A stretch of DNA of 64,000 bases from Advenella sp. S44 (GTDB taxonomy: Bacteria; Pseudomonadota; Gammaproteobacteria; Burkholderiales; Burkholderiaceae_B). Made by a program: the position numbers and the translations under genes. The stretch covers positions 992,001-1,056,000 of the forward strand of contig NZ_NEXS01000003.1 in the NCBI RefSeq assembly GCF_002810445.1. The letters are read 5' to 3'. Position 1 is the first letter of the stretch, and each line of letters starts with the position of its first letter. Of the stretch, positions 1 through 64,000 are shown piece after piece. The notes under the pieces are model-generated. The model made no database searches, had not been told where the DNA came from, and saw only the letters and a list, made by a program, of their open reading frames with translations.

Positions 1-74
1 CGCGTTCCGTCGGGATGAACGTTCAATTGAAATATTGATTACCCTGAGGATACGAAATGACGCAATCCGCTAAA

Positions 75-103
75 AATGGCAGGGTAGCGAATGGCAGGGT
101 AGC
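75..103. repeat. Tandem direct repeat, two ~15-base units
   Basis: The unit AATGGCAGGGTAGC occurs twice head to tail, at 75-89 and 90-103, with a G between copies. It lies in the first 230 bases, where I recognise no gene on either strand. It may be a simple slippage duplication. Confidence 0.7.
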
Positions 104-233
104 ATGCCTGACGGCTCTGCTGATGGATCCGGGCATAGTGTTTCTCGAATAAAAGCCTGGTTTGGGTTGACCACCAATCGCGCAGTTGCCCGACCCCAGA
201 TCGCCGCCTATACCGGCTGCCGCGACCTTCCCA

Positions 234-515
234 TCACCATTTCTTATACACATCCAATATGCCGTCGTTGCGCTGGCGGCGGCTCACTTCATCGATAACC
301 CATTTTGGCGCGCCGATATCGGTCAATACATAAGCATCCAGGTGCTCGACTTGGCCGATTGCGCCGGCCCATGGGTCGTCGCGGCTCACCGCATCGGGCT
401 TTGCCCGGCGAACGAGCGTGGCTCGCAGTTTAGCCAGCAGCGTGCGCAGCGGTATATGAAGTGCGGGATAGCTACGGGTAACCTGAGTGCTTGGAGTATG
501 CGAGGTCATAGTCAT
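234..515 (-). CDS. Small DUF1127-like protein
   Basis: This 93-residue protein has a central basic stretch (LRATLVRRAK) and a C-terminal LDAYVLTDIGAP segment that resembles the LDDHLLRDIG core of DUF1127 (YjiS-like) proteins. The start at 515 is supported by TAAGGAA about seven bases upstream. It is transcribed divergently from the LysR-type gene at 690, an arrangement in which the regulator often controls its neighbour. DUF1127 proteins are small and mostly uncharacterised; some have been linked to phosphate, RNA or stress responses. The family match is by eye and the extra N-terminal 25 residues are unexplained. Confidence 0.55.
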   Translation of the reverse strand: MTMTSHTPSTQVTRSYPALHIPLRTLLAKLRATLVRRAKPDAVSRDDPWAGAIGQVEHLDAYVLTDIGAPKWVIDEVSRRQRNDGILDVYKKW

Positions 516-689
516 GTTGATTCCTTAGCCGCTTGGCAGTTGATCGTTGATAATGGCAGTGAACTTATGGTAAGTTTAACTATCCATTCAGCGAAAGAAT
601 ATCAATGATTTTTAACTGTTTTGGTCAATTTTTCTTACCAGTTATTTAGCAGGCTTCCATGACTGCCCCGTTATCGTTAAGGAGATGCT

Positions 690-1634
690 GTGCGCCGGAT
701 TCCCCTCAATACACTGCCGACGTTCCGTACGGTTGCCGAATTGCAGAACCTGCGCGCCGCCGCCCAGGTGCTTCATCTGACCCATAGCGCGGTCAGTCAG
801 CAGATCAGCCAGTTGGAAAGTACGCTGGGTTTTCCGCTATTTGACCGGCAGGGGCGCAGAGTGGTGCTCAATGCTGCTGGCGCTGCGCTGTTATGTTCTG
901 TGCAGTCGGCCATGATGCAGATCGAAGACGGCGTGCAACTGGCCCGGCTGGCGTCGGACAGCGTAGAGAAAAAGCTGCGTATTTCGGTTGTGCCGTCGTT
1001 TGCGCAACGCTGGTTGTTACCTAGACTGGAGCGCTGGCGCGAGCGTCACCCGGATATTGCGCTTGAAATAACTGCATCCCAGCAGATTGTTGATTTGCAA
1101 CGGGACGGGTTTCATGCCGCAGTGCGGGAGGGAAAGGGGCCTTGGCAAGGGGTGCTGGCGGACCGGTTATTTGAAGATCCTATGCCCCTGATCGTGGTTG
1201 GCTGCGCAGTAGATGCGCGGCGTCTGGTGGGTGCGCCGCCCGCTGCGTTTCTCAAAGAACCTTTGCTGGGAGACCGGAGCGCCTGGCAGGCATGGTTTGC
1301 GGCGGCTGGCCTGCAGGTACCGTTCAATACGGTTGCCGAATTCAATGATATGGGGCTCATGTTACAGGCCGCCGAGCAGGGACTGGGCCTGACGCTGGCG
1401 CGTGAGCTGCTTGCCGCCGATGCTATCCGCAATGGCAAACTGATCCGGTTGTCGCCGATATCGGTCGCGTACGATACAGCACATGCCATTCATTTGGTGT
1501 ACCGGCCGGCATTGCGTGACTGGCCCGCGCTACTCGCCCTGCGCAGCTGGATCACCGAGGAGTTGGCCGCCTCGCGAACGGCACTCTTGCAGGACGCTGC
1601 CGCGACCGCGGCCGGCCACGCCGGCGAGTCTTAG
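690..1634 (+). CDS. LysR-family transcriptional regulator, GcvA-like
   Basis: A 314-residue LysR-type regulator. The winged helix-turn-helix lies at about residues 5-64 (LRAAAQVLHLTHSAVSQQIS, then LESTLGFPLFDRQGR), followed by the two-lobed co-inducer domain. The opening IPLNTLPTFRTVAE and the RISVVPSFAQRWLLPRL segment are typical of the GcvA/AmpR branch. The start is GTG, chosen because TTAAGGAG lies six bases upstream. It is divergent from the small DUF1127-like gene, its most likely target; the inducer cannot be inferred. The C-terminal 20 residues are alanine-rich and probably disordered. Confidence 0.9.
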   Translation: MRRIPLNTLPTFRTVAELQNLRAAAQVLHLTHSAVSQQISQLESTLGFPLFDRQGRRVVLNAAGAALLCSVQSAMMQIEDGVQLARLASDSVEKKLRISVVPSFAQRWLLPRLERWRERHPDIALEITASQQIVDLQRDGFHAAVREGKGPWQGVLADRLFEDPMPLIVVGCAVDARRLVGAPPAAFLKEPLLGDRSAWQAWFAAAGLQVPFNTVAEFNDMGLMLQAAEQGLGLTLARELLAADAIRNGKLIRLSPISVAYDTAHAIHLVYRPALRDWPALLALRSWITEELAASRTALLQDAAATAAGHAGES

Positions 1635-1692
1635 TGACATCCACAGGCGCTTATGGGGCCTGTTGTAAAACGGCACAATCTGCAATAAGAAT

Positions 1693-1704
1693 GGTAATGA
1701 GAAT
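1693..1704. promoter_or_regulatory. Possible half Fur-type box
   Basis: GGTAATGAGAAT is two adjacent near-matches to the GATAAT hexamer used by Fur. The third hexamer of a full box is poor. It lies about 105 bases before the first gene of the metal-uptake operon, which would make sense of iron control. This is weak on its own; the box at 9332 is much better. Confidence 0.3.
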
Positions 1705-1809
1705 AGTTTACATTAGCGACCAATTCAGTTACAGTACCGGCATATAACGCGTTTTATTTACTCGTCGGTCAAGCCTCAGGTTTGCACCGTCTTATTGGCA
1801 GTTCTTCAT

Positions 1810-2145
1810 ATGAAAAATTTACCACGCTTTTGGTCCGCCTGTTTTGCTGGCGTGCTGGTTCTGTCTGCGGTCGTGATCCCATCTGCATGGGCGCATAATC
1901 CGGTTGCCAGTTGCAAGGCAGTGGGCGCCGACAAGGTGCTGTGCAAAGGCGGTTTCTCCGATGGATCAGCGGCGCCGGGCGTAACGCTCGATGTCATCTC
2001 CTACGATGAAAAGGTGCTGCTGCCGGGCAAGTTATCAGAGGATTCCACCCTGGAGTTTAAGAAACCGGATCAGGAATTCTATATCTTGTTCGATGCGGGG
2101 CCGGGGCACGTCGTAGAAATTGACCAGAGCGAGATTGCACAATGA
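1810..2145 (+). CDS. Small exported protein, first gene of metal-uptake operon
   Basis: A 111-residue protein with a clear signal peptide (hydrophobic residues 8-28, cleavage after AWA), so probably periplasmic. The mature part has two cysteines (CKAVGADKVLC) and a small beta-rich domain ending GPGHVVEIDQ, reminiscent of carboxypeptidase-regulatory-like modules found with metal transporters; I do not claim a family. ATG 1810 is preferred over the in-frame TTG at 1795 because it places the signal peptide correctly. Its stop overlaps the next start by four bases, so the two are co-translated. It is inferred to serve metal uptake from its operon position only. Confidence 0.65.
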   Translation: MKNLPRFWSACFAGVLVLSAVVIPSAWAHNPVASCKAVGADKVLCKGGFSDGSAAPGVTLDVISYDEKVLLPGKLSEDSTLEFKKPDQEFYILFDAGPGHVVEIDQSEIAQ

Positions 2146-2735
2146 CGGTACAGGCCATCCGGCCTGCTGGTGCGGGGCATGAGACACGCGTGGTGCTGGC
2201 AGTGTGCATCATTATCGTCATGTTGGCGACCCTCACCATTGTGTTGCGAACAACCCAGACAACTGTCGCACAGGTGCAGGCCCATCAGGTGGACGCGCGT
2301 CATGGCCTGACGGCGGCCGAGCAGGGCGTCTATGCCGATTTGCTGGTGGCTGCCGATGAAATTGGCTTGGCGCCAACTGTCCCTGACGTTAACGAATTGG
2401 CCACCCAAATGATTCCGCCCTTTGCAACAGATGTTGCCACGGCACGGCGCGGTGGTCATGAATGGCATATGAAGCAGGATGGCGCTATTGCCGCGTATAT
2501 CGGTGTGACTCATCAACCGGATACGGCAAGCTCCATGTTGTTGCGTGTGACGCGATCGCCGGATGCTGACGGGCACGCGGCGCCGGATAGCCGCCAGACG
2601 CAGGTCTGGCTATACAAGGGAGCACAGGCGCAAGCGCAAATGCCGGCGACTCTGGATCCGGGAAGTCTGGTGCAAGCCGGCTGGCAGGAAATTGTGTCGC
2701 AATTCGATGTCGGCGCGACACGCCATCAACCCTAG
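2142..2735 (+). CDS. DUF6162-like membrane-anchored protein
   Basis: A 197-residue protein with one transmembrane segment at about residues 18-36 and a roughly 160-residue domain that should face the periplasm. The overall form, and its place directly before a metal-binding lipocalin-free ABC operon, fits the DUF6162 proteins found next to ZnuABC-like transporters. This recognition is from memory of the neighbourhood and is moderate at best. The mature domain carries a hydrophobic TAAEQGVYADLLVAADEIGL helix and an EWHMKQDGAIAAYIGV strand. No metal-binding motif is obvious. Start is ATG within the ATGA overlap with the preceding stop. Confidence 0.6.
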   Translation: MTVQAIRPAGAGHETRVVLAVCIIIVMLATLTIVLRTTQTTVAQVQAHQVDARHGLTAAEQGVYADLLVAADEIGLAPTVPDVNELATQMIPPFATDVATARRGGHEWHMKQDGAIAAYIGVTHQPDTASSMLLRVTRSPDADGHAAPDSRQTQVWLYKGAQAQAQMPATLDPGSLVQAGWQEIVSQFDVGATRHQP

Positions 2736-2772
2736 TGCGGCAGCACTCAACATATCTTACTTTTCAAACCTC

Positions 2773-3723
2773 ATGACGTCTTTTCTGTTGTCTGTCTTTG
2801 CCGGTCGGGTTCGCGCCTTTTCTTTTCTTTGTGCCACATTGGTTTTGCTGGCAACAGCAGGCGGTGCGCACGCCAAGATGTTGCGCATTGGCGTGACTTT
2901 GCATCCCTATTATAGTTATGTGGCCAATATCGTGGGGGACCATGCGCAAGTGGTTCCGCTGATTCCGGCCGGGTTCAACCCGCATGCCTACGAGCCGCGG
3001 GCCGAGGATATCAAGCGCATCAACGATATGGACGTGATCGTGGTCAATGGCATCGGTCATGACGATTTTGCCGATCGCATGATCCAGTCCAGCGACAACC
3101 CCAAGGTGCCGCTGATTGAGGCCAACGCCAATGTGCCCTTGCTGGCAGCGACCGGGTCGGCATCGCGAGCCGGCAGCGGTGCTTCATCGGGAAAGGTTGT
3201 GAATCCCCACACATTTTTGTCGGTCACCGGCTCCATCGCCCAGGTAAACACCATCGCGCGCGAATTGGCAAAGCTGGATCCGGACAATGCCGATGCCTAC
3301 CGTAAGAACGCCCGTGAGTACACTAAAAAACTGCGGACCCTGCGTGCGCAGGCGTTGCAGCGTCTTGCCAGTGTGCCCGGTGGCGCGATGCGCGTTGCCA
3401 CCATTCACGGGGCCTATGATTATCTGTTGCGTGAGTTCGGCCTGGAGGTGACCGCTGTCGTTGAACCGGCCCATGGTATTGAACCTAGTCCGTCCCAGCT
3501 CAAGGGAACGATAGACCAGTTACGGAATCTGGACGTCAACGTGATTTTTTCAGAAATGGACTTCCCGTCTGCGTATGTTGATACGATCCGTAGCGAAACC
3601 GGTGTCCGCCTTTATCCTTTGACGCATATCTCTTATGGGGAATACTCTCCTGAAAAACTGGAGATCGAGACCGAAAAAAACCTGGATACGGTGGTGCGGG
3701 CCATGCAGGAGTCCGGAAAATGA
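2773..3723 (+). CDS. Metal ABC transporter substrate-binding protein, ZnuA-like
   Basis: Periplasmic metal-binding protein of cluster A-I (ZnuA/MntC/TroA class). Residues 1-34 form a signal peptide ending AHA. The four usual metal ligands are all present: His71 (NPHAYEP), His146 (NPHTFLS), His212 (TIHGAYDYL) and Glu261 (EMDFPS). Three histidines point to zinc or manganese rather than ferric iron. Length, 316 residues, is normal. The frame stays open further upstream; ATG 2773 was chosen because it begins directly before the signal peptide, although ATG 2707 overlapping the previous gene is possible. Its stop overlaps the ATPase gene by four bases. Confidence 0.9.
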   Translation: MTSFLLSVFAGRVRAFSFLCATLVLLATAGGAHAKMLRIGVTLHPYYSYVANIVGDHAQVVPLIPAGFNPHAYEPRAEDIKRINDMDVIVVNGIGHDDFADRMIQSSDNPKVPLIEANANVPLLAATGSASRAGSGASSGKVVNPHTFLSVTGSIAQVNTIARELAKLDPDNADAYRKNAREYTKKLRTLRAQALQRLASVPGGAMRVATIHGAYDYLLREFGLEVTAVVEPAHGIEPSPSQLKGTIDQLRNLDVNVIFSEMDFPSAYVDTIRSETGVRLYPLTHISYGEYSPEKLEIETEKNLDTVVRAMQESGK

Positions 3724-4481
3724 CAGGCCCGTCCATTGAGATGCGACAGGTAGGGCTCACGCTGGGACAGACCCCCATTTTGCACGACATCAATCTTCAA
3801 GTGCCGGCGGGCAGCATCCATGCCCTGATCGGCCCCAATGGCGCAGGCAAAAGCTCTCTTATCAAGACACTGATGGGGCAGATGCCGCACCAGGGCGCAC
3901 TCACACTGACCTGGCCTGCCCAGCCGGGGGTTATTGGTTATGTGCCGCAGGCCCTGGAATTTGATCGTACCCTGCCTATGACCGTCAATGATTTTATGGG
4001 CGTCATGACACAACGCAGACCAACGTTTTTCGGCTTGTCTGGTCGCCAGACCAGCGCCATTGATGAGGCTCTCACGCGTGTTGGCATGCAGAACAAACGC
4101 AAGCGCCGAATGGGCGCGCTTTCGGGCGGCGAGCGCCAGCGCATCATGCTGGCGCAGGCGCTCATTCCTGCTCCGTCGCTGCTGGTACTGGACGAGCCCA
4201 TGGCGGCGCTCGATGAAGCCGGCGTTGCCGTGTTTGAAGGACTGCTCGGATACTGGCGCGACCAGGGCGTGACGGTGCTGTGGGTAGAGCACGATCTGGA
4301 TGCGGTTAGAAGGCTGTCAGACCGGGTCACGGGCCTCAATCATCGGATCGTATTTGACGGGGTGCCGCAGCAGGTATTGTCTGCCGAGCAGTTGCTCACG
4401 CTGTTCTCCGCTCAGCCTCGCGTGCATGGTGCGCCCGACGCTGGGCCGGTGCTGGCGCATCGGTCAGAGGTGGCGGCATGA
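3720..4481 (+). CDS. Metal ABC transporter ATP-binding protein
   Basis: A 253-residue ABC ATPase of the ZnuC/MntA class that powers import of the metal delivered by the neighbouring binding proteins. Walker A is at residues 38-46 (GPNGAGKSS), the signature LSGGERQR begins near 134, Walker B is LLVLDEP near 154-160, and the H-loop is in VLWVEHDLD. Four-base overlaps link it to the genes on both sides, so stoichiometric co-translation is likely. Confidence 0.95.
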   Translation: MTGPSIEMRQVGLTLGQTPILHDINLQVPAGSIHALIGPNGAGKSSLIKTLMGQMPHQGALTLTWPAQPGVIGYVPQALEFDRTLPMTVNDFMGVMTQRRPTFFGLSGRQTSAIDEALTRVGMQNKRKRRMGALSGGERQRIMLAQALIPAPSLLVLDEPMAALDEAGVAVFEGLLGYWRDQGVTVLWVEHDLDAVRRLSDRVTGLNHRIVFDGVPQQVLSAEQLLTLFSAQPRVHGAPDAGPVLAHRSEVAA

Positions 4482-5377
4482 TCTTTGACACCATTCGGAC
4501 TTTGCTACAGCAATGGGCACAGGACGGCGTTCTTCCGCAGATGTTCACTTACGGCTTTGTCGTGAACGCACTAATGGCGGGCCTGATCATTGGTCCATTG
4601 CTGGGCGGACTGGGCACCCTGGTGGTGGTCAAGCGGTTTGCCTTTTTTTCCGAAGCGGTCGGCCATGCCGCCATGACGGGCGTGGCCATCGGCATTCTTG
4701 TCGGAGAGCCCTACACTGGACCGTATGGCAGTCTTTTTGGGTTCTGCCTACTGTTCGGCATTTTGCTCAATTACCTGCGCAACCGCACCGGTCTGGCGTC
4801 CGATACCTTGATTGGCGTCTTTTTATCGATTTCTCTGGCGCTGGGCGGTAGTCTGCTGCTGGTGCTGGCAGGCAAAATCAATATTCATATTCTTGAGAAT
4901 GTTTTGTTCGGTTCGGTACTGACAGTGACCTCCCAGGATCTGCTGGTGCTCAGTGTGATCGGGGTGCTAACGGCGAGCCTGGCGCTGTTTCACTATAACC
5001 ATCTGATTTTGTCGAGCTTCAATGCGCAGCTGGCCGCCGTGCGCAAGGTGCGCACCACGCTGATGGACTATCTGTTTGTGGTTCTCGTGACGCTGGTCAC
5101 TGTTGCCGCCGTCAAGGTGATTGGCGCCATTCTGGTTGGTGCGTTGCTGGTCATTCCGGCGGCAACGGCCAGAATCCTGGCGCGCTCCATGCGTGGCTTT
5201 TTCTGGCTATCCATCGTTATCGCGATTATCAGTACGCTGGCAGGTATTCTTCTGCCCATTCAGTTCGCCTTACCGGTGCCATCGGGCGCCGCCATCATCC
5301 TGGTAGCCGGTAGCGTGTTTATTCTCGCGGCGCTGGCCAGAGGATTTATCCCTGCATTAAGAGGAACAACGGCATGA
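4478..5377 (+). CDS. Metal ABC transporter permease, ZnuB-like
   Basis: A 299-residue, strongly hydrophobic inner-membrane permease of the ABC-3 family with about eight predicted transmembrane segments. The GGLGTLVVVKRFAFFSEAVGHAAMTGVAIG stretch carries the family FxxxxxxHAxxxG pattern, and the later VKVIGAILVGALLVIPAATA is the usual coupling region. It forms the channel for the ATPase upstream. It overlaps both neighbours by four bases. Confidence 0.95.
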   Translation: MIFDTIRTLLQQWAQDGVLPQMFTYGFVVNALMAGLIIGPLLGGLGTLVVVKRFAFFSEAVGHAAMTGVAIGILVGEPYTGPYGSLFGFCLLFGILLNYLRNRTGLASDTLIGVFLSISLALGGSLLLVLAGKINIHILENVLFGSVLTVTSQDLLVLSVIGVLTASLALFHYNHLILSSFNAQLAAVRKVRTTLMDYLFVVLVTLVTVAAVKVIGAILVGALLVIPAATARILARSMRGFFWLSIVIAIISTLAGILLPIQFALPVPSGAAIILVAGSVFILAALARGFIPALRGTTA

Positions 5378-6399
5378 AGTCGACTGCTGTGTCATCACCC
5401 CGTTTTTTTCCGTTGCGCCTGGCGCTGCTCACTTTATGTCTGATCGCCACCCCGGTCAAGTCTTCGCTTGCCCAGAATGAAGCAAAAACGCCCGCGCCTG
5501 TAGCCGCACCCGCAGCTGGCAAAGCGGCAACGGGTCGGTCTGCAAACGACATGCGTGGCGGCAAGCCTGCGCAAGACGCGGCAATCACAACCGTCGTGGC
5601 ATCCCATCCGGTTGTGTACGGATTGCTTGAAGCGCTCACGCGCGATAGCGCGATTGCCTCCGAACGCGCGACCCCGGCCAATCTGCCAGCATCCCGCCAT
5701 TACTCCTATTTGTCGGGCCGCGGCGCAAAGTCCTTTGACCGTGCTGTTCGCAATGCCGACGCCGTGGTGCATTTGCGCTCCATCTGGCCGGACGATCCGC
5801 TGTATCCTTTTGCCCGCAAACACAATATCCGTATTGTCGAAATTGATGCCGCCAATCCGGTAGATCATGCGCTGCCCGGCATTGCCGCAACGGAACAGAC
5901 CAATACCGCCGCAGCGTACCCGTGGCTTAGCCCGGTCAACATGGGGCGCATGGCCGATATTATTGCATCTGACATCCAGCGGCTTGAGCCCGACGCTAAA
6001 GATACTGTAGAGACCAATCTGGCGGCGTTGCGACAACGGCTGGTGGCGCTAAACGCGGAGGTCGAGTCTGCCCTTGTGAACGCGCCGAATTTGTCTGTCG
6101 TGGTGATCTCGCCCAGGTTGCACACGCTGGCTGCGGCGTTCAATCTGGACGTCGTGCCCGTGCCGGATCAGAGCAAGTGGGATACACAGGCCTTGGCCGC
6201 GCTTGGCAAGACGATTAAAGACAATGATGTGCCAGTGGTGCTGCTGCACGAAGCCGCCACGCCGGATCTTGCCGCTGCCATTACGCAGGCAGGCGCCAAA
6301 GCGGTTGTGGTAGAAACTGACGGAAACGACCCGCTGGAAGCACTGGAGGTGGCCGCAAAAAGCCTGGCGCGAGCCATGGCTGATGGCGGCGAACATTGA
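5374..6399 (+). CDS. Second ZnuA-like binding protein with altered ligands
   Basis: A 341-residue exported protein with a signal peptide (residues 1-33, ending SLAQ), an alanine/lysine-rich linker, then a ZnuA-type fold (VVASHPVVYGLLEALT; NADAVVHLRSIW; PWLSPVNMGRMADIIA). The motif DPHxWLDP of true ZnuA proteins reads AYPWLSP here, so the second histidine ligand has become tyrosine. A candidate third histidine (RLHTLAAAF) and the glutamate (LLHEAATP) remain. Having two binding proteins in one operon is unusual. It may bind another metal, a metal-chelate, or act as a chaperone; the sequence does not decide. Confidence 0.8.
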   Translation: MKSTAVSSPRFFPLRLALLTLCLIATPVKSSLAQNEAKTPAPVAAPAAGKAATGRSANDMRGGKPAQDAAITTVVASHPVVYGLLEALTRDSAIASERATPANLPASRHYSYLSGRGAKSFDRAVRNADAVVHLRSIWPDDPLYPFARKHNIRIVEIDAANPVDHALPGIAATEQTNTAAAYPWLSPVNMGRMADIIASDIQRLEPDAKDTVETNLAALRQRLVALNAEVESALVNAPNLSVVVISPRLHTLAAAFNLDVVPVPDQSKWDTQALAALGKTIKDNDVPVVLLHEAATPDLAAAITQAGAKAVVVETDGNDPLEALEVAAKSLARAMADGGEH

Positions 6400-6479
6400 A
6401 ACCGGACCGAAGGAAAGAGGACGGATTGACTATGCCGATGACAATTGAATTGCTGATTGCAGACGAGGGAAGATAGGCA

Positions 6480-7721
6480 ATGACGAAGAAAAAATCCAAA
6501 GCCAAACTCTGGTTTCTGATTCACAGCTGGCTGGCATTGCCCATTTGGGGTTTTATCTTTTTCGTTTGCTTGACGGGTAGTATTGCCACGGTCAGCCAGG
6601 AAATTGAATGGCTGGCCAGCCCGATGGTGCGCGCCAATCCGCCTGCGGGCAATCCCAGTATGCTCAGCTATGATGAGGTCCTGGCACGAGTCGAAAAAGC
6701 CCACCCGGGGTCGGTGGTCAACTCCATCCGCCGGCCGGTCAAATCGCAATTTGCCCTGACCGTCAATACCAGCTATAAAGATGGCACGTCCGGTAAGTTG
6801 TATGTCAATCCCTATACCGGTGTCATTCAGGGTCAGATTTCCGGTTTTGATTTCAGGCAGTTCGTACGCGCATTGCATGGCTGGCTGCTTGTGCCATTTA
6901 CCAATGGCTTTGCCTGGGGCTGGTATGCCGTGTCGCTGCTGGGTATTCCGATGCTCATTTCCCTGATTACCGGGCTGGTCGTGTACAAGCGGTTCTGGCG
7001 CGGATATCTGAAGCCACGCTTGCGAATACGTCAAGGCGCCCGAATTTTCTGGGGCGATTTTCACCGCCTGGCCGGTATCTGGTCTGTACCTTTCATTGCC
7101 ATTATCAGTGTGACGGCAATGTGGTTCTTGATTCAGGCGATTCTGTTTGACAACAGTATTTCCATTTCGACGGCGCCACCGCCGGCCATGGTGCAACGGC
7201 AGGATGTGCCTACGCGCACTGCCGGCTCCACCGAAAGTTTGCAATTGTCCCCTGACCAGGCCGTACAGAAGGCCAAAGGCCGTTTCCCCGATATGCAGGC
7301 CGAGGCTATCTTCCTGCCCGGCAACGCCTATAGCCACTATACGGTGACGGGACGCAGCAGCTACCCACTGATTCTGGAGCAGGCGTCGGTCAATCCGTAT
7401 ACCGGTAACGTGGACACGGCCCGGACGGTATCGGATTATTCCGCTGTGGAACTGGTTACTGAGTCTATGCGACCATTGCATACTGGTGACTTTGCAGGAT
7501 TGTGGCTCAAGCTGGTGTATTTTCTGTTCGGCATTCTGCTGACCATGATGGTGCTGTCGGGTATGTTGATCTGGACCAAACGGACAGCCAAGGAAACGGC
7601 CGGCATGTTCCGGGAGCATCGCAAAGCGCGCAAGCAACAGGCTCGTGTCGAGCAGGGCGGGCCCCAGTCACCGGCCACAGCAGGCGCCCGGTTTATGAGC
7701 ACAGAAAAGGGCACATCATGA
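6480..7721 (+). CDS. PepSY-associated transmembrane protein
   Basis: A 413-residue inner-membrane protein of the PepSY_TM family. There are four clear membrane spans: about residues 10-33 (WLALPIWGFIFFVCLTGSI), 140-165, 195-217 and 340-365. PepSY-like domains lie between spans (MLSYDEVLARVEKAHPGS; LSPDQAVQKAKGRFP). Such proteins commonly accompany siderophore or metal receptors, where some act as ferric-siderophore reductases; that role here is inference. The start ATG follows GAGGGAAG. Its stop overlaps the next start by four bases. Confidence 0.88.
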   Translation: MTKKKSKAKLWFLIHSWLALPIWGFIFFVCLTGSIATVSQEIEWLASPMVRANPPAGNPSMLSYDEVLARVEKAHPGSVVNSIRRPVKSQFALTVNTSYKDGTSGKLYVNPYTGVIQGQISGFDFRQFVRALHGWLLVPFTNGFAWGWYAVSLLGIPMLISLITGLVVYKRFWRGYLKPRLRIRQGARIFWGDFHRLAGIWSVPFIAIISVTAMWFLIQAILFDNSISISTAPPPAMVQRQDVPTRTAGSTESLQLSPDQAVQKAKGRFPDMQAEAIFLPGNAYSHYTVTGRSSYPLILEQASVNPYTGNVDTARTVSDYSAVELVTESMRPLHTGDFAGLWLKLVYFLFGILLTMMVLSGMLIWTKRTAKETAGMFREHRKARKQQARVEQGGPQSPATAGARFMSTEKGTS

Positions 7722-8257
7722 GCAGTCAGATTCAGGCGCTTGGTCCGGCAAGACGGACAGGCTTTAAGGCATGGTGGTATCGCTGGCGATTTCATCTTAG
7801 CGTGCTTTCCATTGTGATTCCCCTTTGTTTTGTGCCGCGCTACATCAAGGATCAGGCGCTGTTCTCGGGCGACCTGGGCTTGGGGGTGCATGACCTGGGC
7901 GCAAAAACGGTCGGTCCCTGGCAAGTGAATATGGCCGAATTCGATGCGTTGCCGCCCAGACGGGACGGGACTGCCGGTTTCGTGAAGGTGTTTTCGGTTT
8001 CCCTGTGCGAGTCCTGCCGTAGCGCGGTTCGCGCCGTTTATTTGCGGGTGGGCAAACCGCGTAGCCTGCGTACCGCGGGCGCCATTGGTTTTGGCAGCGT
8101 TTACAATATGCAGATCGGTGTACTGATACCCAGGGAAACGCCGCCCGATGCCCAATTGTGGCTGACTGCAGAAGGCTGGGATGGGTCCTGGCATTCGACG
8201 CCAATACCGCTGGCCGATGCGTCTCCGGTGACCATGAAGTGGCTGGGCCATCGCTGA
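7718..8257 (+). CDS. Membrane-anchored protein of unknown function, last gene of metal operon
   Basis: A 179-residue protein I do not recognise. One N-terminal membrane span (about residues 25-42, FHLSVLSIVIPLCFV) precedes a roughly 135-residue domain with a CESC motif (VSLCESCRSAVRAVYLRVG) that could bind metal or form a disulfide. ATG 7718 lies in the ATGA overlap with the PepSY gene, so it belongs to the same transcript. Small proteins of this kind are seen after PepSY genes in metal loci, but no function can be assigned. Confidence 0.75.
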   Translation: MSSQIQALGPARRTGFKAWWYRWRFHLSVLSIVIPLCFVPRYIKDQALFSGDLGLGVHDLGAKTVGPWQVNMAEFDALPPRRDGTAGFVKVFSVSLCESCRSAVRAVYLRVGKPRSLRTAGAIGFGSVYNMQIGVLIPRETPPDAQLWLTAEGWDGSWHSTPIPLADASPVTMKWLGHR

Positions 8258-8276
8258 CTGACCGACTTTGACCGAC

Positions 8277-8411
8277 TTGGGTTCGCTGCCCGGCGACTGG
8301 CTGCATTATTATCAGGAGCTGCTAAGAACATGGACCCGGCAATCAGACTCCAGACAGGACGCTGAAGATGCCACGCATGATGTCCTGACTCAGGCACTGA
8401 AGGCAAGATAA
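8277..8411 (+). pseudogene. Fragment of an ECF (FecI-like) sigma factor
   Basis: The frame from 8277 reads GDWLHYYQELLRTWTRQSDS followed by RQDAEDATHDVLTQALKAR and a stop. This matches the start of region 2 of FecI-type extracytoplasmic sigma factors, where a YYxxLxRxxxR helix is followed by AEDxxxDxxL. Only about 44 codons remain; regions 3 and 4 and any partner anti-sigma gene are absent. It is read as the remnant of an iron-starvation sigma gene. Confidence 0.6.
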
Positions 8412-8452
8412 GCGGTACGCTCACGCATCCCAGAGGCTTTCTGCATCGCTGC

Positions 8453-8965
8453 GTGCGCAACCACCTTACCGATCAGCATCGCCGCCGACAGATTCTGGAT
8501 ACCATCCCGCTGGGCGGGCGCATTATGCTGGCCGACGAGCCTACCGGTGCACTGGATACCGCCAGCAGCGAACAAGTCATGTTTCTGCTCAAGCAACTGG
8601 CACAGGCTGGTCACACTATTATTCTGATCACCCATGATAGCAAAGTGGCTCAGTTGGCCGATCGTATTATCCATATCCGGGACGGGAGGCTACAGGCCGA
8701 CGCCGTTTCGCCGAGAAAGGCTGCTTGCGGTTTGGAAATCAATAAAAATCCGGGCGAATCGCTTGCGGCGCTACCGGCGGGTTTTTCTCAAACGCAATTA
8801 AAAAATCAGCAGCAGTATCAATCACAAAAGCAATCACAACCGCAATCACAACCGCAATTACAACGGAAATCCCAATCGCAAGCAACACCGAACGGCAACG
8901 TCTTCCGAGCGGAGTTGCGCGAGGCCTTGCGTAATGAAGTGCCTGTTTTTACAGGAACAATTTAG
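8453..8965 (+). pseudogene. Remnant of a MacB/PvdT-type ABC ATPase
   Basis: The frame keeps Walker B and D-loop (MLADEPTGALDTASSEQ), the H-loop (IILITHDSKVAQLADRIIHIRDGRL) and the linker of a MacB-class exporter, but Walker A and the signature are missing and the membrane part stops after FRAELREALR. The in-frame residues just before Walker B do not match the family, suggesting a frameshift. A glutamine/serine-rich stretch of QSQ repeats occupies 8815-8885. Beside sigma and receptor fragments, it resembles what would be left of a PvdT-like siderophore exporter. Confidence 0.75.
8815..8885. repeat. Low-complexity CAATCACAA-type repeat
   Basis: Irregular repeats of a CAATCACAA-like unit encode a run of Gln, Ser, Pro and Lys (SQKQSQPQSQPQLQ) inside the broken ATPase. 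Such tracts expand by slippage and here sit in the linker that followed the nucleotide-binding domain. Confidence 0.6.
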
Positions 8966-8983
8966 GAACGGAAGAGGGGAATC

Positions 8984-9133
8984 GATTTCTATCAGCTCAG
9001 CGATCAAGTTTCGTTGCCGCTGAACATGAATAACCTGTTCAATAAAAAATACGACGACCAAATTGGATTTTACAGCCAGGGTGCGTGGGGCGAGCCACGC
9101 AATGTCATGGCCACGCTGAACTATAAGTACTGA
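8984..9133 (+). pseudogene. C-terminal fragment of a TonB-dependent siderophore receptor
   Basis: The 49-codon frame ends a beta-barrel: DFYQLSDQVSLPLNMNNLFN, KKYDDQIGFYSQGAWGEPRN, then VMATLNYKY and stop. NLFNKKY and the final Tyr-x-Tyr strand are hallmarks of the last strands of FpvA/FhuE-type receptors. Everything upstream of this stretch is missing. Together with the two preceding fragments it marks a lost siderophore locus. Confidence 0.75.
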
Positions 9134-9331
9134 ATCCGGTGCTCACTTTCAGTGTTGATGTCGGCGTGGGGCACACGAGTTCCGGCACGAAGGGGCAATC
9201 GGGCTTTCGTGCTCAGCTAACCACGGAGGCACTTTGTGCCGGCGACCCAGGCATGATAATTCCGTTTCACTGTCTTATTTTTGCATCAGACGGCCCGTTA
9301 TAGCCTTAAACGCAATTAAATAAGGCGATAT

Positions 9332-9346
9332 TGAGAATGATTCTGA
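9332..9346. promoter_or_regulatory. Fur box upstream of TonB receptor
   Basis: TGAGAATGATTCTGA is a 7-1-7 inverted repeat with one mismatch, close to the TGATAATGATTATCA core bound by Fur. It lies about 207 bases before the receptor start at 9554, with no other intact gene between. Iron-repressed expression of the receptor is the natural reading. Confidence 0.7.
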
Positions 9347-9479
9347 TTATAATTCACTATTTCATCGTTAATTGAACGATCGAATGTGCCGGGAGAGTGA
9401 GCCAAATCAGTGGGGTTCACCACCCGGTGAGCGTGACCACGCCAAGTGATGGCGACCCTCAGCTCACAATACAGAACAT

Positions 9480-9516
9480 GCCTGTCTTTGTTCAATGGAT
9501 AAAGACAAAGACAGGC
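9480..9516. promoter_or_regulatory. Perfect 12-bp stem-loop in the receptor leader
   Basis: GCCTGTCTTTGT at 9480-9491 is exactly complementary to ACAAAGACAGGC at 9505-9516 with a 13-base loop. It ends 37 bases before the receptor ATG and is not followed by a T-run, so it is not a standard terminator. It could be an RNA control element, a processing site or a dyad operator. Confidence 0.5.
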
Positions 9517-9553
9517 TCCATTGCAGATTCAATCATCGGACTTACGCCAGATC

Positions 9554-11737
9554 ATGACATCAACTTCAAACCCCTCCCGTTTATTGATATTGCGCGCTTT
9601 GCCTCTGGCGCTGTTTGCATCGGCGAGCTCGGTCTATGGACAGACCGTGTCGGCGCCGGTATCGGCTCCCGCGACCCAATTGGAAGCGATCAATGCTACC
9701 GACGAGAACGTTTCTGTATCGGTACCCACACCGCCAGCTTACCCGGGAGGCCAGGTGGGTACGGGCGGGCAGGCGGGGATTCTGGGCAATGCAGATAACA
9801 TGAGTTCCCCGTTTATTGTTAACAGCTATACCGCCAAATTGATTGAAGATCAGCAGGCTCGTACGTTAGGCGATGCCATCAAGAATGATCCGACGGTGCA
9901 GGTCGGCAACGGTTATGGCAACTTTGCCGAAACATTTGTGATACGCGGTTTTCCGTTGAACAACGATGACCTTGCATTCAATGGGTTGTATGGTATTTTG
10001 CCGCGCCAGGTATTGCCCACTGAAATGGTTGAACGCGTCGAAGTCTTCAAGGGGGCCAGCGCCTTTCTCAACGGTGCAGCGCCAGGCGGCAGCGGCCTGG
10101 GCGGCCTGATTAATATTCAGCCCAAGCGGGGCACCGACGATCCGCTAACTCGCCTGAATGTGGACTACACCGGACGGGGGCAAGTGGGTGGCGGCGTGGA
10201 CATTGGTCGACGCTGGGGCGATGCGGGCCAATTCGGGGTTCGGGTCAACGCCGCTCATCGCGATGGCCAGATGTCTACCAAAGATGCCGATTCACGAACC
10301 TCGGTGCTTACGCTCGGACTGGATTATCGTGGCGAGCGATTGCGTGCGTCGCTGGACGTCGGCTACCAGAACATTCGCTATGACCACGCGCGGCCGACTA
10401 TCAACCTGACTGGTGACGGTGTACCCGATGCGCCATCGAGCAGTGTCAATTACGCACAGCGCTGGGCCTGGTCTAAACTGCAAAGCACCTATGCCGTTGC
10501 CAGAGCCGAATATGATTTGTCCGAAAACTGGATGGCCTACGCTGCCGTAGGAACCAGTCACGATAAAGAAGACGGCCTGTACTCGGGCGCTACAGTCAAT
10601 GGCAATGGCATTGGCTCACACAGCCCCTTGCGTACGCCCTATGAGCGCACTTCAGTCACTGGTGAAGTGGGCTTACGAGGCCACTTTATGACCGGTTCCG
10701 TGGGTCACCAGGTTAACCTTGGTGTGTCGGCCTTGCGCACAAGCAATCACAGCGCCTATCAGTTTTTTGCCAGTCAGGATCGGGATATTTTCAATCCGAT
10801 AGACTCCCCGTACCCTGAGCAAATCACGTCATCTGGCGGCGATATCGACAACCCCGGCAAGGTGGATCGCTCCATTCTGCGCAGCATTGCCTTGTCCGAT
10901 ACACTTTCGTTCCTGGATGAGCGCATTCTGCTGACACTGGGCATGCGGCACCAGAATCTGCGCCACACCGCTTATGATTACTCGGGCGCCGCTTCCTCAG
11001 ATTACGACAAATCGATTATTACGCCGTTTTTTGGCGTGGTCTTCAAGCCACTGAACAATGTGTCGCTGTACGCCAATTATATTGAAGGCCTGACTCGTGG
11101 CGAGACAGCCCCGCTCACTGCAGACAACCGTAATGAAGTCTTCAAGCCGGCACGTACCAAGCAGATTGAGGCTGGCGTCAAAGTTGATATGGGAGACTAC
11201 GGCGCCAGCCTGGCGGCGTTTCAGCTTGAGAAGCCGGAATTCTATCTGGATAACGAGACCAAAATTTTCAGTGCGGCCGGAGAACAACGCAACCGCGGTA
11301 TCGAGCTTAGTGTTTATGGCCAGCCAACAGAAGGGGTCAGGCTGGTCGGTGGTATGACGTTGATGAATGCCCGTCTGCAGAAAACTCAGGATGGTCTCAG
11401 TGACGGCAACCATGCGCCGGGTGTTCCCCGGTTTCAGGCGACCATGGGTGCCGAATGGGATCCTGCCTTCGCGCCAGGTCTGACATTGCAGGGCTATGCC
11501 ACATATCGCGGCAAGCAGTATGTGAATAAGGAAAACGAGGGGACTGTAGCCGCCTGGACTCGAGTAGATTTGGGTGCCCGATACACGACTAAACTGGCCG
11601 GCAAAGAAACTACCTTCCGGTTCGGAATTGACAATGTATTCAATAAACGCTACTGGGCAACGGTTGCGCCGCAGTTCGGCCAGCTCACAGCCGGCAATGG
11701 CCGGACGGTGAAAGCATCAGTATCGCTGTCGTTCTAG
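9554..11737 (+). CDS. TonB-dependent siderophore receptor
   Basis: A 727-residue outer-membrane receptor. A signal peptide (residues 1-31, ending VYGQ) is followed by a plug domain without an N-terminal signalling (STN) domain: LGDAIKNDPTVQVGNGYGNF, FVIRGFPL, VEVFKGASAFLNGAAPGGSGLGGLINIQPKR. The barrel ends with FNKRYWATVAPQFGQL and a C-terminal phenylalanine (SVSLSF). ATG 9554 was chosen over the in-frame TTG at 9521 since it begins the signal peptide. With the Fur box and the ABC/PepSY operon upstream it probably brings in a metal chelate; the ligand is unknown. Confidence 0.92.
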   Translation: MTSTSNPSRLLILRALPLALFASASSVYGQTVSAPVSAPATQLEAINATDENVSVSVPTPPAYPGGQVGTGGQAGILGNADNMSSPFIVNSYTAKLIEDQQARTLGDAIKNDPTVQVGNGYGNFAETFVIRGFPLNNDDLAFNGLYGILPRQVLPTEMVERVEVFKGASAFLNGAAPGGSGLGGLINIQPKRGTDDPLTRLNVDYTGRGQVGGGVDIGRRWGDAGQFGVRVNAAHRDGQMSTKDADSRTSVLTLGLDYRGERLRASLDVGYQNIRYDHARPTINLTGDGVPDAPSSSVNYAQRWAWSKLQSTYAVARAEYDLSENWMAYAAVGTSHDKEDGLYSGATVNGNGIGSHSPLRTPYERTSVTGEVGLRGHFMTGSVGHQVNLGVSALRTSNHSAYQFFASQDRDIFNPIDSPYPEQITSSGGDIDNPGKVDRSILRSIALSDTLSFLDERILLTLGMRHQNLRHTAYDYSGAASSDYDKSIITPFFGVVFKPLNNVSLYANYIEGLTRGETAPLTADNRNEVFKPARTKQIEAGVKVDMGDYGASLAAFQLEKPEFYLDNETKIFSAAGEQRNRGIELSVYGQPTEGVRLVGGMTLMNARLQKTQDGLSDGNHAPGVPRFQATMGAEWDPAFAPGLTLQGYATYRGKQYVNKENEGTVAAWTRVDLGARYTTKLAGKETTFRFGIDNVFNKRYWATVAPQFGQLTAGNGRTVKASVSLSF

Positions 11738-11759
11738 TTGTCTTATCGGTTGTGTTCAG

Positions 11760-11792
11760 CCCGGCGACACGAACCCTCTTCGTGCTGCCGGG
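11760..11792. terminator. Strong stem-loop between convergent genes
   Basis: CCCGGCGACACGAA pairs with TTCGTGCTGCCGGG across a five-base loop, 14 positions with two mismatches. It lies 23 bases past the receptor stop and before the 3' end of the convergent hydrolase gene. There is no clear T-run on either side, so it may act as a transcript-end stabiliser rather than a classical terminator. Confidence 0.5.
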
Positions 11793-11850
11793 ATGGCCCT
11801 GCCGGTTGTCGCAGTCGTATGGCAATCCCTGAGCGCGCCGGCGCCAGGAT

Positions 11851-12792
11851 TCAAAATGTGTCGATCGGGATCTTCAGGTAGCGCACGCCATTGGCCTCAG
11901 GTTCGGGCAGCTTGCCGCCGCGAACATTGACCTGAATGGATGGCAACAGGAGTTTTGGTGTGGAAAGCGTCGCGTCCCGCTCGGTGCGCATTGCCACGAA
12001 CTCCGATTCAGAGATGCCTTCGTGCACATGGACGTTATGCCTGCGTTCGGCCTCAATGGTGGTTTCCCATGCGAACTCGTCGCGCCCGGGTGCCTTGTAG
12101 TCATGACACATGAAGACCCGAGCCTCGCCGGGTAAACGAAGCAGGCGTTGAATGGAGCGATACAGGGTACGGGCATCGCCTCCGGGGAAATCACATCGTG
12201 CCGTGCCGTAATCAGGCATGAAAAGCGTATCGCCAGCAAATACGCAGTCGCCGATGATATAAGCCAGGCACGCCGGCGTGTGACCGGGGACATGCAGGAC
12301 CGTTGCAGGCAGACTGCCGATCATGAAAGCGTCGCCGTCCTCGAACAGATGGTCAAAATCGTCGGCGGTGCCCGATTGCGCGCCTTGGGTGTTGAAGATG
12401 CTTGCAAAGGTGCGCTGAACCTGTCCGATGTGCTTGCCGATAGCCAGTTGTCCGCCCAGCTCGTGGGTCAGAATCGGCGCAGCCGACAGATGATCGGCAT
12501 GGGCATGCGTCTCAAGAAGCCATTGCACTTGCAACTGCTTGGATCGTACGTAATCAATGATTTTCTGCACCGACCGGGTTGCCGTTGTGGCCGAAGATGC
12601 GTCGTAGTCCAGTACGCTGTCAATGACCGCACACTGTCCATTATTTTGGGCATGTACGACGTAGCTGATGGTATTGGTGGCCTCGTCAAAAAAGCTTTTT
12701 ACAACGGGAACTTCAAGCGGATTCTTGCGAGCTTCTGCGACTTGTTGCGATGCCTTCTGGCACGCCGGATCATGAGACAGGTCAGACAACAT
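11851..12792 (-). CDS. MBL-fold hydrolase, persulfide dioxygenase-like (Blh/ETHE1 type)
   Basis: A 313-residue metallo-beta-lactamase-fold protein. The metal motif THAHADH is at residues 95-101, with further ligands in VPGHTPA, FAGDTLF and CHDYKAPG. The single-iron ETHE1/Blh group of glutathione persulfide dioxygenases shares exactly this pattern and the YGTARCDFPGGDARTLYRSI stretch. It would oxidise persulfide sulfur to sulfite, fitting a sulfur-oxidising organism, although the sox genes are 20 kb away. The ATG is preceded by CCGGAGG. No rhodanese or SQR gene adjoins it. Confidence 0.85.
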   Translation of the reverse strand: MLSDLSHDPACQKASQQVAEARKNPLEVPVVKSFFDEATNTISYVVHAQNNGQCAVIDSVLDYDASSATTATRSVQKIIDYVRSKQLQVQWLLETHAHADHLSAAPILTHELGGQLAIGKHIGQVQRTFASIFNTQGAQSGTADDFDHLFEDGDAFMIGSLPATVLHVPGHTPACLAYIIGDCVFAGDTLFMPDYGTARCDFPGGDARTLYRSIQRLLRLPGEARVFMCHDYKAPGRDEFAWETTIEAERRHNVHVHEGISESEFVAMRTERDATLSTPKLLLPSIQVNVRGGKLPEPEANGVRYLKIPIDTF

Positions 12793-12935
12793 AGTGGCCT
12801 CCGGGTTACAGGAAGAGTGGCTTTAAAAGCGGGCTTTAATTACTATGAGTAATAAATATATATGAAAATATAATAACAAATTAGCCCATAAATATCAGGA
12901 CGTTGCTGCAGTTCAATAATATTCACTGATGGCGG

Positions 12936-13784
12936 TCAGTCGCTTTTAAGTGCGGAGGAAGCGGTACATCCAACGGTTGGGGAAAACGACACCTCAAGCG
13001 TTTGCGGGTGCTTGCAAGCGCGCGACACTGATGCGGCATAGCGTTGCGCGCTCGGGTGCCGGTCGTGCCAGACATGGAAACTGCCGACGATCAAGAATGT
13101 GCCCAGCACCGGAATCAGTAAACCGCTTGCAGACAGGTTGTGAATTTTTCCGGCGTAGTATCTTGCACCCGCGACACATAGAATCAATGTGCTGATCAGC
13201 ACGCCGCCCAGCACATCTGAAAACCAGTGCGCGCCAAGATACACGCGTGAGAAGGCAACGGTAAGTGCAAATACCATTGCCCCGCACAGTACGATAATCC
13301 GACCGCGCCTGCCAAGACAAGGATAAAGCAGAATGCTAAGCAAACCATACAGCACAATATTTGTTGTAGTATGGCCACTGGGAAAGGAATAGGTGGTCCA
13401 GCCGGAATACATCATGTCGCCGGGCCGGGCCCGCACTACCGCCGCCTTGATGGTCGTATTGACAACGGCAGCGGTGATAAGAGTGCCTCCCCAGTAAAGC
13501 GCCGTCCGCCAGGATTTCTTAAGTAACAACCATATTTGAACAATGGATGCGATGGCCGTGATCATGAACGTATCGCCCAACTGCGTCACCGTAATCAATA
13601 TCTGGTCCAGCCATGGCGTGCGCAGCAACTGAAGCTGCCGATAAATGGTTTGGTCAAGGGCAAACAGTCTGCCCTCCATGCGGACATTCAGCAGGATCAG
13701 CAGAAACAGGGCGCAGGCCAGCGCCGCAAGATAATAGGACCAGTATGATCGGGTGTGCGTCAGCGTAAACGGAGAGATGGTCAT
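12936..13784 (-). CDS. PAP2-family membrane phosphatase
   Basis: A 282-residue inner-membrane protein with about six spans and the three phosphatase motifs of the PAP2 superfamily: KAAVVRARPG, SFPSGHTT and SRVYLGAHWFSDVLGG, with the catalytic histidines in the last two. Members dephosphorylate lipid phosphates such as undecaprenyl pyrophosphate or phosphatidic acid; the substrate cannot be told. The last 40 residues after the final span are unusual and soluble. The AmpC-like gene starts upstream on the same strand, 15 bases between stop and start, so they may be co-transcribed. Confidence 0.88.
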   Translation of the reverse strand: MTISPFTLTHTRSYWSYYLAALACALFLLILLNVRMEGRLFALDQTIYRQLQLLRTPWLDQILITVTQLGDTFMITAIASIVQIWLLLKKSWRTALYWGGTLITAAVVNTTIKAAVVRARPGDMMYSGWTTYSFPSGHTTTNIVLYGLLSILLYPCLGRRGRIIVLCGAMVFALTVAFSRVYLGAHWFSDVLGGVLISTLILCVAGARYYAGKIHNLSASGLLIPVLGTFLIVGSFHVWHDRHPSAQRYAASVSRACKHPQTLEVSFSPTVGCTASSALKSD

Positions 13785-13799
13785 TTTGCGGGCGTCTTT

Positions 13800-14966
13800 C
13801 TACTGTGAGTCCAGCGCTGTCAGTATGCGGTGAGCCAGCGCCACACGAACTGCATTGGGATAGTTCTTATTGGCCAGTATGACGATACCCAGCTTGCGTG
13901 CCGGTACGAAGGCAATATAGGCTCCAAATCCGTTGGTGGACCCTGTTTTATTAATCCATACATCGTCGCGCGGCGCCATGGGCGGCACCAGCGCTTTCAC
14001 CGGCTGGGGCGTAAGTGCAAATTCGGCCGAATTCCCGTGCAACAGGGACTCAAGTGCGACGGGGTACGGATATTGCTCCCAGATCAGATCCTGCGTCAAG
14101 GCTGCCGTCTGAAAATAGCCGGTATGAGTATCTTTAACGGCTCGTTGCAAGCGATCATCAATGTCGATCATCTGCATATTGGCCTGTAGAAAGCGCAGCA
14201 TATCTTTGCCTGTCGACTTTGCGCCATATGCTTGCGCCCACAGAACCGCCTTGCTCACACGCACTGGCGTGTCCTGTTTGTCGTAGCCCTGGGCGTAATT
14301 GCCCATCAATTTTTCAGGAATATCAATAAAGGTCTCGGCCAGCCCAAGGCCGCCATATATCTGTTCTTGCATCAAGGGGATAAACGCCTGGCCCATCGCC
14401 TTGGCCGTAATCATCCCCAGCATGCCAATGGCGGGGTTGGTATAGGTTCTTTTTGTACCGGTTTCAAACGGTGGTTTCCACTGTTGCAGATAGGACATCA
14501 ACTGATCATTATTCTGGATATCGTCGGGCACCTGTAGCGGGAAACCTCCGGGCGTATGGGTACCCAGCTGCATCAGGCTGACAGCGCCAAATGCGGTATC
14601 TTTCATTTGCGGCAGATGATGCGAAACAGTGTCGGATAGCTTCAGATGTCCCAGCACCTGCGCATAGCTTGCCAGCGTCGCAGTAAACGTTTTGCTGATC
14701 GAACCGAGCTCAAAAAGGGTGGACGCAGTCACGGGGGCGCCGGTTTGTCTGGAGGCGACGCCATAGTTGAACAGATAACCCTGCTGGCCAGAGATAATGC
14801 CGACAGACATGCCGGGAATATGGTGAGTCTCCATGACCGGTGCGATGGATGCGTCCACCAGTTGCCGAACCGTGGGCTGGTTAGGTGCGGCGTGGCCGGT
14901 TGTCAAGGTTATCACGCCTGTCATCAAGGTAATCGAGCAAAGCAGCGGGAGTGAGTGAATGTTCAT
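13800..14966 (-). CDS. Class C (AmpC-like) beta-lactamase family protein
   Basis: A 388-residue periplasmic serine hydrolase with signal peptide (residues 1-26). The catalytic Ser89-x-x-Lys92 is in ELGSISKT, the tyrosine motif reads Tyr176-Thr-Asn178 in place of the usual YAN/YSN, and the KTG box is at 341-343 (NKTGSTNGFGAY). The STNGFGAYIAFVPARKLGIVILANKNYP stretch is typical AmpC. It would hydrolyse cephalosporin-type beta-lactams. There is no adjoining ampR, so induction by that route is not evident. The start at 14966 places the signal peptide correctly. Confidence 0.92.
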   Translation of the reverse strand: MNIHSLPLLCSITLMTGVITLTTGHAAPNQPTVRQLVDASIAPVMETHHIPGMSVGIISGQQGYLFNYGVASRQTGAPVTASTLFELGSISKTFTATLASYAQVLGHLKLSDTVSHHLPQMKDTAFGAVSLMQLGTHTPGGFPLQVPDDIQNNDQLMSYLQQWKPPFETGTKRTYTNPAIGMLGMITAKAMGQAFIPLMQEQIYGGLGLAETFIDIPEKLMGNYAQGYDKQDTPVRVSKAVLWAQAYGAKSTGKDMLRFLQANMQMIDIDDRLQRAVKDTHTGYFQTAALTQDLIWEQYPYPVALESLLHGNSAEFALTPQPVKALVPPMAPRDDVWINKTGSTNGFGAYIAFVPARKLGIVILANKNYPNAVRVALAHRILTALDSQ

Positions 14967-15128
14967 GGGCAGGAAAAAAATTGTGAGTCGATTCGGTAGC
15001 CCGTATTGTCGCTTGTGAATGGACTTGCGATAAGCGCCGATTGGTTACAAAATGCGTACGGCAGATAAAGTTGGTGCGAGATGACGCCTTTGCGCCGTTA
15101 ACGGTCACGCCGTATCGAATGATTGTAT

Positions 15129-15272
15129 ATGGAAGGTATGACTCGTTGGCACCCGCGTTCCCCTCATCGCATACTCGGCTGGCGGCGCAAAGCGTGCGAA
15201 TCTGATGCCGAATTGTTCCAGATCAAGGATATACCTTCAGGCTGCGAAGTAGAATCCGGGCTGTACGAATGA
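15129..15272 (+). CDS. Possible small ORF, 47 residues, ahead of a terminator
   Basis: This short frame (MEGMTRWHPRSPHRILGWRR at its N-terminus, acidic C-terminus ending SGLYE) is the only reasonable plus-strand reading before the strong terminator at 15298. It has two cysteines. There is no convincing ribosome-binding site before 15129; GGAAGG lies too close to the inner ATG at 15138. It may be a genuine small protein, or the terminator may end a non-coding RNA. Confidence 0.3.
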   Translation: MEGMTRWHPRSPHRILGWRRKACESDAELFQIKDIPSGCEVESGLYE

Positions 15273-15297
15273 ATATTCACCTGTCCTCGTACATTTG

Positions 15298-15327
15298 CCC
15301 TGGTCTGCGAATGACCAGGGTTTTTTT
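15298..15327 (+). terminator. Rho-independent terminator without an obvious gene
   Basis: CCCTGGTC, a seven-base loop, then GACCAGGG and seven T residues: an eight-base-pair perfect stem with T-run. It works on the plus strand, yet the annotated genes on both sides run on the minus strand. A plus-strand transcript must therefore begin somewhere in about 14970-15290. Confidence 0.85.
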
Positions 15328-15400
15328 CTGCTTCTTTCCTGCTTCTTTTGCATTGCCTTATGCACGGCACAGTGACCTGTCACACTACAGGCTACGGACA

Positions 15401-17683
15401 TTACCCTTCTTGGATGCCAGTGCCTTTCATCAATATCTGATCCATGGTGATAGGCAGTTCGTAAAAACGCTTGCCGGTTGCATGATAGACGGCATTGGCT
15501 ACGGCCGCAGCGGTGCCGACAATACCGATCTCCCCGACGCCCTTGACACCCAACGCGTTAACGTGGGGATCGTCTTCATCAACAAATATGACATCAATAC
15601 CATCAATATCCGCATGGGTTGGAATATGGTATTCGGCCAGATTGTGGTTCATGAACCGTCCAATATGATCGTCCAGCATACTGTGCTCATGCAGGGCTTT
15701 GCTGATGCCCCATACGATGCCGCCCATGATCTGATTCGATGCGGTCTTTGGATTCAGGATGTTGCCGGCCGCCACTGCATTGACAACACGGGTAACGCGG
15801 ACCTGGCCCAACTCTTCATCAATCCTGACCTCAACGAAAACCGCAGAGTGTGCATAGCTTGAATATCGTTTTTTGCTTTTTTCGTCGGGCGCGGTACTGG
15901 CCTGGGCCTGTAGGCTGTCCTTACCGCTGCCGCGAATGACGTCAGCCAGCGATACATGACAGGCGGGGTCGCTTTTGAGGCTGACCCGGCCTTTTGCGAA
16001 GACCAGGTCGGCCTCGCTTGCCGTCGCCAACGGAGAGCCCTGCATTTGGATGGCTTGCCCGGCAAGCGCTTTTTTTAGTGAATCGCAGGCCATCTTGACG
16101 GCAGAGCCAAAAGAGGCAGCCCCCGATGAACCGCCTTCTATCGGTGCCCATGGCAGTGAGGAGTCACCTAGTTTTGTCGTGACGGCAGACAAGGGTAGAC
16201 CCAATGCATCGGCCGCGATCTGGGTGAGGATGGTGTACGTGCCGGTGCCGATGTCTGCGGCGGCCGTGGCCACCTCCAATTGTCCGTCGGATGACAAGGT
16301 CGCGCGGGCGCTTGCTTCCAGCTGGAACGCCTCCCAGATGCCGGTTGCCATTCCCCAGCCAATCAGTTCGTGTCCATCCCGCATACTGCGCGGTTCTGCC
16401 GAGCGTCTTGCCCAGCCGAAGCGCTCTGCGCCTTGTGCGTAACAGGCTCTGAGCTCCTTGCTACTCAGGTCCTTGTCTTCGGCTTGATCACGATCGGCAT
16501 AATTTTTAAGCCGAAACTGCAGGGGGTCCAGGCCCACCCGATAGGCCATTTCGTCAATAGCCTGTTCAAGGGCGTTAACGCCGGTCGCCGCGCCTGGTGC
16601 TCGCATGTCGGTGGGCGTATACAGATCCAGTGGTGTCAGTGCATAGCTTAGCGAGACATTGGGACAGCGATAGAGCACGCCGCTCCATTTAACGGTAGAT
16701 TCCTCGAAATTTTCCAGTTGCGATGTGTTCTGTATGGCCTCGTGCATCACGGAAACCAGCGTGCCGTCATTCTGCGCAGCCAGCGAGATCGTTTGTATGG
16801 ACTCGGGCCGATAGCCAAGGGTAAACATCTGTTGGCGCGAAAGGGCGATGCGAACCGATAGCTGAAGTTCGCGTGCCGCCATGATCGCCAGAAAAAGCTG
16901 ATACTGTGGCCGCAGACCAAGTCCAAAGGCGCCGCCGACAAAGGGCGCGACGACCTGCACTTGGTCTTCTGAATAGCCAAAGACGTCGCAAACATAGTCG
17001 CGTGTGCTCATCGGCCCTTGCGTCTTGTCGTGTACCGTGATGTTGCCGTTGTCATGCCAGACAACAGTGGCAGCATGGGGGGCCATGGGATTGTGGTGCT
17101 CGATGGCAAAATGATATTGTGCACGCATCTGCACCGGCGCCTGGGCATAGGCCTGCGCCGCGTCACCGCGCGGACTCGGCGTTTTTCTGGGAACCGTTTG
17201 CCCTTCCGGGTCGTCGCGTGTTCGTGACAGACTCGTCTGATGCGGTTCCTCTTCGTATTGCACCTGTAATAACGAACAGGCGTAGCGTGCCGTCTCCCGA
17301 TCTTTTGCCACGACCAGCGCGACCGGCTGGCCGTTATAGTGGATCCGGTCATCGTAAAGCGGGAGAAAGTGCGCCGTGGGCGTGTCTTTGTCCTTATGGT
17401 CGTGATGGTACCAATCAAGCTCGGGACGGTTTTCGTGCGTAAAAACGGCCAGCACGCCAGGTAAACCCTGGGCTGCGGTTGTATCCAAAAGCTGGATACG
17501 GCCACGGGTGACGGGACTGTTGAGCACGCATCCGTGCACCAGCCCAGGCGGGGTAAATTCCGCCGAATACTTAGCCTCGCCAGTCACCTTGGCGTGCCCA
17601 TCGACGCGATCGGCGCCGCGCCCCACATGCGCGTCTCCTGAGTCGGAGCTGTCGAGCGAGAAATTGTCTATTAACGTGTTCAT
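15401..17683 (-). CDS. paoC: Molybdenum aldehyde oxidase, molybdopterin subunit (PaoC-like)
   Basis: The large, 760-residue catalytic subunit of a xanthine dehydrogenase family enzyme. It holds the Mo-cofactor domain (VAPFVGGAFGLGLRPQYQLF, TDMRAPGAATGVNALEQAID, EGGSSGAASFGSAVKMAC) and the active-site glutamate near the C-terminus (GVKGVGEIGIVGTAAAVANA). The set oxidises aldehydes to carboxylic acids with water as oxygen source. It is the third gene of a paoABC-like operon; the gap to the FAD subunit gene is 12 bases. Substrate is unknown, but PaoABC prefers aromatic aldehydes. Confidence 0.9.
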   Translation of the reverse strand: MNTLIDNFSLDSSDSGDAHVGRGADRVDGHAKVTGEAKYSAEFTPPGLVHGCVLNSPVTRGRIQLLDTTAAQGLPGVLAVFTHENRPELDWYHHDHKDKDTPTAHFLPLYDDRIHYNGQPVALVVAKDRETARYACSLLQVQYEEEPHQTSLSRTRDDPEGQTVPRKTPSPRGDAAQAYAQAPVQMRAQYHFAIEHHNPMAPHAATVVWHDNGNITVHDKTQGPMSTRDYVCDVFGYSEDQVQVVAPFVGGAFGLGLRPQYQLFLAIMAARELQLSVRIALSRQQMFTLGYRPESIQTISLAAQNDGTLVSVMHEAIQNTSQLENFEESTVKWSGVLYRCPNVSLSYALTPLDLYTPTDMRAPGAATGVNALEQAIDEMAYRVGLDPLQFRLKNYADRDQAEDKDLSSKELRACYAQGAERFGWARRSAEPRSMRDGHELIGWGMATGIWEAFQLEASARATLSSDGQLEVATAAADIGTGTYTILTQIAADALGLPLSAVTTKLGDSSLPWAPIEGGSSGAASFGSAVKMACDSLKKALAGQAIQMQGSPLATASEADLVFAKGRVSLKSDPACHVSLADVIRGSGKDSLQAQASTAPDEKSKKRYSSYAHSAVFVEVRIDEELGQVRVTRVVNAVAAGNILNPKTASNQIMGGIVWGISKALHEHSMLDDHIGRFMNHNLAEYHIPTHADIDGIDVIFVDEDDPHVNALGVKGVGEIGIVGTAAAVANAVYHATGKRFYELPITMDQILMKGTGIQEG

Positions 17684-17695
17684 GCGTTTTCTCCC

Positions 17696-18715
17696 TCAGT
17701 TGATGCGTTTATCGATAGGCGATTGCGGGATGCCGGCGGCGGCTTGCTCCAGCGCCCGTACGATCGCGCGTCGCGCCAGCGGAATCTTGAAGTCATTGTC
17801 TCCATGTCCGCGAGCCTGAATCAGTATCCGGTCTGCGGCCAGCCCAAAAGCATGGCGATCCGGTGCCTTGCCAATGAGTAAATGTTCCGCTTCCGGTTCG
17901 CGCCACGGACGGTGAGCGACCCCGCCCAGCGCCAGACGCGCCTGCGCGATCAGCCCATTCTCGATATGCATTGCGGCGGCAACAGAAACCAGGGCGAAAG
18001 CATAAGACAAACGATCACGTAACTTCAGGTACGTATAGTTTGCGGCAAAGTTTTCGGCCGGCAACGTGATGGCAGTAATCAGCTCTCCGGCGCGCAAAGT
18101 GGTGTCTTGGTCGGGCTGGTCACCAGGAAGACGATGAAAATCGGCAAAGGCGATTGAACGTGTTCCTTGCGGGCCGGTCACCTGCACACAGGCCTGCAGC
18201 GCGGCCAACGCCACGCACATGTCTGATGGATGGGTGGCAATGCACTGATCGCTGGCGCCAAGAATGGCGTGGATCCGGTTTTTTCCGTGCATCGCGGCAC
18301 ATCCCGAGCCGGGTTCGCGTTTATTGCACGCAACAGCAGTATCATAAAAATAAAAGCAGCGAGTGCGCTGCAGCAGGTTGCCCCCGGTGGTTGCGACGTT
18401 GCGCAACTGTGCAGAGGCGCCGGCACGTATGGCGCTGGCCAGCAGCGGATAGCGCGACTGAATCCGCTCGTCGTATGCCACCTGGCTATTGGTCGTCAAC
18501 GCGCCCAGGATCAGGCCGCCATCGTTGGCGTCTTCAATTTGCTTGAGCGGCAGGTGAGTGACGTCAATCAGATGGGCCGGCTGCTCAATGTGCTCCTTCA
18601 TCAAATCAACCAGATTGGTGCCGCCGGCGATAAAGCGGGCCGCACTTCCCAGAGATGAAGCGGCACGCACCGCGTCTTCTATATTGTCAGGCCGAGTATA
18701 GGTAAATGGAATCAT
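17696..18715 (-). CDS. paoB: Aldehyde oxidase FAD subunit (PaoB-like)
   Basis: A 339-residue FAD-binding subunit. FAD motifs are FIAGGTNLVDLMKE near residue 30 and NVATTGGNLLQRTRC. The stretch RTRCFYFYDTAVACNKREPG and the cysteines in GSGCAAMHGKN and SDQCIATH match the extra [4Fe-4S] insertion that distinguishes PaoB from ordinary xanthine-dehydrogenase FAD subunits. It passes electrons from the iron-sulfur subunit to its acceptor. The gene overlaps its upstream neighbour by four bases. Confidence 0.9.
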   Translation of the reverse strand: MIPFTYTRPDNIEDAVRAASSLGSAARFIAGGTNLVDLMKEHIEQPAHLIDVTHLPLKQIEDANDGGLILGALTTNSQVAYDERIQSRYPLLASAIRAGASAQLRNVATTGGNLLQRTRCFYFYDTAVACNKREPGSGCAAMHGKNRIHAILGASDQCIATHPSDMCVALAALQACVQVTGPQGTRSIAFADFHRLPGDQPDQDTTLRAGELITAITLPAENFAANYTYLKLRDRLSYAFALVSVAAAMHIENGLIAQARLALGGVAHRPWREPEAEHLLIGKAPDRHAFGLAADRILIQARGHGDNDFKIPLARRAIVRALEQAAAGIPQSPIDKRIN

Positions 18716-19236
18716 GCGACACCTTCCCTGGCTTGCAACACCTCTTCAATGGCCGCCACGATATTTGGATAGGCTGCGCAACGGCACAGATTGCCACTCA
18801 TCAACTCACGAATTTCATCCTTTGATTTGGCGTGGCCTTCTTTCAGGAGTCCCAGTGCGGACAGGATTTGTCCGGATGTGCAATAGCCGCACTGAAAAGC
18901 GTCGTGCCTGACGAAGGCAGCCTGCAACGCGTGAAGGTTTCCGTCTTGCTCAAGCCCTTCGATCGTGGTGATGTCTGCGCCGTCTTGCATGACCGCAAGC
19001 GTCAGACAGGCATTGACCCGAACGCCATCGACCAGCACCGTACAGGCGCCGCATTGCCCATGGTCGCACCCTTTTTTTGTGCCGGTTAGCCCTAGCCTGT
19101 CGCGCAAGGCATCCAGTAAAGTGACCCACGGCAAAATATCAAGATGGTTTTCGTTTCCGTTGACGCGCAAGCAAACCGGTACGGTTCGAAGTGCGTCCAC
19201 GTTCGCATGAGCGGGGGTGTTGTCTGGTTTTTCCAT
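18712..19236 (-). CDS. paoA: Aldehyde oxidase [2Fe-2S] subunit (PaoA-like)
   Basis: A 174-residue subunit binding two [2Fe-2S] clusters: a plant-ferredoxin-type set at Cys57, 62, 65 and 77 (GCDHGQCGACTVLVDG) and the family C-terminal set at Cys116, 119, 151 and 153 (QCGYCTSGQ; NLCRCAAYP). ATG 19236 is chosen because GGAG lies at the right spacing; an upstream in-frame start at 19290 lacks this. Unlike E. coli PaoA, no twin-arginine signal is present from either start, so the enzyme is probably cytoplasmic. First gene of the operon. Confidence 0.9.
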   Translation of the reverse strand: MEKPDNTPAHANVDALRTVPVCLRVNGNENHLDILPWVTLLDALRDRLGLTGTKKGCDHGQCGACTVLVDGVRVNACLTLAVMQDGADITTIEGLEQDGNLHALQAAFVRHDAFQCGYCTSGQILSALGLLKEGHAKSKDEIRELMSGNLCRCAAYPNIVAAIEEVLQAREGVA

Positions 19237-19542
19237 TAGTATCTCCGATTGAAGAAGCCTTGGGGAAGATTCTATTTCCTGGACAAACACGCTCCGCTTT
19301 AATTCATTTGCGATATTCTGGCGTCGCGAAAATCCCGAAAGCTACGATTCAATTTAACGCATACGGTCAGGGGGGTAAAGCTGGCGACATGTCTTGTAAC
19401 AGACTGCTGGATGCTGTCACTTGTGACGATCGACGGCGCCAAAGTTGCGAGTAAAATGGATGCCTTCGGCGGCTGCCTTTTGACCCGGCACGTTGTTCAA
19501 AAGATATGCTTCACATAACAAAATTACGATAGCGGAGTCTAC
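19237..19542. other. Intergenic region, no gene seen
   Basis: The 306 bases between the divergent aldehyde oxidase and iron-permease-like genes must hold both promoters. I see no ORF, clear operator or riboswitch in it. Confidence 0.4.
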
Positions 19543-19953
19543 ATGGATCATATATTTGCAAAATTTGCCAACGCAACGGCGCACCTTACCGGCCACCCAA
19601 TGACCTTTTTGGCGTGCGTTACTGCTGTTTTGCTCTGGGCCATTGCAGGGCCTTTTTTTGGTTTCTCCGAAACCTGGCAATTAGTGATAAACACCGGCAC
19701 AACAATCATCACTTTTTTGATGGTGTTTCTGATCCAGAATACCCAAAATCGGGACAGCGCCGCACTGCAGACTAAGCTGGACGAAATCATACGGTCATCC
19801 GATGCGGAAGATCAGTTCATGGGCATTGAGACCATGACAGATAAAGAATTGGAGGCGTTACACAAAAGATGTGAACAGGCCGCCAGGCGTTCAAAGATGA
19901 TGCTGGAAAAAACGCATACCGAAAGAAATGCACGTCAGAGCCGGAGAAAATAG
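19543..19953 (+). CDS. Low-affinity iron permease family protein
   Basis: A 136-residue membrane protein with two membrane spans (about residues 19-38 and 47-66) around GPFFGFSETWQLVINTGTTI, then LIQNTQNRDSAALQTKLDEII. This segment is the hallmark of the PF04120 family, named for yeast Fet4-related permeases though the bacterial proteins are short and unproven transporters. The C-terminal third is a charged helix (DKELEALHKRCEQAARRSKM). GCGGAG precedes the ATG. It appears to be a single-gene unit. Confidence 0.85.
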   Translation: MDHIFAKFANATAHLTGHPMTFLACVTAVLLWAIAGPFFGFSETWQLVINTGTTIITFLMVFLIQNTQNRDSAALQTKLDEIIRSSDAEDQFMGIETMTDKELEALHKRCEQAARRSKMMLEKTHTERNARQSRRK

Positions 19954-20171
19954 CAACTGCGAAAAATGGGACAGGCAAACTGAGGTGCACCAAATAGGAT
20001 TCGTGCGTCAGAGCGAAAAAATAGAACGAGCCCGCCAGAGCCGCCGCGGTCCGAACCAGAATCTACAGTCGGTATGAACAACCGCCGAAAATTCGATTAC
20101 GGTTCCCTTGACGTTTGCTGGCATGCGATCCTACCATAAACGTGACACTGACTGACGGTAAGGAGACTGAG

Positions 20172-20738
20172 ATGGACGCAGGAAACACAAAGGCGTTGCT
20201 GCGCCAATGGCCCCAGGAGTCGCAGGAAGCGACGCAGTTGGTTATTGACAAGTATGGTGAGCCGCAAGAGGTCACAGAGAGCTGCTTCGTCTGGCATCAG
20301 CCCGGCCCGTGGAAGCGGATCGTCGCAAGCAAAACTTTTTATAACCACAATTTCCCCACCCCGCATATCGATTGCATCGAATCATTTATTGACTACCAGG
20401 TTCCCGTGGAAAAATTTGACGAACTGGCCCAATTCGACGGTAGCGTTATTGTGGAGAGAACCACGGGCGAAGTGTCCGCTCGCTGTCATGATGAGCAGGC
20501 TAATTTTCTGGCCCTCAATTTGATGCATGATATTGTCACCGGCGCAAAAAGCGTGGCCGAAGCACGGGCCTACTACGGCAAGGAGTTCCTGGACTATAGA
20601 CGCAAGAAACCCACGCAGTACATGGAAGAATTAAGGTTTGAGCCACATAGTGGCAACGCACCGGATCCTGACGAGGCAATGCTGTCCGAAGACGATCTGG
20701 ATTCGGCGGTAAAAGAAGGCGAGCAAAGTGGTGGGTGA
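20172..20738 (+). CDS. Conserved-looking hypothetical protein
   Basis: A 188-residue soluble protein I do not recognise. It opens with a helical part (MDAGNTKALLRQWPQESQEA), then WHQPGPWKRIVASKTFYNHN and a segment ending SEDDLDSAVKEGEQSGG, a charged and probably disordered tail. There is no signal peptide or membrane span. ATG 20172 is preferred over an in-frame start at 20115 because TAAGGAGACTGAG precedes it. It stands alone between the iron-permease-like gene and a convergent oxidoreductase. Confidence 0.75.
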   Translation: MDAGNTKALLRQWPQESQEATQLVIDKYGEPQEVTESCFVWHQPGPWKRIVASKTFYNHNFPTPHIDCIESFIDYQVPVEKFDELAQFDGSVIVERTTGEVSARCHDEQANFLALNLMHDIVTGAKSVAEARAYYGKEFLDYRRKKPTQYMEELRFEPHSGNAPDPDEAMLSEDDLDSAVKEGEQSGG

Positions 20739-20825
20739 CACATTTTCTGCATGACGCAGCTAATGGCCAATTTAACAATTCAGATTAGAGGCTTAGTCAT
20801 TCAAGTTCGCTATACGCATCAGGAG

Positions 20826-20855
20826 CGTCCCGCAAGCCGGGGCGTTTGTGTATTT
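20826..20855 (+). terminator. Probable rho-independent terminator
   Basis: CGTCCCG and CGGGGCG form a seven-base-pair stem (one G-U pair) with loop CAAGC, followed by TTTGTGTATTT. It lies about 90 bases after the stop at 20738 and just before the 3' end of the convergent oxidoreductase gene. Confidence 0.5.
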
Positions 20856-20942
20856 GCGATTAGCGCGGCCAGTAGATCGGGGGCTTGAAAAGAAACTTCA
20901 TCGTAAAGCCATTTCAAATAAGGCCACTTTATCGGTGCCGCC

Positions 20943-21998
20943 TCAGGAGTTGTTCAAAAACTGAAACCGGTTGCTCGCCTGTACCAGTTGCTTCTGCAGC
21001 CGGTTCACGATGCAGGCTACCGGCTCGACCGACTGCGCAAATCCCACAGCGGGGCCCATTGAAAGCATGCCTTCTTCATAGTCGCCATTGTCGTATGCCA
21101 GCTTCTTGGTGCGAGCTCCGCTAATAAGCTCGCCAAATTCCGTGTAAGTTTTTGCCCCGGCGTGTTCCATTGCGGCGACCTTGCGCGCATTGTCATTATC
21201 AATGACGCGCCAGGTGTCGCCAAGACTTCCCAGTACGGTGCGCGTGCCATATTGATCCGTGGCTGCAACGCGTTGCTTGTAGGCTTGATGGGCCGGTGTT
21301 TCCTGGGCAAGCGTAAAAATACTTCCCATGACCACCGCATCGGCGCCCAGTGCCAGTGCCGCGGCAATCTGACGTCCGTGGCCAATACCACCGCCCAATG
21401 CCAGTGGAATGTGCAGCTGTTCAAGCGCATAAGCGCCGTTCACGAAGGTGGGCAACTGGTTGCTACCCGGATGACCGCCTTCCTCCATCCCGACCAGCGT
21501 TACCGCGTCGACACCAAGATTCTGCGCCGCGATACTGTGGCGAACGTGGGCGCATTTGTGAATCACAACCGTGTTGAAAGCGCGCAGGGCTGGCAATAGA
21601 GGAGTGGGCGGCAATCCGGCCGTCTCAAAAATACGCACGCCTTCTTCGAGCGCGATACGCAGCCGCTCCAGGATGATGTCGTTGTGCTGCATGCGACGCG
21701 ATAGCGTCAGATTCACGCCAAAGGGCAAGCCACCGGTCAGCTCACGGCAGATCTGCAGCTCCTGCCGGAACATGTCATTCGAAGCCGAACTGCGCGCCGA
21801 AATAAAACCCATACCGCCGGCCCTGACCATGGCGGCGACCAGTTGTGCATCAGACAGCCACATCATGCCGCCTAGGAGCAAAGGCCAGCGTATGCCCAGC
21901 AGTGCTGTGATGCGGGTCGGAAATTGATCAGGGATATCGGCACTGGATGGGTGCCCGTCTTTGTCTGTCACATTCAAATTCTTTGCCGCCATACTCAT
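20943..21998 (-). CDS. Nitronate monooxygenase family flavoprotein
   Basis: A 351-residue FMN-dependent TIM-barrel enzyme of the 2-nitropropane dioxygenase/nitronate monooxygenase family. Recognisable parts are GIRWPLLLGGMMWLSDAQLV, AGGMGFISARSSA, the VTLVGMEEGGHPGSNQLPTF loop with the conserved EGGHxG, and the phosphate-binding IPLALGGGIGHGRQIAAALALGADAVVMGS. It oxidises alkyl nitronates or related acids. The gene overlaps the IclR gene by four bases and is divergent from the dehydrogenase operon, so it probably belongs to the same regulon. Confidence 0.88.
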   Translation of the reverse strand: MSMAAKNLNVTDKDGHPSSADIPDQFPTRITALLGIRWPLLLGGMMWLSDAQLVAAMVRAGGMGFISARSSASNDMFRQELQICRELTGGLPFGVNLTLSRRMQHNDIILERLRIALEEGVRIFETAGLPPTPLLPALRAFNTVVIHKCAHVRHSIAAQNLGVDAVTLVGMEEGGHPGSNQLPTFVNGAYALEQLHIPLALGGGIGHGRQIAAALALGADAVVMGSIFTLAQETPAHQAYKQRVAATDQYGTRTVLGSLGDTWRVIDNDNARKVAAMEHAGAKTYTEFGELISGARTKKLAYDNGDYEEGMLSMGPAVGFAQSVEPVACIVNRLQKQLVQASNRFQFLNNS

Positions 21999-22810
21999 AG
22001 GTCTTTTCCCAACAGCAGGACTGGATGCAGTTCACGCGCCAGCTGGCTCATTAGCGGGCCAACTTCCTCAAGCATGAGAGGCGTGGGCAGCAATGAAGTG
22101 GGGCCGCCGCAACTGACAACAAAGCGTTCGCCATCGGCAAGCTTGATTCCTGCTGCTACTGTATTGATCTGGTATTTAGGTCGTTCGTGATAGACAAAAC
22201 CGTGCTGCGCGTAGCGCGCCAGTTCCTGTTTCATTGTTTTGAGTTCGGATGCGTTGGTCAGCTGACCATTGGCCCGGGCCTGTTCAAGCAATTGATCACG
22301 CACTTCGGGGGTACTGTTGGCCAGATAGGCCCAGCCAATTGCACTATGGAAGAGTGGAATTCGAGAACCAACACGCAGGTTCATCAGCAGAGGCGAATTG
22401 CCCTGGCAGCGAAGCAGATAGACAATGCTGTTGCCTTCCCGTCGTCCAAGGGCCACTGCGACTTGATAGCGATTGGCAATCGCCTGCAGCATGGGGCGAA
22501 CGACCTCCAGCGCGTCCTGTCCTGCCAGTGCGGCTGCGCCCAGGGCGATGGCGGCTGTGCCAAGTTGTAGCTTGTCCTTACCGGGCACGCTGCTTAGAAA
22601 ACCGGTCTTCTGCAATGTATAGCATAGCCGCCATACCGTAGGCTGTGCCAGCCCGGTCATCTGGGCAATGTCGGTGGTCCCCAGCATCCTGTCTTCTGCA
22701 TCAAAACATTGGAGTATTTCTAACCCTCGGGCAAGCGCGGTGACAAACTGTCTATCCGGCTCGCTGGGATGGGTGGTCGGTTCGTCTGTCGAGTTGGCGC
22801 GTCTTGACAT
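21995..22810 (-). CDS. IclR-family regulator of the 22.8-30.8 kb catabolic operon
   Basis: A 271-residue regulator. The N-terminal winged helix (ALARGLEILQCFDAEDRMLG, TTDIAQMTGLAQPTVWRLCY) is followed by an effector domain (RVGSRIPLFHSAIGWAYLA; YEINTVAAGIKL-type region). The IclR-type gene is divergent from the alcohol dehydrogenase gene across 62 bases that hold a strong promoter and a direct repeat (see 22804 and 22841). It is thus the likely pathway-specific regulator, with an intermediate of the pathway as effector. GAGGAC precedes the ATG. Confidence 0.9.
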   Translation of the reverse strand: MSRRANSTDEPTTHPSEPDRQFVTALARGLEILQCFDAEDRMLGTTDIAQMTGLAQPTVWRLCYTLQKTGFLSSVPGKDKLQLGTAAIALGAAALAGQDALEVVRPMLQAIANRYQVAVALGRREGNSIVYLLRCQGNSPLLMNLRVGSRIPLFHSAIGWAYLANSTPEVRDQLLEQARANGQLTNASELKTMKQELARYAQHGFVYHERPKYQINTVAAGIKLADGERFVVSCGGPTSLLPTPLMLEEVGPLMSQLARELHPVLLLGKDL

Positions 22811-22832
22811 GAATGTCCTCTTTCATTATGAT
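22804..22832 (+). promoter_or_regulatory. Sigma70 promoter of the catabolic operon
   Basis: TTGACA at 22804-22809 and TATGAT at 22827-22832 are 17 bases apart, a near-ideal sigma70 promoter reading toward the dehydrogenase operon. The -35 element overlaps the first codons of the divergent iclR-type gene. Transcription would begin near 22839, giving a leader of roughly 34 bases. Confidence 0.7.
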
Positions 22833-22840
22833 AATTCAAT

Positions 22841-22870
22841 TAGCAAATTAAGAATTCGCATAGCAAATTA
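22841..22870. promoter_or_regulatory. Direct repeat TAGCAAATTA, likely IclR operator
   Basis: TAGCAAATTA occurs at 22841-22850 and 22861-22870, exactly 20 bases (two helical turns) apart, just downstream of the -10 element and ending before the ATG at 22873. IclR-family tetramers often bind repeated half-sites with this geometry, and this position suits repression by roadblock. Confidence 0.55.
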
Positions 22871-22872
22871 TA

Positions 22873-24078
22873 ATGGAAATCAGGGAAGACATCAATACCA
22901 CGTTGGCAGGCCAGATTAAAGGCGCAATTTCATGGCCGGGCAATGGCTTTTGGGGGCCATCAGCGGTGCAGCGCGCTATCGATGCAGGTGGCAATCGCCT
23001 GTGTCGCCCGCTTATCATTACTGACGCGGGCGCATGGCGTGCGGCCAGCTCTGTTGTGCTGGCGGCGCTCACCACAAATGCAATACAGGATTGGCAGGTA
23101 TTTGACGGGGTGGTCTCAAATCCGTCGCTGGTCCCGGTGCATGGCGCATTGCGAATGGCGCGGGAAAACACCTGCGACAGTATTATTGCTGTAGGTGGCG
23201 GGAGCGCTATCGACGTGGCCAAGGTGGTTTTTGGCTGCCTTTGCAGCGGCCTGGAGCCCGAAGAACTTGCAACGCTGCAAGGACGGGAATGGCTTGACGC
23301 TGCTGCTGCGCCCGGTGATCCAGTACTGCTTGCCATCCCCACCACATCCGGTACCGGCAGTGAGAGCAGTTCGGCCGCATTGATTCAGGACGAAAACGGT
23401 CGCAAGCGTTTGTACCGTTCTCTGCGTACCCGCCCATCTTTAGTCGCGCTGGAGCCTGCCCTCACGCTGACTCTGCCTTTTCAGCCGACGGCGCAAGGTG
23501 GATTCGACGCATTACTGCATGCCCTGGGGGCATGGATCAATGCTGACAACAACCCGATAGGCAAAGCCATGGCGATACAGGCATTGCACATGTGCATGCA
23601 CGCCTTACCGCTGGTGCTTGACAAACCAGGCTGTCTGGCCGCGCGGGCAGACATGCAAATGGGCGCTTATCTTGCGGGCGTGGCCATCGGTATCAGTAAA
23701 GTGGATGCCGTCCACGCCATGTGTACGCCGCTTGAGTCAGTCGTAGACATGGCGCATGCCGAAGCGCTGGCCCCTGTTTTCCGTGTCGTGTCGCGCTACA
23801 CCGCGCAGACTCATGCTGGTGTTTACGCCAATGCTGCGCGGCATTTGAATATTGCTGGCACCGGCGACGATCATCGGGATGCGTTGTCGCTCATCGGGCG
23901 AGTGGAAGACTTGGCACGACAGGCAAATATTTCTCTGCATCTGAGCAATTTGCAATTGACAAAACAGCAAGCCGGCCAGTTGGCGACCCAGGCGCTGCAA
24001 AGCGCTTCCATGCCGCTTAACCCGCGCAATCTCACTCACGAAGAAGTCAGCTCACTATACCTGCAAATGGTCAATTAA
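22873..24078 (+). CDS. Iron-containing (group III) alcohol dehydrogenase
   Basis: A 401-residue NAD(P)-dependent dehydrogenase. The nucleotide-binding loop is IIAVGGGSAIDVAK, followed by AIPTTSGTGSESSSAALIQD. Metal ligands of the family map to the Asp and His of GGFDALLHALGAW, the His of DAVHAMCTP and the His of DMAHAEA. The order of motifs is also shared by maleylacetate reductases, so the substrate could be an alcohol, hydroxyacid or semialdehyde. No good ribosome-binding site precedes ATG 22873, which is the only plausible start. First gene of the operon; 11 bases separate it from the next. Confidence 0.88.
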   Translation: MEIREDINTTLAGQIKGAISWPGNGFWGPSAVQRAIDAGGNRLCRPLIITDAGAWRAASSVVLAALTTNAIQDWQVFDGVVSNPSLVPVHGALRMARENTCDSIIAVGGGSAIDVAKVVFGCLCSGLEPEELATLQGREWLDAAAAPGDPVLLAIPTTSGTGSESSSAALIQDENGRKRLYRSLRTRPSLVALEPALTLTLPFQPTAQGGFDALLHALGAWINADNNPIGKAMAIQALHMCMHALPLVLDKPGCLAARADMQMGAYLAGVAIGISKVDAVHAMCTPLESVVDMAHAEALAPVFRVVSRYTAQTHAGVYANAARHLNIAGTGDDHRDALSLIGRVEDLARQANISLHLSNLQLTKQQAGQLATQALQSASMPLNPRNLTHEEVSSLYLQMVN

Positions 24079-24088
24079 GGATCCAGTC

Positions 24089-25552
24089 ATGAATGTTATT
24101 GATTCCAAACCATACGAAATGCTCATCGGCGGGCGCTGGCAAGCTGGTCGGGAAGGGCGGTTCTTTGACACCCTTAATCCGGCCACTGCGAAACGACTTG
24201 CCCAGGTACACCAGGCCGAGACAACTGATGTAGACACTGCGGTATTGGCAGCCCACAGCGCATTCGAAAACGGTTGGCGCAGGACCACGCCCGCCGAACG
24301 CGGCCGATTGCTAAAGCGTCTGGCAGTGCTTTTTGAGCGTGATCGGGAAAAACTTGCGTGGATAGAGGCACTGAATGTTGGCAAGCCCATTACGCATTCG
24401 CTCGAATCGCTCAAGGCCATGCCGTCTTCATTGGAATATTTTGCGGGCATGGTTCCTGCCGTGCGTGGCGAAACGATCGCCGTTGGTAACAGCGATGTTC
24501 TTAATTACACCATCCGGGAGCCGCTCGGCGTCTGTGCGCTGATTATGCCGTGGAACTACCCGATGACACTGACGATCAACAAACTGGGGCCGGCGCTGGC
24601 GGCTGGGAATACGATCGTGCTCAAGCCTTCCGAAGTCACGCCGCTGTCGACTCTGGCGCTGGCGCGGCTGTTCGAGGAAGCGGGATTTCCGCCCGGTGTA
24701 GTTAATGTTGTCAACGGGCCGGGGGCGACTGTAGGCGAACAATTGGTCACGCATCCGCTCGTGTCCCGGGTATCCTTTACGGGCGGCACCGCAACCGGCG
24801 CACGCATTCTCGCTTCCACCGCAAGCGACGTGAAGCGGGTGACGCTGGAACTGGGCGGCAAGTCGCCGCTGATTGTGTTCGACGATGCTGCGCTGGACAA
24901 GGCTGTCGCTGTTGCGGCAGGAGACATTATTAAAAATTCCGGTCAAGTATGCATTGCCTGCACACGCCTACTCGTGCACGAAACGATACATGATGATTTT
25001 ATTGATCGCCTGCAACAGCGCCTGCAAGCAGTGCGGGTAGGCCTTCCCGAAGCTGCCGACACTGAAATGGGACCGCTGGTCAGCGCAGCGCAAAAGCAGC
25101 GCGTTGAACACTATATTCAGCTTGCAACAGAAGAGGGGGCCAAGCCAATATCCCTCGGTAACTTGTCGCTGGACGACACCATCGCATCGGGATTTTTTGT
25201 GTCGCCCACATTGCTGCTGCAATCGCGTGGGCAAATGCAGTCTGCACAGGATGAAATCTTCGGACCGGTGCAGTCGGTCATCCGTTTTACGGACGAAGAC
25301 GATGCCTTGCGCATCGCCAATCACTCACGCTATGGATTGGCTGCTGTGGTTTTCACGAGGGATGGCGGGCGAGCATTGAGAATGGCGCGGGGCCTGGAAT
25401 CGGGAAGCGTGGCCATTAATACGGGCGTGCGCACATCATTCGATGCGCCTTTTGGCGGCTATAAGCGTTCCGGCATCGGCAAGGAGCGTGGACTGGAAGC
25501 CATTTATGAGAACACGCAGCTAAAGAACGTGAAATATGACATGAGTGTTTGA
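24089..25552 (+). CDS. NAD-dependent aldehyde dehydrogenase
   Basis: A 487-residue aldehyde dehydrogenase. The usual signatures are all seen: the PWNYPM oxyanion/cofactor asparagine segment, SFTGGTATGARI, the catalytic glutamate in VTLELGGKSP and the catalytic cysteine in NSGQVCIACTRL, plus EIFGPVQSVIRF and a FGGYKRSGIGKERG tail. It oxidises the aldehyde probably made by the alcohol dehydrogenase upstream to a carboxylic acid. It resembles betaine-aldehyde or gamma-aminobutyraldehyde dehydrogenases, but substrate cannot be assigned from this. Confidence 0.93.
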   Translation: MNVIDSKPYEMLIGGRWQAGREGRFFDTLNPATAKRLAQVHQAETTDVDTAVLAAHSAFENGWRRTTPAERGRLLKRLAVLFERDREKLAWIEALNVGKPITHSLESLKAMPSSLEYFAGMVPAVRGETIAVGNSDVLNYTIREPLGVCALIMPWNYPMTLTINKLGPALAAGNTIVLKPSEVTPLSTLALARLFEEAGFPPGVVNVVNGPGATVGEQLVTHPLVSRVSFTGGTATGARILASTASDVKRVTLELGGKSPLIVFDDAALDKAVAVAAGDIIKNSGQVCIACTRLLVHETIHDDFIDRLQQRLQAVRVGLPEAADTEMGPLVSAAQKQRVEHYIQLATEEGAKPISLGNLSLDDTIASGFFVSPTLLLQSRGQMQSAQDEIFGPVQSVIRFTDEDDALRIANHSRYGLAAVVFTRDGGRALRMARGLESGSVAINTGVRTSFDAPFGGYKRSGIGKERGLEAIYENTQLKNVKYDMSV

Positions 25553-25578
25553 ACAGTTAACAATTCAAGGAGGAATTG

Positions 25579-26544
25579 ATGAAAATATTTATGAAAGCAG
25601 TATTGGGAGCGGTCGCATGTTCGCTAGCCACAAGCGCAATGGCCGAGTGGCCGGAACGGCCTGTTCGCATGGTTATCGGTTTTGCCCCCGGAGGCGCATC
25701 TGACATTGCATTCAAAATGGTGCAGGACGTGCTCGCAGAAAAGCTGGGCCAGCCCGTGGTGCCCGACTATAAGGCAGGGGCAAACGGTAACATCGCCAAC
25801 AATGCCGTCGCTACGGCTGCTCCTGACGGATACACAGCCTTGTGGGCTAATGTGGGGCCGCTGGCTGTCAATACCTACTTGTACAAAAATGTCAAAACCG
25901 ATCCGGCCGACGTGTTCGCGCCGGTGACGCAACTGACAGACTCGCCGCTGATTGTTGTCGTTCCCAAAAACTCGCCCTATAAAACCATGCAGGATTTAAT
26001 TGCCGGCATTAGGCAGGACCAGGAAAAACTGACATTCGGATCGGCAGGCCAGGGCAGTTCCATGCATATCGCAGGAACCTCGTTGGCGCTTGCATTGAAT
26101 GCGAAACTGACCCACGTGCCGTACAAGGGCAGCGCGCCTGCGTTGCAGGATTTGATCGCCGGTCGGCTGACCTTCATGGTCGACAGTCGTTCAACCACTG
26201 CGCCGTTTATCGAGAATGGTTCCTTGCGCGCACTGGCCATCAGCAGCAGCAAGCGTGCATCTGATGTGCCCGATATACCGACAGTGGCAGAGTCGGGAGT
26301 ACCCGGCTTTAACGTGACAACATGGCAAGCCGTCGTGATGCCCAAAGGCACGCCACAGCCCATTATCGATAAGTTTTCCAAGGCTCTGCGCGAAACCTTG
26401 CGGGCACCCGTGGTACGAGAGCGATTTGCCCGTGTGTATACGCCATTAGTCGGCAGTACTCCGCAGGAATTTGACCAATTCTGGGCCAACGAACGGGCCG
26501 AGGCCAAAACGCTTGTGGAAAAAGCCAATCTTCAAATTGAATGA
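25579..26544 (+). CDS. Bug/TctC-family tripartite tricarboxylate binding protein
   Basis: A 321-residue periplasmic binding protein of the Bug family, with signal peptide (residues 1-22, ending AMA). Typical features are PERPVRMVIGFAPGGASDIA, the KAGANGNIANNAVATAAPDGYT region and the YKGSAPALQDLIAGRL loop. ATG 25579 follows AAGGAGGAATTG. No tctAB permease genes are nearby, as is usual for orphan Bug proteins. Its place inside the operon suggests it captures the growth substrate, probably an organic acid. Confidence 0.93.
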   Translation: MKIFMKAVLGAVACSLATSAMAEWPERPVRMVIGFAPGGASDIAFKMVQDVLAEKLGQPVVPDYKAGANGNIANNAVATAAPDGYTALWANVGPLAVNTYLYKNVKTDPADVFAPVTQLTDSPLIVVVPKNSPYKTMQDLIAGIRQDQEKLTFGSAGQGSSMHIAGTSLALALNAKLTHVPYKGSAPALQDLIAGRLTFMVDSRSTTAPFIENGSLRALAISSSKRASDVPDIPTVAESGVPGFNVTTWQAVVMPKGTPQPIIDKFSKALRETLRAPVVRERFARVYTPLVGSTPQEFDQFWANERAEAKTLVEKANLQIE

Positions 26545-26592
26545 GAGTGACATGACCGAAATTGAAAACAGACTTTGGATGGGAAACTGAAT

Positions 26593-27342
26593 ATGGATCT
26601 GGGATTGAAAGACAGTACCGCTTTTATAACCGGCGGTGCCGGCACACTGGGCCTGGCAATGGCAACTCGCTTTCTTCAGGAGGGTTGCAATGTTGTAATA
26701 TGCGATGCCAGCCAAGCATCAATTGACAAGGCCTGCGACCAGTTTTCTGGCTTTGAGAAACGCGTGCTTGGCGTACTTGCGGATGTGACTGACAAGAATG
26801 CGGTGGTTCAGGCCGTGCAACAGGCGACGGACAAGTGGAAAAGAATCGATGTATTAGTCAATAACGCCGGTTTTGCGCGTGATCGCTATCTGACCAAAAT
26901 GTCTGAAGACGACTGGCATGCGGTTCTGGATGTGACGTTGCAAGGCGCTTTTCATTGCACCCGTGCGGTGTTGCCGATGATGATGGAAAACCGATATGGT
27001 CGGGTCATTAACATCGCGTCGCGAGCGCATCTTGGTAATCCCGGACAGACCAATTATTCGGCGGCAAAGGCCGGGTTGATCGGCTTCACCCGTTCGCTGG
27101 CGCTGGAATCCGGTAAATTCGGTATCACGGCCAACGCAGTAGCGCCGGGGATTATTTCTACGCCTCGTATGCAACAACGTCCCGACTATCAGGAATTGAC
27201 CGAACGCGCAAAATCTAATACGCCAGTCTCCCGTCTGGGTGATCCGGCGGATGTCGCTGCGACTGTCGCTTTCCTGGCTTCCCGGCTGGCTGGATTTACC
27301 ACTGGCGAAACCGTCCATGTGACGGGGGGGCGCTACGCATGA
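26593..27342 (+). CDS. SDR-family oxidoreductase
   Basis: A 249-residue short-chain dehydrogenase/reductase close in form to FabG. The cofactor loop is ITGGAGTLGLAMA, NNAG follows, and the catalytic triad comes from the serine of INIASRAHLG and Tyr-x-x-x-Lys of NYSAAKAGLIG. ATG 26593 is chosen over the in-frame TTG at 26575. It overlaps the MaoC gene by four bases. It may oxidise a 3-hydroxyacyl-CoA made by that hydratase. Confidence 0.9.
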   Translation: MDLGLKDSTAFITGGAGTLGLAMATRFLQEGCNVVICDASQASIDKACDQFSGFEKRVLGVLADVTDKNAVVQAVQQATDKWKRIDVLVNNAGFARDRYLTKMSEDDWHAVLDVTLQGAFHCTRAVLPMMMENRYGRVINIASRAHLGNPGQTNYSAAKAGLIGFTRSLALESGKFGITANAVAPGIISTPRMQQRPDYQELTERAKSNTPVSRLGDPADVAATVAFLASRLAGFTTGETVHVTGGRYA

Positions 27343-27836
27343 ACACGCCATTCGATCTGAACGAACATTTAAACCGCCGCCTTTATTTCGACGATATTGA
27401 GGAGGGACAAAGCTGGATCAGTCCGCGTCGCACGGTGACTGAAGCAGACGTCGTTCAGTTTGCCGGCCTCTCGGGTGATTTCAATGCCCTGCATACGGAT
27501 ACCATTTTTGCACAACAGCATCCTTTCGGCCGGCGCGCCGCCCACGGCTTGCTGACGCTGGCCATCGCCTCGGGTCTGACCACGCGCATGCCGGTCTATC
27601 GACTCATGGATGGGGCCCGGTACGCGCTGGTCGAATTGCGTTGTCAATGGCGCAAACCGGTATTCATTGGCGACACGATTCATGTAGAGCTTCGTATCGG
27701 CAAAAAATCCCTATCGGAGAGGCGGCCGGGAACCGGCAGAGTCCTGATGCATCGCATTATTAAAAATCAGCATGATGAAATCGTGGCCGACACTGAATGG
27801 ACGACGCTGATGACGTGCAGAAAGGAGGGAGTATGA
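27339..27836 (+). CDS. MaoC-type (R)-hydratase/dehydratase
   Basis: A 165-residue hot-dog-fold protein. The hydratase-2 signature (FAGLSGDFNALHTD, then GRRAAHGLLTLAIASGL) with its aspartate and histidine is complete. It hydrates an enoyl-CoA or dehydrates a hydroxyacyl-CoA. Four-base overlaps with the genes on both sides show that it is translated together with the SDR and CoA ligase. Confidence 0.92.
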   Translation: MNTPFDLNEHLNRRLYFDDIEEGQSWISPRRTVTEADVVQFAGLSGDFNALHTDTIFAQQHPFGRRAAHGLLTLAIASGLTTRMPVYRLMDGARYALVELRCQWRKPVFIGDTIHVELRIGKKSLSERRPGTGRVLMHRIIKNQHDEIVADTEWTTLMTCRKEGV

Positions 27837-29986
27837 ACCAAGGAATATTACAGTCCAAAGCGGAGCAATCGAAGTCGAATACCGATTTTGACAGCCTGGT
27901 CAGGCTGATACAGCCTCGTTCCGTGATGATTGTCGGTGCATCTACTACCGCAGGCACGCTGGGCTACACCACAGTGCAGAATCTGGTTGAGCACTCAGAC
28001 TTCGACGGCGATGTGTTCCTGGTGAACCCGCGAGGCGGACAGTGGCAGGACCGGCCCTTGTATTCAGCAATCGGCGACGTACCGGCACAGCAAATTGATG
28101 TGGCGCTGTTGTTGGTCCCGGCAGATTCGGCTCTTGTTACATTGGAGGCGTGCGCCGCTAAACGGGTTCGCTATGCCATTGTTTTTACAGGCGGTTTTGC
28201 AGAACTGGGCGAAACGGGACGTCAGGCTGAACAGCAGATGCTGGCGGTCGCCGCGCGTACCGGAATGCGGTTGTATGGTCCCAATTGCGCCGGTATGACC
28301 ATATTGTCGCCACGTCTTGGGCTGACCTTTTCGACTGAGTTTCGCAATGACGGTCGCAATAACAAACTGTCGCGTATCGGCCTGGTCACGCAGGGGGGCG
28401 GTCTTGGACGATCATTGATGCAGGGTAATGAGCGGGGGGTGTGTTTTTCCCGCTGGTTCTCGACGGGTAATGAACTTGATCTGGATAATGCCGACTTTAT
28501 CCAATGGCTGGCCCAGGATCGTGAAACAGATGTCATCTGCACGGTCATTGAAGGCATCAGGGACGGAGCGCGCTTTGTCGCTGCCGCGCAGGCCGCGAGC
28601 CGGGCAGGCAAACCGCTGATTGCGCTGAAGGTCGGTCGCTCCGATTTTGGCAAGAAAGCGGCACAATCGCATACGGCCTCGCTGGCTGGTGATGATGTCG
28701 TTAATGATGCGGTGTTCTCCCAATATGGCGTTATCCGGGTCGACGATCTGGATGAAATGCTTGATGTAGCAAGCCTACTCTCGCGTGTAGGAGTTCAGGA
28801 CCTAAAACGTCTGTGTGTATATTCATCTTCAGGCGGAGCCGGAGTACTGTCCGCAGACAAAGTGGGCGAAGCCGGGCTGACCATGGCGTCTTTGGACGAA
28901 TCGACAGTGGCGGAAATGGCAAAACACGCGCCATCATATGCCGCCTTGACTAATCCAGTTGATTTGACGACCAAGGCACTGGTCGATCCACAGCTCGCCA
29001 GCAAATGCCTGTCACCACTTTTCAATGATCCTGGCGTGGATGCGGTGCTGTATCCGATTACCTCCAACTACGCTGCCAGCACCGAAGGCATGGTGCGCAA
29101 TATGCTTGAGGTGGCAAAACAGGCAAAGAAGGCCTTTGTTCCTGTCTGGATGAGCAGTCGGCGTGGGCCAGCCCATGACTTATTGGTGACCGAAGGTTTT
29201 GCACCTGTCTATAGCCTGCGCAATGCCATGCAGGCGCTCAAACGCATCAGTTGGTATGCGGAATGGACAGAGTGCAACGATGGCCGGGACGGCGCACTGG
29301 CGGATTTGCATGAAAAGGTTAATGCCGCGCAATTGCCGTGCAACGAGACCCAGGCCAAGGCGCTGATAATGCAATCCGGAGTCCGTTCTCCGAAAGAGTT
29401 GCAGGTTCATACAGCCGACGAGGCGGCTTTGCGTGCCAAAGCCATTGGTTTTCCGGTAGTACTGAAATTGGTCGCCGATGGCGTGCTGCACAAAAGCGAC
29501 ATTGGTGGTGTGCAATTGAACCTGCGGGATGAAGCGCAGGTGCGTCGCGCTTTCGAGCAGATTATGGCGGCAGCGCGTGAGCATCACGTCCCCGGCAACA
29601 ATATTCATGGAGTACTTGTTTCCGAGATGATCACCGATGGCGTGGAAATGCTGGTTGGCATTCACCGCGATGCGGTCTTCGGGCCGATCCTGAGCATTGG
29701 TGCGGGCGGTGTATGGGTGGAAGTAGAGGCAGATGTTGCGCGCTGCCGTCTGCCGGCGGATCGGGCCCAGCTGGACAGTATCCTGGATTCTACGCGGGTA
29801 GCCAGACGGCTGGCTAGCCACCGTGGTCTGCCCGCACGTGACCGGTCAGCGCTGCTCGACGCCATGCAGTGCCTTGCTGCGTTGTTTCTAAGCCTGGGAG
29901 ACCAGGTACAGTCGCTTGAAGTCAATCCATTGGTGGTATTGGACAACGGTCATGGGGTCGTCGCGCTGGATGCGGTGATTGAATAA
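27833..29986 (+). CDS. NDP-forming acyl-CoA synthetase
   Basis: A 717-residue acid-CoA ligase of the ADP-forming type. The N-terminal half has the CoA-binding domain (PRSVMIVGASTTAGTLGY) and the CoA-ligase domain with the phosphohistidine segment SHTASLAGDD; the C-terminal 230 residues form an ATP-grasp domain (VVLKLVADGVLHKSDIGGVQ, EMLVGIHRDAVFGPILSIG). ATG 27833 follows AAAGGAGGGAGT and sits in the ATGA overlap with maoC. It would activate the acid made by the aldehyde dehydrogenase using ATP, releasing ADP and phosphate. Confidence 0.92.
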   Translation: MNQGILQSKAEQSKSNTDFDSLVRLIQPRSVMIVGASTTAGTLGYTTVQNLVEHSDFDGDVFLVNPRGGQWQDRPLYSAIGDVPAQQIDVALLLVPADSALVTLEACAAKRVRYAIVFTGGFAELGETGRQAEQQMLAVAARTGMRLYGPNCAGMTILSPRLGLTFSTEFRNDGRNNKLSRIGLVTQGGGLGRSLMQGNERGVCFSRWFSTGNELDLDNADFIQWLAQDRETDVICTVIEGIRDGARFVAAAQAASRAGKPLIALKVGRSDFGKKAAQSHTASLAGDDVVNDAVFSQYGVIRVDDLDEMLDVASLLSRVGVQDLKRLCVYSSSGGAGVLSADKVGEAGLTMASLDESTVAEMAKHAPSYAALTNPVDLTTKALVDPQLASKCLSPLFNDPGVDAVLYPITSNYAASTEGMVRNMLEVAKQAKKAFVPVWMSSRRGPAHDLLVTEGFAPVYSLRNAMQALKRISWYAEWTECNDGRDGALADLHEKVNAAQLPCNETQAKALIMQSGVRSPKELQVHTADEAALRAKAIGFPVVLKLVADGVLHKSDIGGVQLNLRDEAQVRRAFEQIMAAAREHHVPGNNIHGVLVSEMITDGVEMLVGIHRDAVFGPILSIGAGGVWVEVEADVARCRLPADRAQLDSILDSTRVARRLASHRGLPARDRSALLDAMQCLAALFLSLGDQVQSLEVNPLVVLDNGHGVVALDAVIE

Positions 29987-30069
29987 TACTTTGCCTGCCG
30001 GTAAATGCTTTCGCTTGGTGCGACGCATTCAGATGCGGGAACACAATTGCTTAACGAGGGAGCTTCTCG

Positions 30070-30813
30070 ATGTTTAACAGTCAAATTGGCGGCGGCGACG
30101 CCCATTCTATTTCGGTCCGTGGTCATGATCTGGTCAATGACCTTTTCAATCGTGATTTCATCGATGTCCTTGCGCTGGAGTTGCTGGGGCAGTTTCCAAC
30201 CCCCGAACTCAAGCGCATGCTCAATCTTTTTTTGGTTAGCGCGACGGATCACGGTTTGACGCCCAGTGCCTTGTCGGCGCGCCTGACTTTGCATGGTGCT
30301 CCTGAATCAATGCAAGGGGCGTTGGCAGCCGGGCTTCTGGGTGCCGGCTCACGCTTTCTGGGCGTGATTGAATATTCAGCACGTTTTTTGCGGGATGCGC
30401 TACCACAACAAGACAGTTACACCGACGAGGAACTGCGGCAGTTTGCAGAGGAATGTGTAAAAGTCAATAAGGCAGCCAAACGCAAAATTCCTGGCGTAGG
30501 GCATCCCATCCACGTAGACGGCGACCCCAGATGCGAGAGGATGTTTGAGATTGCCAGAGACTGCGGTTTCTACGGCAACTATTCGCGCTTTGCCGTAGAA
30601 CTGGCCGCCGCCGCTGCGCGCCAGTCAGGACGCAAAATTCCCCTTAACGCCACGGGTGCAAAAGGCGCTATTGTGCTGGATATGGGATTGACCCCAGAAT
30701 TGGGCAAGGCGCTTACGATGATCGGACGCTCTGTCGGCCTGATGGCCCACATTATCGAAGAGCAGCAAAATCCTATCGGACAAAAGGTCTGGGACATGGC
30801 TTCGGGCGCATAG
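30070..30813 (+). CDS. Citryl-CoA lyase / citrate-synthase-like protein
   Basis: A 247-residue protein containing only the C-terminal citrate-synthase-type domain. Recognisable parts are FLVSATDHGLTPSALSARLT with the active histidine, ALAAGLLGAGSRFLGVIEYS and KIPGVGHPIHVDGDPRCERM, the last carrying the second active histidine. Short proteins of this form are annotated as citryl-CoA lyases, which cleave citryl-CoA to acetyl-CoA and oxaloacetate. After the CoA ligase this is the likely C-C bond-breaking step. ATG 30070 follows GAGGGAG. Last gene of the operon. Confidence 0.88.
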   Translation: MFNSQIGGGDAHSISVRGHDLVNDLFNRDFIDVLALELLGQFPTPELKRMLNLFLVSATDHGLTPSALSARLTLHGAPESMQGALAAGLLGAGSRFLGVIEYSARFLRDALPQQDSYTDEELRQFAEECVKVNKAAKRKIPGVGHPIHVDGDPRCERMFEIARDCGFYGNYSRFAVELAAAAARQSGRKIPLNATGAKGAIVLDMGLTPELGKALTMIGRSVGLMAHIIEEQQNPIGQKVWDMASGA

Positions 30814-30822
30814 CGATGCGTA

Positions 30823-30847
30823 GTACAGGGCGTTTACCGCCCTGTAC
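30823..30847. terminator. Perfect stem-loop after the citryl-CoA lyase gene
   Basis: GTACAGGGCG and CGCCCTGTAC form a perfect ten-base-pair stem with a five-base loop, starting 10 bases past the stop at 30813. No T-run follows, so it may be a rho-dependent end or a 3' stabiliser. Confidence 0.6.
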
Positions 30848-31001
30848 CGCTATATGTAAAGGATTGCGCTGGTTTAGCTTTTCTGGACCGTAGGTGTCTT
30901 TTACTAAATGACATACTTGCGCAGGTACGGCCTCGCTATCCGCGTGAAACTGTTACCAGGCCTCCAACAACGTTATTTGGTTTTGCCCATGGGTTGAGCT
31001 A

Positions 31002-31964
31002 TTAGTTAATCGTCACGCCAGTTAATTTTACCAACTCATGCCATTTTTTCACCTCGCTGAGTTGGTAATCCTTGAGGTCTTTGTCCGTTCCTCCGGCAGG
31101 CGCCATACCTATCTGCGCAGAGGTTTGTTTGATCTTGTCGCTTTTTAACGCCTCGTTGGCCGTTTCGTTGATCGTGTCGATAATCTCCTGGGGGGTGTCG
31201 CGAGGTGCAAACATTGCAAACCAGACAACCAATTGGTGTTTGTCTAGCCCATACTCAGCAATGGTTGGAGTGTCAGGTGCAAAAGCAGCGCGTTCAGATG
31301 TGGTCACAGCCAGTGCTTTTATGGCGCCGGCAGAAATCTGTGACACAGAGGGGCCGACGTTTTCAAAAGCATAGGTAATTCTGCCGCTGATCAAATCAGT
31401 CATCATGCTTCCTACATTGCTATATAACACGGTCGCCACGTCGATATCAGCCATTTGCTTTAACAGCTCCACCCATACCCTGGCAGTGGTGTTGCTGGCG
31501 CCAAAATTCAATTGCCCGGGATTCTGTTTGGCTTGGGCGATGAGCGCCTCGACGTTTTCAGGCTGTGTGTCTTTGTTGGCGATAAGCACCATGGGCAGCT
31601 TGCCCATTAATGCGATGGGCGCAAAGTCCTTGATGGGATCGTAAGTGAGGCTTTTATACAGGCTCGGATTGGCTGCCATGGGCCCATTTGTTCCCATCAT
31701 AAGCGTATAGCCATCAGGGTCACTTCGCGCGACATAGGAAGCGCCAATGGCGCCGCCGGCCCCGGGTTTGTTGTCCACCGTGACACTCTGGCCCCATTTT
31801 TCACTCAATGCCTGGGCCATCGCGCGCGCGAGCATATCGGTCGCAGATCCGGCGCCAAAAGGCACAACGATATTGACCGGCTTGTTGGGGTAGGCGGCAT
31901 GGGCCAGGGTACAGCCCAGGCTCATGGTGATGGCAAATGCCATATGCTTAAGTAACTTGGTCAT
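31002..31964 (-). CDS. Bug/TctC-family solute-binding protein
   Basis: A 320-residue periplasmic binding protein with signal peptide (residues 1-23, ending HAA). It has the family PNKPVNIVVPFGAGSATDMLAR segment, DNKPGAGGAIGASYVARSDPDG and a C-terminal WHELVKLTGVTIN. It overlaps the preceding dioxygenase gene by four bases. The ligand is presumably the substrate of that dioxygenase. No permease genes are nearby. Confidence 0.92.
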   Translation of the reverse strand: MTKLLKHMAFAITMSLGCTLAHAAYPNKPVNIVVPFGAGSATDMLARAMAQALSEKWGQSVTVDNKPGAGGAIGASYVARSDPDGYTLMMGTNGPMAANPSLYKSLTYDPIKDFAPIALMGKLPMVLIANKDTQPENVEALIAQAKQNPGQLNFGASNTTARVWVELLKQMADIDVATVLYSNVGSMMTDLISGRITYAFENVGPSVSQISAGAIKALAVTTSERAAFAPDTPTIAEYGLDKHQLVVWFAMFAPRDTPQEIIDTINETANEALKSDKIKQTSAQIGMAPAGGTDKDLKDYQLSEVKKWHELVKLTGVTIN

Positions 31965-32869
31965 ACAGTCGCTTCCCTTGATTTATCCATTTGTTCAACG
32001 CTCGGGCCTATATCCTGCACCGTAGCCCGTCTCATTGATCGACGATACTTTTCATCAAACCCGGCTCCACGGTGCATGGTGCAGCGGTTATCCCACATCA
32101 CCAGATCATGAGTACGCCAACGATGTCTGTACACGAACTGGGGTTGCGTTGCAAACGCGATGAGTTCATCCACTAGCGTTTTGCTCTCTGTCTCCGACAG
32201 GCCTTCGATCTTGCTAATGTGTGAGGCAAGATATAGCGAATGCCGATTGGTATTTCGCTGGTGACGCACCAGCACTTGTGGCACGGGAGGTTGAAGTGTG
32301 CGCCAATGATCCGGGATGCCTTCCACATCAAATCCTGTCAGGCCCCTTGAATGAAAGTAGTCATGAATGGCCACAAGCGGCATAAGGCGCTGCTGCATGC
32401 TTTTATCCAGCGCATCCCACGCAGCGCGCATATCTGCAAACTCCGTTGCGCCGCCAACCGGCGGAATTTCCTGAGCGGAAAGCAACGATACACTTGCCGG
32501 AATCCGTTTAAAGGAGCTGTCGGTATGCCATAACTGATTGCTGATATTTATCAACCTTCTGATGTCCCCGTTATCCAGAATGCGGCCGGCTTCATCCAGG
32601 TTCGAAATGTCAGACAGTTGGGCATGGCCAAGCCGCCGTGGCTTGTCGGTGTTGTATATTGAAGCGCCGACAGAAACCTCAAGATCGCCAAACAGTTTTG
32701 CGATATCGAGCTGTTCAGTCTCGGTCACCGGCTGGTCGGGAAAAATCAAAACTGCGAATTCGTCCAGATGCTTTCGTAATGCTTCCTGTTCTTCAATCGC
32801 CAAGGGAGCCGAAAGATCGACATCCGTGACTTCGGCCACAAATTGTGCATTGACAGGCGTCAGTTCCAT
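31961..32869 (-). CDS. TfdA/TauD-family Fe(II)/2-oxoglutarate dioxygenase
   Basis: A 302-residue non-haem iron dioxygenase. The facial triad is visible as HxD in QLWHTDSSFKR and a distal histidine in WDNRCTMHRG, with the 2-oxoglutarate-binding arginine in YRRSMRR. The WDNRCTMHRG form and size resemble TfdA, which cleaves aryloxyalkanoates, as much as TauD, which desulfonates taurine. If TauD-like it would release sulfite close to the sox genes, but this is conjecture. It is divergent from an IclR-type regulator and translationally coupled to a Bug gene. Confidence 0.9.
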   Translation of the reverse strand: MELTPVNAQFVAEVTDVDLSAPLAIEEQEALRKHLDEFAVLIFPDQPVTETEQLDIAKLFGDLEVSVGASIYNTDKPRRLGHAQLSDISNLDEAGRILDNGDIRRLINISNQLWHTDSSFKRIPASVSLLSAQEIPPVGGATEFADMRAAWDALDKSMQQRLMPLVAIHDYFHSRGLTGFDVEGIPDHWRTLQPPVPQVLVRHQRNTNRHSLYLASHISKIEGLSETESKTLVDELIAFATQPQFVYRHRWRTHDLVMWDNRCTMHRGAGFDEKYRRSMRRATVQDIGPSVEQMDKSREATV

Positions 32870-32902
32870 TGCTCTGTTCCTCCTGATTTGATCAGAATTG
32901 TA

Positions 32903-32932
32903 TTGACATGTTCATACAAAGCGATCTATTAT
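32903..32932 (+). promoter_or_regulatory. Sigma70 promoter of the second IclR-type gene
   Basis: TTGACA at 32903-32908 and TATTAT at 32927-32932 are separated by 18 bases and read toward the regulator at 32970, placing transcription start near 32939. Confidence 0.6.
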
Positions 32933-32956
32933 TTCGCTAGTAGAAATATATTTCGC
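32931..32956. promoter_or_regulatory. Palindrome and repeat, likely operator of the second IclR-type regulator
   Basis: GAAATATATTTC at 32943-32954 is a perfect palindrome. ATTTCGC also occurs twice, at 32931-32937 and 32950-32956, 19 bases apart. The site overlaps the expected transcription start of the regulator gene, which suits autoregulation and joint control of the divergent dioxygenase-Bug pair. Confidence 0.5.
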
Positions 32957-32969
32957 ATATGGAATTATT

Positions 32970-33776
32970 ATGCCAGAAAATATCCAGTTAACCACTACGG
33001 GTTTACCCAAGGGCAGTGATCAGTTTGTGGAGGCATTTGCCCGCGGATTATCTGTCATCAAGGCGTTTGGGCCCAGTCATCAATTTCTTACGCTCAGTGA
33101 GGTGGCGCAGCGCACCGGGCTGACAGCAGCGGGAGCGCGCAGGCTTTTGTACACCTTGATCACATTGGGATATGCGCGTGTGGATAGTCGAAAATTCAGC
33201 CTCACGCCTGCCGTGCTGGAGTTGGGCTATGCGTACCTGGCTGCGCTTCCATTGTGTGACCTGGCTCGCGTGGCGGTCGATGAATATATGGAGAAAACGG
33301 GGGAAATCTGTACCGTGTCAGTCATTGATCGCAATGAAATCGTGTATGTCGCTCGCGCAGAAATGCCAAGCCCGTTGTCCCGGCGTCTGGGCGTGGGCGA
33401 AAGGCTTCCGGCTCATGCGACCTCAAGCGGCCAGATATTATTGGCCAGTTTGGGAAGTGACAGTCTTGAGGCATATCTGGCTCAGGCGCCGTTCGAGCGC
33501 TTTACCAAATTTACAATCGTTGAAGCTGCCTCGCTCAAGAACGCGATAAATCAGGCGGGCGAACAAGGATACGCCTTGGCGAATCAGCAGTTGGAGCTGG
33601 GCATTTGCGGGTTGGCGGTACCTATCATGGATGACAGAAACAAAATAGTGGCGGCGCTAACAACCAGCCTTAATCTGGCGCGTCATGAGCATGAATCGAT
33701 ACTCGAAAAATTTTTACCGATCATGCAGCAAACTGCGCAGAGCATCAGCCGAGGCCTTGGGTATAGAGGGAATTGA
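32970..33776 (+). CDS. IclR-family regulator, PcaR/PobR-like
   Basis: A 268-residue regulator. The winged helix is at about residues 18-75 (EAFARGLSVIKAFGPSHQFL, LSEVAQRTGLTAAGARRLLY), and the effector domain holds VGERLPAHATSSGQILLAS and GICGLAVPIMD. The PobR/PcaR branch, common in aromatic-acid catabolism, shows the same GLSVIKAF opening. It is divergent from the dioxygenase-Bug pair, its probable target. Confidence 0.9.
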   Translation: MPENIQLTTTGLPKGSDQFVEAFARGLSVIKAFGPSHQFLTLSEVAQRTGLTAAGARRLLYTLITLGYARVDSRKFSLTPAVLELGYAYLAALPLCDLARVAVDEYMEKTGEICTVSVIDRNEIVYVARAEMPSPLSRRLGVGERLPAHATSSGQILLASLGSDSLEAYLAQAPFERFTKFTIVEAASLKNAINQAGEQGYALANQQLELGICGLAVPIMDDRNKIVAALTTSLNLARHEHESILEKFLPIMQQTAQSISRGLGYRGN

Positions 33777-33884
33777 TGGCCTGTAAAGCCGAAGGATATT
33801 TTCCAGGACTGAGCATCGGGTTGCGCTGGAACGGTCCTATGGTAGGCCACTGTGAAGGAACCCTCGAACACTGAATAACATGCT

Positions 33885-35150
33885 TTACTGAAAAATATCG
33901 GCCCAAATCGCATCGGCCCAGGCAAAGGCCAGCGGGGCCTCGTCCTGGCTGGGCGCAGTAGAAACGCCGCCCGCGCCTTCGACTGGCTCCATGGTTTTAT
34001 TCGCTTTCGAATAGTGGTGCACCGACGCGACATGCATGGCATGAGATTCTGCAACAAAGCTAAAACAGGTATTGGCGTACACCGGGGTGACAGCTGCTTT
34101 TTTATTGAGCAGACTATGGCAAATGGCATACGCGCAGGTCCGGCCATGTTGGGCTGCCATATGGCCAGACTTGGGCATCAGTGGAGCAATTTGTATCGAA
34201 TCACCCAGGACGTGTATGTTTTTTGTTGCCAATGATTCGAAGTTCAAGAAATCGACTTCACACCATTTTTCATTCGCGGTCGCGAGACCCGCGTCGATGG
34301 CAATCCGCCCGGCGCGCATGGGCGGGATAATGTTAAGGACATCAGCGGCGGCGTCTTCAAATTCAAAATGCATTTTTTTCTGTTCTATATCAACCGCTAC
34401 CAAGGTATTTTCCGGATGATAGAACAAAATGTCCTTGTAGTGTTGCTGCCAATAGCGCTGGTATAGTTCCTTTTCAGTTGTAATTTCCTGATTGGCATCA
34501 TAAACGTGTACCGTTGCGCCGGGTTTATGCTTTTGAAGATACCATGCGATCAGGCTGGCCCGTTCATAGGGAGCGGAGGGACACCGATAGGGCGCCAGCG
34601 GAATGCAAATGGCAACAACACCGCCAGGGTGAAGACCCTGTATCTGGTCGCGCAGGCGGGCACTATCGGCGCCATTTTGCCAGGCGTCAATCACCACATT
34701 ATGGGCTTGCGGGTGTTCCATGCCATCTATCAAATCCCATTGCAGGTCGACTCCAGGCGATACAACCAATCGGTCGTAGCTGATCTCTGACCCGTCTGCA
34801 AGTGTAATGCGCGATGATGCTGCCTGGATATTTGCCGCACGCTGGTTAAGTACCCGCACGCCCCATCGTTTATCCAGTTGGTCATAGTGTTGTGTACAGT
34901 ACGATAATTGTTTTAATCCGACGAGGACAAGATTCGACATCGGGCATGACACAAACACTTTATGCTGTTCTATGAGCGTGACGTCAATTTGGCCCTGACT
35001 GTAAACACGAAGATATTTCGCTGCAAGGGCCCCACCAAAACCGCCACCAATGACAACGACATGCGGCTTGCGTGTGGCTCCAACAGCGGGTGCGCCAAGC
35101 AGGGCGGCCGAGGCGAAAATCGTATGCTTCAGAAAATGTCTGCGTTTCAT
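33885..35150 (-). CDS. soxF: SoxF, flavocytochrome c sulfide dehydrogenase-type flavoprotein
   Basis: A 421-residue FAD protein of the FCSD flavoprotein family. The N-terminus carries a twin-arginine-like leader (MKRRHFLKHTIFASAALLGA), followed by the FAD-binding VVIGGGFGGALAAKYLR, CPMSNLVLVGL, DRLVVSPGVDLQWD and a C-terminal FSFVAESHAMHVASVHHY. It oxidises sulfide in the periplasm, passing electrons to the small cytochrome encoded upstream, with which it overlaps by four bases. Together they form a SoxEF/FccAB-type pair split off on the opposite strand from the main sox operon. Confidence 0.85.
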   Translation of the reverse strand: MKRRHFLKHTIFASAALLGAPAVGATRKPHVVVIGGGFGGALAAKYLRVYSQGQIDVTLIEQHKVFVSCPMSNLVLVGLKQLSYCTQHYDQLDKRWGVRVLNQRAANIQAASSRITLADGSEISYDRLVVSPGVDLQWDLIDGMEHPQAHNVVIDAWQNGADSARLRDQIQGLHPGGVVAICIPLAPYRCPSAPYERASLIAWYLQKHKPGATVHVYDANQEITTEKELYQRYWQQHYKDILFYHPENTLVAVDIEQKKMHFEFEDAAADVLNIIPPMRAGRIAIDAGLATANEKWCEVDFLNFESLATKNIHVLGDSIQIAPLMPKSGHMAAQHGRTCAYAICHSLLNKKAAVTPVYANTCFSFVAESHAMHVASVHHYSKANKTMEPVEGAGGVSTAPSQDEAPLAFAWADAIWADIFQ

Positions 35151-35461
35151 AATGGTTCCAGCGAGGAAAAATAATTCGCAATCATCTTCATTTGCTCATG
35201 GGTATAGCCTTTTGCGATCTGCTGCATTAGGAGCCCGGCGCGCTTGCCATTTGCATAGTCAAGCATGTCAGACAGGATGGATTCTGAAGAGAGACCGACC
35301 AGGCTTGGTATGGCAGATGTCGTCGTTGTATTTACAGTATGGCAGCTCAGACACGCGCCAGCCAGGAACTGAGCGGGGTCTATTGTTGTGGGTTGACTCC
35401 AGCTGGCATTGGTTTGAAAGATAAATATCAGGGTGACACTGAGTTTTTGCAATTGACGCAT
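35147..35461 (-). CDS. soxE: SoxE, small c-type cytochrome
   Basis: A 104-residue periplasmic cytochrome c with signal peptide (residues 1-21) and one haem motif, CLSCH, at about residue 37. A distal methionine for haem is present in MQQIAKGYTHEQMKMIANYF. It is the electron acceptor of the flavoprotein encoded next, in the SoxEF/FccA manner. FccA-type cytochromes are often dihaem; this one is monohaem. It is first in a two-gene unit. Confidence 0.82.
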   Translation of the reverse strand: MRQLQKLSVTLIFIFQTNASWSQPTTIDPAQFLAGACLSCHTVNTTTTSAIPSLVGLSSESILSDMLDYANGKRAGLLMQQIAKGYTHEQMKMIANYFSSLEPL

Positions 35462-35697
35462 TGCCTTTCCTTGATCCTGTAAATGTTTCTGTTATGCGAT
35501 GATTCCAGGCGAGTTCATAACATTTGATTTGCCACCGGGTTTCTATCCATGTCTGACCACTGACGCCGTCATACTGTCATTTTTGGCAGTAGATTCACGA
35601 GAGGCGTAGCAGTTGCATGGCATTTGTGAAACGGACAACGATGCGCTAAAGCGATGGGGCGCCGTGCGGTTGCCCCTTCTCCCGCATTTGCGCAACC

Positions 35698-37038
35698 TCA
35701 TATCGGAAATTCCAGTCGTGCTTCAAGTCCGGGCCCGGCGCGTTTAAGCAGTTTGAATGTGCCATGATGTCGTCGCGCAATGGCATCCACGATCGAAAGC
35801 CCCAATCCTGTGCCGGGCACGCTGCGGTCCCGGCGCCAAAACCGGTTTGCCGCGTGCGCCCGATCGTGGGCACTGAGTCCGGGTCCTTGGTCCAGTACGC
35901 TGATACGGACCCGTCCGGTGTCGGGCTGGGTTATTTGAACAACGATCGGCTTATCTTCAGGCGTATAACGCAAGGCATTATCAATCAGATTTTGCGTGGC
36001 CGACAACAGTAACGGCCTGGAAACATGTACCCAGGCGATGGCATCGTCGCTTTTTATGAGAACTCTGTCTTTGAGGTCAGGATATGACACTTGCAATTGG
36101 TCTGCTGCGGTATCAACCACCTCGAGTGGGTCACTGCTTTCGACCGGGACCGCATCGTCGTCCAGTCTGGCCAGACTGAGCAAGCGGTCCAGAATGCCCT
36201 GCAATTGCAGTACGCCGTAATCGGCTTTGTTCAATGCTGCTTTCAGTGTTTTGTTATTATCAGGCAAATCGGCGGCCAGCCCCGCAACCTGAATGTGCGT
36301 TTTTATGCCTGTGAGCGGTGTTCGCAACTCGTGTGCGGCATTGTCGGTAAAGCGTCGCTCGCGCAGGATCGCACCCTGTAGCCGTTCAAGCAATTGCTCG
36401 ATTGTGTCCAGCAGCGGTTGCAGTTCAAGTGGTGCCTTAATCGGGGCCAGCGGACTATCATCACCGGGTTTGCGTTTTGCCAGAATATTTCGGACGCGTT
36501 CCAGTGGCGCGATTCCGTGGGTAATGCAAAACCAGAGCATAATCAGGCTGCCAAACAGGGCTACCAAAAAGGGGACACCGGCCGATAAAGCCAGCTCTTT
36601 GATTAATGCTTCCCGGGTGTCCATGCTGTCTGCAGTGGCGATCTGAATATTACCTTGTCTGAGCATATAGGTGCGCCATCTTTTTTTGCCATATATATGC
36701 GTGCCAAAACCGGCGGTGGCCTGAGTCAGATCGGGGCCACCTTCCGTGCGCACGATAGCCTGGGCCGTTATCTGGCTACGCAACAGACTGACTTCGCAGG
36801 CAACGCCGTCGCGGGCAATAACATCAAAGGGCTTTTTGCTGTCGTTCGCCGACAGATTGGCCGGTTCAGGGAGCTGCGCCACCATGCCCGCTACCATTCT
36901 TGCCGACGCGGCCAGGCGATTGTCCAGCGCCTCACGTAACGATTTTCGGGCATCCAGGAACATCCACCCGGCTACCGCAGTCCATAGAACTGACAAGCCG
37001 AGCCCGATAATTAGAAGCAACCGTACGCGCAGACTCAT
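35698..37038 (-). CDS. Sensor histidine kinase, QseC/PmrB-like
   Basis: A 446-residue inner-membrane sensor kinase. Transmembrane spans lie at about residues 7-28 and 152-172, framing a 120-residue periplasmic sensor. The HAMP linker is followed by the H-box with phospho-acceptor His236 (FTDNAAHELRTPLTG) and an ATPase domain (NLIDNALRYT; SVLDQGPGL; GTGLGLSIVDAIA). ATGA overlap with the response regulator gene. It probably senses a sulfur-related or envelope signal, since its unit is divergent from soxC. The signal cannot be told. Confidence 0.9.
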   Translation of the reverse strand: MSLRVRLLLIIGLGLSVLWTAVAGWMFLDARKSLREALDNRLAASARMVAGMVAQLPEPANLSANDSKKPFDVIARDGVACEVSLLRSQITAQAIVRTEGGPDLTQATAGFGTHIYGKKRWRTYMLRQGNIQIATADSMDTREALIKELALSAGVPFLVALFGSLIMLWFCITHGIAPLERVRNILAKRKPGDDSPLAPIKAPLELQPLLDTIEQLLERLQGAILRERRFTDNAAHELRTPLTGIKTHIQVAGLAADLPDNNKTLKAALNKADYGVLQLQGILDRLLSLARLDDDAVPVESSDPLEVVDTAADQLQVSYPDLKDRVLIKSDDAIAWVHVSRPLLLSATQNLIDNALRYTPEDKPIVVQITQPDTGRVRISVLDQGPGLSAHDRAHAANRFWRRDRSVPGTGLGLSIVDAIARRHHGTFKLLKRAGPGLEARLEFPI

Positions 37039-37712
37039 CGTTCGTCCAATTTCTCCGGTAATCCAAGCCGGTAGCCCAGGCCTCTGACCGTTTCGACGAT
37101 ATTGTTGCCCAGCTTGCGACGCAGGTGATACACATGAACATTAATCGCGTTGCTCTCCAGACTTTGTTCATAGCCGTAAACACTATCGCACAGTTGCTCG
37201 GTACTCAGGATGGCTTTCGGGTTTTGTAATAATGCGCGCAGCAATGCCAGTTCGCGCCTGGCCAGTGAAACCGGGCGACCATGCAGCCGAACCTCACCTG
37301 TTGACGCGCAGAAGACCAGACCACCGTGCTCGACGAAGTCCTTGCTGCGGCCGGCGCGTCGCCGCGTCAGTACGTGTAGCCGGGCCTGCAGTTCCAGCAA
37401 GTCGAACGGCTTGACCAGATAGTCATCGGCGCCGCCGAGCAATCCCGTTACCCGATGGGAGAGGGCGTCGCGTGCAGTTAGCACCAAAATAGGCAGCTGT
37501 TGACCCTGATCGCGCCACCGATGCAGCAGGGATATACCGTCCTCGTCCGGCAGGCCAAGGTCAAGAATGCACACATCGAAATATGAAGACTTCAAAGCCG
37601 TATCGGCCAGACTGGCGCAATTGACATGGTCAACAGTAAGCCCATGTAGTTTTAATCCGGTGACAATGCCGCTAGCCACCAGCGCATCATCTTCGACAAG
37701 CAGTACGTGCAT
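37035..37712 (-). CDS. Response regulator, QseB/PmrA-like
   Basis: A 225-residue OmpR/PhoB-class regulator. Asp51 (ILDLGLPDEDG) is the phosphorylation site; the C-terminal winged helix has SLARRELALLRALLQNPKAI and LESNAINVHVYHLRRKLG. The DALSHRVTGLLGGADDYLVKPF stretch is typical of the QseB/PmrA branch. ATG 37712 is chosen over GTG 37721 because AGGTGG sits correctly upstream. A PmrA-type box lies in the same intergenic region (37829-37845). The likely targets are its own gene pair and the sox operon. Confidence 0.9.
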   Translation of the reverse strand: MHVLLVEDDALVASGIVTGLKLHGLTVDHVNCASLADTALKSSYFDVCILDLGLPDEDGISLLHRWRDQGQQLPILVLTARDALSHRVTGLLGGADDYLVKPFDLLELQARLHVLTRRRAGRSKDFVEHGGLVFCASTGEVRLHGRPVSLARRELALLRALLQNPKAILSTEQLCDSVYGYEQSLESNAINVHVYHLRRKLGNNIVETVRGLGYRLGLPEKLDER

Positions 37713-37828
37713 AATGGCCACCTATTTCCGGGTCGGCGTTGATCATCAAATCAAAATAATTGGTGTGTCCAACAATAACAAGCGGCTCATCTTAACAGGT
37801 TTTTTGGCATTCATCGTTTTCCGGTTTT

Positions 37829-37845
37829 CTTAATACTGTCTTAAT
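37829..37845. promoter_or_regulatory. PmrA/QseB-type box between the two-component genes and soxC
   Basis: CTTAAT, five bases, CTTAAT is an exact copy of the YTTAAT-N5-YTTAAT site bound by PmrA- and QseB-type regulators. It is about 117 bases from the regulator start and 134 from soxC, so it can act on either side. The neighbouring regulator belongs to the right family. Confidence 0.7.
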
Positions 37846-37978
37846 TCTGGCACGGTAACGTAAGCAATATTTCGCTGCATCAGCCCGCGTATCCAATGAT
37901 CACTGGAAGATATTTTCCATTAAACATTGCCTTTTAGCGGGACTATAAAAAACGATTTGATCATGTGGAGCCAACAGG

Positions 37979-39343
37979 ATGAGAGACAAGCGCAGTCAAT
38001 CGCAAAAGTTTGCGCGTTTGCGCAATGCACCCGAGAATTTTATTTCAGATGAGTTTGTATCTGAGGTTCGCCAACACGGCTGGGACGATACGCGACGAAG
38101 CTTTATACGTAAAAGTTTGATGGCGGCAGGCGCAGCCCTGGCCGGTGGCGGTGTCGCGCGTGCTGCGACACAAAACCCACCGGATCAGATGATAACGGAA
38201 CCGCGTCCATGGAGCACGTCGCTGGGTAATCCAGTCGCTTTTCATCCCTATGGACAGCCTTCAAAATATGAGATGAACCTGCAAAGGCGGCAATCTCCCG
38301 GATTAACGGCGGTCCCGCAGGCATCAGTCGCATTTTCGCCGCTGCAGGGCATGTTTGGCATAATCACCGCAAACGGGCTTCATTTCGAACGTCATCATCA
38401 GGGGTGGGTAGACATAGACCCCACCGAACATCGCTTCATGATCAACGGCATGGTCAAGAATTCCAAGGTGTATACGATGGATGACCTGATGCGATTGCCC
38501 TCGGTTTCCCGGATGCACTTTATTGAGTGCGGCGCCAACACCGCTATGGAGTGGGGCAATGTTGCCGTTCCCACGGTGCAGTACACCCATGGCATGTTGT
38601 CCTGTTGCGAGTTTACCGGCGTTCCCCTGAAGTACCTGCTACAAGACTGCGGCGCGGATTTCAAGAACGCGCAGTTTATCCTGGCCGAAGGCAATGACGG
38701 CTCCAGCGAGACACGCACCATCTCCATGGCGCGGGCCATGGACGACGTTATTGTTGCCTGGGGAATGAATGGCGAAATGCTGCGTCCCGAGAATGGCTAC
38801 CCGTTGCGCCTGGTCGTGCCGGGCGTGCAAGGGGTGTCGTGGGTCAAGTGGCTGCGTCGAATCGAGGTGGGCGACAAGCCATGGAACGCCAAAGACGAAA
38901 CCCTGGGTTATGTCGATCACATGCCCGACGGCACGCTGCGTCAATATACCTCTATTCAGGAATGCAAATCGGTGATCACCAGTCCGTCTGGCGGACAGGC
39001 ATTACTTTCTACGGGGTTTTACAACATTACCGGTCTTGCCTGGTCTGGCCGCGGAAAAATCAAAAAAGTGGATATCTCGGTCGACGGGGGCAAGAACTGG
39101 AAAACGGCGACACTTAATACACCCATTCTGGACAAGTGCCTGACGCGGTTCAATTTTGCGTGGAACTGGGATGGATCGCCCGCCATATTGCAAAGCAGGG
39201 CGGTGGACGAAACCGGTTATGTCCAGCCGACCAAATCCCAATTGGTGGCTGTGCGCGGTACCCGCTCCATTTATCACAACAATGCTATCCAGTCATGGAA
39301 AGTGGCTGAATCAGGGGAGGTGTTCAATGTTCACGTTGAATAA
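37979..39343 (+). CDS. soxC: SoxC, sulfur dehydrogenase molybdenum subunit
   Basis: A 454-residue periplasmic molybdoenzyme of the sulfite-oxidase family. A twin-arginine leader (DTRRSFIRKSLMAAGAALAG, near residues 37-56) fits export of a folded Mo protein. Cys184 in HFIECGANTAMEWG is the molybdenum ligand, with GVPLKYLLQDCG and the dimerisation domain following. With SoxD it removes six electrons from carrier-bound sulfane sulfur, so no sulfur globules should accumulate. It is the first gene of the operon; the start ATG follows GGAGCCAACAGG. Confidence 0.95.
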   Translation: MRDKRSQSQKFARLRNAPENFISDEFVSEVRQHGWDDTRRSFIRKSLMAAGAALAGGGVARAATQNPPDQMITEPRPWSTSLGNPVAFHPYGQPSKYEMNLQRRQSPGLTAVPQASVAFSPLQGMFGIITANGLHFERHHQGWVDIDPTEHRFMINGMVKNSKVYTMDDLMRLPSVSRMHFIECGANTAMEWGNVAVPTVQYTHGMLSCCEFTGVPLKYLLQDCGADFKNAQFILAEGNDGSSETRTISMARAMDDVIVAWGMNGEMLRPENGYPLRLVVPGVQGVSWVKWLRRIEVGDKPWNAKDETLGYVDHMPDGTLRQYTSIQECKSVITSPSGGQALLSTGFYNITGLAWSGRGKIKKVDISVDGGKNWKTATLNTPILDKCLTRFNFAWNWDGSPAILQSRAVDETGYVQPTKSQLVAVRGTRSIYHNNAIQSWKVAESGEVFNVHVE

Positions 39344-40565
39344 TGTCCGTGCATTAACGGTGGGGATCTCGTTGTTTGTCGCCCAAGCGTCAATTGCCCA
39401 GCCGATCGATATCTCTGCATTGACGTCTACGCCCGAAGAGCAGGCGCAGATTGAGGCCACGATCAAAAAAATGGCCGAGCAGAAGCTGACTTTTCAAAAT
39501 GTCGGTCGTGATGCCCTGAAGGTGGAAGTACAGGCCTGGGATATCGACGTTCGTCCCGATTTTCAGGGCCTGAAACCTGGCAAAGGCAGCGTGGCCGATG
39601 GAGAAGATGTTTGGGCTTCGAAATGCGCTTCCTGTCATGGGGACTTTGGCGAGAGCAATAAATTTTTTGCCCCGCTGCTGGGTGGCACCACCGAGGATGA
39701 TGTCAAAGCGGGGCGGGTAAGCAACCTGCGCGCCGAAGCCAACGTGCCGTCGACCACAATGATGAAGATCAGTACGGTATCGACATTATGGGATTTCATA
39801 TACAGAGCCATGCCCTGGAATGCGCCCAAATCGCTGACTCCCGATGAGACCTATGCCGTGGTCGCTTATTTACTGAGCGAAGCCAGCGTCGTTGACCCCG
39901 ATTTCGAGCTGACCGATAGCAATATTGCAGATGTACAAAAGCGGATGCCCAACCGGGATGGCATGGTGGTTTATCCCGGGCTCTGGCATGCGAAGGGCAA
40001 AGCGGATACGCAAAATACGGATTGCATGCAAGATTGTGCCGGGCAAGCCAAAGTTGTATCGGCGTTGCCGGAACACGCGCGAAATATGAACGGCAACTAT
40101 GCCGCGCAAATGCGTATTGTCGGCGCGGCAATCGGTGTCAACTCCGACGCGCCGAAACTGACCGGCAAACCAGAAGACAATGCTGTAGCGGTGCGGACTT
40201 TTGCCAAGCAGACGGTCAACGACAACGCAAAAAACGTTGACGTCAAGTCGGATGACGACGCCAGCGAAGATGATGCAAAGGCTTCTGACACGTCAATGGA
40301 CGCGGCAACCCAGGAAAAAGTCAAGACGATTCTGAGCACCAATGCGTGTACCAGTTGTCATGCTGCGACGACCAAACTGGTCGGGCCGTCGTTTAAAGAG
40401 ATCAGTGAAAAGTACTCGGAAAACGACGCTGCCAAGCTGGGTGAAAAAATTAGGAATGGGGGGGCTGGCGTCTGGGGCGCGATACCGATGCCGCCGCAGC
40501 CAGGCATTGCCGAAGGCGATATTTCCTTGGTGACCAAATGGATTCTTTCCGCAGAACATGATTAA
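39327..40565 (+). CDS. soxD: SoxD, dihaem cytochrome c subunit
   Basis: A 412-residue periplasmic dihaem cytochrome. A signal peptide (residues 1-24) is followed by a first haem at Cys100-x-x-Cys-His (KCASCHGD) and a second at Cys341-x-x-Cys-His (ACTSCHAATTKLVGPSF), with methionine ligand in WGAIPMPPQ. The acidic linker (KSDDDASEDDAKASDTSMD) separates the domains. ATG 39327, preceded by GGGGAGG, overlaps the end of soxC by 17 bases, implying coupled translation. It takes electrons from SoxC. Confidence 0.95.
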   Translation: MFTLNNVRALTVGISLFVAQASIAQPIDISALTSTPEEQAQIEATIKKMAEQKLTFQNVGRDALKVEVQAWDIDVRPDFQGLKPGKGSVADGEDVWASKCASCHGDFGESNKFFAPLLGGTTEDDVKAGRVSNLRAEANVPSTTMMKISTVSTLWDFIYRAMPWNAPKSLTPDETYAVVAYLLSEASVVDPDFELTDSNIADVQKRMPNRDGMVVYPGLWHAKGKADTQNTDCMQDCAGQAKVVSALPEHARNMNGNYAAQMRIVGAAIGVNSDAPKLTGKPEDNAVAVRTFAKQTVNDNAKNVDVKSDDDASEDDAKASDTSMDAATQEKVKTILSTNACTSCHAATTKLVGPSFKEISEKYSENDAAKLGEKIRNGGAGVWGAIPMPPQPGIAEGDISLVTKWILSAEHD

Positions 40566-40596
40566 GTACCTTGATTGATTTTTATTGGAGACAACG

Positions 40597-41064
40597 ATGG
40601 ATCTAAGAAGACGTAATTTTCTACAGGCGGGCGCCGTATTAAGCTTCGCGGTAATGAGCGGCGTTCTGACGCTCGAAGAGGCACGGGCGGCTGAAACGCA
40701 ATGGAATAAGGAACTGTTTGAGGCCACAGATAATGAAGGGGTATTCAAGGCCCTGGGTGCAAGCAGCCCGGAAAAAAGCGACAAGGTAAAGCTGGTGGCG
40801 CCGGATATTGCGGAAAATGGCGCAGTTGTGCCCATTGCCTTGAGCGCTGATATGGAAAACGTCACGATGATGGCCTTTCTGATTCCAGAGAATCCTAACA
40901 CCATGACCGGCATGTTCAATATTCCTGAAGGCACCGAAGCCAATATCGCCACCAGGGTGAAAATGGCCAAGACGTCGGATATTTTCGGCTTGGTCAAGGC
41001 TGGTGACAAATACTATTTGGCGCAGAAAGAAGTCAAGGTGACGCTGGGCGGTTGCGGCGGCTGA
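40597..41064 (+). CDS. soxY: SoxY, sulfur-carrier protein
   Basis: A 155-residue carrier that holds the sulfur substrate covalently on a cysteine. The twin-arginine leader (MDLRRRNFLQAG) and the C-terminal GGCGG arm, with the carrier cysteine as third residue from the end, are both complete. ATG 40597 is preceded by GGAG. It pairs with SoxZ, encoded next, to carry sulfur between the other Sox proteins. Confidence 0.96.
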   Translation: MDLRRRNFLQAGAVLSFAVMSGVLTLEEARAAETQWNKELFEATDNEGVFKALGASSPEKSDKVKLVAPDIAENGAVVPIALSADMENVTMMAFLIPENPNTMTGMFNIPEGTEANIATRVKMAKTSDIFGLVKAGDKYYLAQKEVKVTLGGCGG

Positions 41065-41110
41065 TTACTGTTGGTTTTCAATTTTTTCGAACATTAAATG
41101 GGAGTGGTAA

Positions 41111-41425
41111 ATGGCAACGAGACCAATGCGTATTCGCGCGAAAGAAACGGACGGGGTAGTAAACGTAAAGGTACTGATGTCTCACGTGATGGAAACCGGG
41201 CAGCGCAAGGATCAGGAAGGAAAGGTCGTGCCTGCCTGGCATATCACCAATGTGACGGCAAAATGCAATGACAAGGACGTATTTTCTGCCCAGTGGGGTC
41301 CGGCAATTTCCCGGGATCCGTATCTGGCTTTCAGCTTCAAAGGCGCAAAGAAAGGAGACAAACTCGAGATAACGTGGCTTGACACCAAGAAAGAAACCAG
41401 GACAGATACGGCCGAGATCAAATAA
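41111..41425 (+). CDS. soxZ: SoxZ, sulfur-carrier partner
   Basis: A 104-residue immunoglobulin-like protein of normal length with the family RIRAKETDGVVNVKVLMSHV opening and the VFSAQWGPAISRDPYLAFSF strand. It has no leader; in this system SoxZ is exported bound to SoxY through the latter's Tat leader. GGGAGTGG precedes the ATG. Confidence 0.95.
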   Translation: MATRPMRIRAKETDGVVNVKVLMSHVMETGQRKDQEGKVVPAWHITNVTAKCNDKDVFSAQWGPAISRDPYLAFSFKGAKKGDKLEITWLDTKKETRTDTAEIK

Positions 41426-41476
41426 AAAATGTTCTGATGGGCGCTTGGAAAAGTATCCATTATTAAGGAGAAGACA

Positions 41477-42316
41477 ATGTTAAGACAATTAAAAAAAAAA
41501 TTACCGGGCGCGATTGCATTATTGCTAATCGCGTCGGCCACAGGATCCGGATTTGCAAGCGCCCAGTCGGCCGATAGCACACAGGAGGGGATTGATGATT
41601 ATCGACAGATGTTGTCGGATGGCGGCAATCCCGGCGATTTGCTTGTCGATACCGGCAAGGAACTGTGGCTGGAAAAAAAAGGACCGAAGAATGTGTCGCT
41701 TCAGGCCTGTGATTTAGGACTGGGTCCCGGCGTGGTCAAGGGCGCCTATGCCCAGTTGCCGCGTTTTTTCAAAGATGCGGACAAGGTCATGGATGCCGAG
41801 ACACGGATTATGTATTGCATGGAGACCTTGCAGGGCATCAATCCAAAGGACATTACGCCAACGGTGTTTTCCAAATCCGGCGACATATCTTCTGACTGGG
41901 AGGCGATCGTTGCGTATATTGCCAGCGAGTCTTCCGGCATCGCAATGGCAGCCCCTCAGAGCCATGAGGCTGAGAAAGCCGCCTATGAGCGCGGCCAGAA
42001 AATTTTCTTTCATCGCAGCGGCCCCTACGATTTTTCCTGTGCCACCTGCCACGGCGCCGCCGACAAGCGCATCCGCTTGCAGAATTTGCCTGATTTGTTA
42101 AATGCAAAAGATGCACAACAGGCGTATACCACCTGGCCGGGCTACCGTGTCTCTCAGGGCGTCGTAAGAACCATGCAATGGCGTTTGCAGGATTGCTTCA
42201 GGCAGCAAAGGCTGCCAAAGCTCAAGTTTGCCTCTCAGGCTTCCATTGATCTGCTGACCTACCTGGCCGTGAAGGCTAAAGAAGGGAAAATGGCGGCACC
42301 TGGAATCAAACGTTAG
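41477..42316 (+). CDS. soxA: SoxA, thiosulfate-conjugating cytochrome subunit
   Basis: A 279-residue periplasmic cytochrome with signal peptide (residues 1-30). It retains only the C-terminal haem, Cys188-x-x-Cys191-His192 (SCATCHGAADKR). The N-terminal haem of dihaem SoxA is replaced by Cys78 (QACDLGLGPG), which can pair with Cys114, so this is the monohaem type. Cys240, in MQWRLQDCFRQQ, matches the conserved cysteine persulfide axial ligand at the active site. With SoxX it joins thiosulfate to SoxY. The ATG follows AAGGAG. Confidence 0.95.
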   Translation: MLRQLKKKLPGAIALLLIASATGSGFASAQSADSTQEGIDDYRQMLSDGGNPGDLLVDTGKELWLEKKGPKNVSLQACDLGLGPGVVKGAYAQLPRFFKDADKVMDAETRIMYCMETLQGINPKDITPTVFSKSGDISSDWEAIVAYIASESSGIAMAAPQSHEAEKAAYERGQKIFFHRSGPYDFSCATCHGAADKRIRLQNLPDLLNAKDAQQAYTTWPGYRVSQGVVRTMQWRLQDCFRQQRLPKLKFASQASIDLLTYLAVKAKEGKMAAPGIKR

Positions 42317-42324
42317 GAAAAAAA

Positions 42325-42957
42325 ATGAAAAAATTACATTACGCAACGATGATTGCATGCATGGCTTTGACTGGCGCCCATTCATTTGCGCAGCCTGTGA
42401 CCGGCACGAGAGATCAGGACGTCATGGCGGTATTGAAAGACTCCTTTGCGCCCGTGGGCGATGTCACGCTTGAGCGACTGGAGCAGTCGCCAGAACAAAA
42501 AGCCTGTTCGGATATGGCGGCAACCGGACAGTCCATTCCTAAAGAAGTCATGGAAAAGTTGTTGAAGCAGGCCATGGCATCGATCAAACCTCCTGCCGAT
42601 AAGCAGTTCCTTGGCGACTGGAAGGTGGGCGAAAAAATTGCGCAATCTGGTGTCGGACTGCAATTTAGCGATAAGCCAGGGGTGGCTTCCGGTGGTAACT
42701 GTTACGCCTGCCATCAGATGACCAAATCGGAAATCGCTTTCGGCAATATCGGACCATCGTTGCTCCATTATGGCAAGAACCGGGGTAACTCGGCGCAGAT
42801 GCTTGAATACACCTGGAACAAAATCTATAACTCGCACGCCTACACGGCCTGCTCCAATATGCCGCGTTTTGGTTCGGCAGGGATTCTGACAGAGCAGCAA
42901 ATCAAAGACGTCATGGCATTGCTCTTTGACTCGGCTTCACCGGTGAACAAAGAATAA
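42325..42957 (+). CDS. soxX: SoxX, monohaem cytochrome subunit
   Basis: A 210-residue monohaem cytochrome c partner of SoxA. Signal peptide residues 1-22, then an N-terminal extension to about residue 95, then the haem motif Cys126-x-x-Cys-His130 (NCYACHQM). The methionine ligand is in SNMPRFGSAGIL. The length places it among the longer SoxX proteins. Eight bases separate it from soxA. Confidence 0.93.
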   Translation: MKKLHYATMIACMALTGAHSFAQPVTGTRDQDVMAVLKDSFAPVGDVTLERLEQSPEQKACSDMAATGQSIPKEVMEKLLKQAMASIKPPADKQFLGDWKVGEKIAQSGVGLQFSDKPGVASGGNCYACHQMTKSEIAFGNIGPSLLHYGKNRGNSAQMLEYTWNKIYNSHAYTACSNMPRFGSAGILTEQQIKDVMALLFDSASPVNKE

Positions 42958-43005
42958 GCATGTCGCCATGAAACGGCGGTGCGCTCAACGACAGGAAGCA
43001 TATCC

Positions 43006-43515
43006 ATGATCAATCTCCAAGCGCCTTTGACAAAGCTTTTCTTTGTGCTTGCGATATGCCTGGGCGTGTCAGTCCACGCCCAGGCCGGTGTTACGTCACT
43101 AAAAAAAGGCGACGCCATTGCTCTGCCAGAATTCACGCTGCTCGATGGCACGGTGATTGCCAGTGAATCATTGAAGAACAAGCCTGTATTGCTCTCGTTC
43201 TGGGCATCCTGGTGCCCATACTGCGCCAGACAGAATCCGTATATCCAAAAATTGCATGAGCAGGTGAAGGATTCGGACATGCAGGTAGTTACGGTGTCAA
43301 TCGACAAAGACCTCAAAGCGGCGTCAGATTATATGGCAAAGCATAACTACACATTCACGGCCGCGAAATTTACCCCGGCGCTCAAAGCGGTTTTTGGCGA
43401 AATAAAAGTTATTCCTTTGGTATATGTCATTGATAAAAACAGCATGATCCAGGAGATTATTCCAGGGGAAATGTTTGAAGAAGATGTCCTGGATATGCGT
43501 AAGTACGCTAAATGA
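43006..43515 (+). CDS. soxW: SoxW-type periplasmic thioredoxin
   Basis: A 169-residue TlpA/ResA-like thioredoxin with signal peptide (residues 1-27) and the redox motif Trp-Cys70-Pro-Tyr-Cys73 (SFWASWCPYCARQNPYI). A cis-proline is at IKVIPLVYVID. It probably keeps the SoxY cysteine reduced. ATG 43006 follows ACAGGAAG. The usual electron source SoxV, a CcdA-like membrane protein, is not in this window; the reductant must come from elsewhere. Confidence 0.85.
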   Translation: MINLQAPLTKLFFVLAICLGVSVHAQAGVTSLKKGDAIALPEFTLLDGTVIASESLKNKPVLLSFWASWCPYCARQNPYIQKLHEQVKDSDMQVVTVSIDKDLKAASDYMAKHNYTFTAAKFTPALKAVFGEIKVIPLVYVIDKNSMIQEIIPGEMFEEDVLDMRKYAK

Positions 43516-43537
43516 ACACTTAGAAAAGGAGATAAAT

Positions 43538-45250
43538 ATGGTGAACCGAAGAGAATTTCTCCAGATTCTGGCAATCGCTTCTGCGGGAGGCTATGCCTTT
43601 CCAAAAGACGTGCTGGCAGCTGGAAATGACATGCAGACATTTTATGATGTGCCGGCATTTGGCAACGTCAGCTTTTTGCATTTCACCGACTCTCACGCAC
43701 AGCTTCTGCCGATCTACTACCGGGAACCGTCGGTCAATATTGGCCTGGGGGCTTCATTGAATAAAGCGCCACATCTGGTCGGAGACGCATTCCTGAAAGA
43801 ATATGGCATGAAGGCGAACTCCATGCAGGCTTACGCATTTACCGCCCTCGATTATGCAGAAAGTGCAAGCCGATTCGGCAAGGTGGGCGGGTTTTCTCAT
43901 CTGGCGACCTTGATCAAGCGACTGAAGGCGGATCGTCCACATGCATTGGTTCTGGACGGCGGCGATACCTGGCAGGGCTCTGCGACCTCGCTTTGGACCA
44001 AGGGTCAGGATATGATCGATGCCTCGTTGTTGCTGGGCGTGGACATGATGACGGCGCATTGGGAATTTACTTATGGCATGGATCGTGTGCAGGAAGCGGT
44101 AGAGGGCCTGAAGGGCAAGATCAATTTTCTGGCACAGAATGTAGAAACCTCGGACTTTGGCGATCCGGTCTTTGAACCTTATTCCATCCGTGAAATAAAT
44201 GGCGTACCGGTTGCAGTTATCGGTCAGGCTTTTCCATATACCCCTATTGCCAACCCGCGCTATATGGTCAGCGACTGGACATTCGGTATTCAGGACCAGA
44301 AATTACAGGAAACCGTTGACGAGGTCCGAGGCAAAGGCGTGGCTGCGGTTATTGTCCTGTCTCATAATGGGATGGACGTTGACCTGAAGCTTGCAAGCAG
44401 GGTCACTGGGATCGACGCCATATTAGGAGGGCACACGCACGATGGTGTACCGGATCCTGTGATCGTGTCCAATGGAAAAGGCAAAACTCTGGTGACCAAT
44501 GCCGGCAGTAATGGTAAGTATCTGGGTGTACTGGATTTGAACGTGGATAAGGGTGGCGTTAAGGACTTTCAGTATAAATTGCTGCCGGTATTTTCCAACT
44601 TCCTGGATCCGGACCCGCAGATGGAAAAGATGATCCAGTCCGTGCGGGCACCATATCTGGATAAGTTGAACCAAAAACTCGCGGTCACAAACGAGTTGCT
44701 TTATCGCAGAGGCAATTTCAACGGATCTTTTGATCAGCTCATTGTTGATGCATTGCTGCAGGAAAAAGGCGCACAGATTGCTTTTTCACCCGGATTTCGC
44801 TGGGGGACCACCTTGTTGCCAGGGCAGACAATCACGATGGAAGATGTGATGAATCAAACTGCGATTACGTATCCGGGTACGACGCTCAATGAGATGAGCG
44901 GTGATACGATAAAAACCGTGCTGGAAGATGTCGCTGACAACCTGTTCAATACCGATCCTTACTATCAGCAAGGCGGCGATATGGTTCGTGTCGGTGGCTT
45001 GAACTATACCATTGATCCGAATCAGTCCATGGGCAATCGCATCAGCAATATGACACTAAACGATAAGCCGCTGGAATCGGGCAAAGTGTATAAGGTTGCG
45101 GGCTGGGCTTCCGTGCAGGAGTCGAGTGAGCAGGGCGAGCCCATCTGGGAGCTGGTCAGTCGCTATCTGACAGACAAAAAAGTGGTCGGAGATATTCAAC
45201 TGAACACTCCGAAAATTAAAGGCATTGAAAACAATCAGGGCTTGATGTAA
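43538..45250 (+). CDS. soxB: SoxB, sulfate thiol esterase
   Basis: A 570-residue periplasmic dimanganese hydrolase of the 5'-nucleotidase fold that releases sulfate from SoxY-cysteine S-sulfonate. It has a twin-arginine-like leader (MVNRREFLQILAIASAGG). Metal motifs are FTDSHAQL, GGDTWQGS, the family HWEFTYG, VLSHNGMD and GGHTHDGVP. ATG 43538 follows AAAAGGAG. Its last 16 bases overlap the 3' end of a convergent DsrE-like gene. It ends the sox operon. Confidence 0.95.
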   Translation: MVNRREFLQILAIASAGGYAFPKDVLAAGNDMQTFYDVPAFGNVSFLHFTDSHAQLLPIYYREPSVNIGLGASLNKAPHLVGDAFLKEYGMKANSMQAYAFTALDYAESASRFGKVGGFSHLATLIKRLKADRPHALVLDGGDTWQGSATSLWTKGQDMIDASLLLGVDMMTAHWEFTYGMDRVQEAVEGLKGKINFLAQNVETSDFGDPVFEPYSIREINGVPVAVIGQAFPYTPIANPRYMVSDWTFGIQDQKLQETVDEVRGKGVAAVIVLSHNGMDVDLKLASRVTGIDAILGGHTHDGVPDPVIVSNGKGKTLVTNAGSNGKYLGVLDLNVDKGGVKDFQYKLLPVFSNFLDPDPQMEKMIQSVRAPYLDKLNQKLAVTNELLYRRGNFNGSFDQLIVDALLQEKGAQIAFSPGFRWGTTLLPGQTITMEDVMNQTAITYPGTTLNEMSGDTIKTVLEDVADNLFNTDPYYQQGGDMVRVGGLNYTIDPNQSMGNRISNMTLNDKPLESGKVYKVAGWASVQESSEQGEPIWELVSRYLTDKKVVGDIQLNTPKIKGIENNQGLM

Positions 45251-45657
45251 GCATAGCCCTGATTTTGCAATTGCGTGAGACGTACAACACCGGACGGGGT
45301 AAAGTCAGCTTCCAGCATGAATTTATCCTTGTCCAGCTTTCTGCGCTTTATTGTAATTTCACATACTTCAAACGTGACGTTTCTCGCCGCCAGTGCAGCA
45401 ATGAGCGGGGCCGTGGAGGCAGCATCTTTATAGTCAGTCATCATCATGTCTACGCCTTCCGAGTGCATGACAACTTTCATATCTGTCTCGGGATTGTAGT
45501 CCATTTGATTGCGAATATTGCGCAAGGCCTTGAGCGCTTGATGCTCGGAATCATCTATGTGGTAAACGACCTTGTCCTTGGCAAGCGCTACGCCGGAAGC
45601 TAAAACACAAGAAACACCAATTATTAAAAGTGAAATTTTTCTGAGCATATTCATCAT
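45235..45657 (-). CDS. DsrE-like small periplasmic protein
   Basis: A 140-residue protein with signal peptide (residues 1-26, ending ALA) and a DsrE/F-like domain (VVYHIDDSEHQALKALRNIR, KVVMHSEGVDMMMTDY, VTFEVCEITIKRRKLD). The single mature cysteine, in FEVCEITI, sits where DsrE proteins hold the sulfur-carrying residue. Cytoplasmic DsrE proteins carry sulfur; periplasmic ones near sox genes are less known. The gene is convergent with soxB, overlapping it by 16 bases. Several methionines offer starts at 45657 to 45648. Confidence 0.85.
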   Translation of the reverse strand: MMNMLRKISLLIIGVSCVLASGVALAKDKVVYHIDDSEHQALKALRNIRNQMDYNPETDMKVVMHSEGVDMMMTDYKDAASTAPLIAALAARNVTFEVCEITIKRRKLDKDKFMLEADFTPSGVVRLTQLQNQGYAYIKP

Positions 45658-46032
45658 CCAATTTAAAAAAATCTGTAATTAATTTAGTCGCTGCAATATT
45701 AGAATGCGAGTTTTCCAACGGCAGCGAAATGGGGAAAACCCCTAGGACATGATCATTGCTCTTATATTTATTTCATTTGAAATAATTTAATTAAATGCAC
45801 TTGACCTGGGCTGAATGAAAACAAGCATTTAGCCTGGATACCTGCGTTCAGATAACCGTACATTGACTTTGTTTAGATTGTTGTTGCTGATGTTTATATA
45901 CGTCAGCTTAATATTCCATTAATCTTCGGAGTGCATAATTGGCCCGCATTTGCGTCAGCATGAAAAGTGCGTTGCAAGAACACTTAATCGTCGCAGTGCG
46001 CGGCACCTGATCAGACACTGCGGATCTATAAA
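45658..46032. other. Intergenic region, AT-rich
   Basis: About 375 bases between the starts/ends of two minus-strand genes. It is AT-rich (CATTTGAAATAATTTAATTA near 45779) and has a small hairpin with arms GTTTTCC and GGAAAAC near 45711-45740. I see no ORF and no recognisable RNA. Confidence 0.4.
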
Positions 46033-46545
46033 CTAATGCATCTGTGAAGCGTCATGTCGCGACAGCGTATTTAGCGCGTCATCGCTGCTCATTCCCTGCT
46101 CGCGCAGTGTTGAGTAATACTGACACAGTGCTCCGAAACGGGCGCTTTGGATCGACGGGTTTTTAATGGAATTGAGTTTGACGATAATATCTCTGGCACG
46201 CTCGTTGATCCCCTTACTTGCTAGCGTATTTTGCAGTTGAACTGCCCGGTTCGCGATCATCCGGGCTGACTCGACAAAGTTCTCGTTAGCGCGATCGAGC
46301 AGTTCCCGGATCTCGGCCGTCGCCGCCTCTTTGTCATAAGCCGGATCGTTCGCGGCTTCTTTTTCTGCCATCCACTGGGCCGGATCAACGTTATCTTCAC
46401 GCTTTAACCAATCTTTCGTGAGTTCGTCATCCTGGGTGACAATCGTGGGGGCCGTTAGAACCGGATCCTCCTGCGGCTCTTCGCCGCATCCTGAAAGAAT
46501 AGCGGCAAGCAGAACCATGCCGCCGCAAGCTGTCCTGGTAGACAT
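46033..46545 (-). CDS. Predicted lipoprotein of unknown function
   Basis: A 170-residue lipoprotein. The lipobox LSGC at residues 18-21 (ILSGCGEEP) directs acylation. The rest is mostly helical and charged: KDWLKREDNVDPAQWMAEKE, LLDRANENFVESARMIANRA and LREQGMSSDDALNTLSRHDA. I do not recognise the family; a coiled-coil-like form is plausible. It stands alone downstream of the sox cluster. Confidence 0.75.
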   Translation of the reverse strand: MSTRTACGGMVLLAAILSGCGEEPQEDPVLTAPTIVTQDDELTKDWLKREDNVDPAQWMAEKEAANDPAYDKEAATAEIRELLDRANENFVESARMIANRAVQLQNTLASKGINERARDIIVKLNSIKNPSIQSARFGALCQYYSTLREQGMSSDDALNTLSRHDASQMH

Positions 46546-46868
46546 TGTTTACGCCCTTTGCTTATGCTCAAGAGTACGACAAACGGGATATATTGTGTCT
46601 TGATAGTATCGGTTTGCAGTCATTACCTATGCTGCGAATATACTACATTATCGTCATTGGATGACCGGGTCTTGATCAGGGATCTGCTGAATTACCCCAT
46701 TGAATTATCACTTACGCATTTGGCATCTTCGCTTGCGGCCAGGGTCGATCAGTTCTGGTCCAAAGCGTCGTTGACGCGGGCGGCACCGGTATGCGGCTCT
46801 AGCAGCAGACCCGCTTTCCTCAATCTGATAAGGCTATGCCAGTTGGCATGGGCGATCCGAACAATTAG
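46546..46868. other. Intergenic region, no gene
   Basis: About 320 bases between the lipoprotein start and the GMC oxidoreductase 3' end. It includes a short perfect dyad, ATGCCA-GT-TGGCAT at 46836-46849, 20 bases past the oxidoreductase stop (minus strand). The plus-strand open frame here has no family features and no ribosome-binding site. Confidence 0.4.
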
Positions 46869-48533
46869 TTAGTCGTTATCCATGATCCAGCGCGAGGCTT
46901 TCTCTGCAATCATCAGCGTCGGGCTATTGGTATTGCCGCTGGTGATAGTGGGCATGATACTGGCGTCAACCACTCTCAATCCTGAGACGCCGTGAACCCT
47001 GAGGCGGGAGTCCACCACTGCCATGAGATCATCGGCATTCCCCATTTTGGCAGTGCCGACAGGATGAAAGATCGTGGTGGCGATGTCGCCGGCCAGCCGG
47101 GCAAGTGCCTCTTCAGTTTGAAACTGAATGCCTGGCTTGTATTCTACGGGCTTATATTTGGCCAGAGCAGGTTGGTCCACAATGCTGCGGGTCAGCCGCA
47201 GCGAGTCGACGGCAACTTTGCGGTCTTCGACGGTGCTCAGATAATTGGGGCGGATTGCAGGTGCCTGGGCCGGATCAGGCCCCTGCAACTGTACCGTGCC
47301 TCGACTCGTTGGGTTCAGATTGCAAACGCTTGCGGTAAAGGCATTGAAGCTATGTAGGGACTGGCCAAACGCATCCAGGCTCAAGGGCTGCACGTGGTAC
47401 TGTATATTGGGGTGTGGGCGCGACGGGTCGCTGCGCGTAAAGGCGCCAAGCTGCGAGGGCGCCATGCTCATGGGGCCGGTGCGGCGCAAGGCATACTCCA
47501 GACCGATCCTGGCTTTGCCCCATCGAGTGCCTGTGATCTGGTTCAAAGTACGGGTTCCTTCCACTTTATAGATTGTCCGTATTTGCAAATGGTCCTGCAA
47601 ATTGGCACCGACCCCTGGTTTGTCCAGGAGCACATCAATTCCATGTTGCTGAAGCAGGGCGCCAGGGCCGATTCCGGAGAGCTGGAGCAAATGCGGTGTG
47701 CCGATGCTGCCCGTGGCGAGAATGACCTCGCGTCTGGCTCGAATATGATGGCGAGCCCCGTTACGAATAAGCTCGACTCCCATGCAGGTTAAACCGAGCG
47801 TGCTGTCACGCGAGATGTCCAGGCGTGTGACCTGCGTGTGTGTCCAGAGCGAAAAATTGGCGCGTTGCATGCAGATCGGCCGCAGAAACGCCTTGGCCGT
47901 ATTCCAGCGCCAGCCGGCTTTCTGATTGACTTCGAAATAACCCACCCCTTCATTATCGCCCTGATTGAAGTCTTCTGTGGCGGGAATACCGCTCTGTCGG
48001 GCTGCATCCATAAACGCGTCAAGAATGTCCCAGCGCAGTCGTTGTTTCTCTATTCGCCACTCGCCGCCATGGCCATGGAAGTGGGAAAAGGCCTCATCCG
48101 GCTTACTTTGACTGCTGGCGGCATCAAGGCGATAGTGATTTTCATGGCGTTTGAAATCGGCCAGGCAGTTTTCCCAAGCCCAACTGTTGTCGCCCGTAGC
48201 TGTGGCCCATTCATTGTAATCGCGGGCCTGGCCACGCATGTATATCATGCCGTTTATGCTGGAGCAGCCGCCCAGCGTCTTGCCGCGCGGATAGGACAGA
48301 GATCGGCCATTCAGGCCGACTTCAGGCTCGGTTCGGTAGAGCCAGTCGGTGCGGGCGTTGCCGATGCAGTAAAGATAGCCAACCGGAACGTGAATCCAGT
48401 GGTAATTGTCTTTGCCACCGGCTTCGATCAGCAGCACCTTGTTCTCTGTCTGCGCGCTCAGGCGATTTGCCAGCAGGCATCCCGCCGTACCTGCACCGAT
48501 GATGATATAGTCAAATTCCTCGTTAGCGCTCAT
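46869..48533 (-). CDS. GMC-family FAD oxidoreductase, choline-dehydrogenase-like
   Basis: A 554-residue flavoprotein. The N-terminal FAD fold is DYIIIGAGTAGCLLANRLSA, with the GMC signatures YPRGKTLGGCSSINGMIYMRG and ILATGSIGTPHLLQLSGIGP, and the active-site histidine region in IFHPVGTAKMG. It oxidises an alcohol using FAD. ATG 48533 is chosen because the fold begins right after it; the frame is open to 48650. Distance to the nitroreductase gene is 182 bases, so co-transcription is not certain. Substrate is unknown. Confidence 0.9.
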   Translation of the reverse strand: MSANEEFDYIIIGAGTAGCLLANRLSAQTENKVLLIEAGGKDNYHWIHVPVGYLYCIGNARTDWLYRTEPEVGLNGRSLSYPRGKTLGGCSSINGMIYMRGQARDYNEWATATGDNSWAWENCLADFKRHENHYRLDAASSQSKPDEAFSHFHGHGGEWRIEKQRLRWDILDAFMDAARQSGIPATEDFNQGDNEGVGYFEVNQKAGWRWNTAKAFLRPICMQRANFSLWTHTQVTRLDISRDSTLGLTCMGVELIRNGARHHIRARREVILATGSIGTPHLLQLSGIGPGALLQQHGIDVLLDKPGVGANLQDHLQIRTIYKVEGTRTLNQITGTRWGKARIGLEYALRRTGPMSMAPSQLGAFTRSDPSRPHPNIQYHVQPLSLDAFGQSLHSFNAFTASVCNLNPTSRGTVQLQGPDPAQAPAIRPNYLSTVEDRKVAVDSLRLTRSIVDQPALAKYKPVEYKPGIQFQTEEALARLAGDIATTIFHPVGTAKMGNADDLMAVVDSRLRVHGVSGLRVVDASIMPTITSGNTNSPTLMIAEKASRWIMDND

Positions 48534-48715
48534 GCTTTGTTCTTTTGTCGGAAACTTGGGGACCAAGCGATCAAGTTTCGAAAGGTTCGTATATACACAG
48601 CATTTGATCCTTATATAAGTGAGCAGTTTGCAAAAAAACTCTATGATCACGGCTACACTGGAGGCGCTCAGCGTGTGGGATCTTAGTTGCAGCCTTCCTG
48701 GCGAAGAGGGTAAAG

Positions 48716-49567
48716 CTAACGTAGCTCGAACCCCAGATTATTAAGGGCCTCAACCAGACGGTGTCGTCCTGCCATCGCGTCCGGGCCGCGAACACGATTC
48801 AGGGAGTGCAAATCCCAAGGGCCACTGTTTTTCATCCCCTGCGTCGCGTAAAACTCCGTCATGGTTGCGTTATAGCTTTGTGTGGCGGCATCAAGGGTCG
48901 ATCCGTCATACTTCTCCATATGAAGGACCGCCTCCTGAGGAAGGCGTGGCTTGATCGACGCGGGCCGGGCGGCGTCCGGATGGCCAATACACATGCCAAA
49001 GGTTGCGAATGTCAAATCAGGTAAACCAAGCTCCTTGGCGACTTCCTCGGGGTGGTTTCGCATCCCGCCGATATAAACCACTCCAAGACCCATTGATTCG
49101 GCCGCGAGTGCGGCATTCTGTGCGGCCAGTGCCGAATCGATGGTTGCCACCAGGAATGTCTCTAAATGATCAAGACTGCCATGACGCACGTCGAGCTTCA
49201 GGCCAAGCGTTTTCAAACGTGATAAATCGGCCAACCAGACAAGAAACAGTGGGCAGCGTCGAATGTGTTCCTGGTTTCCTGCCAATCGAGCTAACCGATC
49301 CTTGCTTGCAGGGTCCTGTACAGCCACTACGCTCCAGGTCTGTAAATTGGATGATGACGACGCCGATTGCGCAGCAGCAATCAGTGTCTCCAGCGTATTG
49401 GGCTTGAGCGCTTCGTCGGTATACGCACGGACCGAACGGTGATTGAGTATGGTTTCTATCGTCGCATTCAGTTTGTCTGCAATGAAGGGTGCTTGCCGAT
49501 AGCGTGCCTGGATAAGGTCTTGCGGGACACTGGAGGTCGTGGCAGGGTGCATGGTTTCTTTACTCAT
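48716..49567 (-). CDS. Nitroreductase-family flavin reductase, NfsA-like
   Basis: A 283-residue FMN enzyme. FMN contacts of the family are seen in ILNHRSVRAYTDEAL, AAQSASSSSNLQTWSVVAV and MGLGVVYIGGMRNHPEEVA. The size and the last motif are typical of the NfsA/FRP NADPH-dependent branch, which reduces nitroaromatics, quinones or free flavin. Its gene starts 33 bases past the Bug gene stop, probably one operon. ATG 49552 is a possible alternative start. Confidence 0.88.
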   Translation of the reverse strand: MSKETMHPATTSSVPQDLIQARYRQAPFIADKLNATIETILNHRSVRAYTDEALKPNTLETLIAAAQSASSSSNLQTWSVVAVQDPASKDRLARLAGNQEHIRRCPLFLVWLADLSRLKTLGLKLDVRHGSLDHLETFLVATIDSALAAQNAALAAESMGLGVVYIGGMRNHPEEVAKELGLPDLTFATFGMCIGHPDAARPASIKPRLPQEAVLHMEKYDGSTLDAATQSYNATMTEFYATQGMKNSGPWDLHSLNRVRGPDAMAGRHRLVEALNNLGFELR

Positions 49568-49600
49568 AGATTAACGTAATTGCTTGTTTCGTTGCAGTGA

Positions 49601-50593
49601 CTAATCGACTTTGATCCCGAGCTGACGGATCAACGGCGCCCACCGATCCATTTCGCTTCGTATGAACACGTCCAGCTCCTCAGGCGTGGAGCTGACCAGT
49701 TCCATGGCTGAAAGACGATCCCCCAAACCGGGAAGCCCTACAATGCGTCGGATTTCCGTGTTGAGCTTCTCAACGATGTCGGGCGGTGTGCCAGCGGGCG
49801 CAAGCAGGCCAAGCCATTCTGTCGTAACCACATCTATCCCTTGTTCCTTAAAGGTAGGAATATCGGGCATGGACGGATAACGTTTCTCAGATGAAATACC
49901 TAAAGGTTTGACTTTCCTGTTTTTATATTGCTCCCACGCCTGGCCTACGGTCGCGAACGTCATGGGTATATGGCCCGCCATTGTGTCCAAGAGGGCCGGC
50001 GTCCCGCCTTTGTATACGACATGCTGGATGTCTATTCCTGTCTTCTGTTTCATCAGTTCAGCCGTCAGATGCGTCATGGACCCCGTGCCGGCGGATCCGA
50101 AGCTGATGACATTCGGTTTGCGTTTGGCCAACGCAACCAGTTCGGTCAGATTATTCGCTTCAAAGCCGGGATTGGCATAGGCCACAATAGGCGTACGAGC
50201 CATCAGGCTGATGGGTTGAAAATCCTTGAGCGTGTCATAGGGCATCGTCGAGCGCATAGCCGGATTGGTCGTGTGATTGCTGACGGAAATAATGAGCGTA
50301 TAACCGTCCGCCGGCGATCGAGCCAGTGCGGTCGTTCCGATCAGCGTGGATGCTCCGGGTCGCAATTCAACCAGGACTGGCTGCCCCCAATGCTCCTGCA
50401 TTTTCTGGCTGATCACGCGTGCAAACGTGTCTACCGGCCCGCCCGCCGCAAAGGGCACGATAATCCTGATCGGCTTTTCCGGGTACTTGTCAGCTGCTGA
50501 CTGTGCGAATGGGGCGCTTGTCATACACAGGCCGATTGTCGTGGCGACTGACACCACGAGTGTTCGACGTTTGATATTTGTCGTCATCTCCAT
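49601..50593 (-). CDS. Bug/TctC-family solute-binding protein
   Basis: A 330-residue periplasmic binding protein with signal peptide (to about residue 30, ending FAQ). It shows the YPEKPIRIIVPFAAGGPVDTFAR and VYKGGTPALLDTMAGHIPM stretches of the family. Starts at 50593 or 50587 are both possible; AAAGGAC precedes the former. It heads an operon with the nitroreductase, perhaps for uptake and reduction of a nitro or quinone-type acid, which is speculative. Confidence 0.92.
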   Translation of the reverse strand: MEMTTNIKRRTLVVSVATTIGLCMTSAPFAQSAADKYPEKPIRIIVPFAAGGPVDTFARVISQKMQEHWGQPVLVELRPGASTLIGTTALARSPADGYTLIISVSNHTTNPAMRSTMPYDTLKDFQPISLMARTPIVAYANPGFEANNLTELVALAKRKPNVISFGSAGTGSMTHLTAELMKQKTGIDIQHVVYKGGTPALLDTMAGHIPMTFATVGQAWEQYKNRKVKPLGISSEKRYPSMPDIPTFKEQGIDVVTTEWLGLLAPAGTPPDIVEKLNTEIRRIVGLPGLGDRLSAMELVSSTPEELDVFIRSEMDRWAPLIRQLGIKVD

Positions 50594-50677
50594 GTCCTTT
50601 GGAAGGTTGTTGTGTTTTGTGCCGCAAAAGCCATTGCATCGGCCGATTTTATTGAGCGTATTATATCGGCGTATTTT

Positions 50678-50714
50678 TCGAAATATGATGCTTCAGTATT
50701 TCGATATTCGAAAC
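50678..50714. promoter_or_regulatory. Inverted repeat upstream of the Bug-nitroreductase operon
   Basis: TCGAAATA at 50678-50685 and TATTTCGA at 50697-50704 form a perfect inverted repeat with an 11-base spacer, followed by TATTCGAAAC at 50705-50714. It is 85 bases before the Bug gene start and looks like an operator with repeated half-sites. The regulator is not in the neighbourhood. Confidence 0.5.
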
Positions 50715-50879
50715 ACTATTTTTCCTTTATGGCCGGAGGCAATAGGTGTATTACGCTGTTTGAAGAACACCCGGCGAAGCCGTAGTAAGGCTGTAAATAT
50801 AGCCCTTGCTATCGTGGTCGTCCCTTTCTTTAGTCGTTCACGCCAAGACAATAACGCAAATCATTCTGGTATTTTTAAC

Positions 50880-50894
50880 TGTTATGTTATAACA
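50880..50894. promoter_or_regulatory. Zur box
   Basis: TGTTATGTTATAACA matches the zinc-uptake regulator core TGTTATAATATAACA at 14 of 15 positions if either A or T is allowed at position 8. It lies 65 bases before the receptor start at 50959, the right place to repress the operon when zinc is plentiful. Confidence 0.78.
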
Positions 50895-50958
50895 TTGCAA
50901 TTTTTGCCGCTTGAACATCAGCATTGACCTGATGCGATGGCGTCGAGTCGATAGCGCG

Positions 50959-52977
50959 ATGAAAACCGGATTTGCCATGAATAATCGAAGTAAGGTCGCA
51001 GCCAGCCTGATTGCGTTGCTAGTGTGGAGCACTGGCGTCTGCGCTCCGTCCGCGCCTATGGAAGAGGGGCGGCAAAACGAAAGCAACTCGGGCGCTCTAC
51101 TGCCAAAGCATGATGACGTAACGATCCTACCCAGCGTTGTGGTGACTGCGACTGCCAATGAAAGGGCTCCCGACAATGTACCTGCCAGTATTGCTGTTGT
51201 CGGGGGCGACGACCTGCGCCGGCGCCCCGTGAACGATCTGGCAGACGCGCTTCGGGGCGCAGAAGGAATCAGTCTGGAAGACGTGGGCCAGGGCCGCCGG
51301 GGTATTTCGATTCGGGGCATGAGCAGCGAACATACCCTGATGCTGGTGGATGGACAGCGAATCAGCGCATCTGCCTCTGCTATTGCGCATTCGGATTTCG
51401 AACTGGGCTGGGTGCCCGCTGAAGCCATCGACCGGCTGGAAGTCGTACGCGGGCCGATGTCTTCCTTATACGGCTCAGAAGCGCTTGGCGGCGTCGTTAA
51501 CGTTATTACTCGTGCGCCGACCGATCACTGGACCGGGTCTTTGAGCAGTTACGCCCTCGCCACCGATCATGGTCTGGGTGGCAACCAATATAAAAACGGA
51601 TTTTACATTGCCGGACCGCTGATACCGGGTCAACTGGGCCTGAGCGCCTGGGGCGAAGTCAGACGCCGTCATATGTTGCACGATGCGTCCAGCCCGGCAC
51701 TAAGCGCCCTGGACCGGCAGCGTGCTGTTACCGGACATCTTGGGCTAAGCTGGACGCCAGACGCACGCCAGCGTATCGACCTGACGATAGATGCGGTTAA
51801 CGAGGATCAGACAGGCTTACACGCCGGAACCCGCAATATTCCGTATCAATCCGACAATGAGATTCAGCGTCGCCGTTACGCTTTTACACATACCGGCCAG
51901 TGGAGCTGGGGAAACAGCCGTGTCCGGCTGTATCGCAGCACACTTGACCGACAGATCTGGCGCAGCGACGGGGATCAGGCCAGCGGCCCCAACCGATTCG
52001 TCGATACTGTCTTCGATACCCAGGCAAGTTTTTCTCCCGTTTCTGCACATCGGCTCACGGTAGGCGGGCAGCTAAGAAGAGAAAGCCTGCAAGATCCGAA
52101 TGTAAACCGTCAGGGAAAGAAAGCGCAGGCCCATCAGGCGTTCTTTGTGCAGGACGAGATGACGCTTGGCAGTCACTGGGAACTGGTGTTGGGCAGCCGT
52201 TTTGACCGACATGATAGTTTCGGTTGGGAGATCAGTCCTCGTGCCTATGTGCTTTTTCACCCGCTGGATGGGTTGGTATTGAAGGCCGGGGTCGGGCGTG
52301 GATTTAAAGCACCTACCCTTAAGCAGTTATCGCCGGAGTTCGAATCCTGGGCAGCGATGGGCGGGCGGGGCGTTATCCGCGGCAATCCCGATTTGCAGCC
52401 GGAAACGAATCTGTCGTACGAACTGGGTGCGACCTATGAGGCTGATAGCTGGTCGGCAGCAGCGACTTTTTTCCATAACAATGTACGCAACTTGATTGAT
52501 ACCGTCAGGCAGCCCACTTGTTTTGCTCCCGGTCGTGTCTGTCTGGCGTACGAAAATGTGGCCAGGGTTCGCTTGCAAGGCGTGGAATTGACTGGTGGCG
52601 CCGATCTTTCCGCAAGTTGGCGACTGGATGCCAACTATACCTATCTGGATGCTCGCGACCGGATAACCGGGGAACCGATGCCCGATCGTTCCCGGCATCG
52701 TGCTAATGCCACATTGGCCTGGAAACCGCTGGCGTCCTTGTCTACGCGTGTGCAGCTTGAGTATATAGGCGCCCAAGTTCGCCAAGACCAGGAAGGCAAG
52801 CGTCCAGGCTATGCAATGTTGCACTGGTATTTGGATTACGACCTGAACCGCAATCTCAGTGTGCAGCTCGGTGTAGAGAACCTGACGGATAAGCGGCTGG
52901 CCAACGATGATATTGGTCTTTTTAGCCGGGCAGACGAGGGGCGGCGCTATTTTGTCGGCATGCGGGTGCAGTTCTGA
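50959..52977 (+). CDS. TonB-dependent receptor of a zinc-uptake operon
   Basis: A 672-residue outer-membrane receptor. Signal peptide to about residue 29; TonB box near ILPSVVVTATANE; plug motifs LADALRGAEGISLEDVGQGR, GISIRGM and VEVVRGPMSSLYGSEALGGV-type (RLEVVRGPMSSLYGSEALGG); the barrel ends GRRYFVGMRVQF. It resembles CirA/ZnuD-like receptors more than siderophore ones. ATG 50959 was preferred; 50977 is possible. It is followed without gap by the CobN-like gene, and the Zur box upstream argues for zinc rather than cobalamin. Confidence 0.88.
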   Translation: MKTGFAMNNRSKVAASLIALLVWSTGVCAPSAPMEEGRQNESNSGALLPKHDDVTILPSVVVTATANERAPDNVPASIAVVGGDDLRRRPVNDLADALRGAEGISLEDVGQGRRGISIRGMSSEHTLMLVDGQRISASASAIAHSDFELGWVPAEAIDRLEVVRGPMSSLYGSEALGGVVNVITRAPTDHWTGSLSSYALATDHGLGGNQYKNGFYIAGPLIPGQLGLSAWGEVRRRHMLHDASSPALSALDRQRAVTGHLGLSWTPDARQRIDLTIDAVNEDQTGLHAGTRNIPYQSDNEIQRRRYAFTHTGQWSWGNSRVRLYRSTLDRQIWRSDGDQASGPNRFVDTVFDTQASFSPVSAHRLTVGGQLRRESLQDPNVNRQGKKAQAHQAFFVQDEMTLGSHWELVLGSRFDRHDSFGWEISPRAYVLFHPLDGLVLKAGVGRGFKAPTLKQLSPEFESWAAMGGRGVIRGNPDLQPETNLSYELGATYEADSWSAAATFFHNNVRNLIDTVRQPTCFAPGRVCLAYENVARVRLQGVELTGGADLSASWRLDANYTYLDARDRITGEPMPDRSRHRANATLAWKPLASLSTRVQLEYIGAQVRQDQEGKRPGYAMLHWYLDYDLNRNLSVQLGVENLTDKRLANDDIGLFSRADEGRRYFVGMRVQF

Positions 52978-55900
52978 TGCGATTATTACGAATCATACTG
53001 CACATGTGTTATTACCTGTTCATCGGCTTGGCAAGTCTTGCCCCTGTCTGCGTGTCTGCTAGTCCAGTGGTGCAGGTCCTGCACAATAGTTTTGTCTCGG
53101 CAGAAAAGTTCCGGCACCTGCAGTCTTTGGCCGCAGGGCAGGGATTGCGATTGCAGCATCAGAATGTTGAGTCCGCATCGCCACAGGCGTTAAGTGCAGC
53201 CGTCGCTGACGCGGCACTTACCGTGCTGGATGTGCCCCGCCCGGGTGACCGGTCAATGGTCGAGCAACGGCTGGCACAAGCACTAAATCAGCACAAGAGC
53301 CGCGCTGCGACCCGCTTGACAGTTGGCGGCGGCCAGCCCGCCTGGCACGGCCTGGCGGCGCCCGTGGGTGAGGTATTGGCTGAACTTTATGTGGCAGGCG
53401 GTCAAGCCAATTATTCACGTTTTTTCACGTTGCTCAGATCAATTCATGAAGGCGTGGCGCCATCCCCAGATTTGCTGGCGCCACCTGAAAAACCGCCTGC
53501 CACAGGTTTTTATCATCCGCAAGCACCACATACCCTGGACAATATACAGTCCTATCTGAATTGGTATGCGTCTGCGGTTTCCGCCTCAGTCAAAGGGCCT
53601 ACTTCCATGGGCCGGGTCGCGTTTTTAATTTCCCGACAAATGGTGACCGGTTTCGTGACCAGCGAAGTAGATGCGCTGATTCGCCGTAGTGAGGCTGCCG
53701 GCTTGTTGCCTATCGTTTTCTGGGCTGATGCTGACGATCCGAAAGGATTTCAGGCAGCATTGCAAAACGCTGGCGTGGATGTGCTGGTTAACTTGACGCA
53801 TATGCGAGGCGGCGCCCGGCGCACGCGTGATTTCAAGGCGTTGAATGTCCCGGTGATTCAGACACTGCATTTTCGCGAGGGCGACGCAGCGGACTGGCCA
53901 GCCGCAGCCAGTGGCGTTAACGCACGTACTGCCGCAGTTTTCCTGGCGGGGCCCGAAGGGTGGGGCGTTAGCGATCCGTTGGTGCTGTCTGCTGCAACTG
54001 CGGGCGTAGACAAACTGCTGCCGCAACAAGCGGAAGCTTTGATCGGTAAATTGCAAGCTTTGGTGGCCTTGCGACACACAAGCGCTGCAGACAAACGACT
54101 GGCGCTAATGTTCTGGAACTACCCGGCCGGTGAAAAAAACCTGGGCGCATCCCATCTGAATGTGCCTCGCAGTATTGTTTCTATTCAGCGTGCATTGGCG
54201 CAGCAGGGTTATGCGGTGGGCGATCCCGTAAGCGAAAGCGAGGTCATCGAGAAAGGCCAGCGTATGTTGGGCGCCCTGTATGGCAGCGTATCGCTGGATG
54301 CATTACTGACAGAAGATCTGGCGGCGCTGTATCCGCTGGCTGACTATGAAAGCTGGCTCTTGAGCCTGCCCGAGGAGCGGCAGACACAATTGCGCCATCA
54401 GGGCCCGCCTGGTGAACATCGTGCGATAAGATTAATCGATGGCCAGCGCTACTTCGTCATTCCCAGGTGGAAGATTGGGCACCTGCTGGTCATGCCGCAA
54501 ATGCCGCGGCATCCTGATGCGGCCAGGCATTACCATGACACCGCGAGCGTACCCGACCATCTGTATATGGCCGCTTACCGGTATGTACAAAAACAGTATG
54601 CCGCCCATGCGCTCATTCATCTGGGCACGCATGGTACGCAGGAGTGGCTGCCTGGCAAGGATCGGGGCCTGGCGGCCAGCGACTATCCCTGGCTGGCTGT
54701 GGGTAGCATGCCAGTGTTCTATCCCTATATTCAGGATAACGTTGGCGAAGCCATCCAGGCCAAGCGGCGCGGGCGGGCAGTGACGATCAGTCATCAGACG
54801 CCTCCGTTTGCGCCTGCCGGACTATACGACCAGATGCGCGATCTGCACCACCTGATTCATGAGTATCAGCAGCTTGATGAAGGGGCCGTTCGTCAACAAG
54901 TGGCCTCGCATATCCTGGAGGCGGCGTTCGAGGCGAATCTGCATCGGGATCTGGGTTGGAGTAATGAGCAGGCCGAACGAGATTTTCCGGGCTTTATTCA
55001 GGCAGTCCATGACCAGTTGCATGAATTGGCGCGGACCGCCATGCCGCTTGGACTACATACTTTTGGGCAGCCGGCGAGCGACGAGCACCGGGCCAGCACG
55101 ATCATGCAACAGCTCGCAGATCCATTCTATGCAGCCGTGGGGATCGACAGGCAAGAGCTGTTTGCCCAGGATCACAAGGACCTGAACAATAATCCTGCCT
55201 ATCTTGCAGTACGTCAGTTGCTCAATGCGGACCGACAGCCTGCGGTGTCTGAGCCAATTGCCGCCTTTGCCGATCGCGCCAGGGAGCAGGACCGGCGTTT
55301 ACGCGACACCCAGGAAAATGAGGCTTTGCTGGCTGGCCTGGCAGGCCGATTCATTGAGCCGGGCGCCGGCGGCGATCCCGTGCGCAACCCGGATGTCATG
55401 AGCGGACGCAATTTATATGCCTTCGAGGCCGATAAGGTCCCCGCCAAATCAGCTTATGATTCGGCTGCTACGGCATATGACCAACTTGTTCAGGCATTCC
55501 GTTCCGCACATGGCGGCCAGTGGCCGCGCAAACTGGCATTCAGCTTGTGGTCGTCCGAGGCGATTCGTCACTTGGGAATGACCGAGGCACAAATTCTGCA
55601 CGCGCTTGGCTTACGTCCGGTCTGGGACGCAGGTGGACGTGTCACTGCGCTGGATATTATTCCGCGTAGCGAACTGGGCCGGCCCCGCACCGATGTCGTG
55701 ATTCAGATTACCGGCGTATATCGCGACCAGTTCGACAGTTTTATCCGCCTGCTGGATGACGCCCTGGCGCGGCTGGCCACATTGGACGAGCCTGGTAATC
55801 CGATTATTGCCAACAATAAGCGTATTGCTGCCTCTTTGCATGAAGCGGGGATGCCATTGGAGCAGGCAGCCGCCGCGGCCAGCGCACGTATTTTTGGCAA

Positions 55901-56915
55901 CGCCCCGGGGCAGTACGGCACGGGCGTGCCCGATCTGGCCTTGCGCTCTACCGAATGGAATGATGACGCCGAACTGGCGCAGCGCTTTCTGGCTAGCAGC
56001 AAATACGCATACGGCAGCCAGCAGTGGGGCAGCGCCCCGGCAAAAGCCAATCTGCTGGCGCAGCAGCTGCGCGGCACACAGGCCGCCATTATGTCGCGGT
56101 CCTCCAATCTTCATGGGGTGCTCTCAACCGACCATCCGTTTGAGTTTCTGGGGGGATTGTCGTCGGCCGTGCGGCATCTTGACGGCCAGGCCCCGCAACT
56201 GCTGATTTCGGATTTGCGCGACGGCCAGGTAAAAACGACCGGATTGCCGCGCTTTCTTGCCAACGAGATGCGCGCGCGTTATCTGAACCCGCAATGGATA
56301 GCTTCCATGCAGCAGGAAGGGTATGCCGGTACGCTGCAAGTGCTCAATGTCACGAACAATCTATTTGGCTGGCAGGTCATGGACCCGGAAGCGGTGCGAG
56401 ACGACCAATGGCAGGCCATGTTCGATACCTATGTCAATGATACGCGGGACCTGGGCACCAAAGAGTGGTTCGAGCAGCACAATCCGACGGCGCAGGCGCA
56501 GATACTCGAACGGATGGCAGAAGCCATGCGCAAAGGGTACTGGGATGCATCGGAGCAGACGCAGCGCGAACTTGTCCAGCGCTGGCAACAACTGGCTGAA
56601 CAGTTCGACGTTCAGACTGGAGCCCAGCAGACGCGCCGCTATATTGCCGAGCTTGCACAGGGATTTGGCTTGAACTCCGGAACGGCGCCCGACATGGACA
56701 CCGCTGCACCCGCCGAGCCCTTGCCCGAAAGCCAGGCGCCGGCGGGGCAGCAATTAGAAGCGGTGCAAGGCCAGGTGCTGGAGCGGGTGCAAGTGTCGCC
56801 CGAGCCTTCATCCGAGACTTCACGGGTATTGCTTCTGTTGCTGTTTGTCGCCATGGCGGGTGCAGTGCGGCAATGGCGCGCCGGCCGTGCGCCCGAGCGC
56901 GTGATACCGATTTGA
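52977..56915 (+). CDS. CobN-like chelatase subunit with export signal and membrane anchor
   Basis: A 1312-residue protein related to CobN, the large subunit of cobaltochelatase (PLYGSVSLDALLTEDLAALY; GTHGTQEWLPGKDRGLAASD; NNLFGWQVMDPEAV; AIMSRSSNLHGVLSTDHPFE). Unlike cytoplasmic CobN it has a signal peptide (residues 1-29, ending VSAS) and a C-terminal membrane span (VLLLLLFVAMAGAV) with a short basic tail, so it should be periplasmic and tethered. The start ATG overlaps the receptor stop (TGATG). No CobS/CobT ATPase partners occur; the ExbB/D-like genes next may supply energy instead. Confidence 0.9.
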   Translation: MRLLRIILHMCYYLFIGLASLAPVCVSASPVVQVLHNSFVSAEKFRHLQSLAAGQGLRLQHQNVESASPQALSAAVADAALTVLDVPRPGDRSMVEQRLAQALNQHKSRAATRLTVGGGQPAWHGLAAPVGEVLAELYVAGGQANYSRFFTLLRSIHEGVAPSPDLLAPPEKPPATGFYHPQAPHTLDNIQSYLNWYASAVSASVKGPTSMGRVAFLISRQMVTGFVTSEVDALIRRSEAAGLLPIVFWADADDPKGFQAALQNAGVDVLVNLTHMRGGARRTRDFKALNVPVIQTLHFREGDAADWPAAASGVNARTAAVFLAGPEGWGVSDPLVLSAATAGVDKLLPQQAEALIGKLQALVALRHTSAADKRLALMFWNYPAGEKNLGASHLNVPRSIVSIQRALAQQGYAVGDPVSESEVIEKGQRMLGALYGSVSLDALLTEDLAALYPLADYESWLLSLPEERQTQLRHQGPPGEHRAIRLIDGQRYFVIPRWKIGHLLVMPQMPRHPDAARHYHDTASVPDHLYMAAYRYVQKQYAAHALIHLGTHGTQEWLPGKDRGLAASDYPWLAVGSMPVFYPYIQDNVGEAIQAKRRGRAVTISHQTPPFAPAGLYDQMRDLHHLIHEYQQLDEGAVRQQVASHILEAAFEANLHRDLGWSNEQAERDFPGFIQAVHDQLHELARTAMPLGLHTFGQPASDEHRASTIMQQLADPFYAAVGIDRQELFAQDHKDLNNNPAYLAVRQLLNADRQPAVSEPIAAFADRAREQDRRLRDTQENEALLAGLAGRFIEPGAGGDPVRNPDVMSGRNLYAFEADKVPAKSAYDSAATAYDQLVQAFRSAHGGQWPRKLAFSLWSSEAIRHLGMTEAQILHALGLRPVWDAGGRVTALDIIPRSELGRPRTDVVIQITGVYRDQFDSFIRLLDDALARLATLDEPGNPIIANNKRIAASLHEAGMPLEQAAAAASARIFGNAPGQYGTGVPDLALRSTEWNDDAELAQRFLASSKYAYGSQQWGSAPAKANLLAQQLRGTQAAIMSRSSNLHGVLSTDHPFEFLGGLSSAVRHLDGQAPQLLISDLRDGQVKTTGLPRFLANEMRARYLNPQWIASMQQEGYAGTLQVLNVTNNLFGWQVMDPEAVRDDQWQAMFDTYVNDTRDLGTKEWFEQHNPTAQAQILERMAEAMRKGYWDASEQTQRELVQRWQQLAEQFDVQTGAQQTRRYIAELAQGFGLNSGTAPDMDTAAPAEPLPESQAPAGQQLEAVQGQVLERVQVSPEPSSETSRVLLLLLFVAMAGAVRQWRAGRAPERVIPI

Positions 56916-56963
56916 TCTGCAGCCATCGCCATTTTCTCTTTTACCGTTTTCCGAGACCGTCTT

Positions 56964-57473
56964 ATGGACTTTTTTGCCAATATCGAACAGCTGCTTTACG
57001 CCGTTTCCCGTGTTTTTCTTATGCCGATCCTGTTTCTGATCGTCTTGTCGCTGCTTTATGCAGTTGCAATGCTGGGCGCTTTCCTGGTCGAAGGCTGGCA
57101 ACGGCGGGGGCAGGGCAGTGCAGACCGACTGGTGATGCAGGCCAGGCACTATTTACAGCGTCAGGTGATTACGTCGGCCGATTTGGAGCTGTACATCTTG
57201 AAGCGGCTGGAATGGCTGCGCATTGTGTCGCGCACTGCGCCAATGCTGGGCCTGATTGCGACCATGATCCCGATGGGGCCGGCTTTACTGGCACTGGGCA
57301 ATGGCGATGCGACTGAAGTGGGTAAAAACATGGTGGCGGCATTCTCGGCCGTTATTCTCGCCCTGCTGGCTGCCAGCCTTTGCTTTTTCATCCTTATAAT
57401 ACGCCGCCGCTGGCTGCTGCAGGATCTGCATCAAGCTGAACGCAGTATGCTCTCTCAAGAGGAGTCTGCCTGA
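56964..57473 (+). CDS. TolQ/ExbB-like proton channel protein
   Basis: A 169-residue inner-membrane protein with three spans: about residues 15-38, 84-104 (MLGLIATMIPMGPALLALGNG) and 118-140. The TAPMLGLIATMIPMGPAL region is the MotA/TolQ/ExbB core. It should form a proton-driven motor with the DUF2149 protein, with which it shares one base (stop and start overlap). It is shorter than true TolQ. Confidence 0.9.
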   Translation: MDFFANIEQLLYAVSRVFLMPILFLIVLSLLYAVAMLGAFLVEGWQRRGQGSADRLVMQARHYLQRQVITSADLELYILKRLEWLRIVSRTAPMLGLIATMIPMGPALLALGNGDATEVGKNMVAAFSAVILALLAASLCFFILIIRRRWLLQDLHQAERSMLSQEESA

Positions 57474-57799
57474 TGCGCTTTCTTGACGACGACGACACCG
57501 ATCCGATGCTCTCGGTGGTCAATCTCATTGATCTGTTCCTGGTGATCATCGGGCTGTTGATGATTATCATTGCCCAGAATCCGCTGGGCCCGTTAGCCAG
57601 TGAAAACGCAGTCCTTGTGGAAAACCCGGGCCAATCTGATATGCGCATCACAATCAAAGAAGGCAAGGAGCTGACACGCTACGAATCCAGCGGCAAAGTT
57701 GGTCAGGGGCAGGGTGCACGCGCGGGCGTAACGTACCGTCTGGATGACGGGCGGATGATTTATATTCCCGAAGATAAGGAAAAGCCAGCAAACAAGTAG
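57473..57799 (+). CDS. DUF2149 protein, ExbD/TolR-like
   Basis: A 108-residue protein with one membrane span at about residues 16-36 (LSVVNLIDLFLVIIGLLMII) containing an aspartate where ExbD and TolR have the essential proton-carrying acid. The C-terminal domain is periplasmic. The DPMLSVVNLIDLFLV pattern is typical of DUF2149. It is the partner of the TolQ-like channel and last gene of the Zur-boxed operon. Confidence 0.88.
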   Translation: MRFLDDDDTDPMLSVVNLIDLFLVIIGLLMIIIAQNPLGPLASENAVLVENPGQSDMRITIKEGKELTRYESSGKVGQGQGARAGVTYRLDDGRMIYIPEDKEKPANK

Positions 57800-57950
57800 T
57801 GTGAGCGATGGTGCACTGAGTCAGTTTGGCGAGACTATTTCCAATAAAAATTAATTGATCCAAGGGTAAACCCCTATTTGCATACCTATGCAAGAAATCG
57901 AACATAAGGTCAATTCCATTTTTTATAGCCATGCCAAAGACCAAACCATT

Positions 57951-59270
57951 ATGATCCAATACCTGAAACGCGGCCGCTCGGCACAAGTCAAAACCGATGA
58001 TGATGCGAAGGTGCGCGCCACTGTCGAAGACATTATTCGTCATATCGAACAAGACGGGGACGAAGCTGTCCGCCAGTACAGCCGCAAGTTCGACAATTGG
58101 GACCCGGAAGACTTCCGGCTGTCTCGTGACCAGATTGCCGCAGCGCGCAAGCAACTGTCTGCGCGCGAGATCGAGGATATCGCTTTTGCCCAGGAACAAG
58201 TTCGCAATTTCGCGCAAATTCAGCGTGATTCCATGAAGGATGTGGAAGTGGAGACATATCCCGGCGTCGTGTTAGGCCATAAGCACATCCCAATGAATGC
58301 GGTGGGCTGTTATATTCCCGGCGGCAAGTACCCCTTGCTGGCATCTGCCCATATGAGTGTGCTGACCGCAAAAGTGGCGGGCGTCAAGCGCGTGGTGTCT
58401 ACCGCGCCACCGTATCAGGGCAATCCGCATCCAGCCATTGTGACGGCGATGGACATGGCAGGCGCTGACGAAATTCTGGTGCTTGGGGGCGTGCAGGCCG
58501 TTGTGGCCATGGCAGTTGGCACACCCAGCGTCGCCCCGGTGGATATGCTGGTCGGGCCTGGCAATATGTTCGTGGCCGAGGCCAAGCGCCAGTTGTATGG
58601 TCGCGTGGGTATCGACCTGTTTGCCGGGCCCACCGAAACGCTGGTGATTGCCGATGATAGTGTCGACGGCCAGTTGTGCGCCGTTGACCTTCTCGGCCAG
58701 GCAGAGCATGGCCCGACCTCGCCAGCCGTATTGCTGACCACCAGCGAAAAGCTGGCGCGCGACACGCTGGCCGAGATCGAACGCCAATTGACGATACTGC
58801 CCACGGCCGCCATTGCCCGGCAAAGCTGGGACGATTGCGGTGAAGTTATTCTCTGCGATACGGATGAAGAAATGCTTCGTGTGGCCGATGAACTGGCTTT
58901 TGAACATGTGCAAGTGATGACCCACGACGTGGATTATTTCCTCAAAAACATGACGAACTATGGCGCGCTGTTCCTGGGGCCACGTACCAACGTGAGTTTC
59001 GGCGACAAGGTCATCGGCACCAATCATACGCTACCTACTAACCGCAACGCTCGCTATACCGGTGGTTTGTGGGTTGGCAAGTTTCTGAAGACCTGCACGT
59101 ATCAGCGCGTGCTCACCGATGAGGCCAGCGTGACCATGGGCGAGTATTGTTCGCGCTTGTGTCATATGGAAAATTTTGCGGGCCACGGTGAGCAGGCAAA
59201 CATCCGGGTGCGTCGTTATGGCAATCGTCCCGAGTTGCCTTGGTATGAACCGGTAAGGGATCAGGCATGA
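57951..59270 (+). CDS. Histidinol-dehydrogenase-like enzyme, HpsN-like
   Basis: A 439-residue NAD-dependent dehydrogenase of the HisD superfamily. Zinc and catalytic positions are kept: [10 protein letters not shown] (Gln, His), FEHVQVMT (Glu, His), [14 protein letters not shown] (Asp) and [10 protein letters not shown] (Glu, His). Its neighbours are not histidine genes, so a paralogue such as sulfopropanediol 3-dehydrogenase HpsN is more likely. ATG 57951 is favoured ([10 protein letters not shown] is a typical opening), although the frame is open to 57888; neither has a strong ribosome-binding site. Overlaps the SDR gene by four bases. Confidence 0.8.
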
Positions 59271-60034
59271 TTGAGCTGCCTACATGCCCGGATTTTCGGG
59301 TGGATGGCAAGCGTGCGCTGGTGACCGGCGGTAGCAGTGGTATCGGGCTGGCTGCGGCGACGGCGTTAGGCCGCGCCGGTGCCCATGTCACCCTGGCGGC
59401 GCGCCGCAGCGCCGAACTGGGAAACGCGTGCGCAGCCTTGCGTGACAGCCAAATCTCCTGTGATTTCGTGGTGCTGGACGTCACGCAGTCTGCAGATGTC
59501 GATGCCGCCATTGCCAATGCGTTGCCGTACGATATTCTGGTGAACAACGCCGGAATGAACCGGCCGGTGCCGCTGATTGAGCAGAATGACGATGAGATTG
59601 ATCAGGTGTTCGAGGTGAACGTCAAGGCGGCATTCTACACCAGCCGGGCAGTGGCGCGACGCCTGTTGGCGGCCAACCGTCCCGGTTCCATTATCAATAT
59701 ATCGTCGCAGATGGGGCATGTAGGCAGTCCAGGCCGAGTGCTGTATTGTGCCAGCAAACACGCCATGGAAGGCATGACCAAAGCCCTGGCGTGGGAGCTG
59801 GGTGCAAAGAATATCCGCGTCAATTCCATCTGCCCGACCTTTATTGAAACACCGATGACGGCAGCAATGTTCGATAAACCCGGCTTCAGACAATGGGTTT
59901 GCGAAAGAATTGCCCTGGGCCGCCTGGGCCGGGTTGATGAAGTGATGGGGGCAGTCGTATTTCTGGCCAGCAGCGCGTCCAGTCTGATGACAGGCAGCGC
60001 ACTGATGCTGGACGGAGGGTGGACCGCAGCATGA
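59267..60034 (+). CDS. SDR-family oxidoreductase
   Basis: A 255-residue short-chain dehydrogenase. The cofactor loop is [20 protein letters not shown] follows, and the catalytic Ser and Tyr-x-x-x-Lys are in [12 protein letters not shown] and [11 protein letters not shown]. It probably oxidises a hydroxyl in the same compound as the HisD-like enzyme. It shares four-base overlaps with both flanking genes. Confidence 0.92.
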
Positions 60035-61047
60035 AAACCGCAGTGCGCGCACAAGATGTGGCCGATCTGGCCAACGTGTCGCAATCGGCCGTCAGCCGCA
60101 CGTTTACGCCGGGCGCCAGTGTGTCCGAGAGCACTCGCAAGAAGGTGCTCGCGGCCGCGCAACGCCTGGGCTACCGGCCAAACGCCCTGGCACGCAGTCT
60201 GATCACGCGGCAAAGCCGTATCGTGGCGCTGGTGATGAGCTATCTGGAAAACCAGTTTTATCCGTTGGTCATTGAAAAGCTGTCCCAGCAACTCCAAAAG
60301 AAAGGCTATCACGTACTGATGTTCATTGCAGACATCGACGAGGGTGCCGATGGCGTGCTGGCTGATATTCTGCAATATCAGGTGGACGGCATTGTCATGG
60401 CTTCTACCATGTTGTCGCCGACGCTGGCAAAAAGCTGCTCGGATGTGGGGGTACCCGTGGTGCAGTTCAACCGCATTTCGGACCTGGGCGGATTAACGCG
60501 TTATGCGACCAGTTCCGTGACCTCTGACAATGCGGCGGGAGGTCGACTGGCAGCGCAATTGTTGCTGGCAAGAGGCTATGGGCGAATCGCATTTCTGGCT
60601 GGACTGGAGGATTCATCGACCAGTCTGGAGCGTGAGCGTGGGTTTACGCAGGCGCTTGCCGAGTCAGGCATGGGAATCGCTTATCGTGACACGGGCCACT
60701 ACAGCTTCGCCGGAGCGCAGGACGCGACGCGGCGTTTGTTTGACCGCACCGAGCGCCCCGATGCTGTATTCGTTGCCAATGATCACATGGCAATCGCCGC
60801 AATGGATGTGTTGCGCCTGGAATTTGGCTTGCGTGTACCGCAGGACGTAGGCGTGATCGGCTTTGACGATGTGCCCCAGGCATCCTGGGGCGCGTACCAA
60901 CTGACTACGGTCTCTCAGCGGGTGGAGCCTATGGTCGACGCGACGGTCGAGCTATTACTGGAGCAAATGTGCGGTGAAGTTCGCGCGCGCGAGATCGTGG
61001 TTCCCTGTAGCCTGGTGGAAAGAAAAACCGTCAGGCCCGCTGCCTGA
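60031..61047 (+). CDS. LacI-family transcriptional regulator
   Basis: A 338-residue repressor. Residues 1-50 hold the LacI headpiece (DVADLANVSQSAVSRTFTPG, then RKKVLAAAQRLGYRPN); a sugar-binding-like domain follows, ending VIGFDDVPQASWGAYQLTTV. It is within the operon rather than divergent from it, overlapping the SDR by four bases, so it probably regulates its own operon. Confidence 0.92.
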   Translation: MKTAVRAQDVADLANVSQSAVSRTFTPGASVSESTRKKVLAAAQRLGYRPNALARSLITRQSRIVALVMSYLENQFYPLVIEKLSQQLQKKGYHVLMFIADIDEGADGVLADILQYQVDGIVMASTMLSPTLAKSCSDVGVPVVQFNRISDLGGLTRYATSSVTSDNAAGGRLAAQLLLARGYGRIAFLAGLEDSSTSLERERGFTQALAESGMGIAYRDTGHYSFAGAQDATRRLFDRTERPDAVFVANDHMAIAAMDVLRLEFGLRVPQDVGVIGFDDVPQASWGAYQLTTVSQRVEPMVDATVELLLEQMCGEVRAREIVVPCSLVERKTVRPAA

Positions 61048-61114
61048 CGAATAATGACTTAAACGTGAAGTCGCGTGCGATTTTGCTCGTGACTCAAAAA
61101 TTGGAAATTTTAAT

Positions 61115-62101
61115 ATGAACAAACGAAGCCTGATTTCAAGTGTTTTCTGTGCTGTGGCGTTAATGGCCATCGGTCCCATCGCAGGAGCACAAAGCCCTGC
61201 AAACTGGCCAGAAAAGCCTGTGAGATACATTGTTCCATTTTCGCCAGGCGGCGTTTCCGATGGCGTGGCAAGATTGCTGGCCGAGCAACTGTCCAAACAG
61301 TTGGGACAGAGCATTATTATCGAGAACAAGCCTGGCGTCTCTGGTATTCTGGGTACGCAAACCGTTGCACGTTCAACACCGGACGGTTACACGATCATGG
61401 GCGGAACAATTACCACTCACGCAGTTAACCCTTTTTTCGTGAAGTCATTAAGTTACGATCCGGTCAAGGATTTTACGCCAGTCTCATTGGTGGGGATGGT
61501 CAGTAACGCGCTGGTCGTGCGCGCCGATAGCCCGTTTAACTCGGTGCAAGACGTCATTGAAGCGGCGCGCGCCAAACCGGGCGCGCTCAACTACGGTACG
61601 GCCGGACCGGGCACCTCGCAACACCTTTCAGGCGAACTATTCCAGTCCATCACAAAAACCACTTTCCAGCAGATTTCCTACAAGGGCGGATCGCAGGCGA
61701 TGATGGATTTGATTGGCGGCCAGATCGATCTGATTTTCGAAACCGTGGCGGCGGCCCGGCCAATGATCGACGCCAAGCGCGTCAAGGTACTGGGCGTGAC
61801 ATCAGCACACGAACTGGATGATCTGCCTGGGGTAAAACCGTTGGCCGAGCTCGGGGTGCCAGATTTCGAAATGCAATCGTGGCAAGGCGTTTTTGCCCCT
61901 GCCGGCACACCGCAAGCGATCGTTGATAAACTGGCCAGTGAAGTTGCAATCGCCGTCAAAACGCCTGAATTGAGCGCAAAGCTGCGGCAATTGGGTGTAG
62001 AGCCCGATGGCCGGGGTAGCAGCGAATTTGCGGCTTTCCAGAAAGCGGAAGTGGAAAAGTGGCGCAAGGTTGTCCAAGATGCCGGCATAAAAGCGAATTG
62101 A
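61115..62101 (+). CDS. Bug/TctC-family solute-binding protein
   Basis: A 328-residue periplasmic binding protein with signal peptide (residues 1-25, ending AGA). Family regions are WPEKPVRYIVPFSPGGVSDG, NKPGVSGILGTQTVARSTPD and SYKGGSQAMMDLIGGQI. It lies between the LacI regulator and the aldolase, so presumably binds the substrate of this pathway. The preceding ribosome-binding site is weak (TTGGAAATTTTAAT). Confidence 0.93.
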   Translation: MNKRSLISSVFCAVALMAIGPIAGAQSPANWPEKPVRYIVPFSPGGVSDGVARLLAEQLSKQLGQSIIIENKPGVSGILGTQTVARSTPDGYTIMGGTITTHAVNPFFVKSLSYDPVKDFTPVSLVGMVSNALVVRADSPFNSVQDVIEAARAKPGALNYGTAGPGTSQHLSGELFQSITKTTFQQISYKGGSQAMMDLIGGQIDLIFETVAAARPMIDAKRVKVLGVTSAHELDDLPGVKPLAELGVPDFEMQSWQGVFAPAGTPQAIVDKLASEVAIAVKTPELSAKLRQLGVEPDGRGSSEFAAFQKAEVEKWRKVVQDAGIKAN

Positions 62102-62124
62102 CCAACTAGAACAAGGAAGCAGGC

Positions 62125-62910
62125 ATGACAGAATCTCATTACCCCCTGGACGGTCGATTGCCGGCGCTGTTATGTGGACAGCAACGGGTGCGCGGTCTAT
62201 TTAACGGACTGCCCAGTCCTGCCATCGTTGAGATGTGCGGTTATGCAGGGTTTGATTTCATTATCATCGACAACGAACACGGCAGTGCCGACCTGGGGGT
62301 TACCGAGAACATGCTGCGAGCTGCGCGCGCCAGTGGCATTATTCCCGTTGTCCGGTGTTTTGTCCACGACCTGCCACGCGTACTGGACATGGGGGCCAGT
62401 GCGGTGCAGGTTCCCATGGTGGAATCGGCCCAGCAGGCGCGCGAACTGGTCGCCAAAGTGTTTTATCCGCCCAAAGGTACACGGGGCAGTGCGTTCAGTA
62501 CACGAGCGGCAGGATATGGGGCATTCAGCGGTGCTGGCCATACCCAGCGCAGTAACGAGGGCATCAGTCTGATCGTGATGATAGAAACGCCACAAGCGAT
62601 TGATCAGGCGTATGAGATTGCCCATGTTGATGGGGTCGACGCTGTGTTCATTGGCCCGAATGACCTGGCACATGCCATGGGACATGGCAGCGACTGGAAT
62701 GCGCCACCCGTACAAGAGGCCATACGCAAAGGGCTGGCAGCCATTGCTGAAGCCGGCAAGTGTCCGGGCATCATCGCACTAACCCCTGAAGATGAAGATA
62801 AATATGCAGCACTTGGCGCAAGGTATTTCGCCAATGTGAGCACTGCCTTGATAACCCGCGCATTCAAACAGGCGGCCACCCGGGGAGAGGACGCTGACTT
62901 GCGTTATTGA
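62125..62910 (+). CDS. HpcH/HpaI-family class II aldolase
   Basis: A 261-residue pyruvate-type aldolase. Visible signatures: IIIDNEHGSAD with the catalytic histidine, VVRC, the VQVPMVES segment, YPPKGTRGSAFSTRA, the metal-binding glutamate in VMIETPQAI and the aspartate in IGPNDLAHAMG. It splits a 4-hydroxy-2-oxo-acid or 2-keto-3-deoxy sugar acid to pyruvate plus an aldehyde. As the last gene of its operon it would complete the pathway started by the two dehydrogenases. Confidence 0.92.
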   Translation: MTESHYPLDGRLPALLCGQQRVRGLFNGLPSPAIVEMCGYAGFDFIIIDNEHGSADLGVTENMLRAARASGIIPVVRCFVHDLPRVLDMGASAVQVPMVESAQQARELVAKVFYPPKGTRGSAFSTRAAGYGAFSGAGHTQRSNEGISLIVMIETPQAIDQAYEIAHVDGVDAVFIGPNDLAHAMGHGSDWNAPPVQEAIRKGLAAIAEAGKCPGIIALTPEDEDKYAALGARYFANVSTALITRAFKQAATRGEDADLRY

Positions 62911-62955
62911 TCCACCGTCAAATCGCCCGGGGCTAGCCGGCTGCACAACACGAAC

Positions 62956-63444
62956 TCATGTTCCAATCGGCGGCCCTGCGTCCAGGGCGTCGGCAAATTT
63001 GCGCATTGATTTGACGAAAGCATCCAGCTCTTGCTGACTCCAGTCCTTGAAAATCGCCTCGGCCATGCGCTCACGCGCCGCGTCGATCCGGTCTGTCATG
63101 GCCTTTCCTTCAGCAGAAATGACCGCCTCGCGCACCCGCCGATCCAGCGAATTTGCCTGACGCTTGACAAGCCCCAGGCTTTCGAGGCGGGCGACCTGGC
63201 GACTGATTGTGGTGTAGTCCCGCCCAGAGCGATCAGCCAAATCCACCACGCCGATTGGTCCCAGCCGTTCGATCATCACCAGGGCAGAGAACAATGCCCG
63301 ATCCAGTCGAATCCCTGCATCCTCGATCATCTTCTCGTCGTTCCGTGGGCGGTTCAGCGCACTAAGAATGCTGATCAACGAACTATGCAGCGACTTCATT
63401 TGCTTCGATATATGTGTATCTTGCATATTTTTTCCAAATGACAT
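62956..63444 (-). CDS. MarR-family transcriptional regulator
   Basis: A 162-residue regulator with winged-helix region LFSALVMIERLGPIGVVDLA, then RSGRDYTTISRQVARLESLG and wing VKRQANSLDRRVREAVIS. ATG 63444 is chosen because AGGAG precedes it; the frame is open to 63486. Its gene is divergent from that of a FAD monooxygenase, its likely target, with an aromatic compound as a plausible effector. Confidence 0.9.
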   Translation of the reverse strand: MSFGKNMQDTHISKQMKSLHSSLISILSALNRPRNDEKMIEDAGIRLDRALFSALVMIERLGPIGVVDLADRSGRDYTTISRQVARLESLGLVKRQANSLDRRVREAVISAEGKAMTDRIDAARERMAEAIFKDWSQQELDAFVKSMRKFADALDAGPPIGT

Positions 63445-63458
63445 AATATAACTCCTAT

Positions 63459-63471
63459 TGAGTGCATAATA
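63459..63471. promoter_or_regulatory. Possible MarR operator
   Basis: GTGCATAATACAC is an imperfect palindrome (one mismatch per arm) in the 44 bases between the divergent MarR and monooxygenase genes. The position is approximate to within a base or two. Confidence 0.35.
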
Positions 63472-63488
63472 CACATATTGGAGCAATC

Positions 63489-64000
63489 ATGGCAAGTCAA
63501 TTGACGACAGATGTAATCATTTGCGGGGCGGGTGCCGCAGGGCTGACGCTGGCCATCGAGCTGGCGCGGCGTGGCGTTTCTTTCCAACTGGTTGAAAAAC
63601 TGGCCACGCCATTTCCCGGTTCGCGGGGCAAGGGTATTCAGCCGCGAACACAAGAAGTGTTTGAAGATCTGGGCATCCTTGACAAAGTGGTGGCTCGGGG
63701 TGGCATTTATCCACGCCAGCGCGCTTATCGTGAGGACGGCAGCTATGTTGAATCGGATTTGGCGCAACCGGCGGATGCGTCGCCGGCCGAGCCATATCAA
63801 CGGCCGGTTATGCTCCCGCAGTTCCTGACCGAGCAGATCATGCGCGAACGCTTGAACGAGCTGGGTTGCCAGGTGCAATTCGGTTGCGAACTGCTGGGCT
63901 TTGAACAGGACGCCGACGGCATCACTGCAATCCTTTCAGTAGCTAGCGGCAGGCAGGCGGTTCGCGCTCGCTACCTCGTGGGCGCCGATGGCGGACGCAG
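63489..64000 (+). CDS. FAD-dependent aromatic hydroxylase, cut by window end
   Basis: The first 170 residues of a flavoprotein monooxygenase of the PHBH/MhpA class. The FAD fold is VIICGAGAAGLTLAIELARR, then the GKGIQPRTQEVFEDLGI segment and RARYLVGADGGR, the start of the second FAD motif (GD-like). ATG 63489 follows TTGGAGC. The gene runs off the 3' end, so its product domain and stop are not seen. Divergent MarR regulator suggests an aromatic substrate. Confidence 0.88.
   Translation, partial: MASQLTTDVIICGAGAAGLTLAIELARRGVSFQLVEKLATPFPGSRGKGIQPRTQEVFEDLGILDKVVARGGIYPRQRAYREDGSYVESDLAQPADASPAEPYQRPVMLPQFLTEQIMRERLNELGCQVQFGCELLGFEQDADGITAILSVASGRQAVRARYLVGADGGR

What the first reader, a model, noticed from the sequence alone, without database searches (positions are those of the whole stretch)
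50880..57799. Zur-boxed receptor, periplasmic CobN-like protein and ExbB/D-like motor
A near-consensus Zur box heads a gapless operon encoding a TonB receptor, a 1312-residue CobN-like protein, a TolQ/ExbB-like protein and a DUF2149 ExbD-like protein. The CobN-like protein has a signal peptide and a C-terminal membrane anchor, no ATPase partner is present, and the DUF2149 span keeps a central aspartate. This suggests a proton-motive-force-driven machine that strips or moves zinc in the periplasm rather than cobalamin synthesis. Related zinc-responsive gene sets exist in pseudomonads (PA1922-PA1925), but the mechanism is not described to my knowledge.
Basis: partly seen in the sequence, partly recalled or inferred. 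Interest (0 to 1): 0.75.

Follow-up and report, generated by a model that had tools for sequence, protein, structure and literature searches.

The report
Zinc-starvation operon with periplasmic metal-stripping enzyme
This is a zinc-starvation operon whose giant "CobN-like" protein looks like a cousin of a recently described bacterial enzyme that pulls iron out of heme, which suggests that these bacteria may harvest zinc by pulling it out of imported ring-shaped pigments rather than make vitamin B12 with it.

Summary
In detail: TonB receptor, 1312-aa CobN-like protein, MotA/TolQ/ExbB protein and DUF2149 protein, headed by a Zur box. Only three places in this genome (genus Advenella) match the box pattern exactly; the other two head ZnuA-family and ZinT genes. 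The gene set recurs across Pseudomonadota, with the box in 50 of 71 usable named loci. B12 synthesis is unlikely: the marker CbiC is absent. The closest solved sequence is the periplasmic heme dechelatase HmuS; a Bacteroides hmu operon also carries ExbB and DUF2149 genes. The zinc clade keeps HmuS's catalytic His pair, Glu and one heme-site His, where solved CobNs have Asp/Gln at the second position. One relative has an HmuS-type gene beside znuA and a Zur-like gene. Best reading: a Zur-controlled, anchored periplasmic dechelatase freeing zinc from an imported tetrapyrrole, helped by a proton motor. Zinc control and chelatase fold are well supported; substrate and motor coupling are inferred. 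It is a zinc-wired variant of the HmuS/BtuS kind; Zur control of the P. aeruginosa counterpart is published, but I found no paper making the dechelatase link.

The parts
50880..50899 (+). Zur box (TGTTATGTTATAACA at 50880-50894, overlapping second register 50885-50899)
   Evidence: exact form at 3 places in the genome, the others at ZnuA-family and ZinT genes; found upstream of many orthologues
50911..52977 (+). TonB-dependent receptor, CirA-like (listed ORF; likelier start ATG 50959 or 50977)
   Evidence: PF00593, PF07715; nearest solved sequence colicin I receptor
52977..56915 (+). CobN/HmuS-like class I chelatase-fold protein with signal-peptide-like N-terminus and C-terminal anchor; His552 and His1053/Glu1056 align with HmuS His538 and His1209/Glu1212; His275 with HmuS His254
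   Evidence: PF02514; HmuS best sequence match in PDB; residues; AlphaFold model of residues 29-1215 pLDDT 86.6, Foldseek to CobN and HmuS
56964..57473 (+). MotA/TolQ/ExbB family protein (HmuU-like)
   Evidence: PF01618; family conservation
57473..57799 (+). DUF2149 protein (HmuV-like), one predicted span with Asp20
   Evidence: PF09919; D20 86 of 86

Best explanation
A Zur-repressed zinc-scavenging operon. Seen in the sequence: Zur box, receptor, an exported-looking and anchored CobN/HmuS-type protein, ExbB-like and DUF2149 proteins. Inferred: under zinc starvation the receptor brings a metallated tetrapyrrole (most likely a zinc porphyrin such as zinc coproporphyrin) into the periplasm; the CobN/HmuS-type protein holds it between His552 and His1053/Glu1056 and protonates the ring so that the metal leaves; freed zinc goes to ZinT/ZnuA and an ABC importer. 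The ExbB-like/DUF2149 pair is a proton-driven stator-type motor that works on the dechelatase (opening/closing or product release), in place of the CobS/CobT or ChlI/ChlD ATPases of cytoplasmic chelatases.
For: Zinc: exact box at only 3 places, the others at ZnuA-family and ZinT genes; box within 2 mismatches near the receptor start in 50 of 71 usable named loci, density 127-fold over the rest of the same loci, 0 of 750 shuffled windows; weight-matrix hit in 66 of 80 named loci (31 of them its training set), but in only 1 of 23 sister-group loci scored (L142). Dechelatase: HmuS is the best sequence match; a Bacteroides hmu operon shares CobN-ExbB-DUF2149; H552 88/88, H1053 87/88, E1056 87/88, H275 84/88 in the zinc clade, Asp/Gln at 1053/1056 in solved CobNs; an HmuS-type gene sits in a znuA/Zur-like locus with Zur boxes (L162). 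Motor on the chelatase rather than on TonB: Trichlorobacter has a separate ExbB-ExbD-TonB set beside its ExbB-DUF2149-CobN; a Comamonadaceae plasmid has ExbB-DUF2149-CobN with no receptor in the stretch shown; DUF2149 occurs in the archaeon Methanosarcina acetivorans (control), which has no outer membrane (general knowledge). B12: CbiC absent, no riboswitch in the window.
Against: No biochemistry; the substrate is not shown. HmuS's Met79 ligand and Met-rich insertion are absent, and the zinc clade is not in the HmuS branch. Foldseek ranks M. tuberculosis CobN first by E-value, HmuS first by TM-score. The receptor resembles CirA (catecholate) more than heme receptors. A second Zur-boxed lineage (L155-L157) has lost both His residues, so zinc control does not require that chemistry. 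21 of 71 usable named loci have no box within 2 mismatches, 14 of 80 no matrix hit. The HmuS authors assign HmuU/HmuV to powering heme import through HmuR. The DUF2149 model is poor (pLDDT 63.6) and finds no ExbD/TolR fold. The genome holds a CobS/CobT-like pair.
Confidence: 0.42

Rival explanations
1. Free zinc (or a simple zinc chelate) is imported by the receptor; the ExbB/DUF2149 pair energises the receptor, and the CobN-like protein is only a large periplasmic zinc-binding chaperone. This is close to the current view for PA1922-PA1925.
For: Reviews take PA1922 as a free-zinc importer (PMC10393844, PMC8456098, passages); the HmuS authors assign the homologous HmuU/HmuV to powering the receptor; zinc control is clear; a receptor like ours is adjacent to the CobN-like gene in 75 of 80 named loci, and an unlike TonB receptor in one more that was checked.
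Against: Does not explain the conservation of the chelatase cavity; ExbB-DUF2149-CobN occurs with no receptor in the stretch shown and beside a separate ExbB-ExbD-TonB set; DUF2149 is present in an archaeon (control).
Confidence: 0.27
2. Cobalt salvage: the system strips cobalt from corrinoids so that cobalt can stand in for zinc when zinc is scarce.
For: Cobalt relieves zinc starvation in P. aeruginosa and represses the Zur regulon (PMC13083405, title and passages); cellular cobalt rises in a znuA mutant (PMC4542158, passages); related systems carry cobalamin riboswitches (L045, L061, L062) or lie in a B12 salvage cluster.
Against: The zinc clade has His/Glu where solved CobNs, most of the sister group and the B12-cluster protein have Asp/Gln; no cobalamin riboswitch in the window.
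Confidence: 0.15
3. Heme dechelatase placed under Zur: it removes iron from heme, and the benefit under zinc starvation is indirect (released porphyrin as a zinc chelator, or iron for zinc-sparing enzymes).
For: Shares HmuS catalytic residues and operon core.
Against: HmuS's Met79 heme ligand and Met-rich insertion are missing. Whether Fur boxes are present was not searched.
Confidence: 0.1

Closest known systems
HmuS heme dechelatase and the hmuYRSTUV operon (Bacteroidota; PDB 9d26, PMC12583661)
   Same: Same fold; counterparts of His538, Asp1208, His1209, Glu1212 and site-1 His254 kept; terminal membrane anchoring; operon core receptor-CobN-ExbB-DUF2149
   Different: Zur box; no HmuY or HmuT gene in the operon; no Met-rich insertion; Met79 not kept; separate branch of the tree
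PA1922-PA1925 zinc operon of Pseudomonas aeruginosa (PMC4542158, PMC8531726)
   Same: Zur-controlled receptor plus CobN-like plus an ExbD-annotated and a hypothetical gene, as published
   Different: Function there is left open or taken as free-zinc import; PA1923 itself was not compared by sequence here
[quoted passage not shown]
   Same: Periplasmic, anchored CobN-like protein predicted for metalloporphyrin salvage
   Different: Studied there for heme iron in Bacteroides fragilis; the word zinc does not occur in that text
CobN of the aerobic cobaltochelatase CobNST
   Same: Same fold family (PF02514; 7c6o)
   Different: Looks exported and anchored; CbiC absent from the genome; His/Glu instead of Asp/Gln in the cavity
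ExbB-ExbD / TolQ-TolR stators
   Same: PF01618 partner plus a single-span protein with a conserved membrane Asp
   Different: Pfam matched only DUF2149, and no fold match was found

Membership tests
HmuS heme dechelatase | CobN/Mg-chelatase fold with HmuS as close relative | tested here: met
   best PDB sequence match 9d26 E 2e-124; Foldseek TMq 0.82, highest listed
HmuS heme dechelatase | Catalytic His538 and second His1209 with Glu1212 | tested here: met
   H552 88/88, H1053 87/88, E1056 87/88 in the zinc clade
HmuS heme dechelatase | Site-1 heme ligands His254 and Met79, both | tested here: not met
   His kept 84/88; Met79 not kept (LD-x-P-R-P region); head-domain alignment is weak
HmuS heme dechelatase | Methionine-rich insertion in domain IV | tested here: not met
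   about 45 residues between the two matched blocks against about 213 in HmuS
HmuS heme dechelatase | hmu operon core with ExbB-like and DUF2149 genes | tested here: met
   same core in Bacteroides finegoldii; HmuY and HmuT have no counterpart here
HmuS heme dechelatase | Branches with HmuS | tested here: not met
   the one Bacteroides HmuS used pairs with L162; zinc clade separate; some deep nodes weak
HmuS heme dechelatase | Removes iron from heme | not testable with these tools
   needs purified protein
CobN cobaltochelatase | Encoded in a genome with cobalamin synthesis | tested here: not met
   CbiC/CobH PF02570 absent, found in 7 of 14 controls; one marker only
CobN cobaltochelatase | Cytoplasmic, no signal peptide or anchor | tested here: not met
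   hydropathy of termini in 78 sequences; prediction only
CobN cobaltochelatase | CobS/CobT ATPase partners | tested here: inconclusive
   none in the operon, but a CobS/CobT-like pair elsewhere in the genome
Zur regulon member | Zur box at the promoter, conserved in relatives | tested here: met
Zur regulon member | Zur binds; zinc-dependent expression | not testable with these tools
   published for PA1922 in P. aeruginosa, not tested for Advenella
PA1922-PA1925 type operon | Sequence orthology with PA1923 | not tested
   no P. aeruginosa locus among the 80 returned; Pseudomonas relatives are
ExbB/ExbD-type stator | MotA/TolQ/ExbB subunit and conserved membrane Asp in the partner | tested here: met
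   D20 86 of 86
ExbB/ExbD-type stator | ExbD/TolR family or fold in the partner | tested here: inconclusive
   Pfam matched only DUF2149; poor model, no fold hit

The most novel reading that the evidence does not exclude
A zinc dechelatase: bacteria import zinc tetrapyrroles and a proton-motive-force-coupled CobN/HmuS-type enzyme pulls the zinc out in the periplasm. More widely, CobN-ExbB-DUF2149 is a metal-stripping machine rewired for iron (hmu), zinc (Zur), cobalt (B12 loci) and perhaps nickel (hyp locus), with His/Glu at the second cavity position marking porphyrin-type substrates and Asp/Gln corrin-type ones.
Probability: 0.33. Interest if true: 0.85.

Novelty: new variant of a known kind. 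Interest (0 to 1): 0.65.

Why it matters
If true, metallated porphyrins are a zinc source for many Pseudomonadota, and a gene set labelled 'cobaltochelatase' gains a directly testable role. It also proposes another job for the ExbB/DUF2149 pair of hmu-type operons, which the HmuS authors assign to powering the receptor: a motor for a chelatase-fold enzyme in a compartment without ATP. It bears on a published statement that Zur control of this operon seems unique to P. aeruginosa among pseudomonads: in the six Stutzerimonas loci measured (of seven in the set) a box lies 312-427 bp upstream of the receptor ORF, outside the 150 bp which that review scanned.

Tried and rejected
Rejected: cobalamin synthesis (CbiC absent; exported look). 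Rejected: chance Zur box. Set lower: free zinc import, cobalt salvage, heme dechelation under Zur (see rivals).

Led nowhere: the DUF2149 model gave no useful fold match. The promoter/terminator scan found no sigma-70-like promoter and no terminator at 50590-51000, and no terminator but one promoter-like match at 57750-57960. Two haloarchaeal plasmid CobN genes proved to lie among B12 genes, with no DUF2149 gene in the stretch shown. A search of the order with the L162 protein gave matches of 28-43% identity in 77 of 349 genomes; its loci L251-L260 were not analysed. Paper searches on zinc porphyrin as a zinc source gave nothing to the point in what was listed; HmuS with Zur listed unrelated texts (20 of 43 shown). 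A reference with wrong coordinates of mine failed and was repeated without that protein. No background rate was measured for the zinc-related neighbours.

Dropped rows: of 146 loci looked at, L060 gave no CobN match; of 145, 142 exceeded 1080 aa and 130 remained after duplicates were removed. The 'zinc clade' (88) was set by how loci were fetched, not by the box; L246 was left out of its counts. In one search, 9 of 80 named loci were left out (no receptor match of at least 35% identity, or too little upstream DNA). In one search, 31 other loci were scored; L050, L053, L062 and L250 were not. The named scan kept the best 80 of 151 relatives.
Full report
What is there. The four ORFs and the box are as described. 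Receptor stop and CobN-like start overlap by one base, as do ExbB-like stop and DUF2149 start; 48 bases lie between the CobN-like and ExbB-like genes. Neighbours are a TctC-family binding protein and a nitroreductase-family protein upstream on the other strand and histidinol dehydrogenase downstream. No Rfam family reaches its threshold in the window, so no cobalamin riboswitch.

Zinc control. With up to 3 mismatches the pattern TGTTATRWTATAACA (recalled consensus) gives fewer matches in the genome than its reversed control (119 against 264), so weak matches mean nothing; but three places match exactly, and they lie upstream of a ZnuA-family gene (closest NCBIfam model AztC, below its cut-off), at the listed start of a ZinT gene, and before this operon. 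A Zur-like gene (111.8 bits; curated cut-off 167 not reached) lies next to a COG0523-type gene and has a two-mismatch match upstream.

Conservation. DUF2149 was found in 22 of 300 genomes of the order (20 over cut-off); in 17 of the 18 loci read out, a CobN-like gene was found with it. CobN relatives of any kind were found in 38 of 250 genomes of the family and 41 of 369 of the class. A scan of named genomes kept the best 80 of 151 relatives (44-81% identity), by their titles from beta-, gamma- and alphaproteobacterial genera such as Advenella, Thauera, Stutzerimonas, Halomonas, Pseudoxanthomonas and Azospirillum. Of these 80, 78 have ExbB and DUF2149 (the other two lie on short contigs) and 75 a receptor like ours; in one of the other five an unlike TonB receptor was confirmed. 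Median gaps are 1, 10 and -1 nt. Of 71 loci that could be used, 50 have a box within 2 mismatches and 30 within 1 near the receptor start; density is 127 times that of the rest of the same loci; 0 of 750 shuffled windows (single-base shuffles) have one. A weight matrix trained on 31 of these sites scores 66 of 80 named loci above the best of 40 shuffled 6-kb stretches; some of the 66 are distant hits, for example in L172 and L185. Of 31 other loci scored, 7 are above: L057 and L058 (members of the zinc clade), L142 (its sister), L155-L157 and L162; the other 24, among them 22 of 23 sister-group loci, are not. COG0523, FUR-family or ZnuA genes lie within the fetched flanks of 16 of 80 (15, 7 and 1), without a background rate.

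What the CobN-like protein is. Pfam sees only PF02514; NCBIfam names it CobN (NF004644, above cut-off), which does not test function. The best sequence match among solved structures is HmuS (9d26, E 2e-124), ahead of ChlH and CobN. An AlphaFold model of residues 29-1215 is good (pLDDT 86.6, pTM 0.84); Foldseek lists CobN 7c6o first by E-value and HmuS 9d26 with the highest query TM-score (0.78 and 0.82). From the HmuS paper (PMC12583661; abstract, introduction, body, heme-site section and the first of two parts of the discussion): His538 is needed for turnover, His538 and His1209 face each other across the cavity, Glu1212 bonds His1209, and Met79/His254 bind another heme. In 88 zinc-clade sequences the counterparts are H552 88/88, D1052 88/88, H1053 87/88, E1056 87/88 and H275 84/88. 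In 25 sister-group sequences position 1053 is D in 21 and H in 4, position 1056 is Q in 19, and only L142 has the site-1 His. The solved CobNs have Asp/Gln there, ChlH has His/Asp. Met79 and the Met-rich insertion are not kept. My inference only: a single axial His suits five-coordinate zinc porphyrin.

Tree. The zinc clade is one branch (support 0.86; 89 sequences with L246), L142 is its sister (0.98), then comes most of the sister group; the Bacteroides HmuS pairs with L162 (1.0). Several deep nodes of the large tree have low support (0.0-0.25); in a smaller tree cytoplasmic CobNs fall outside all ExbB/DUF2149-linked proteins (0.92). So it is a sibling of HmuS, not an HmuS.

A second link of HmuS-type proteins to zinc.

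The motor. DUF2149 has one predicted span with the motif NLIDLFLV and D20 in 86 of 86; the likeness to ExbD's span is recalled. In Trichlorobacter an ExbB-ExbD-TonB set follows receptor-DUF2162-ExbB-DUF2149-CobN; in a Comamonadaceae plasmid ExbB-DUF2149-CobN has no receptor in the stretch shown; DUF2149 occurs in Methanosarcina acetivorans (control). These favour a job at the CobN-like protein but do not prove it, and the HmuS authors draw HmuU and HmuV as powering the receptor. On rereading that passage I lowered the best explanation from 0.45 to 0.42 and the novel case from 0.35 to 0.33, and raised the free-zinc rival from 0.25 to 0.27.

Literature. PA1921-PA1925 are strongly induced in a znuA mutant and a Zur site is predicted (PMC4542158, passages); Zur binds at PA1922 (PMC8531726, passages); proteomics agrees (PMC11761036, passages). 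Reviews take PA1922 as importing free zinc and say that its Zur control seems unique to P. aeruginosa, scanning 150 bp (PMC10393844, passages; PMC8456098, passages); six Stutzerimonas loci have the box 312-427 bp upstream of the receptor ORF, and the seventh, L195, has none within 2 mismatches. BtuS/HmuS background: PMC6460266 and PMC13227078 (passages). Zinc coproporphyrin III occurs in cheese rinds (PMC6104308, passages). I found no paper linking PA1923-type proteins to HmuS-type dechelation in the listings of searches and the passages read; some listings were capped and the library lacks most subscription papers.

Verdict. Zinc control and chelatase fold: well supported. Periplasmic location: likely. 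Dechelatase for a zinc tetrapyrrole: plausible and sharply testable. Motor coupling: suggestive.

Noticed in passing
L270 (Runella slithyformis plasmid), 4287-12321: Receptor, urease-accessory gene, ExbB, DUF2149 and CobN-like gene nested inside a hyp (NiFe hydrogenase maturation) cluster; may be a nickel version of the same machine.
   Followed up: partly
L268 (Trichlorobacter lovleyi plasmid), 3441-14282: B12-related cluster with receptor-DUF2162-ExbB-DUF2149-CobN next to a separate ExbB-ExbD-TonB-receptor set.
   Followed up: partly
L162, 140-9921: HmuS-type gene in a znuA/Zur-like locus with Zur boxes.
   Followed up: yes
L155-L157: Another Zur-boxed CobN/ExbB/DUF2149 lineage in which both catalytic His residues are replaced (Gln and Met); perhaps a binding protein rather than an enzyme. 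Two of the three have a ZnuA-like gene nearby.
   Followed up: partly
L264 5923-8648 (own genome, another contig): CobS/CobT-like pair, below the curated NCBIfam cut-offs, a few kb from a COG0523 gene in a genome without CbiC.
   Followed up: partly
L045, L061, L062: Cobalamin riboswitches in three of the 18 DUF2149 loci of the order that were scanned.
   Followed up: partly
   Followed up: no
window 50911-52977 and relatives: Receptor His160, in the plug domain, is conserved in 70 of 73 aligned receptors and may contact the cargo.
   Followed up: no
L201 3212-5854: In this rhizobial locus the receptor is of an unlike TonB type although CobN-ExbB-DUF2149 are kept: receptor swap.
   Followed up: partly
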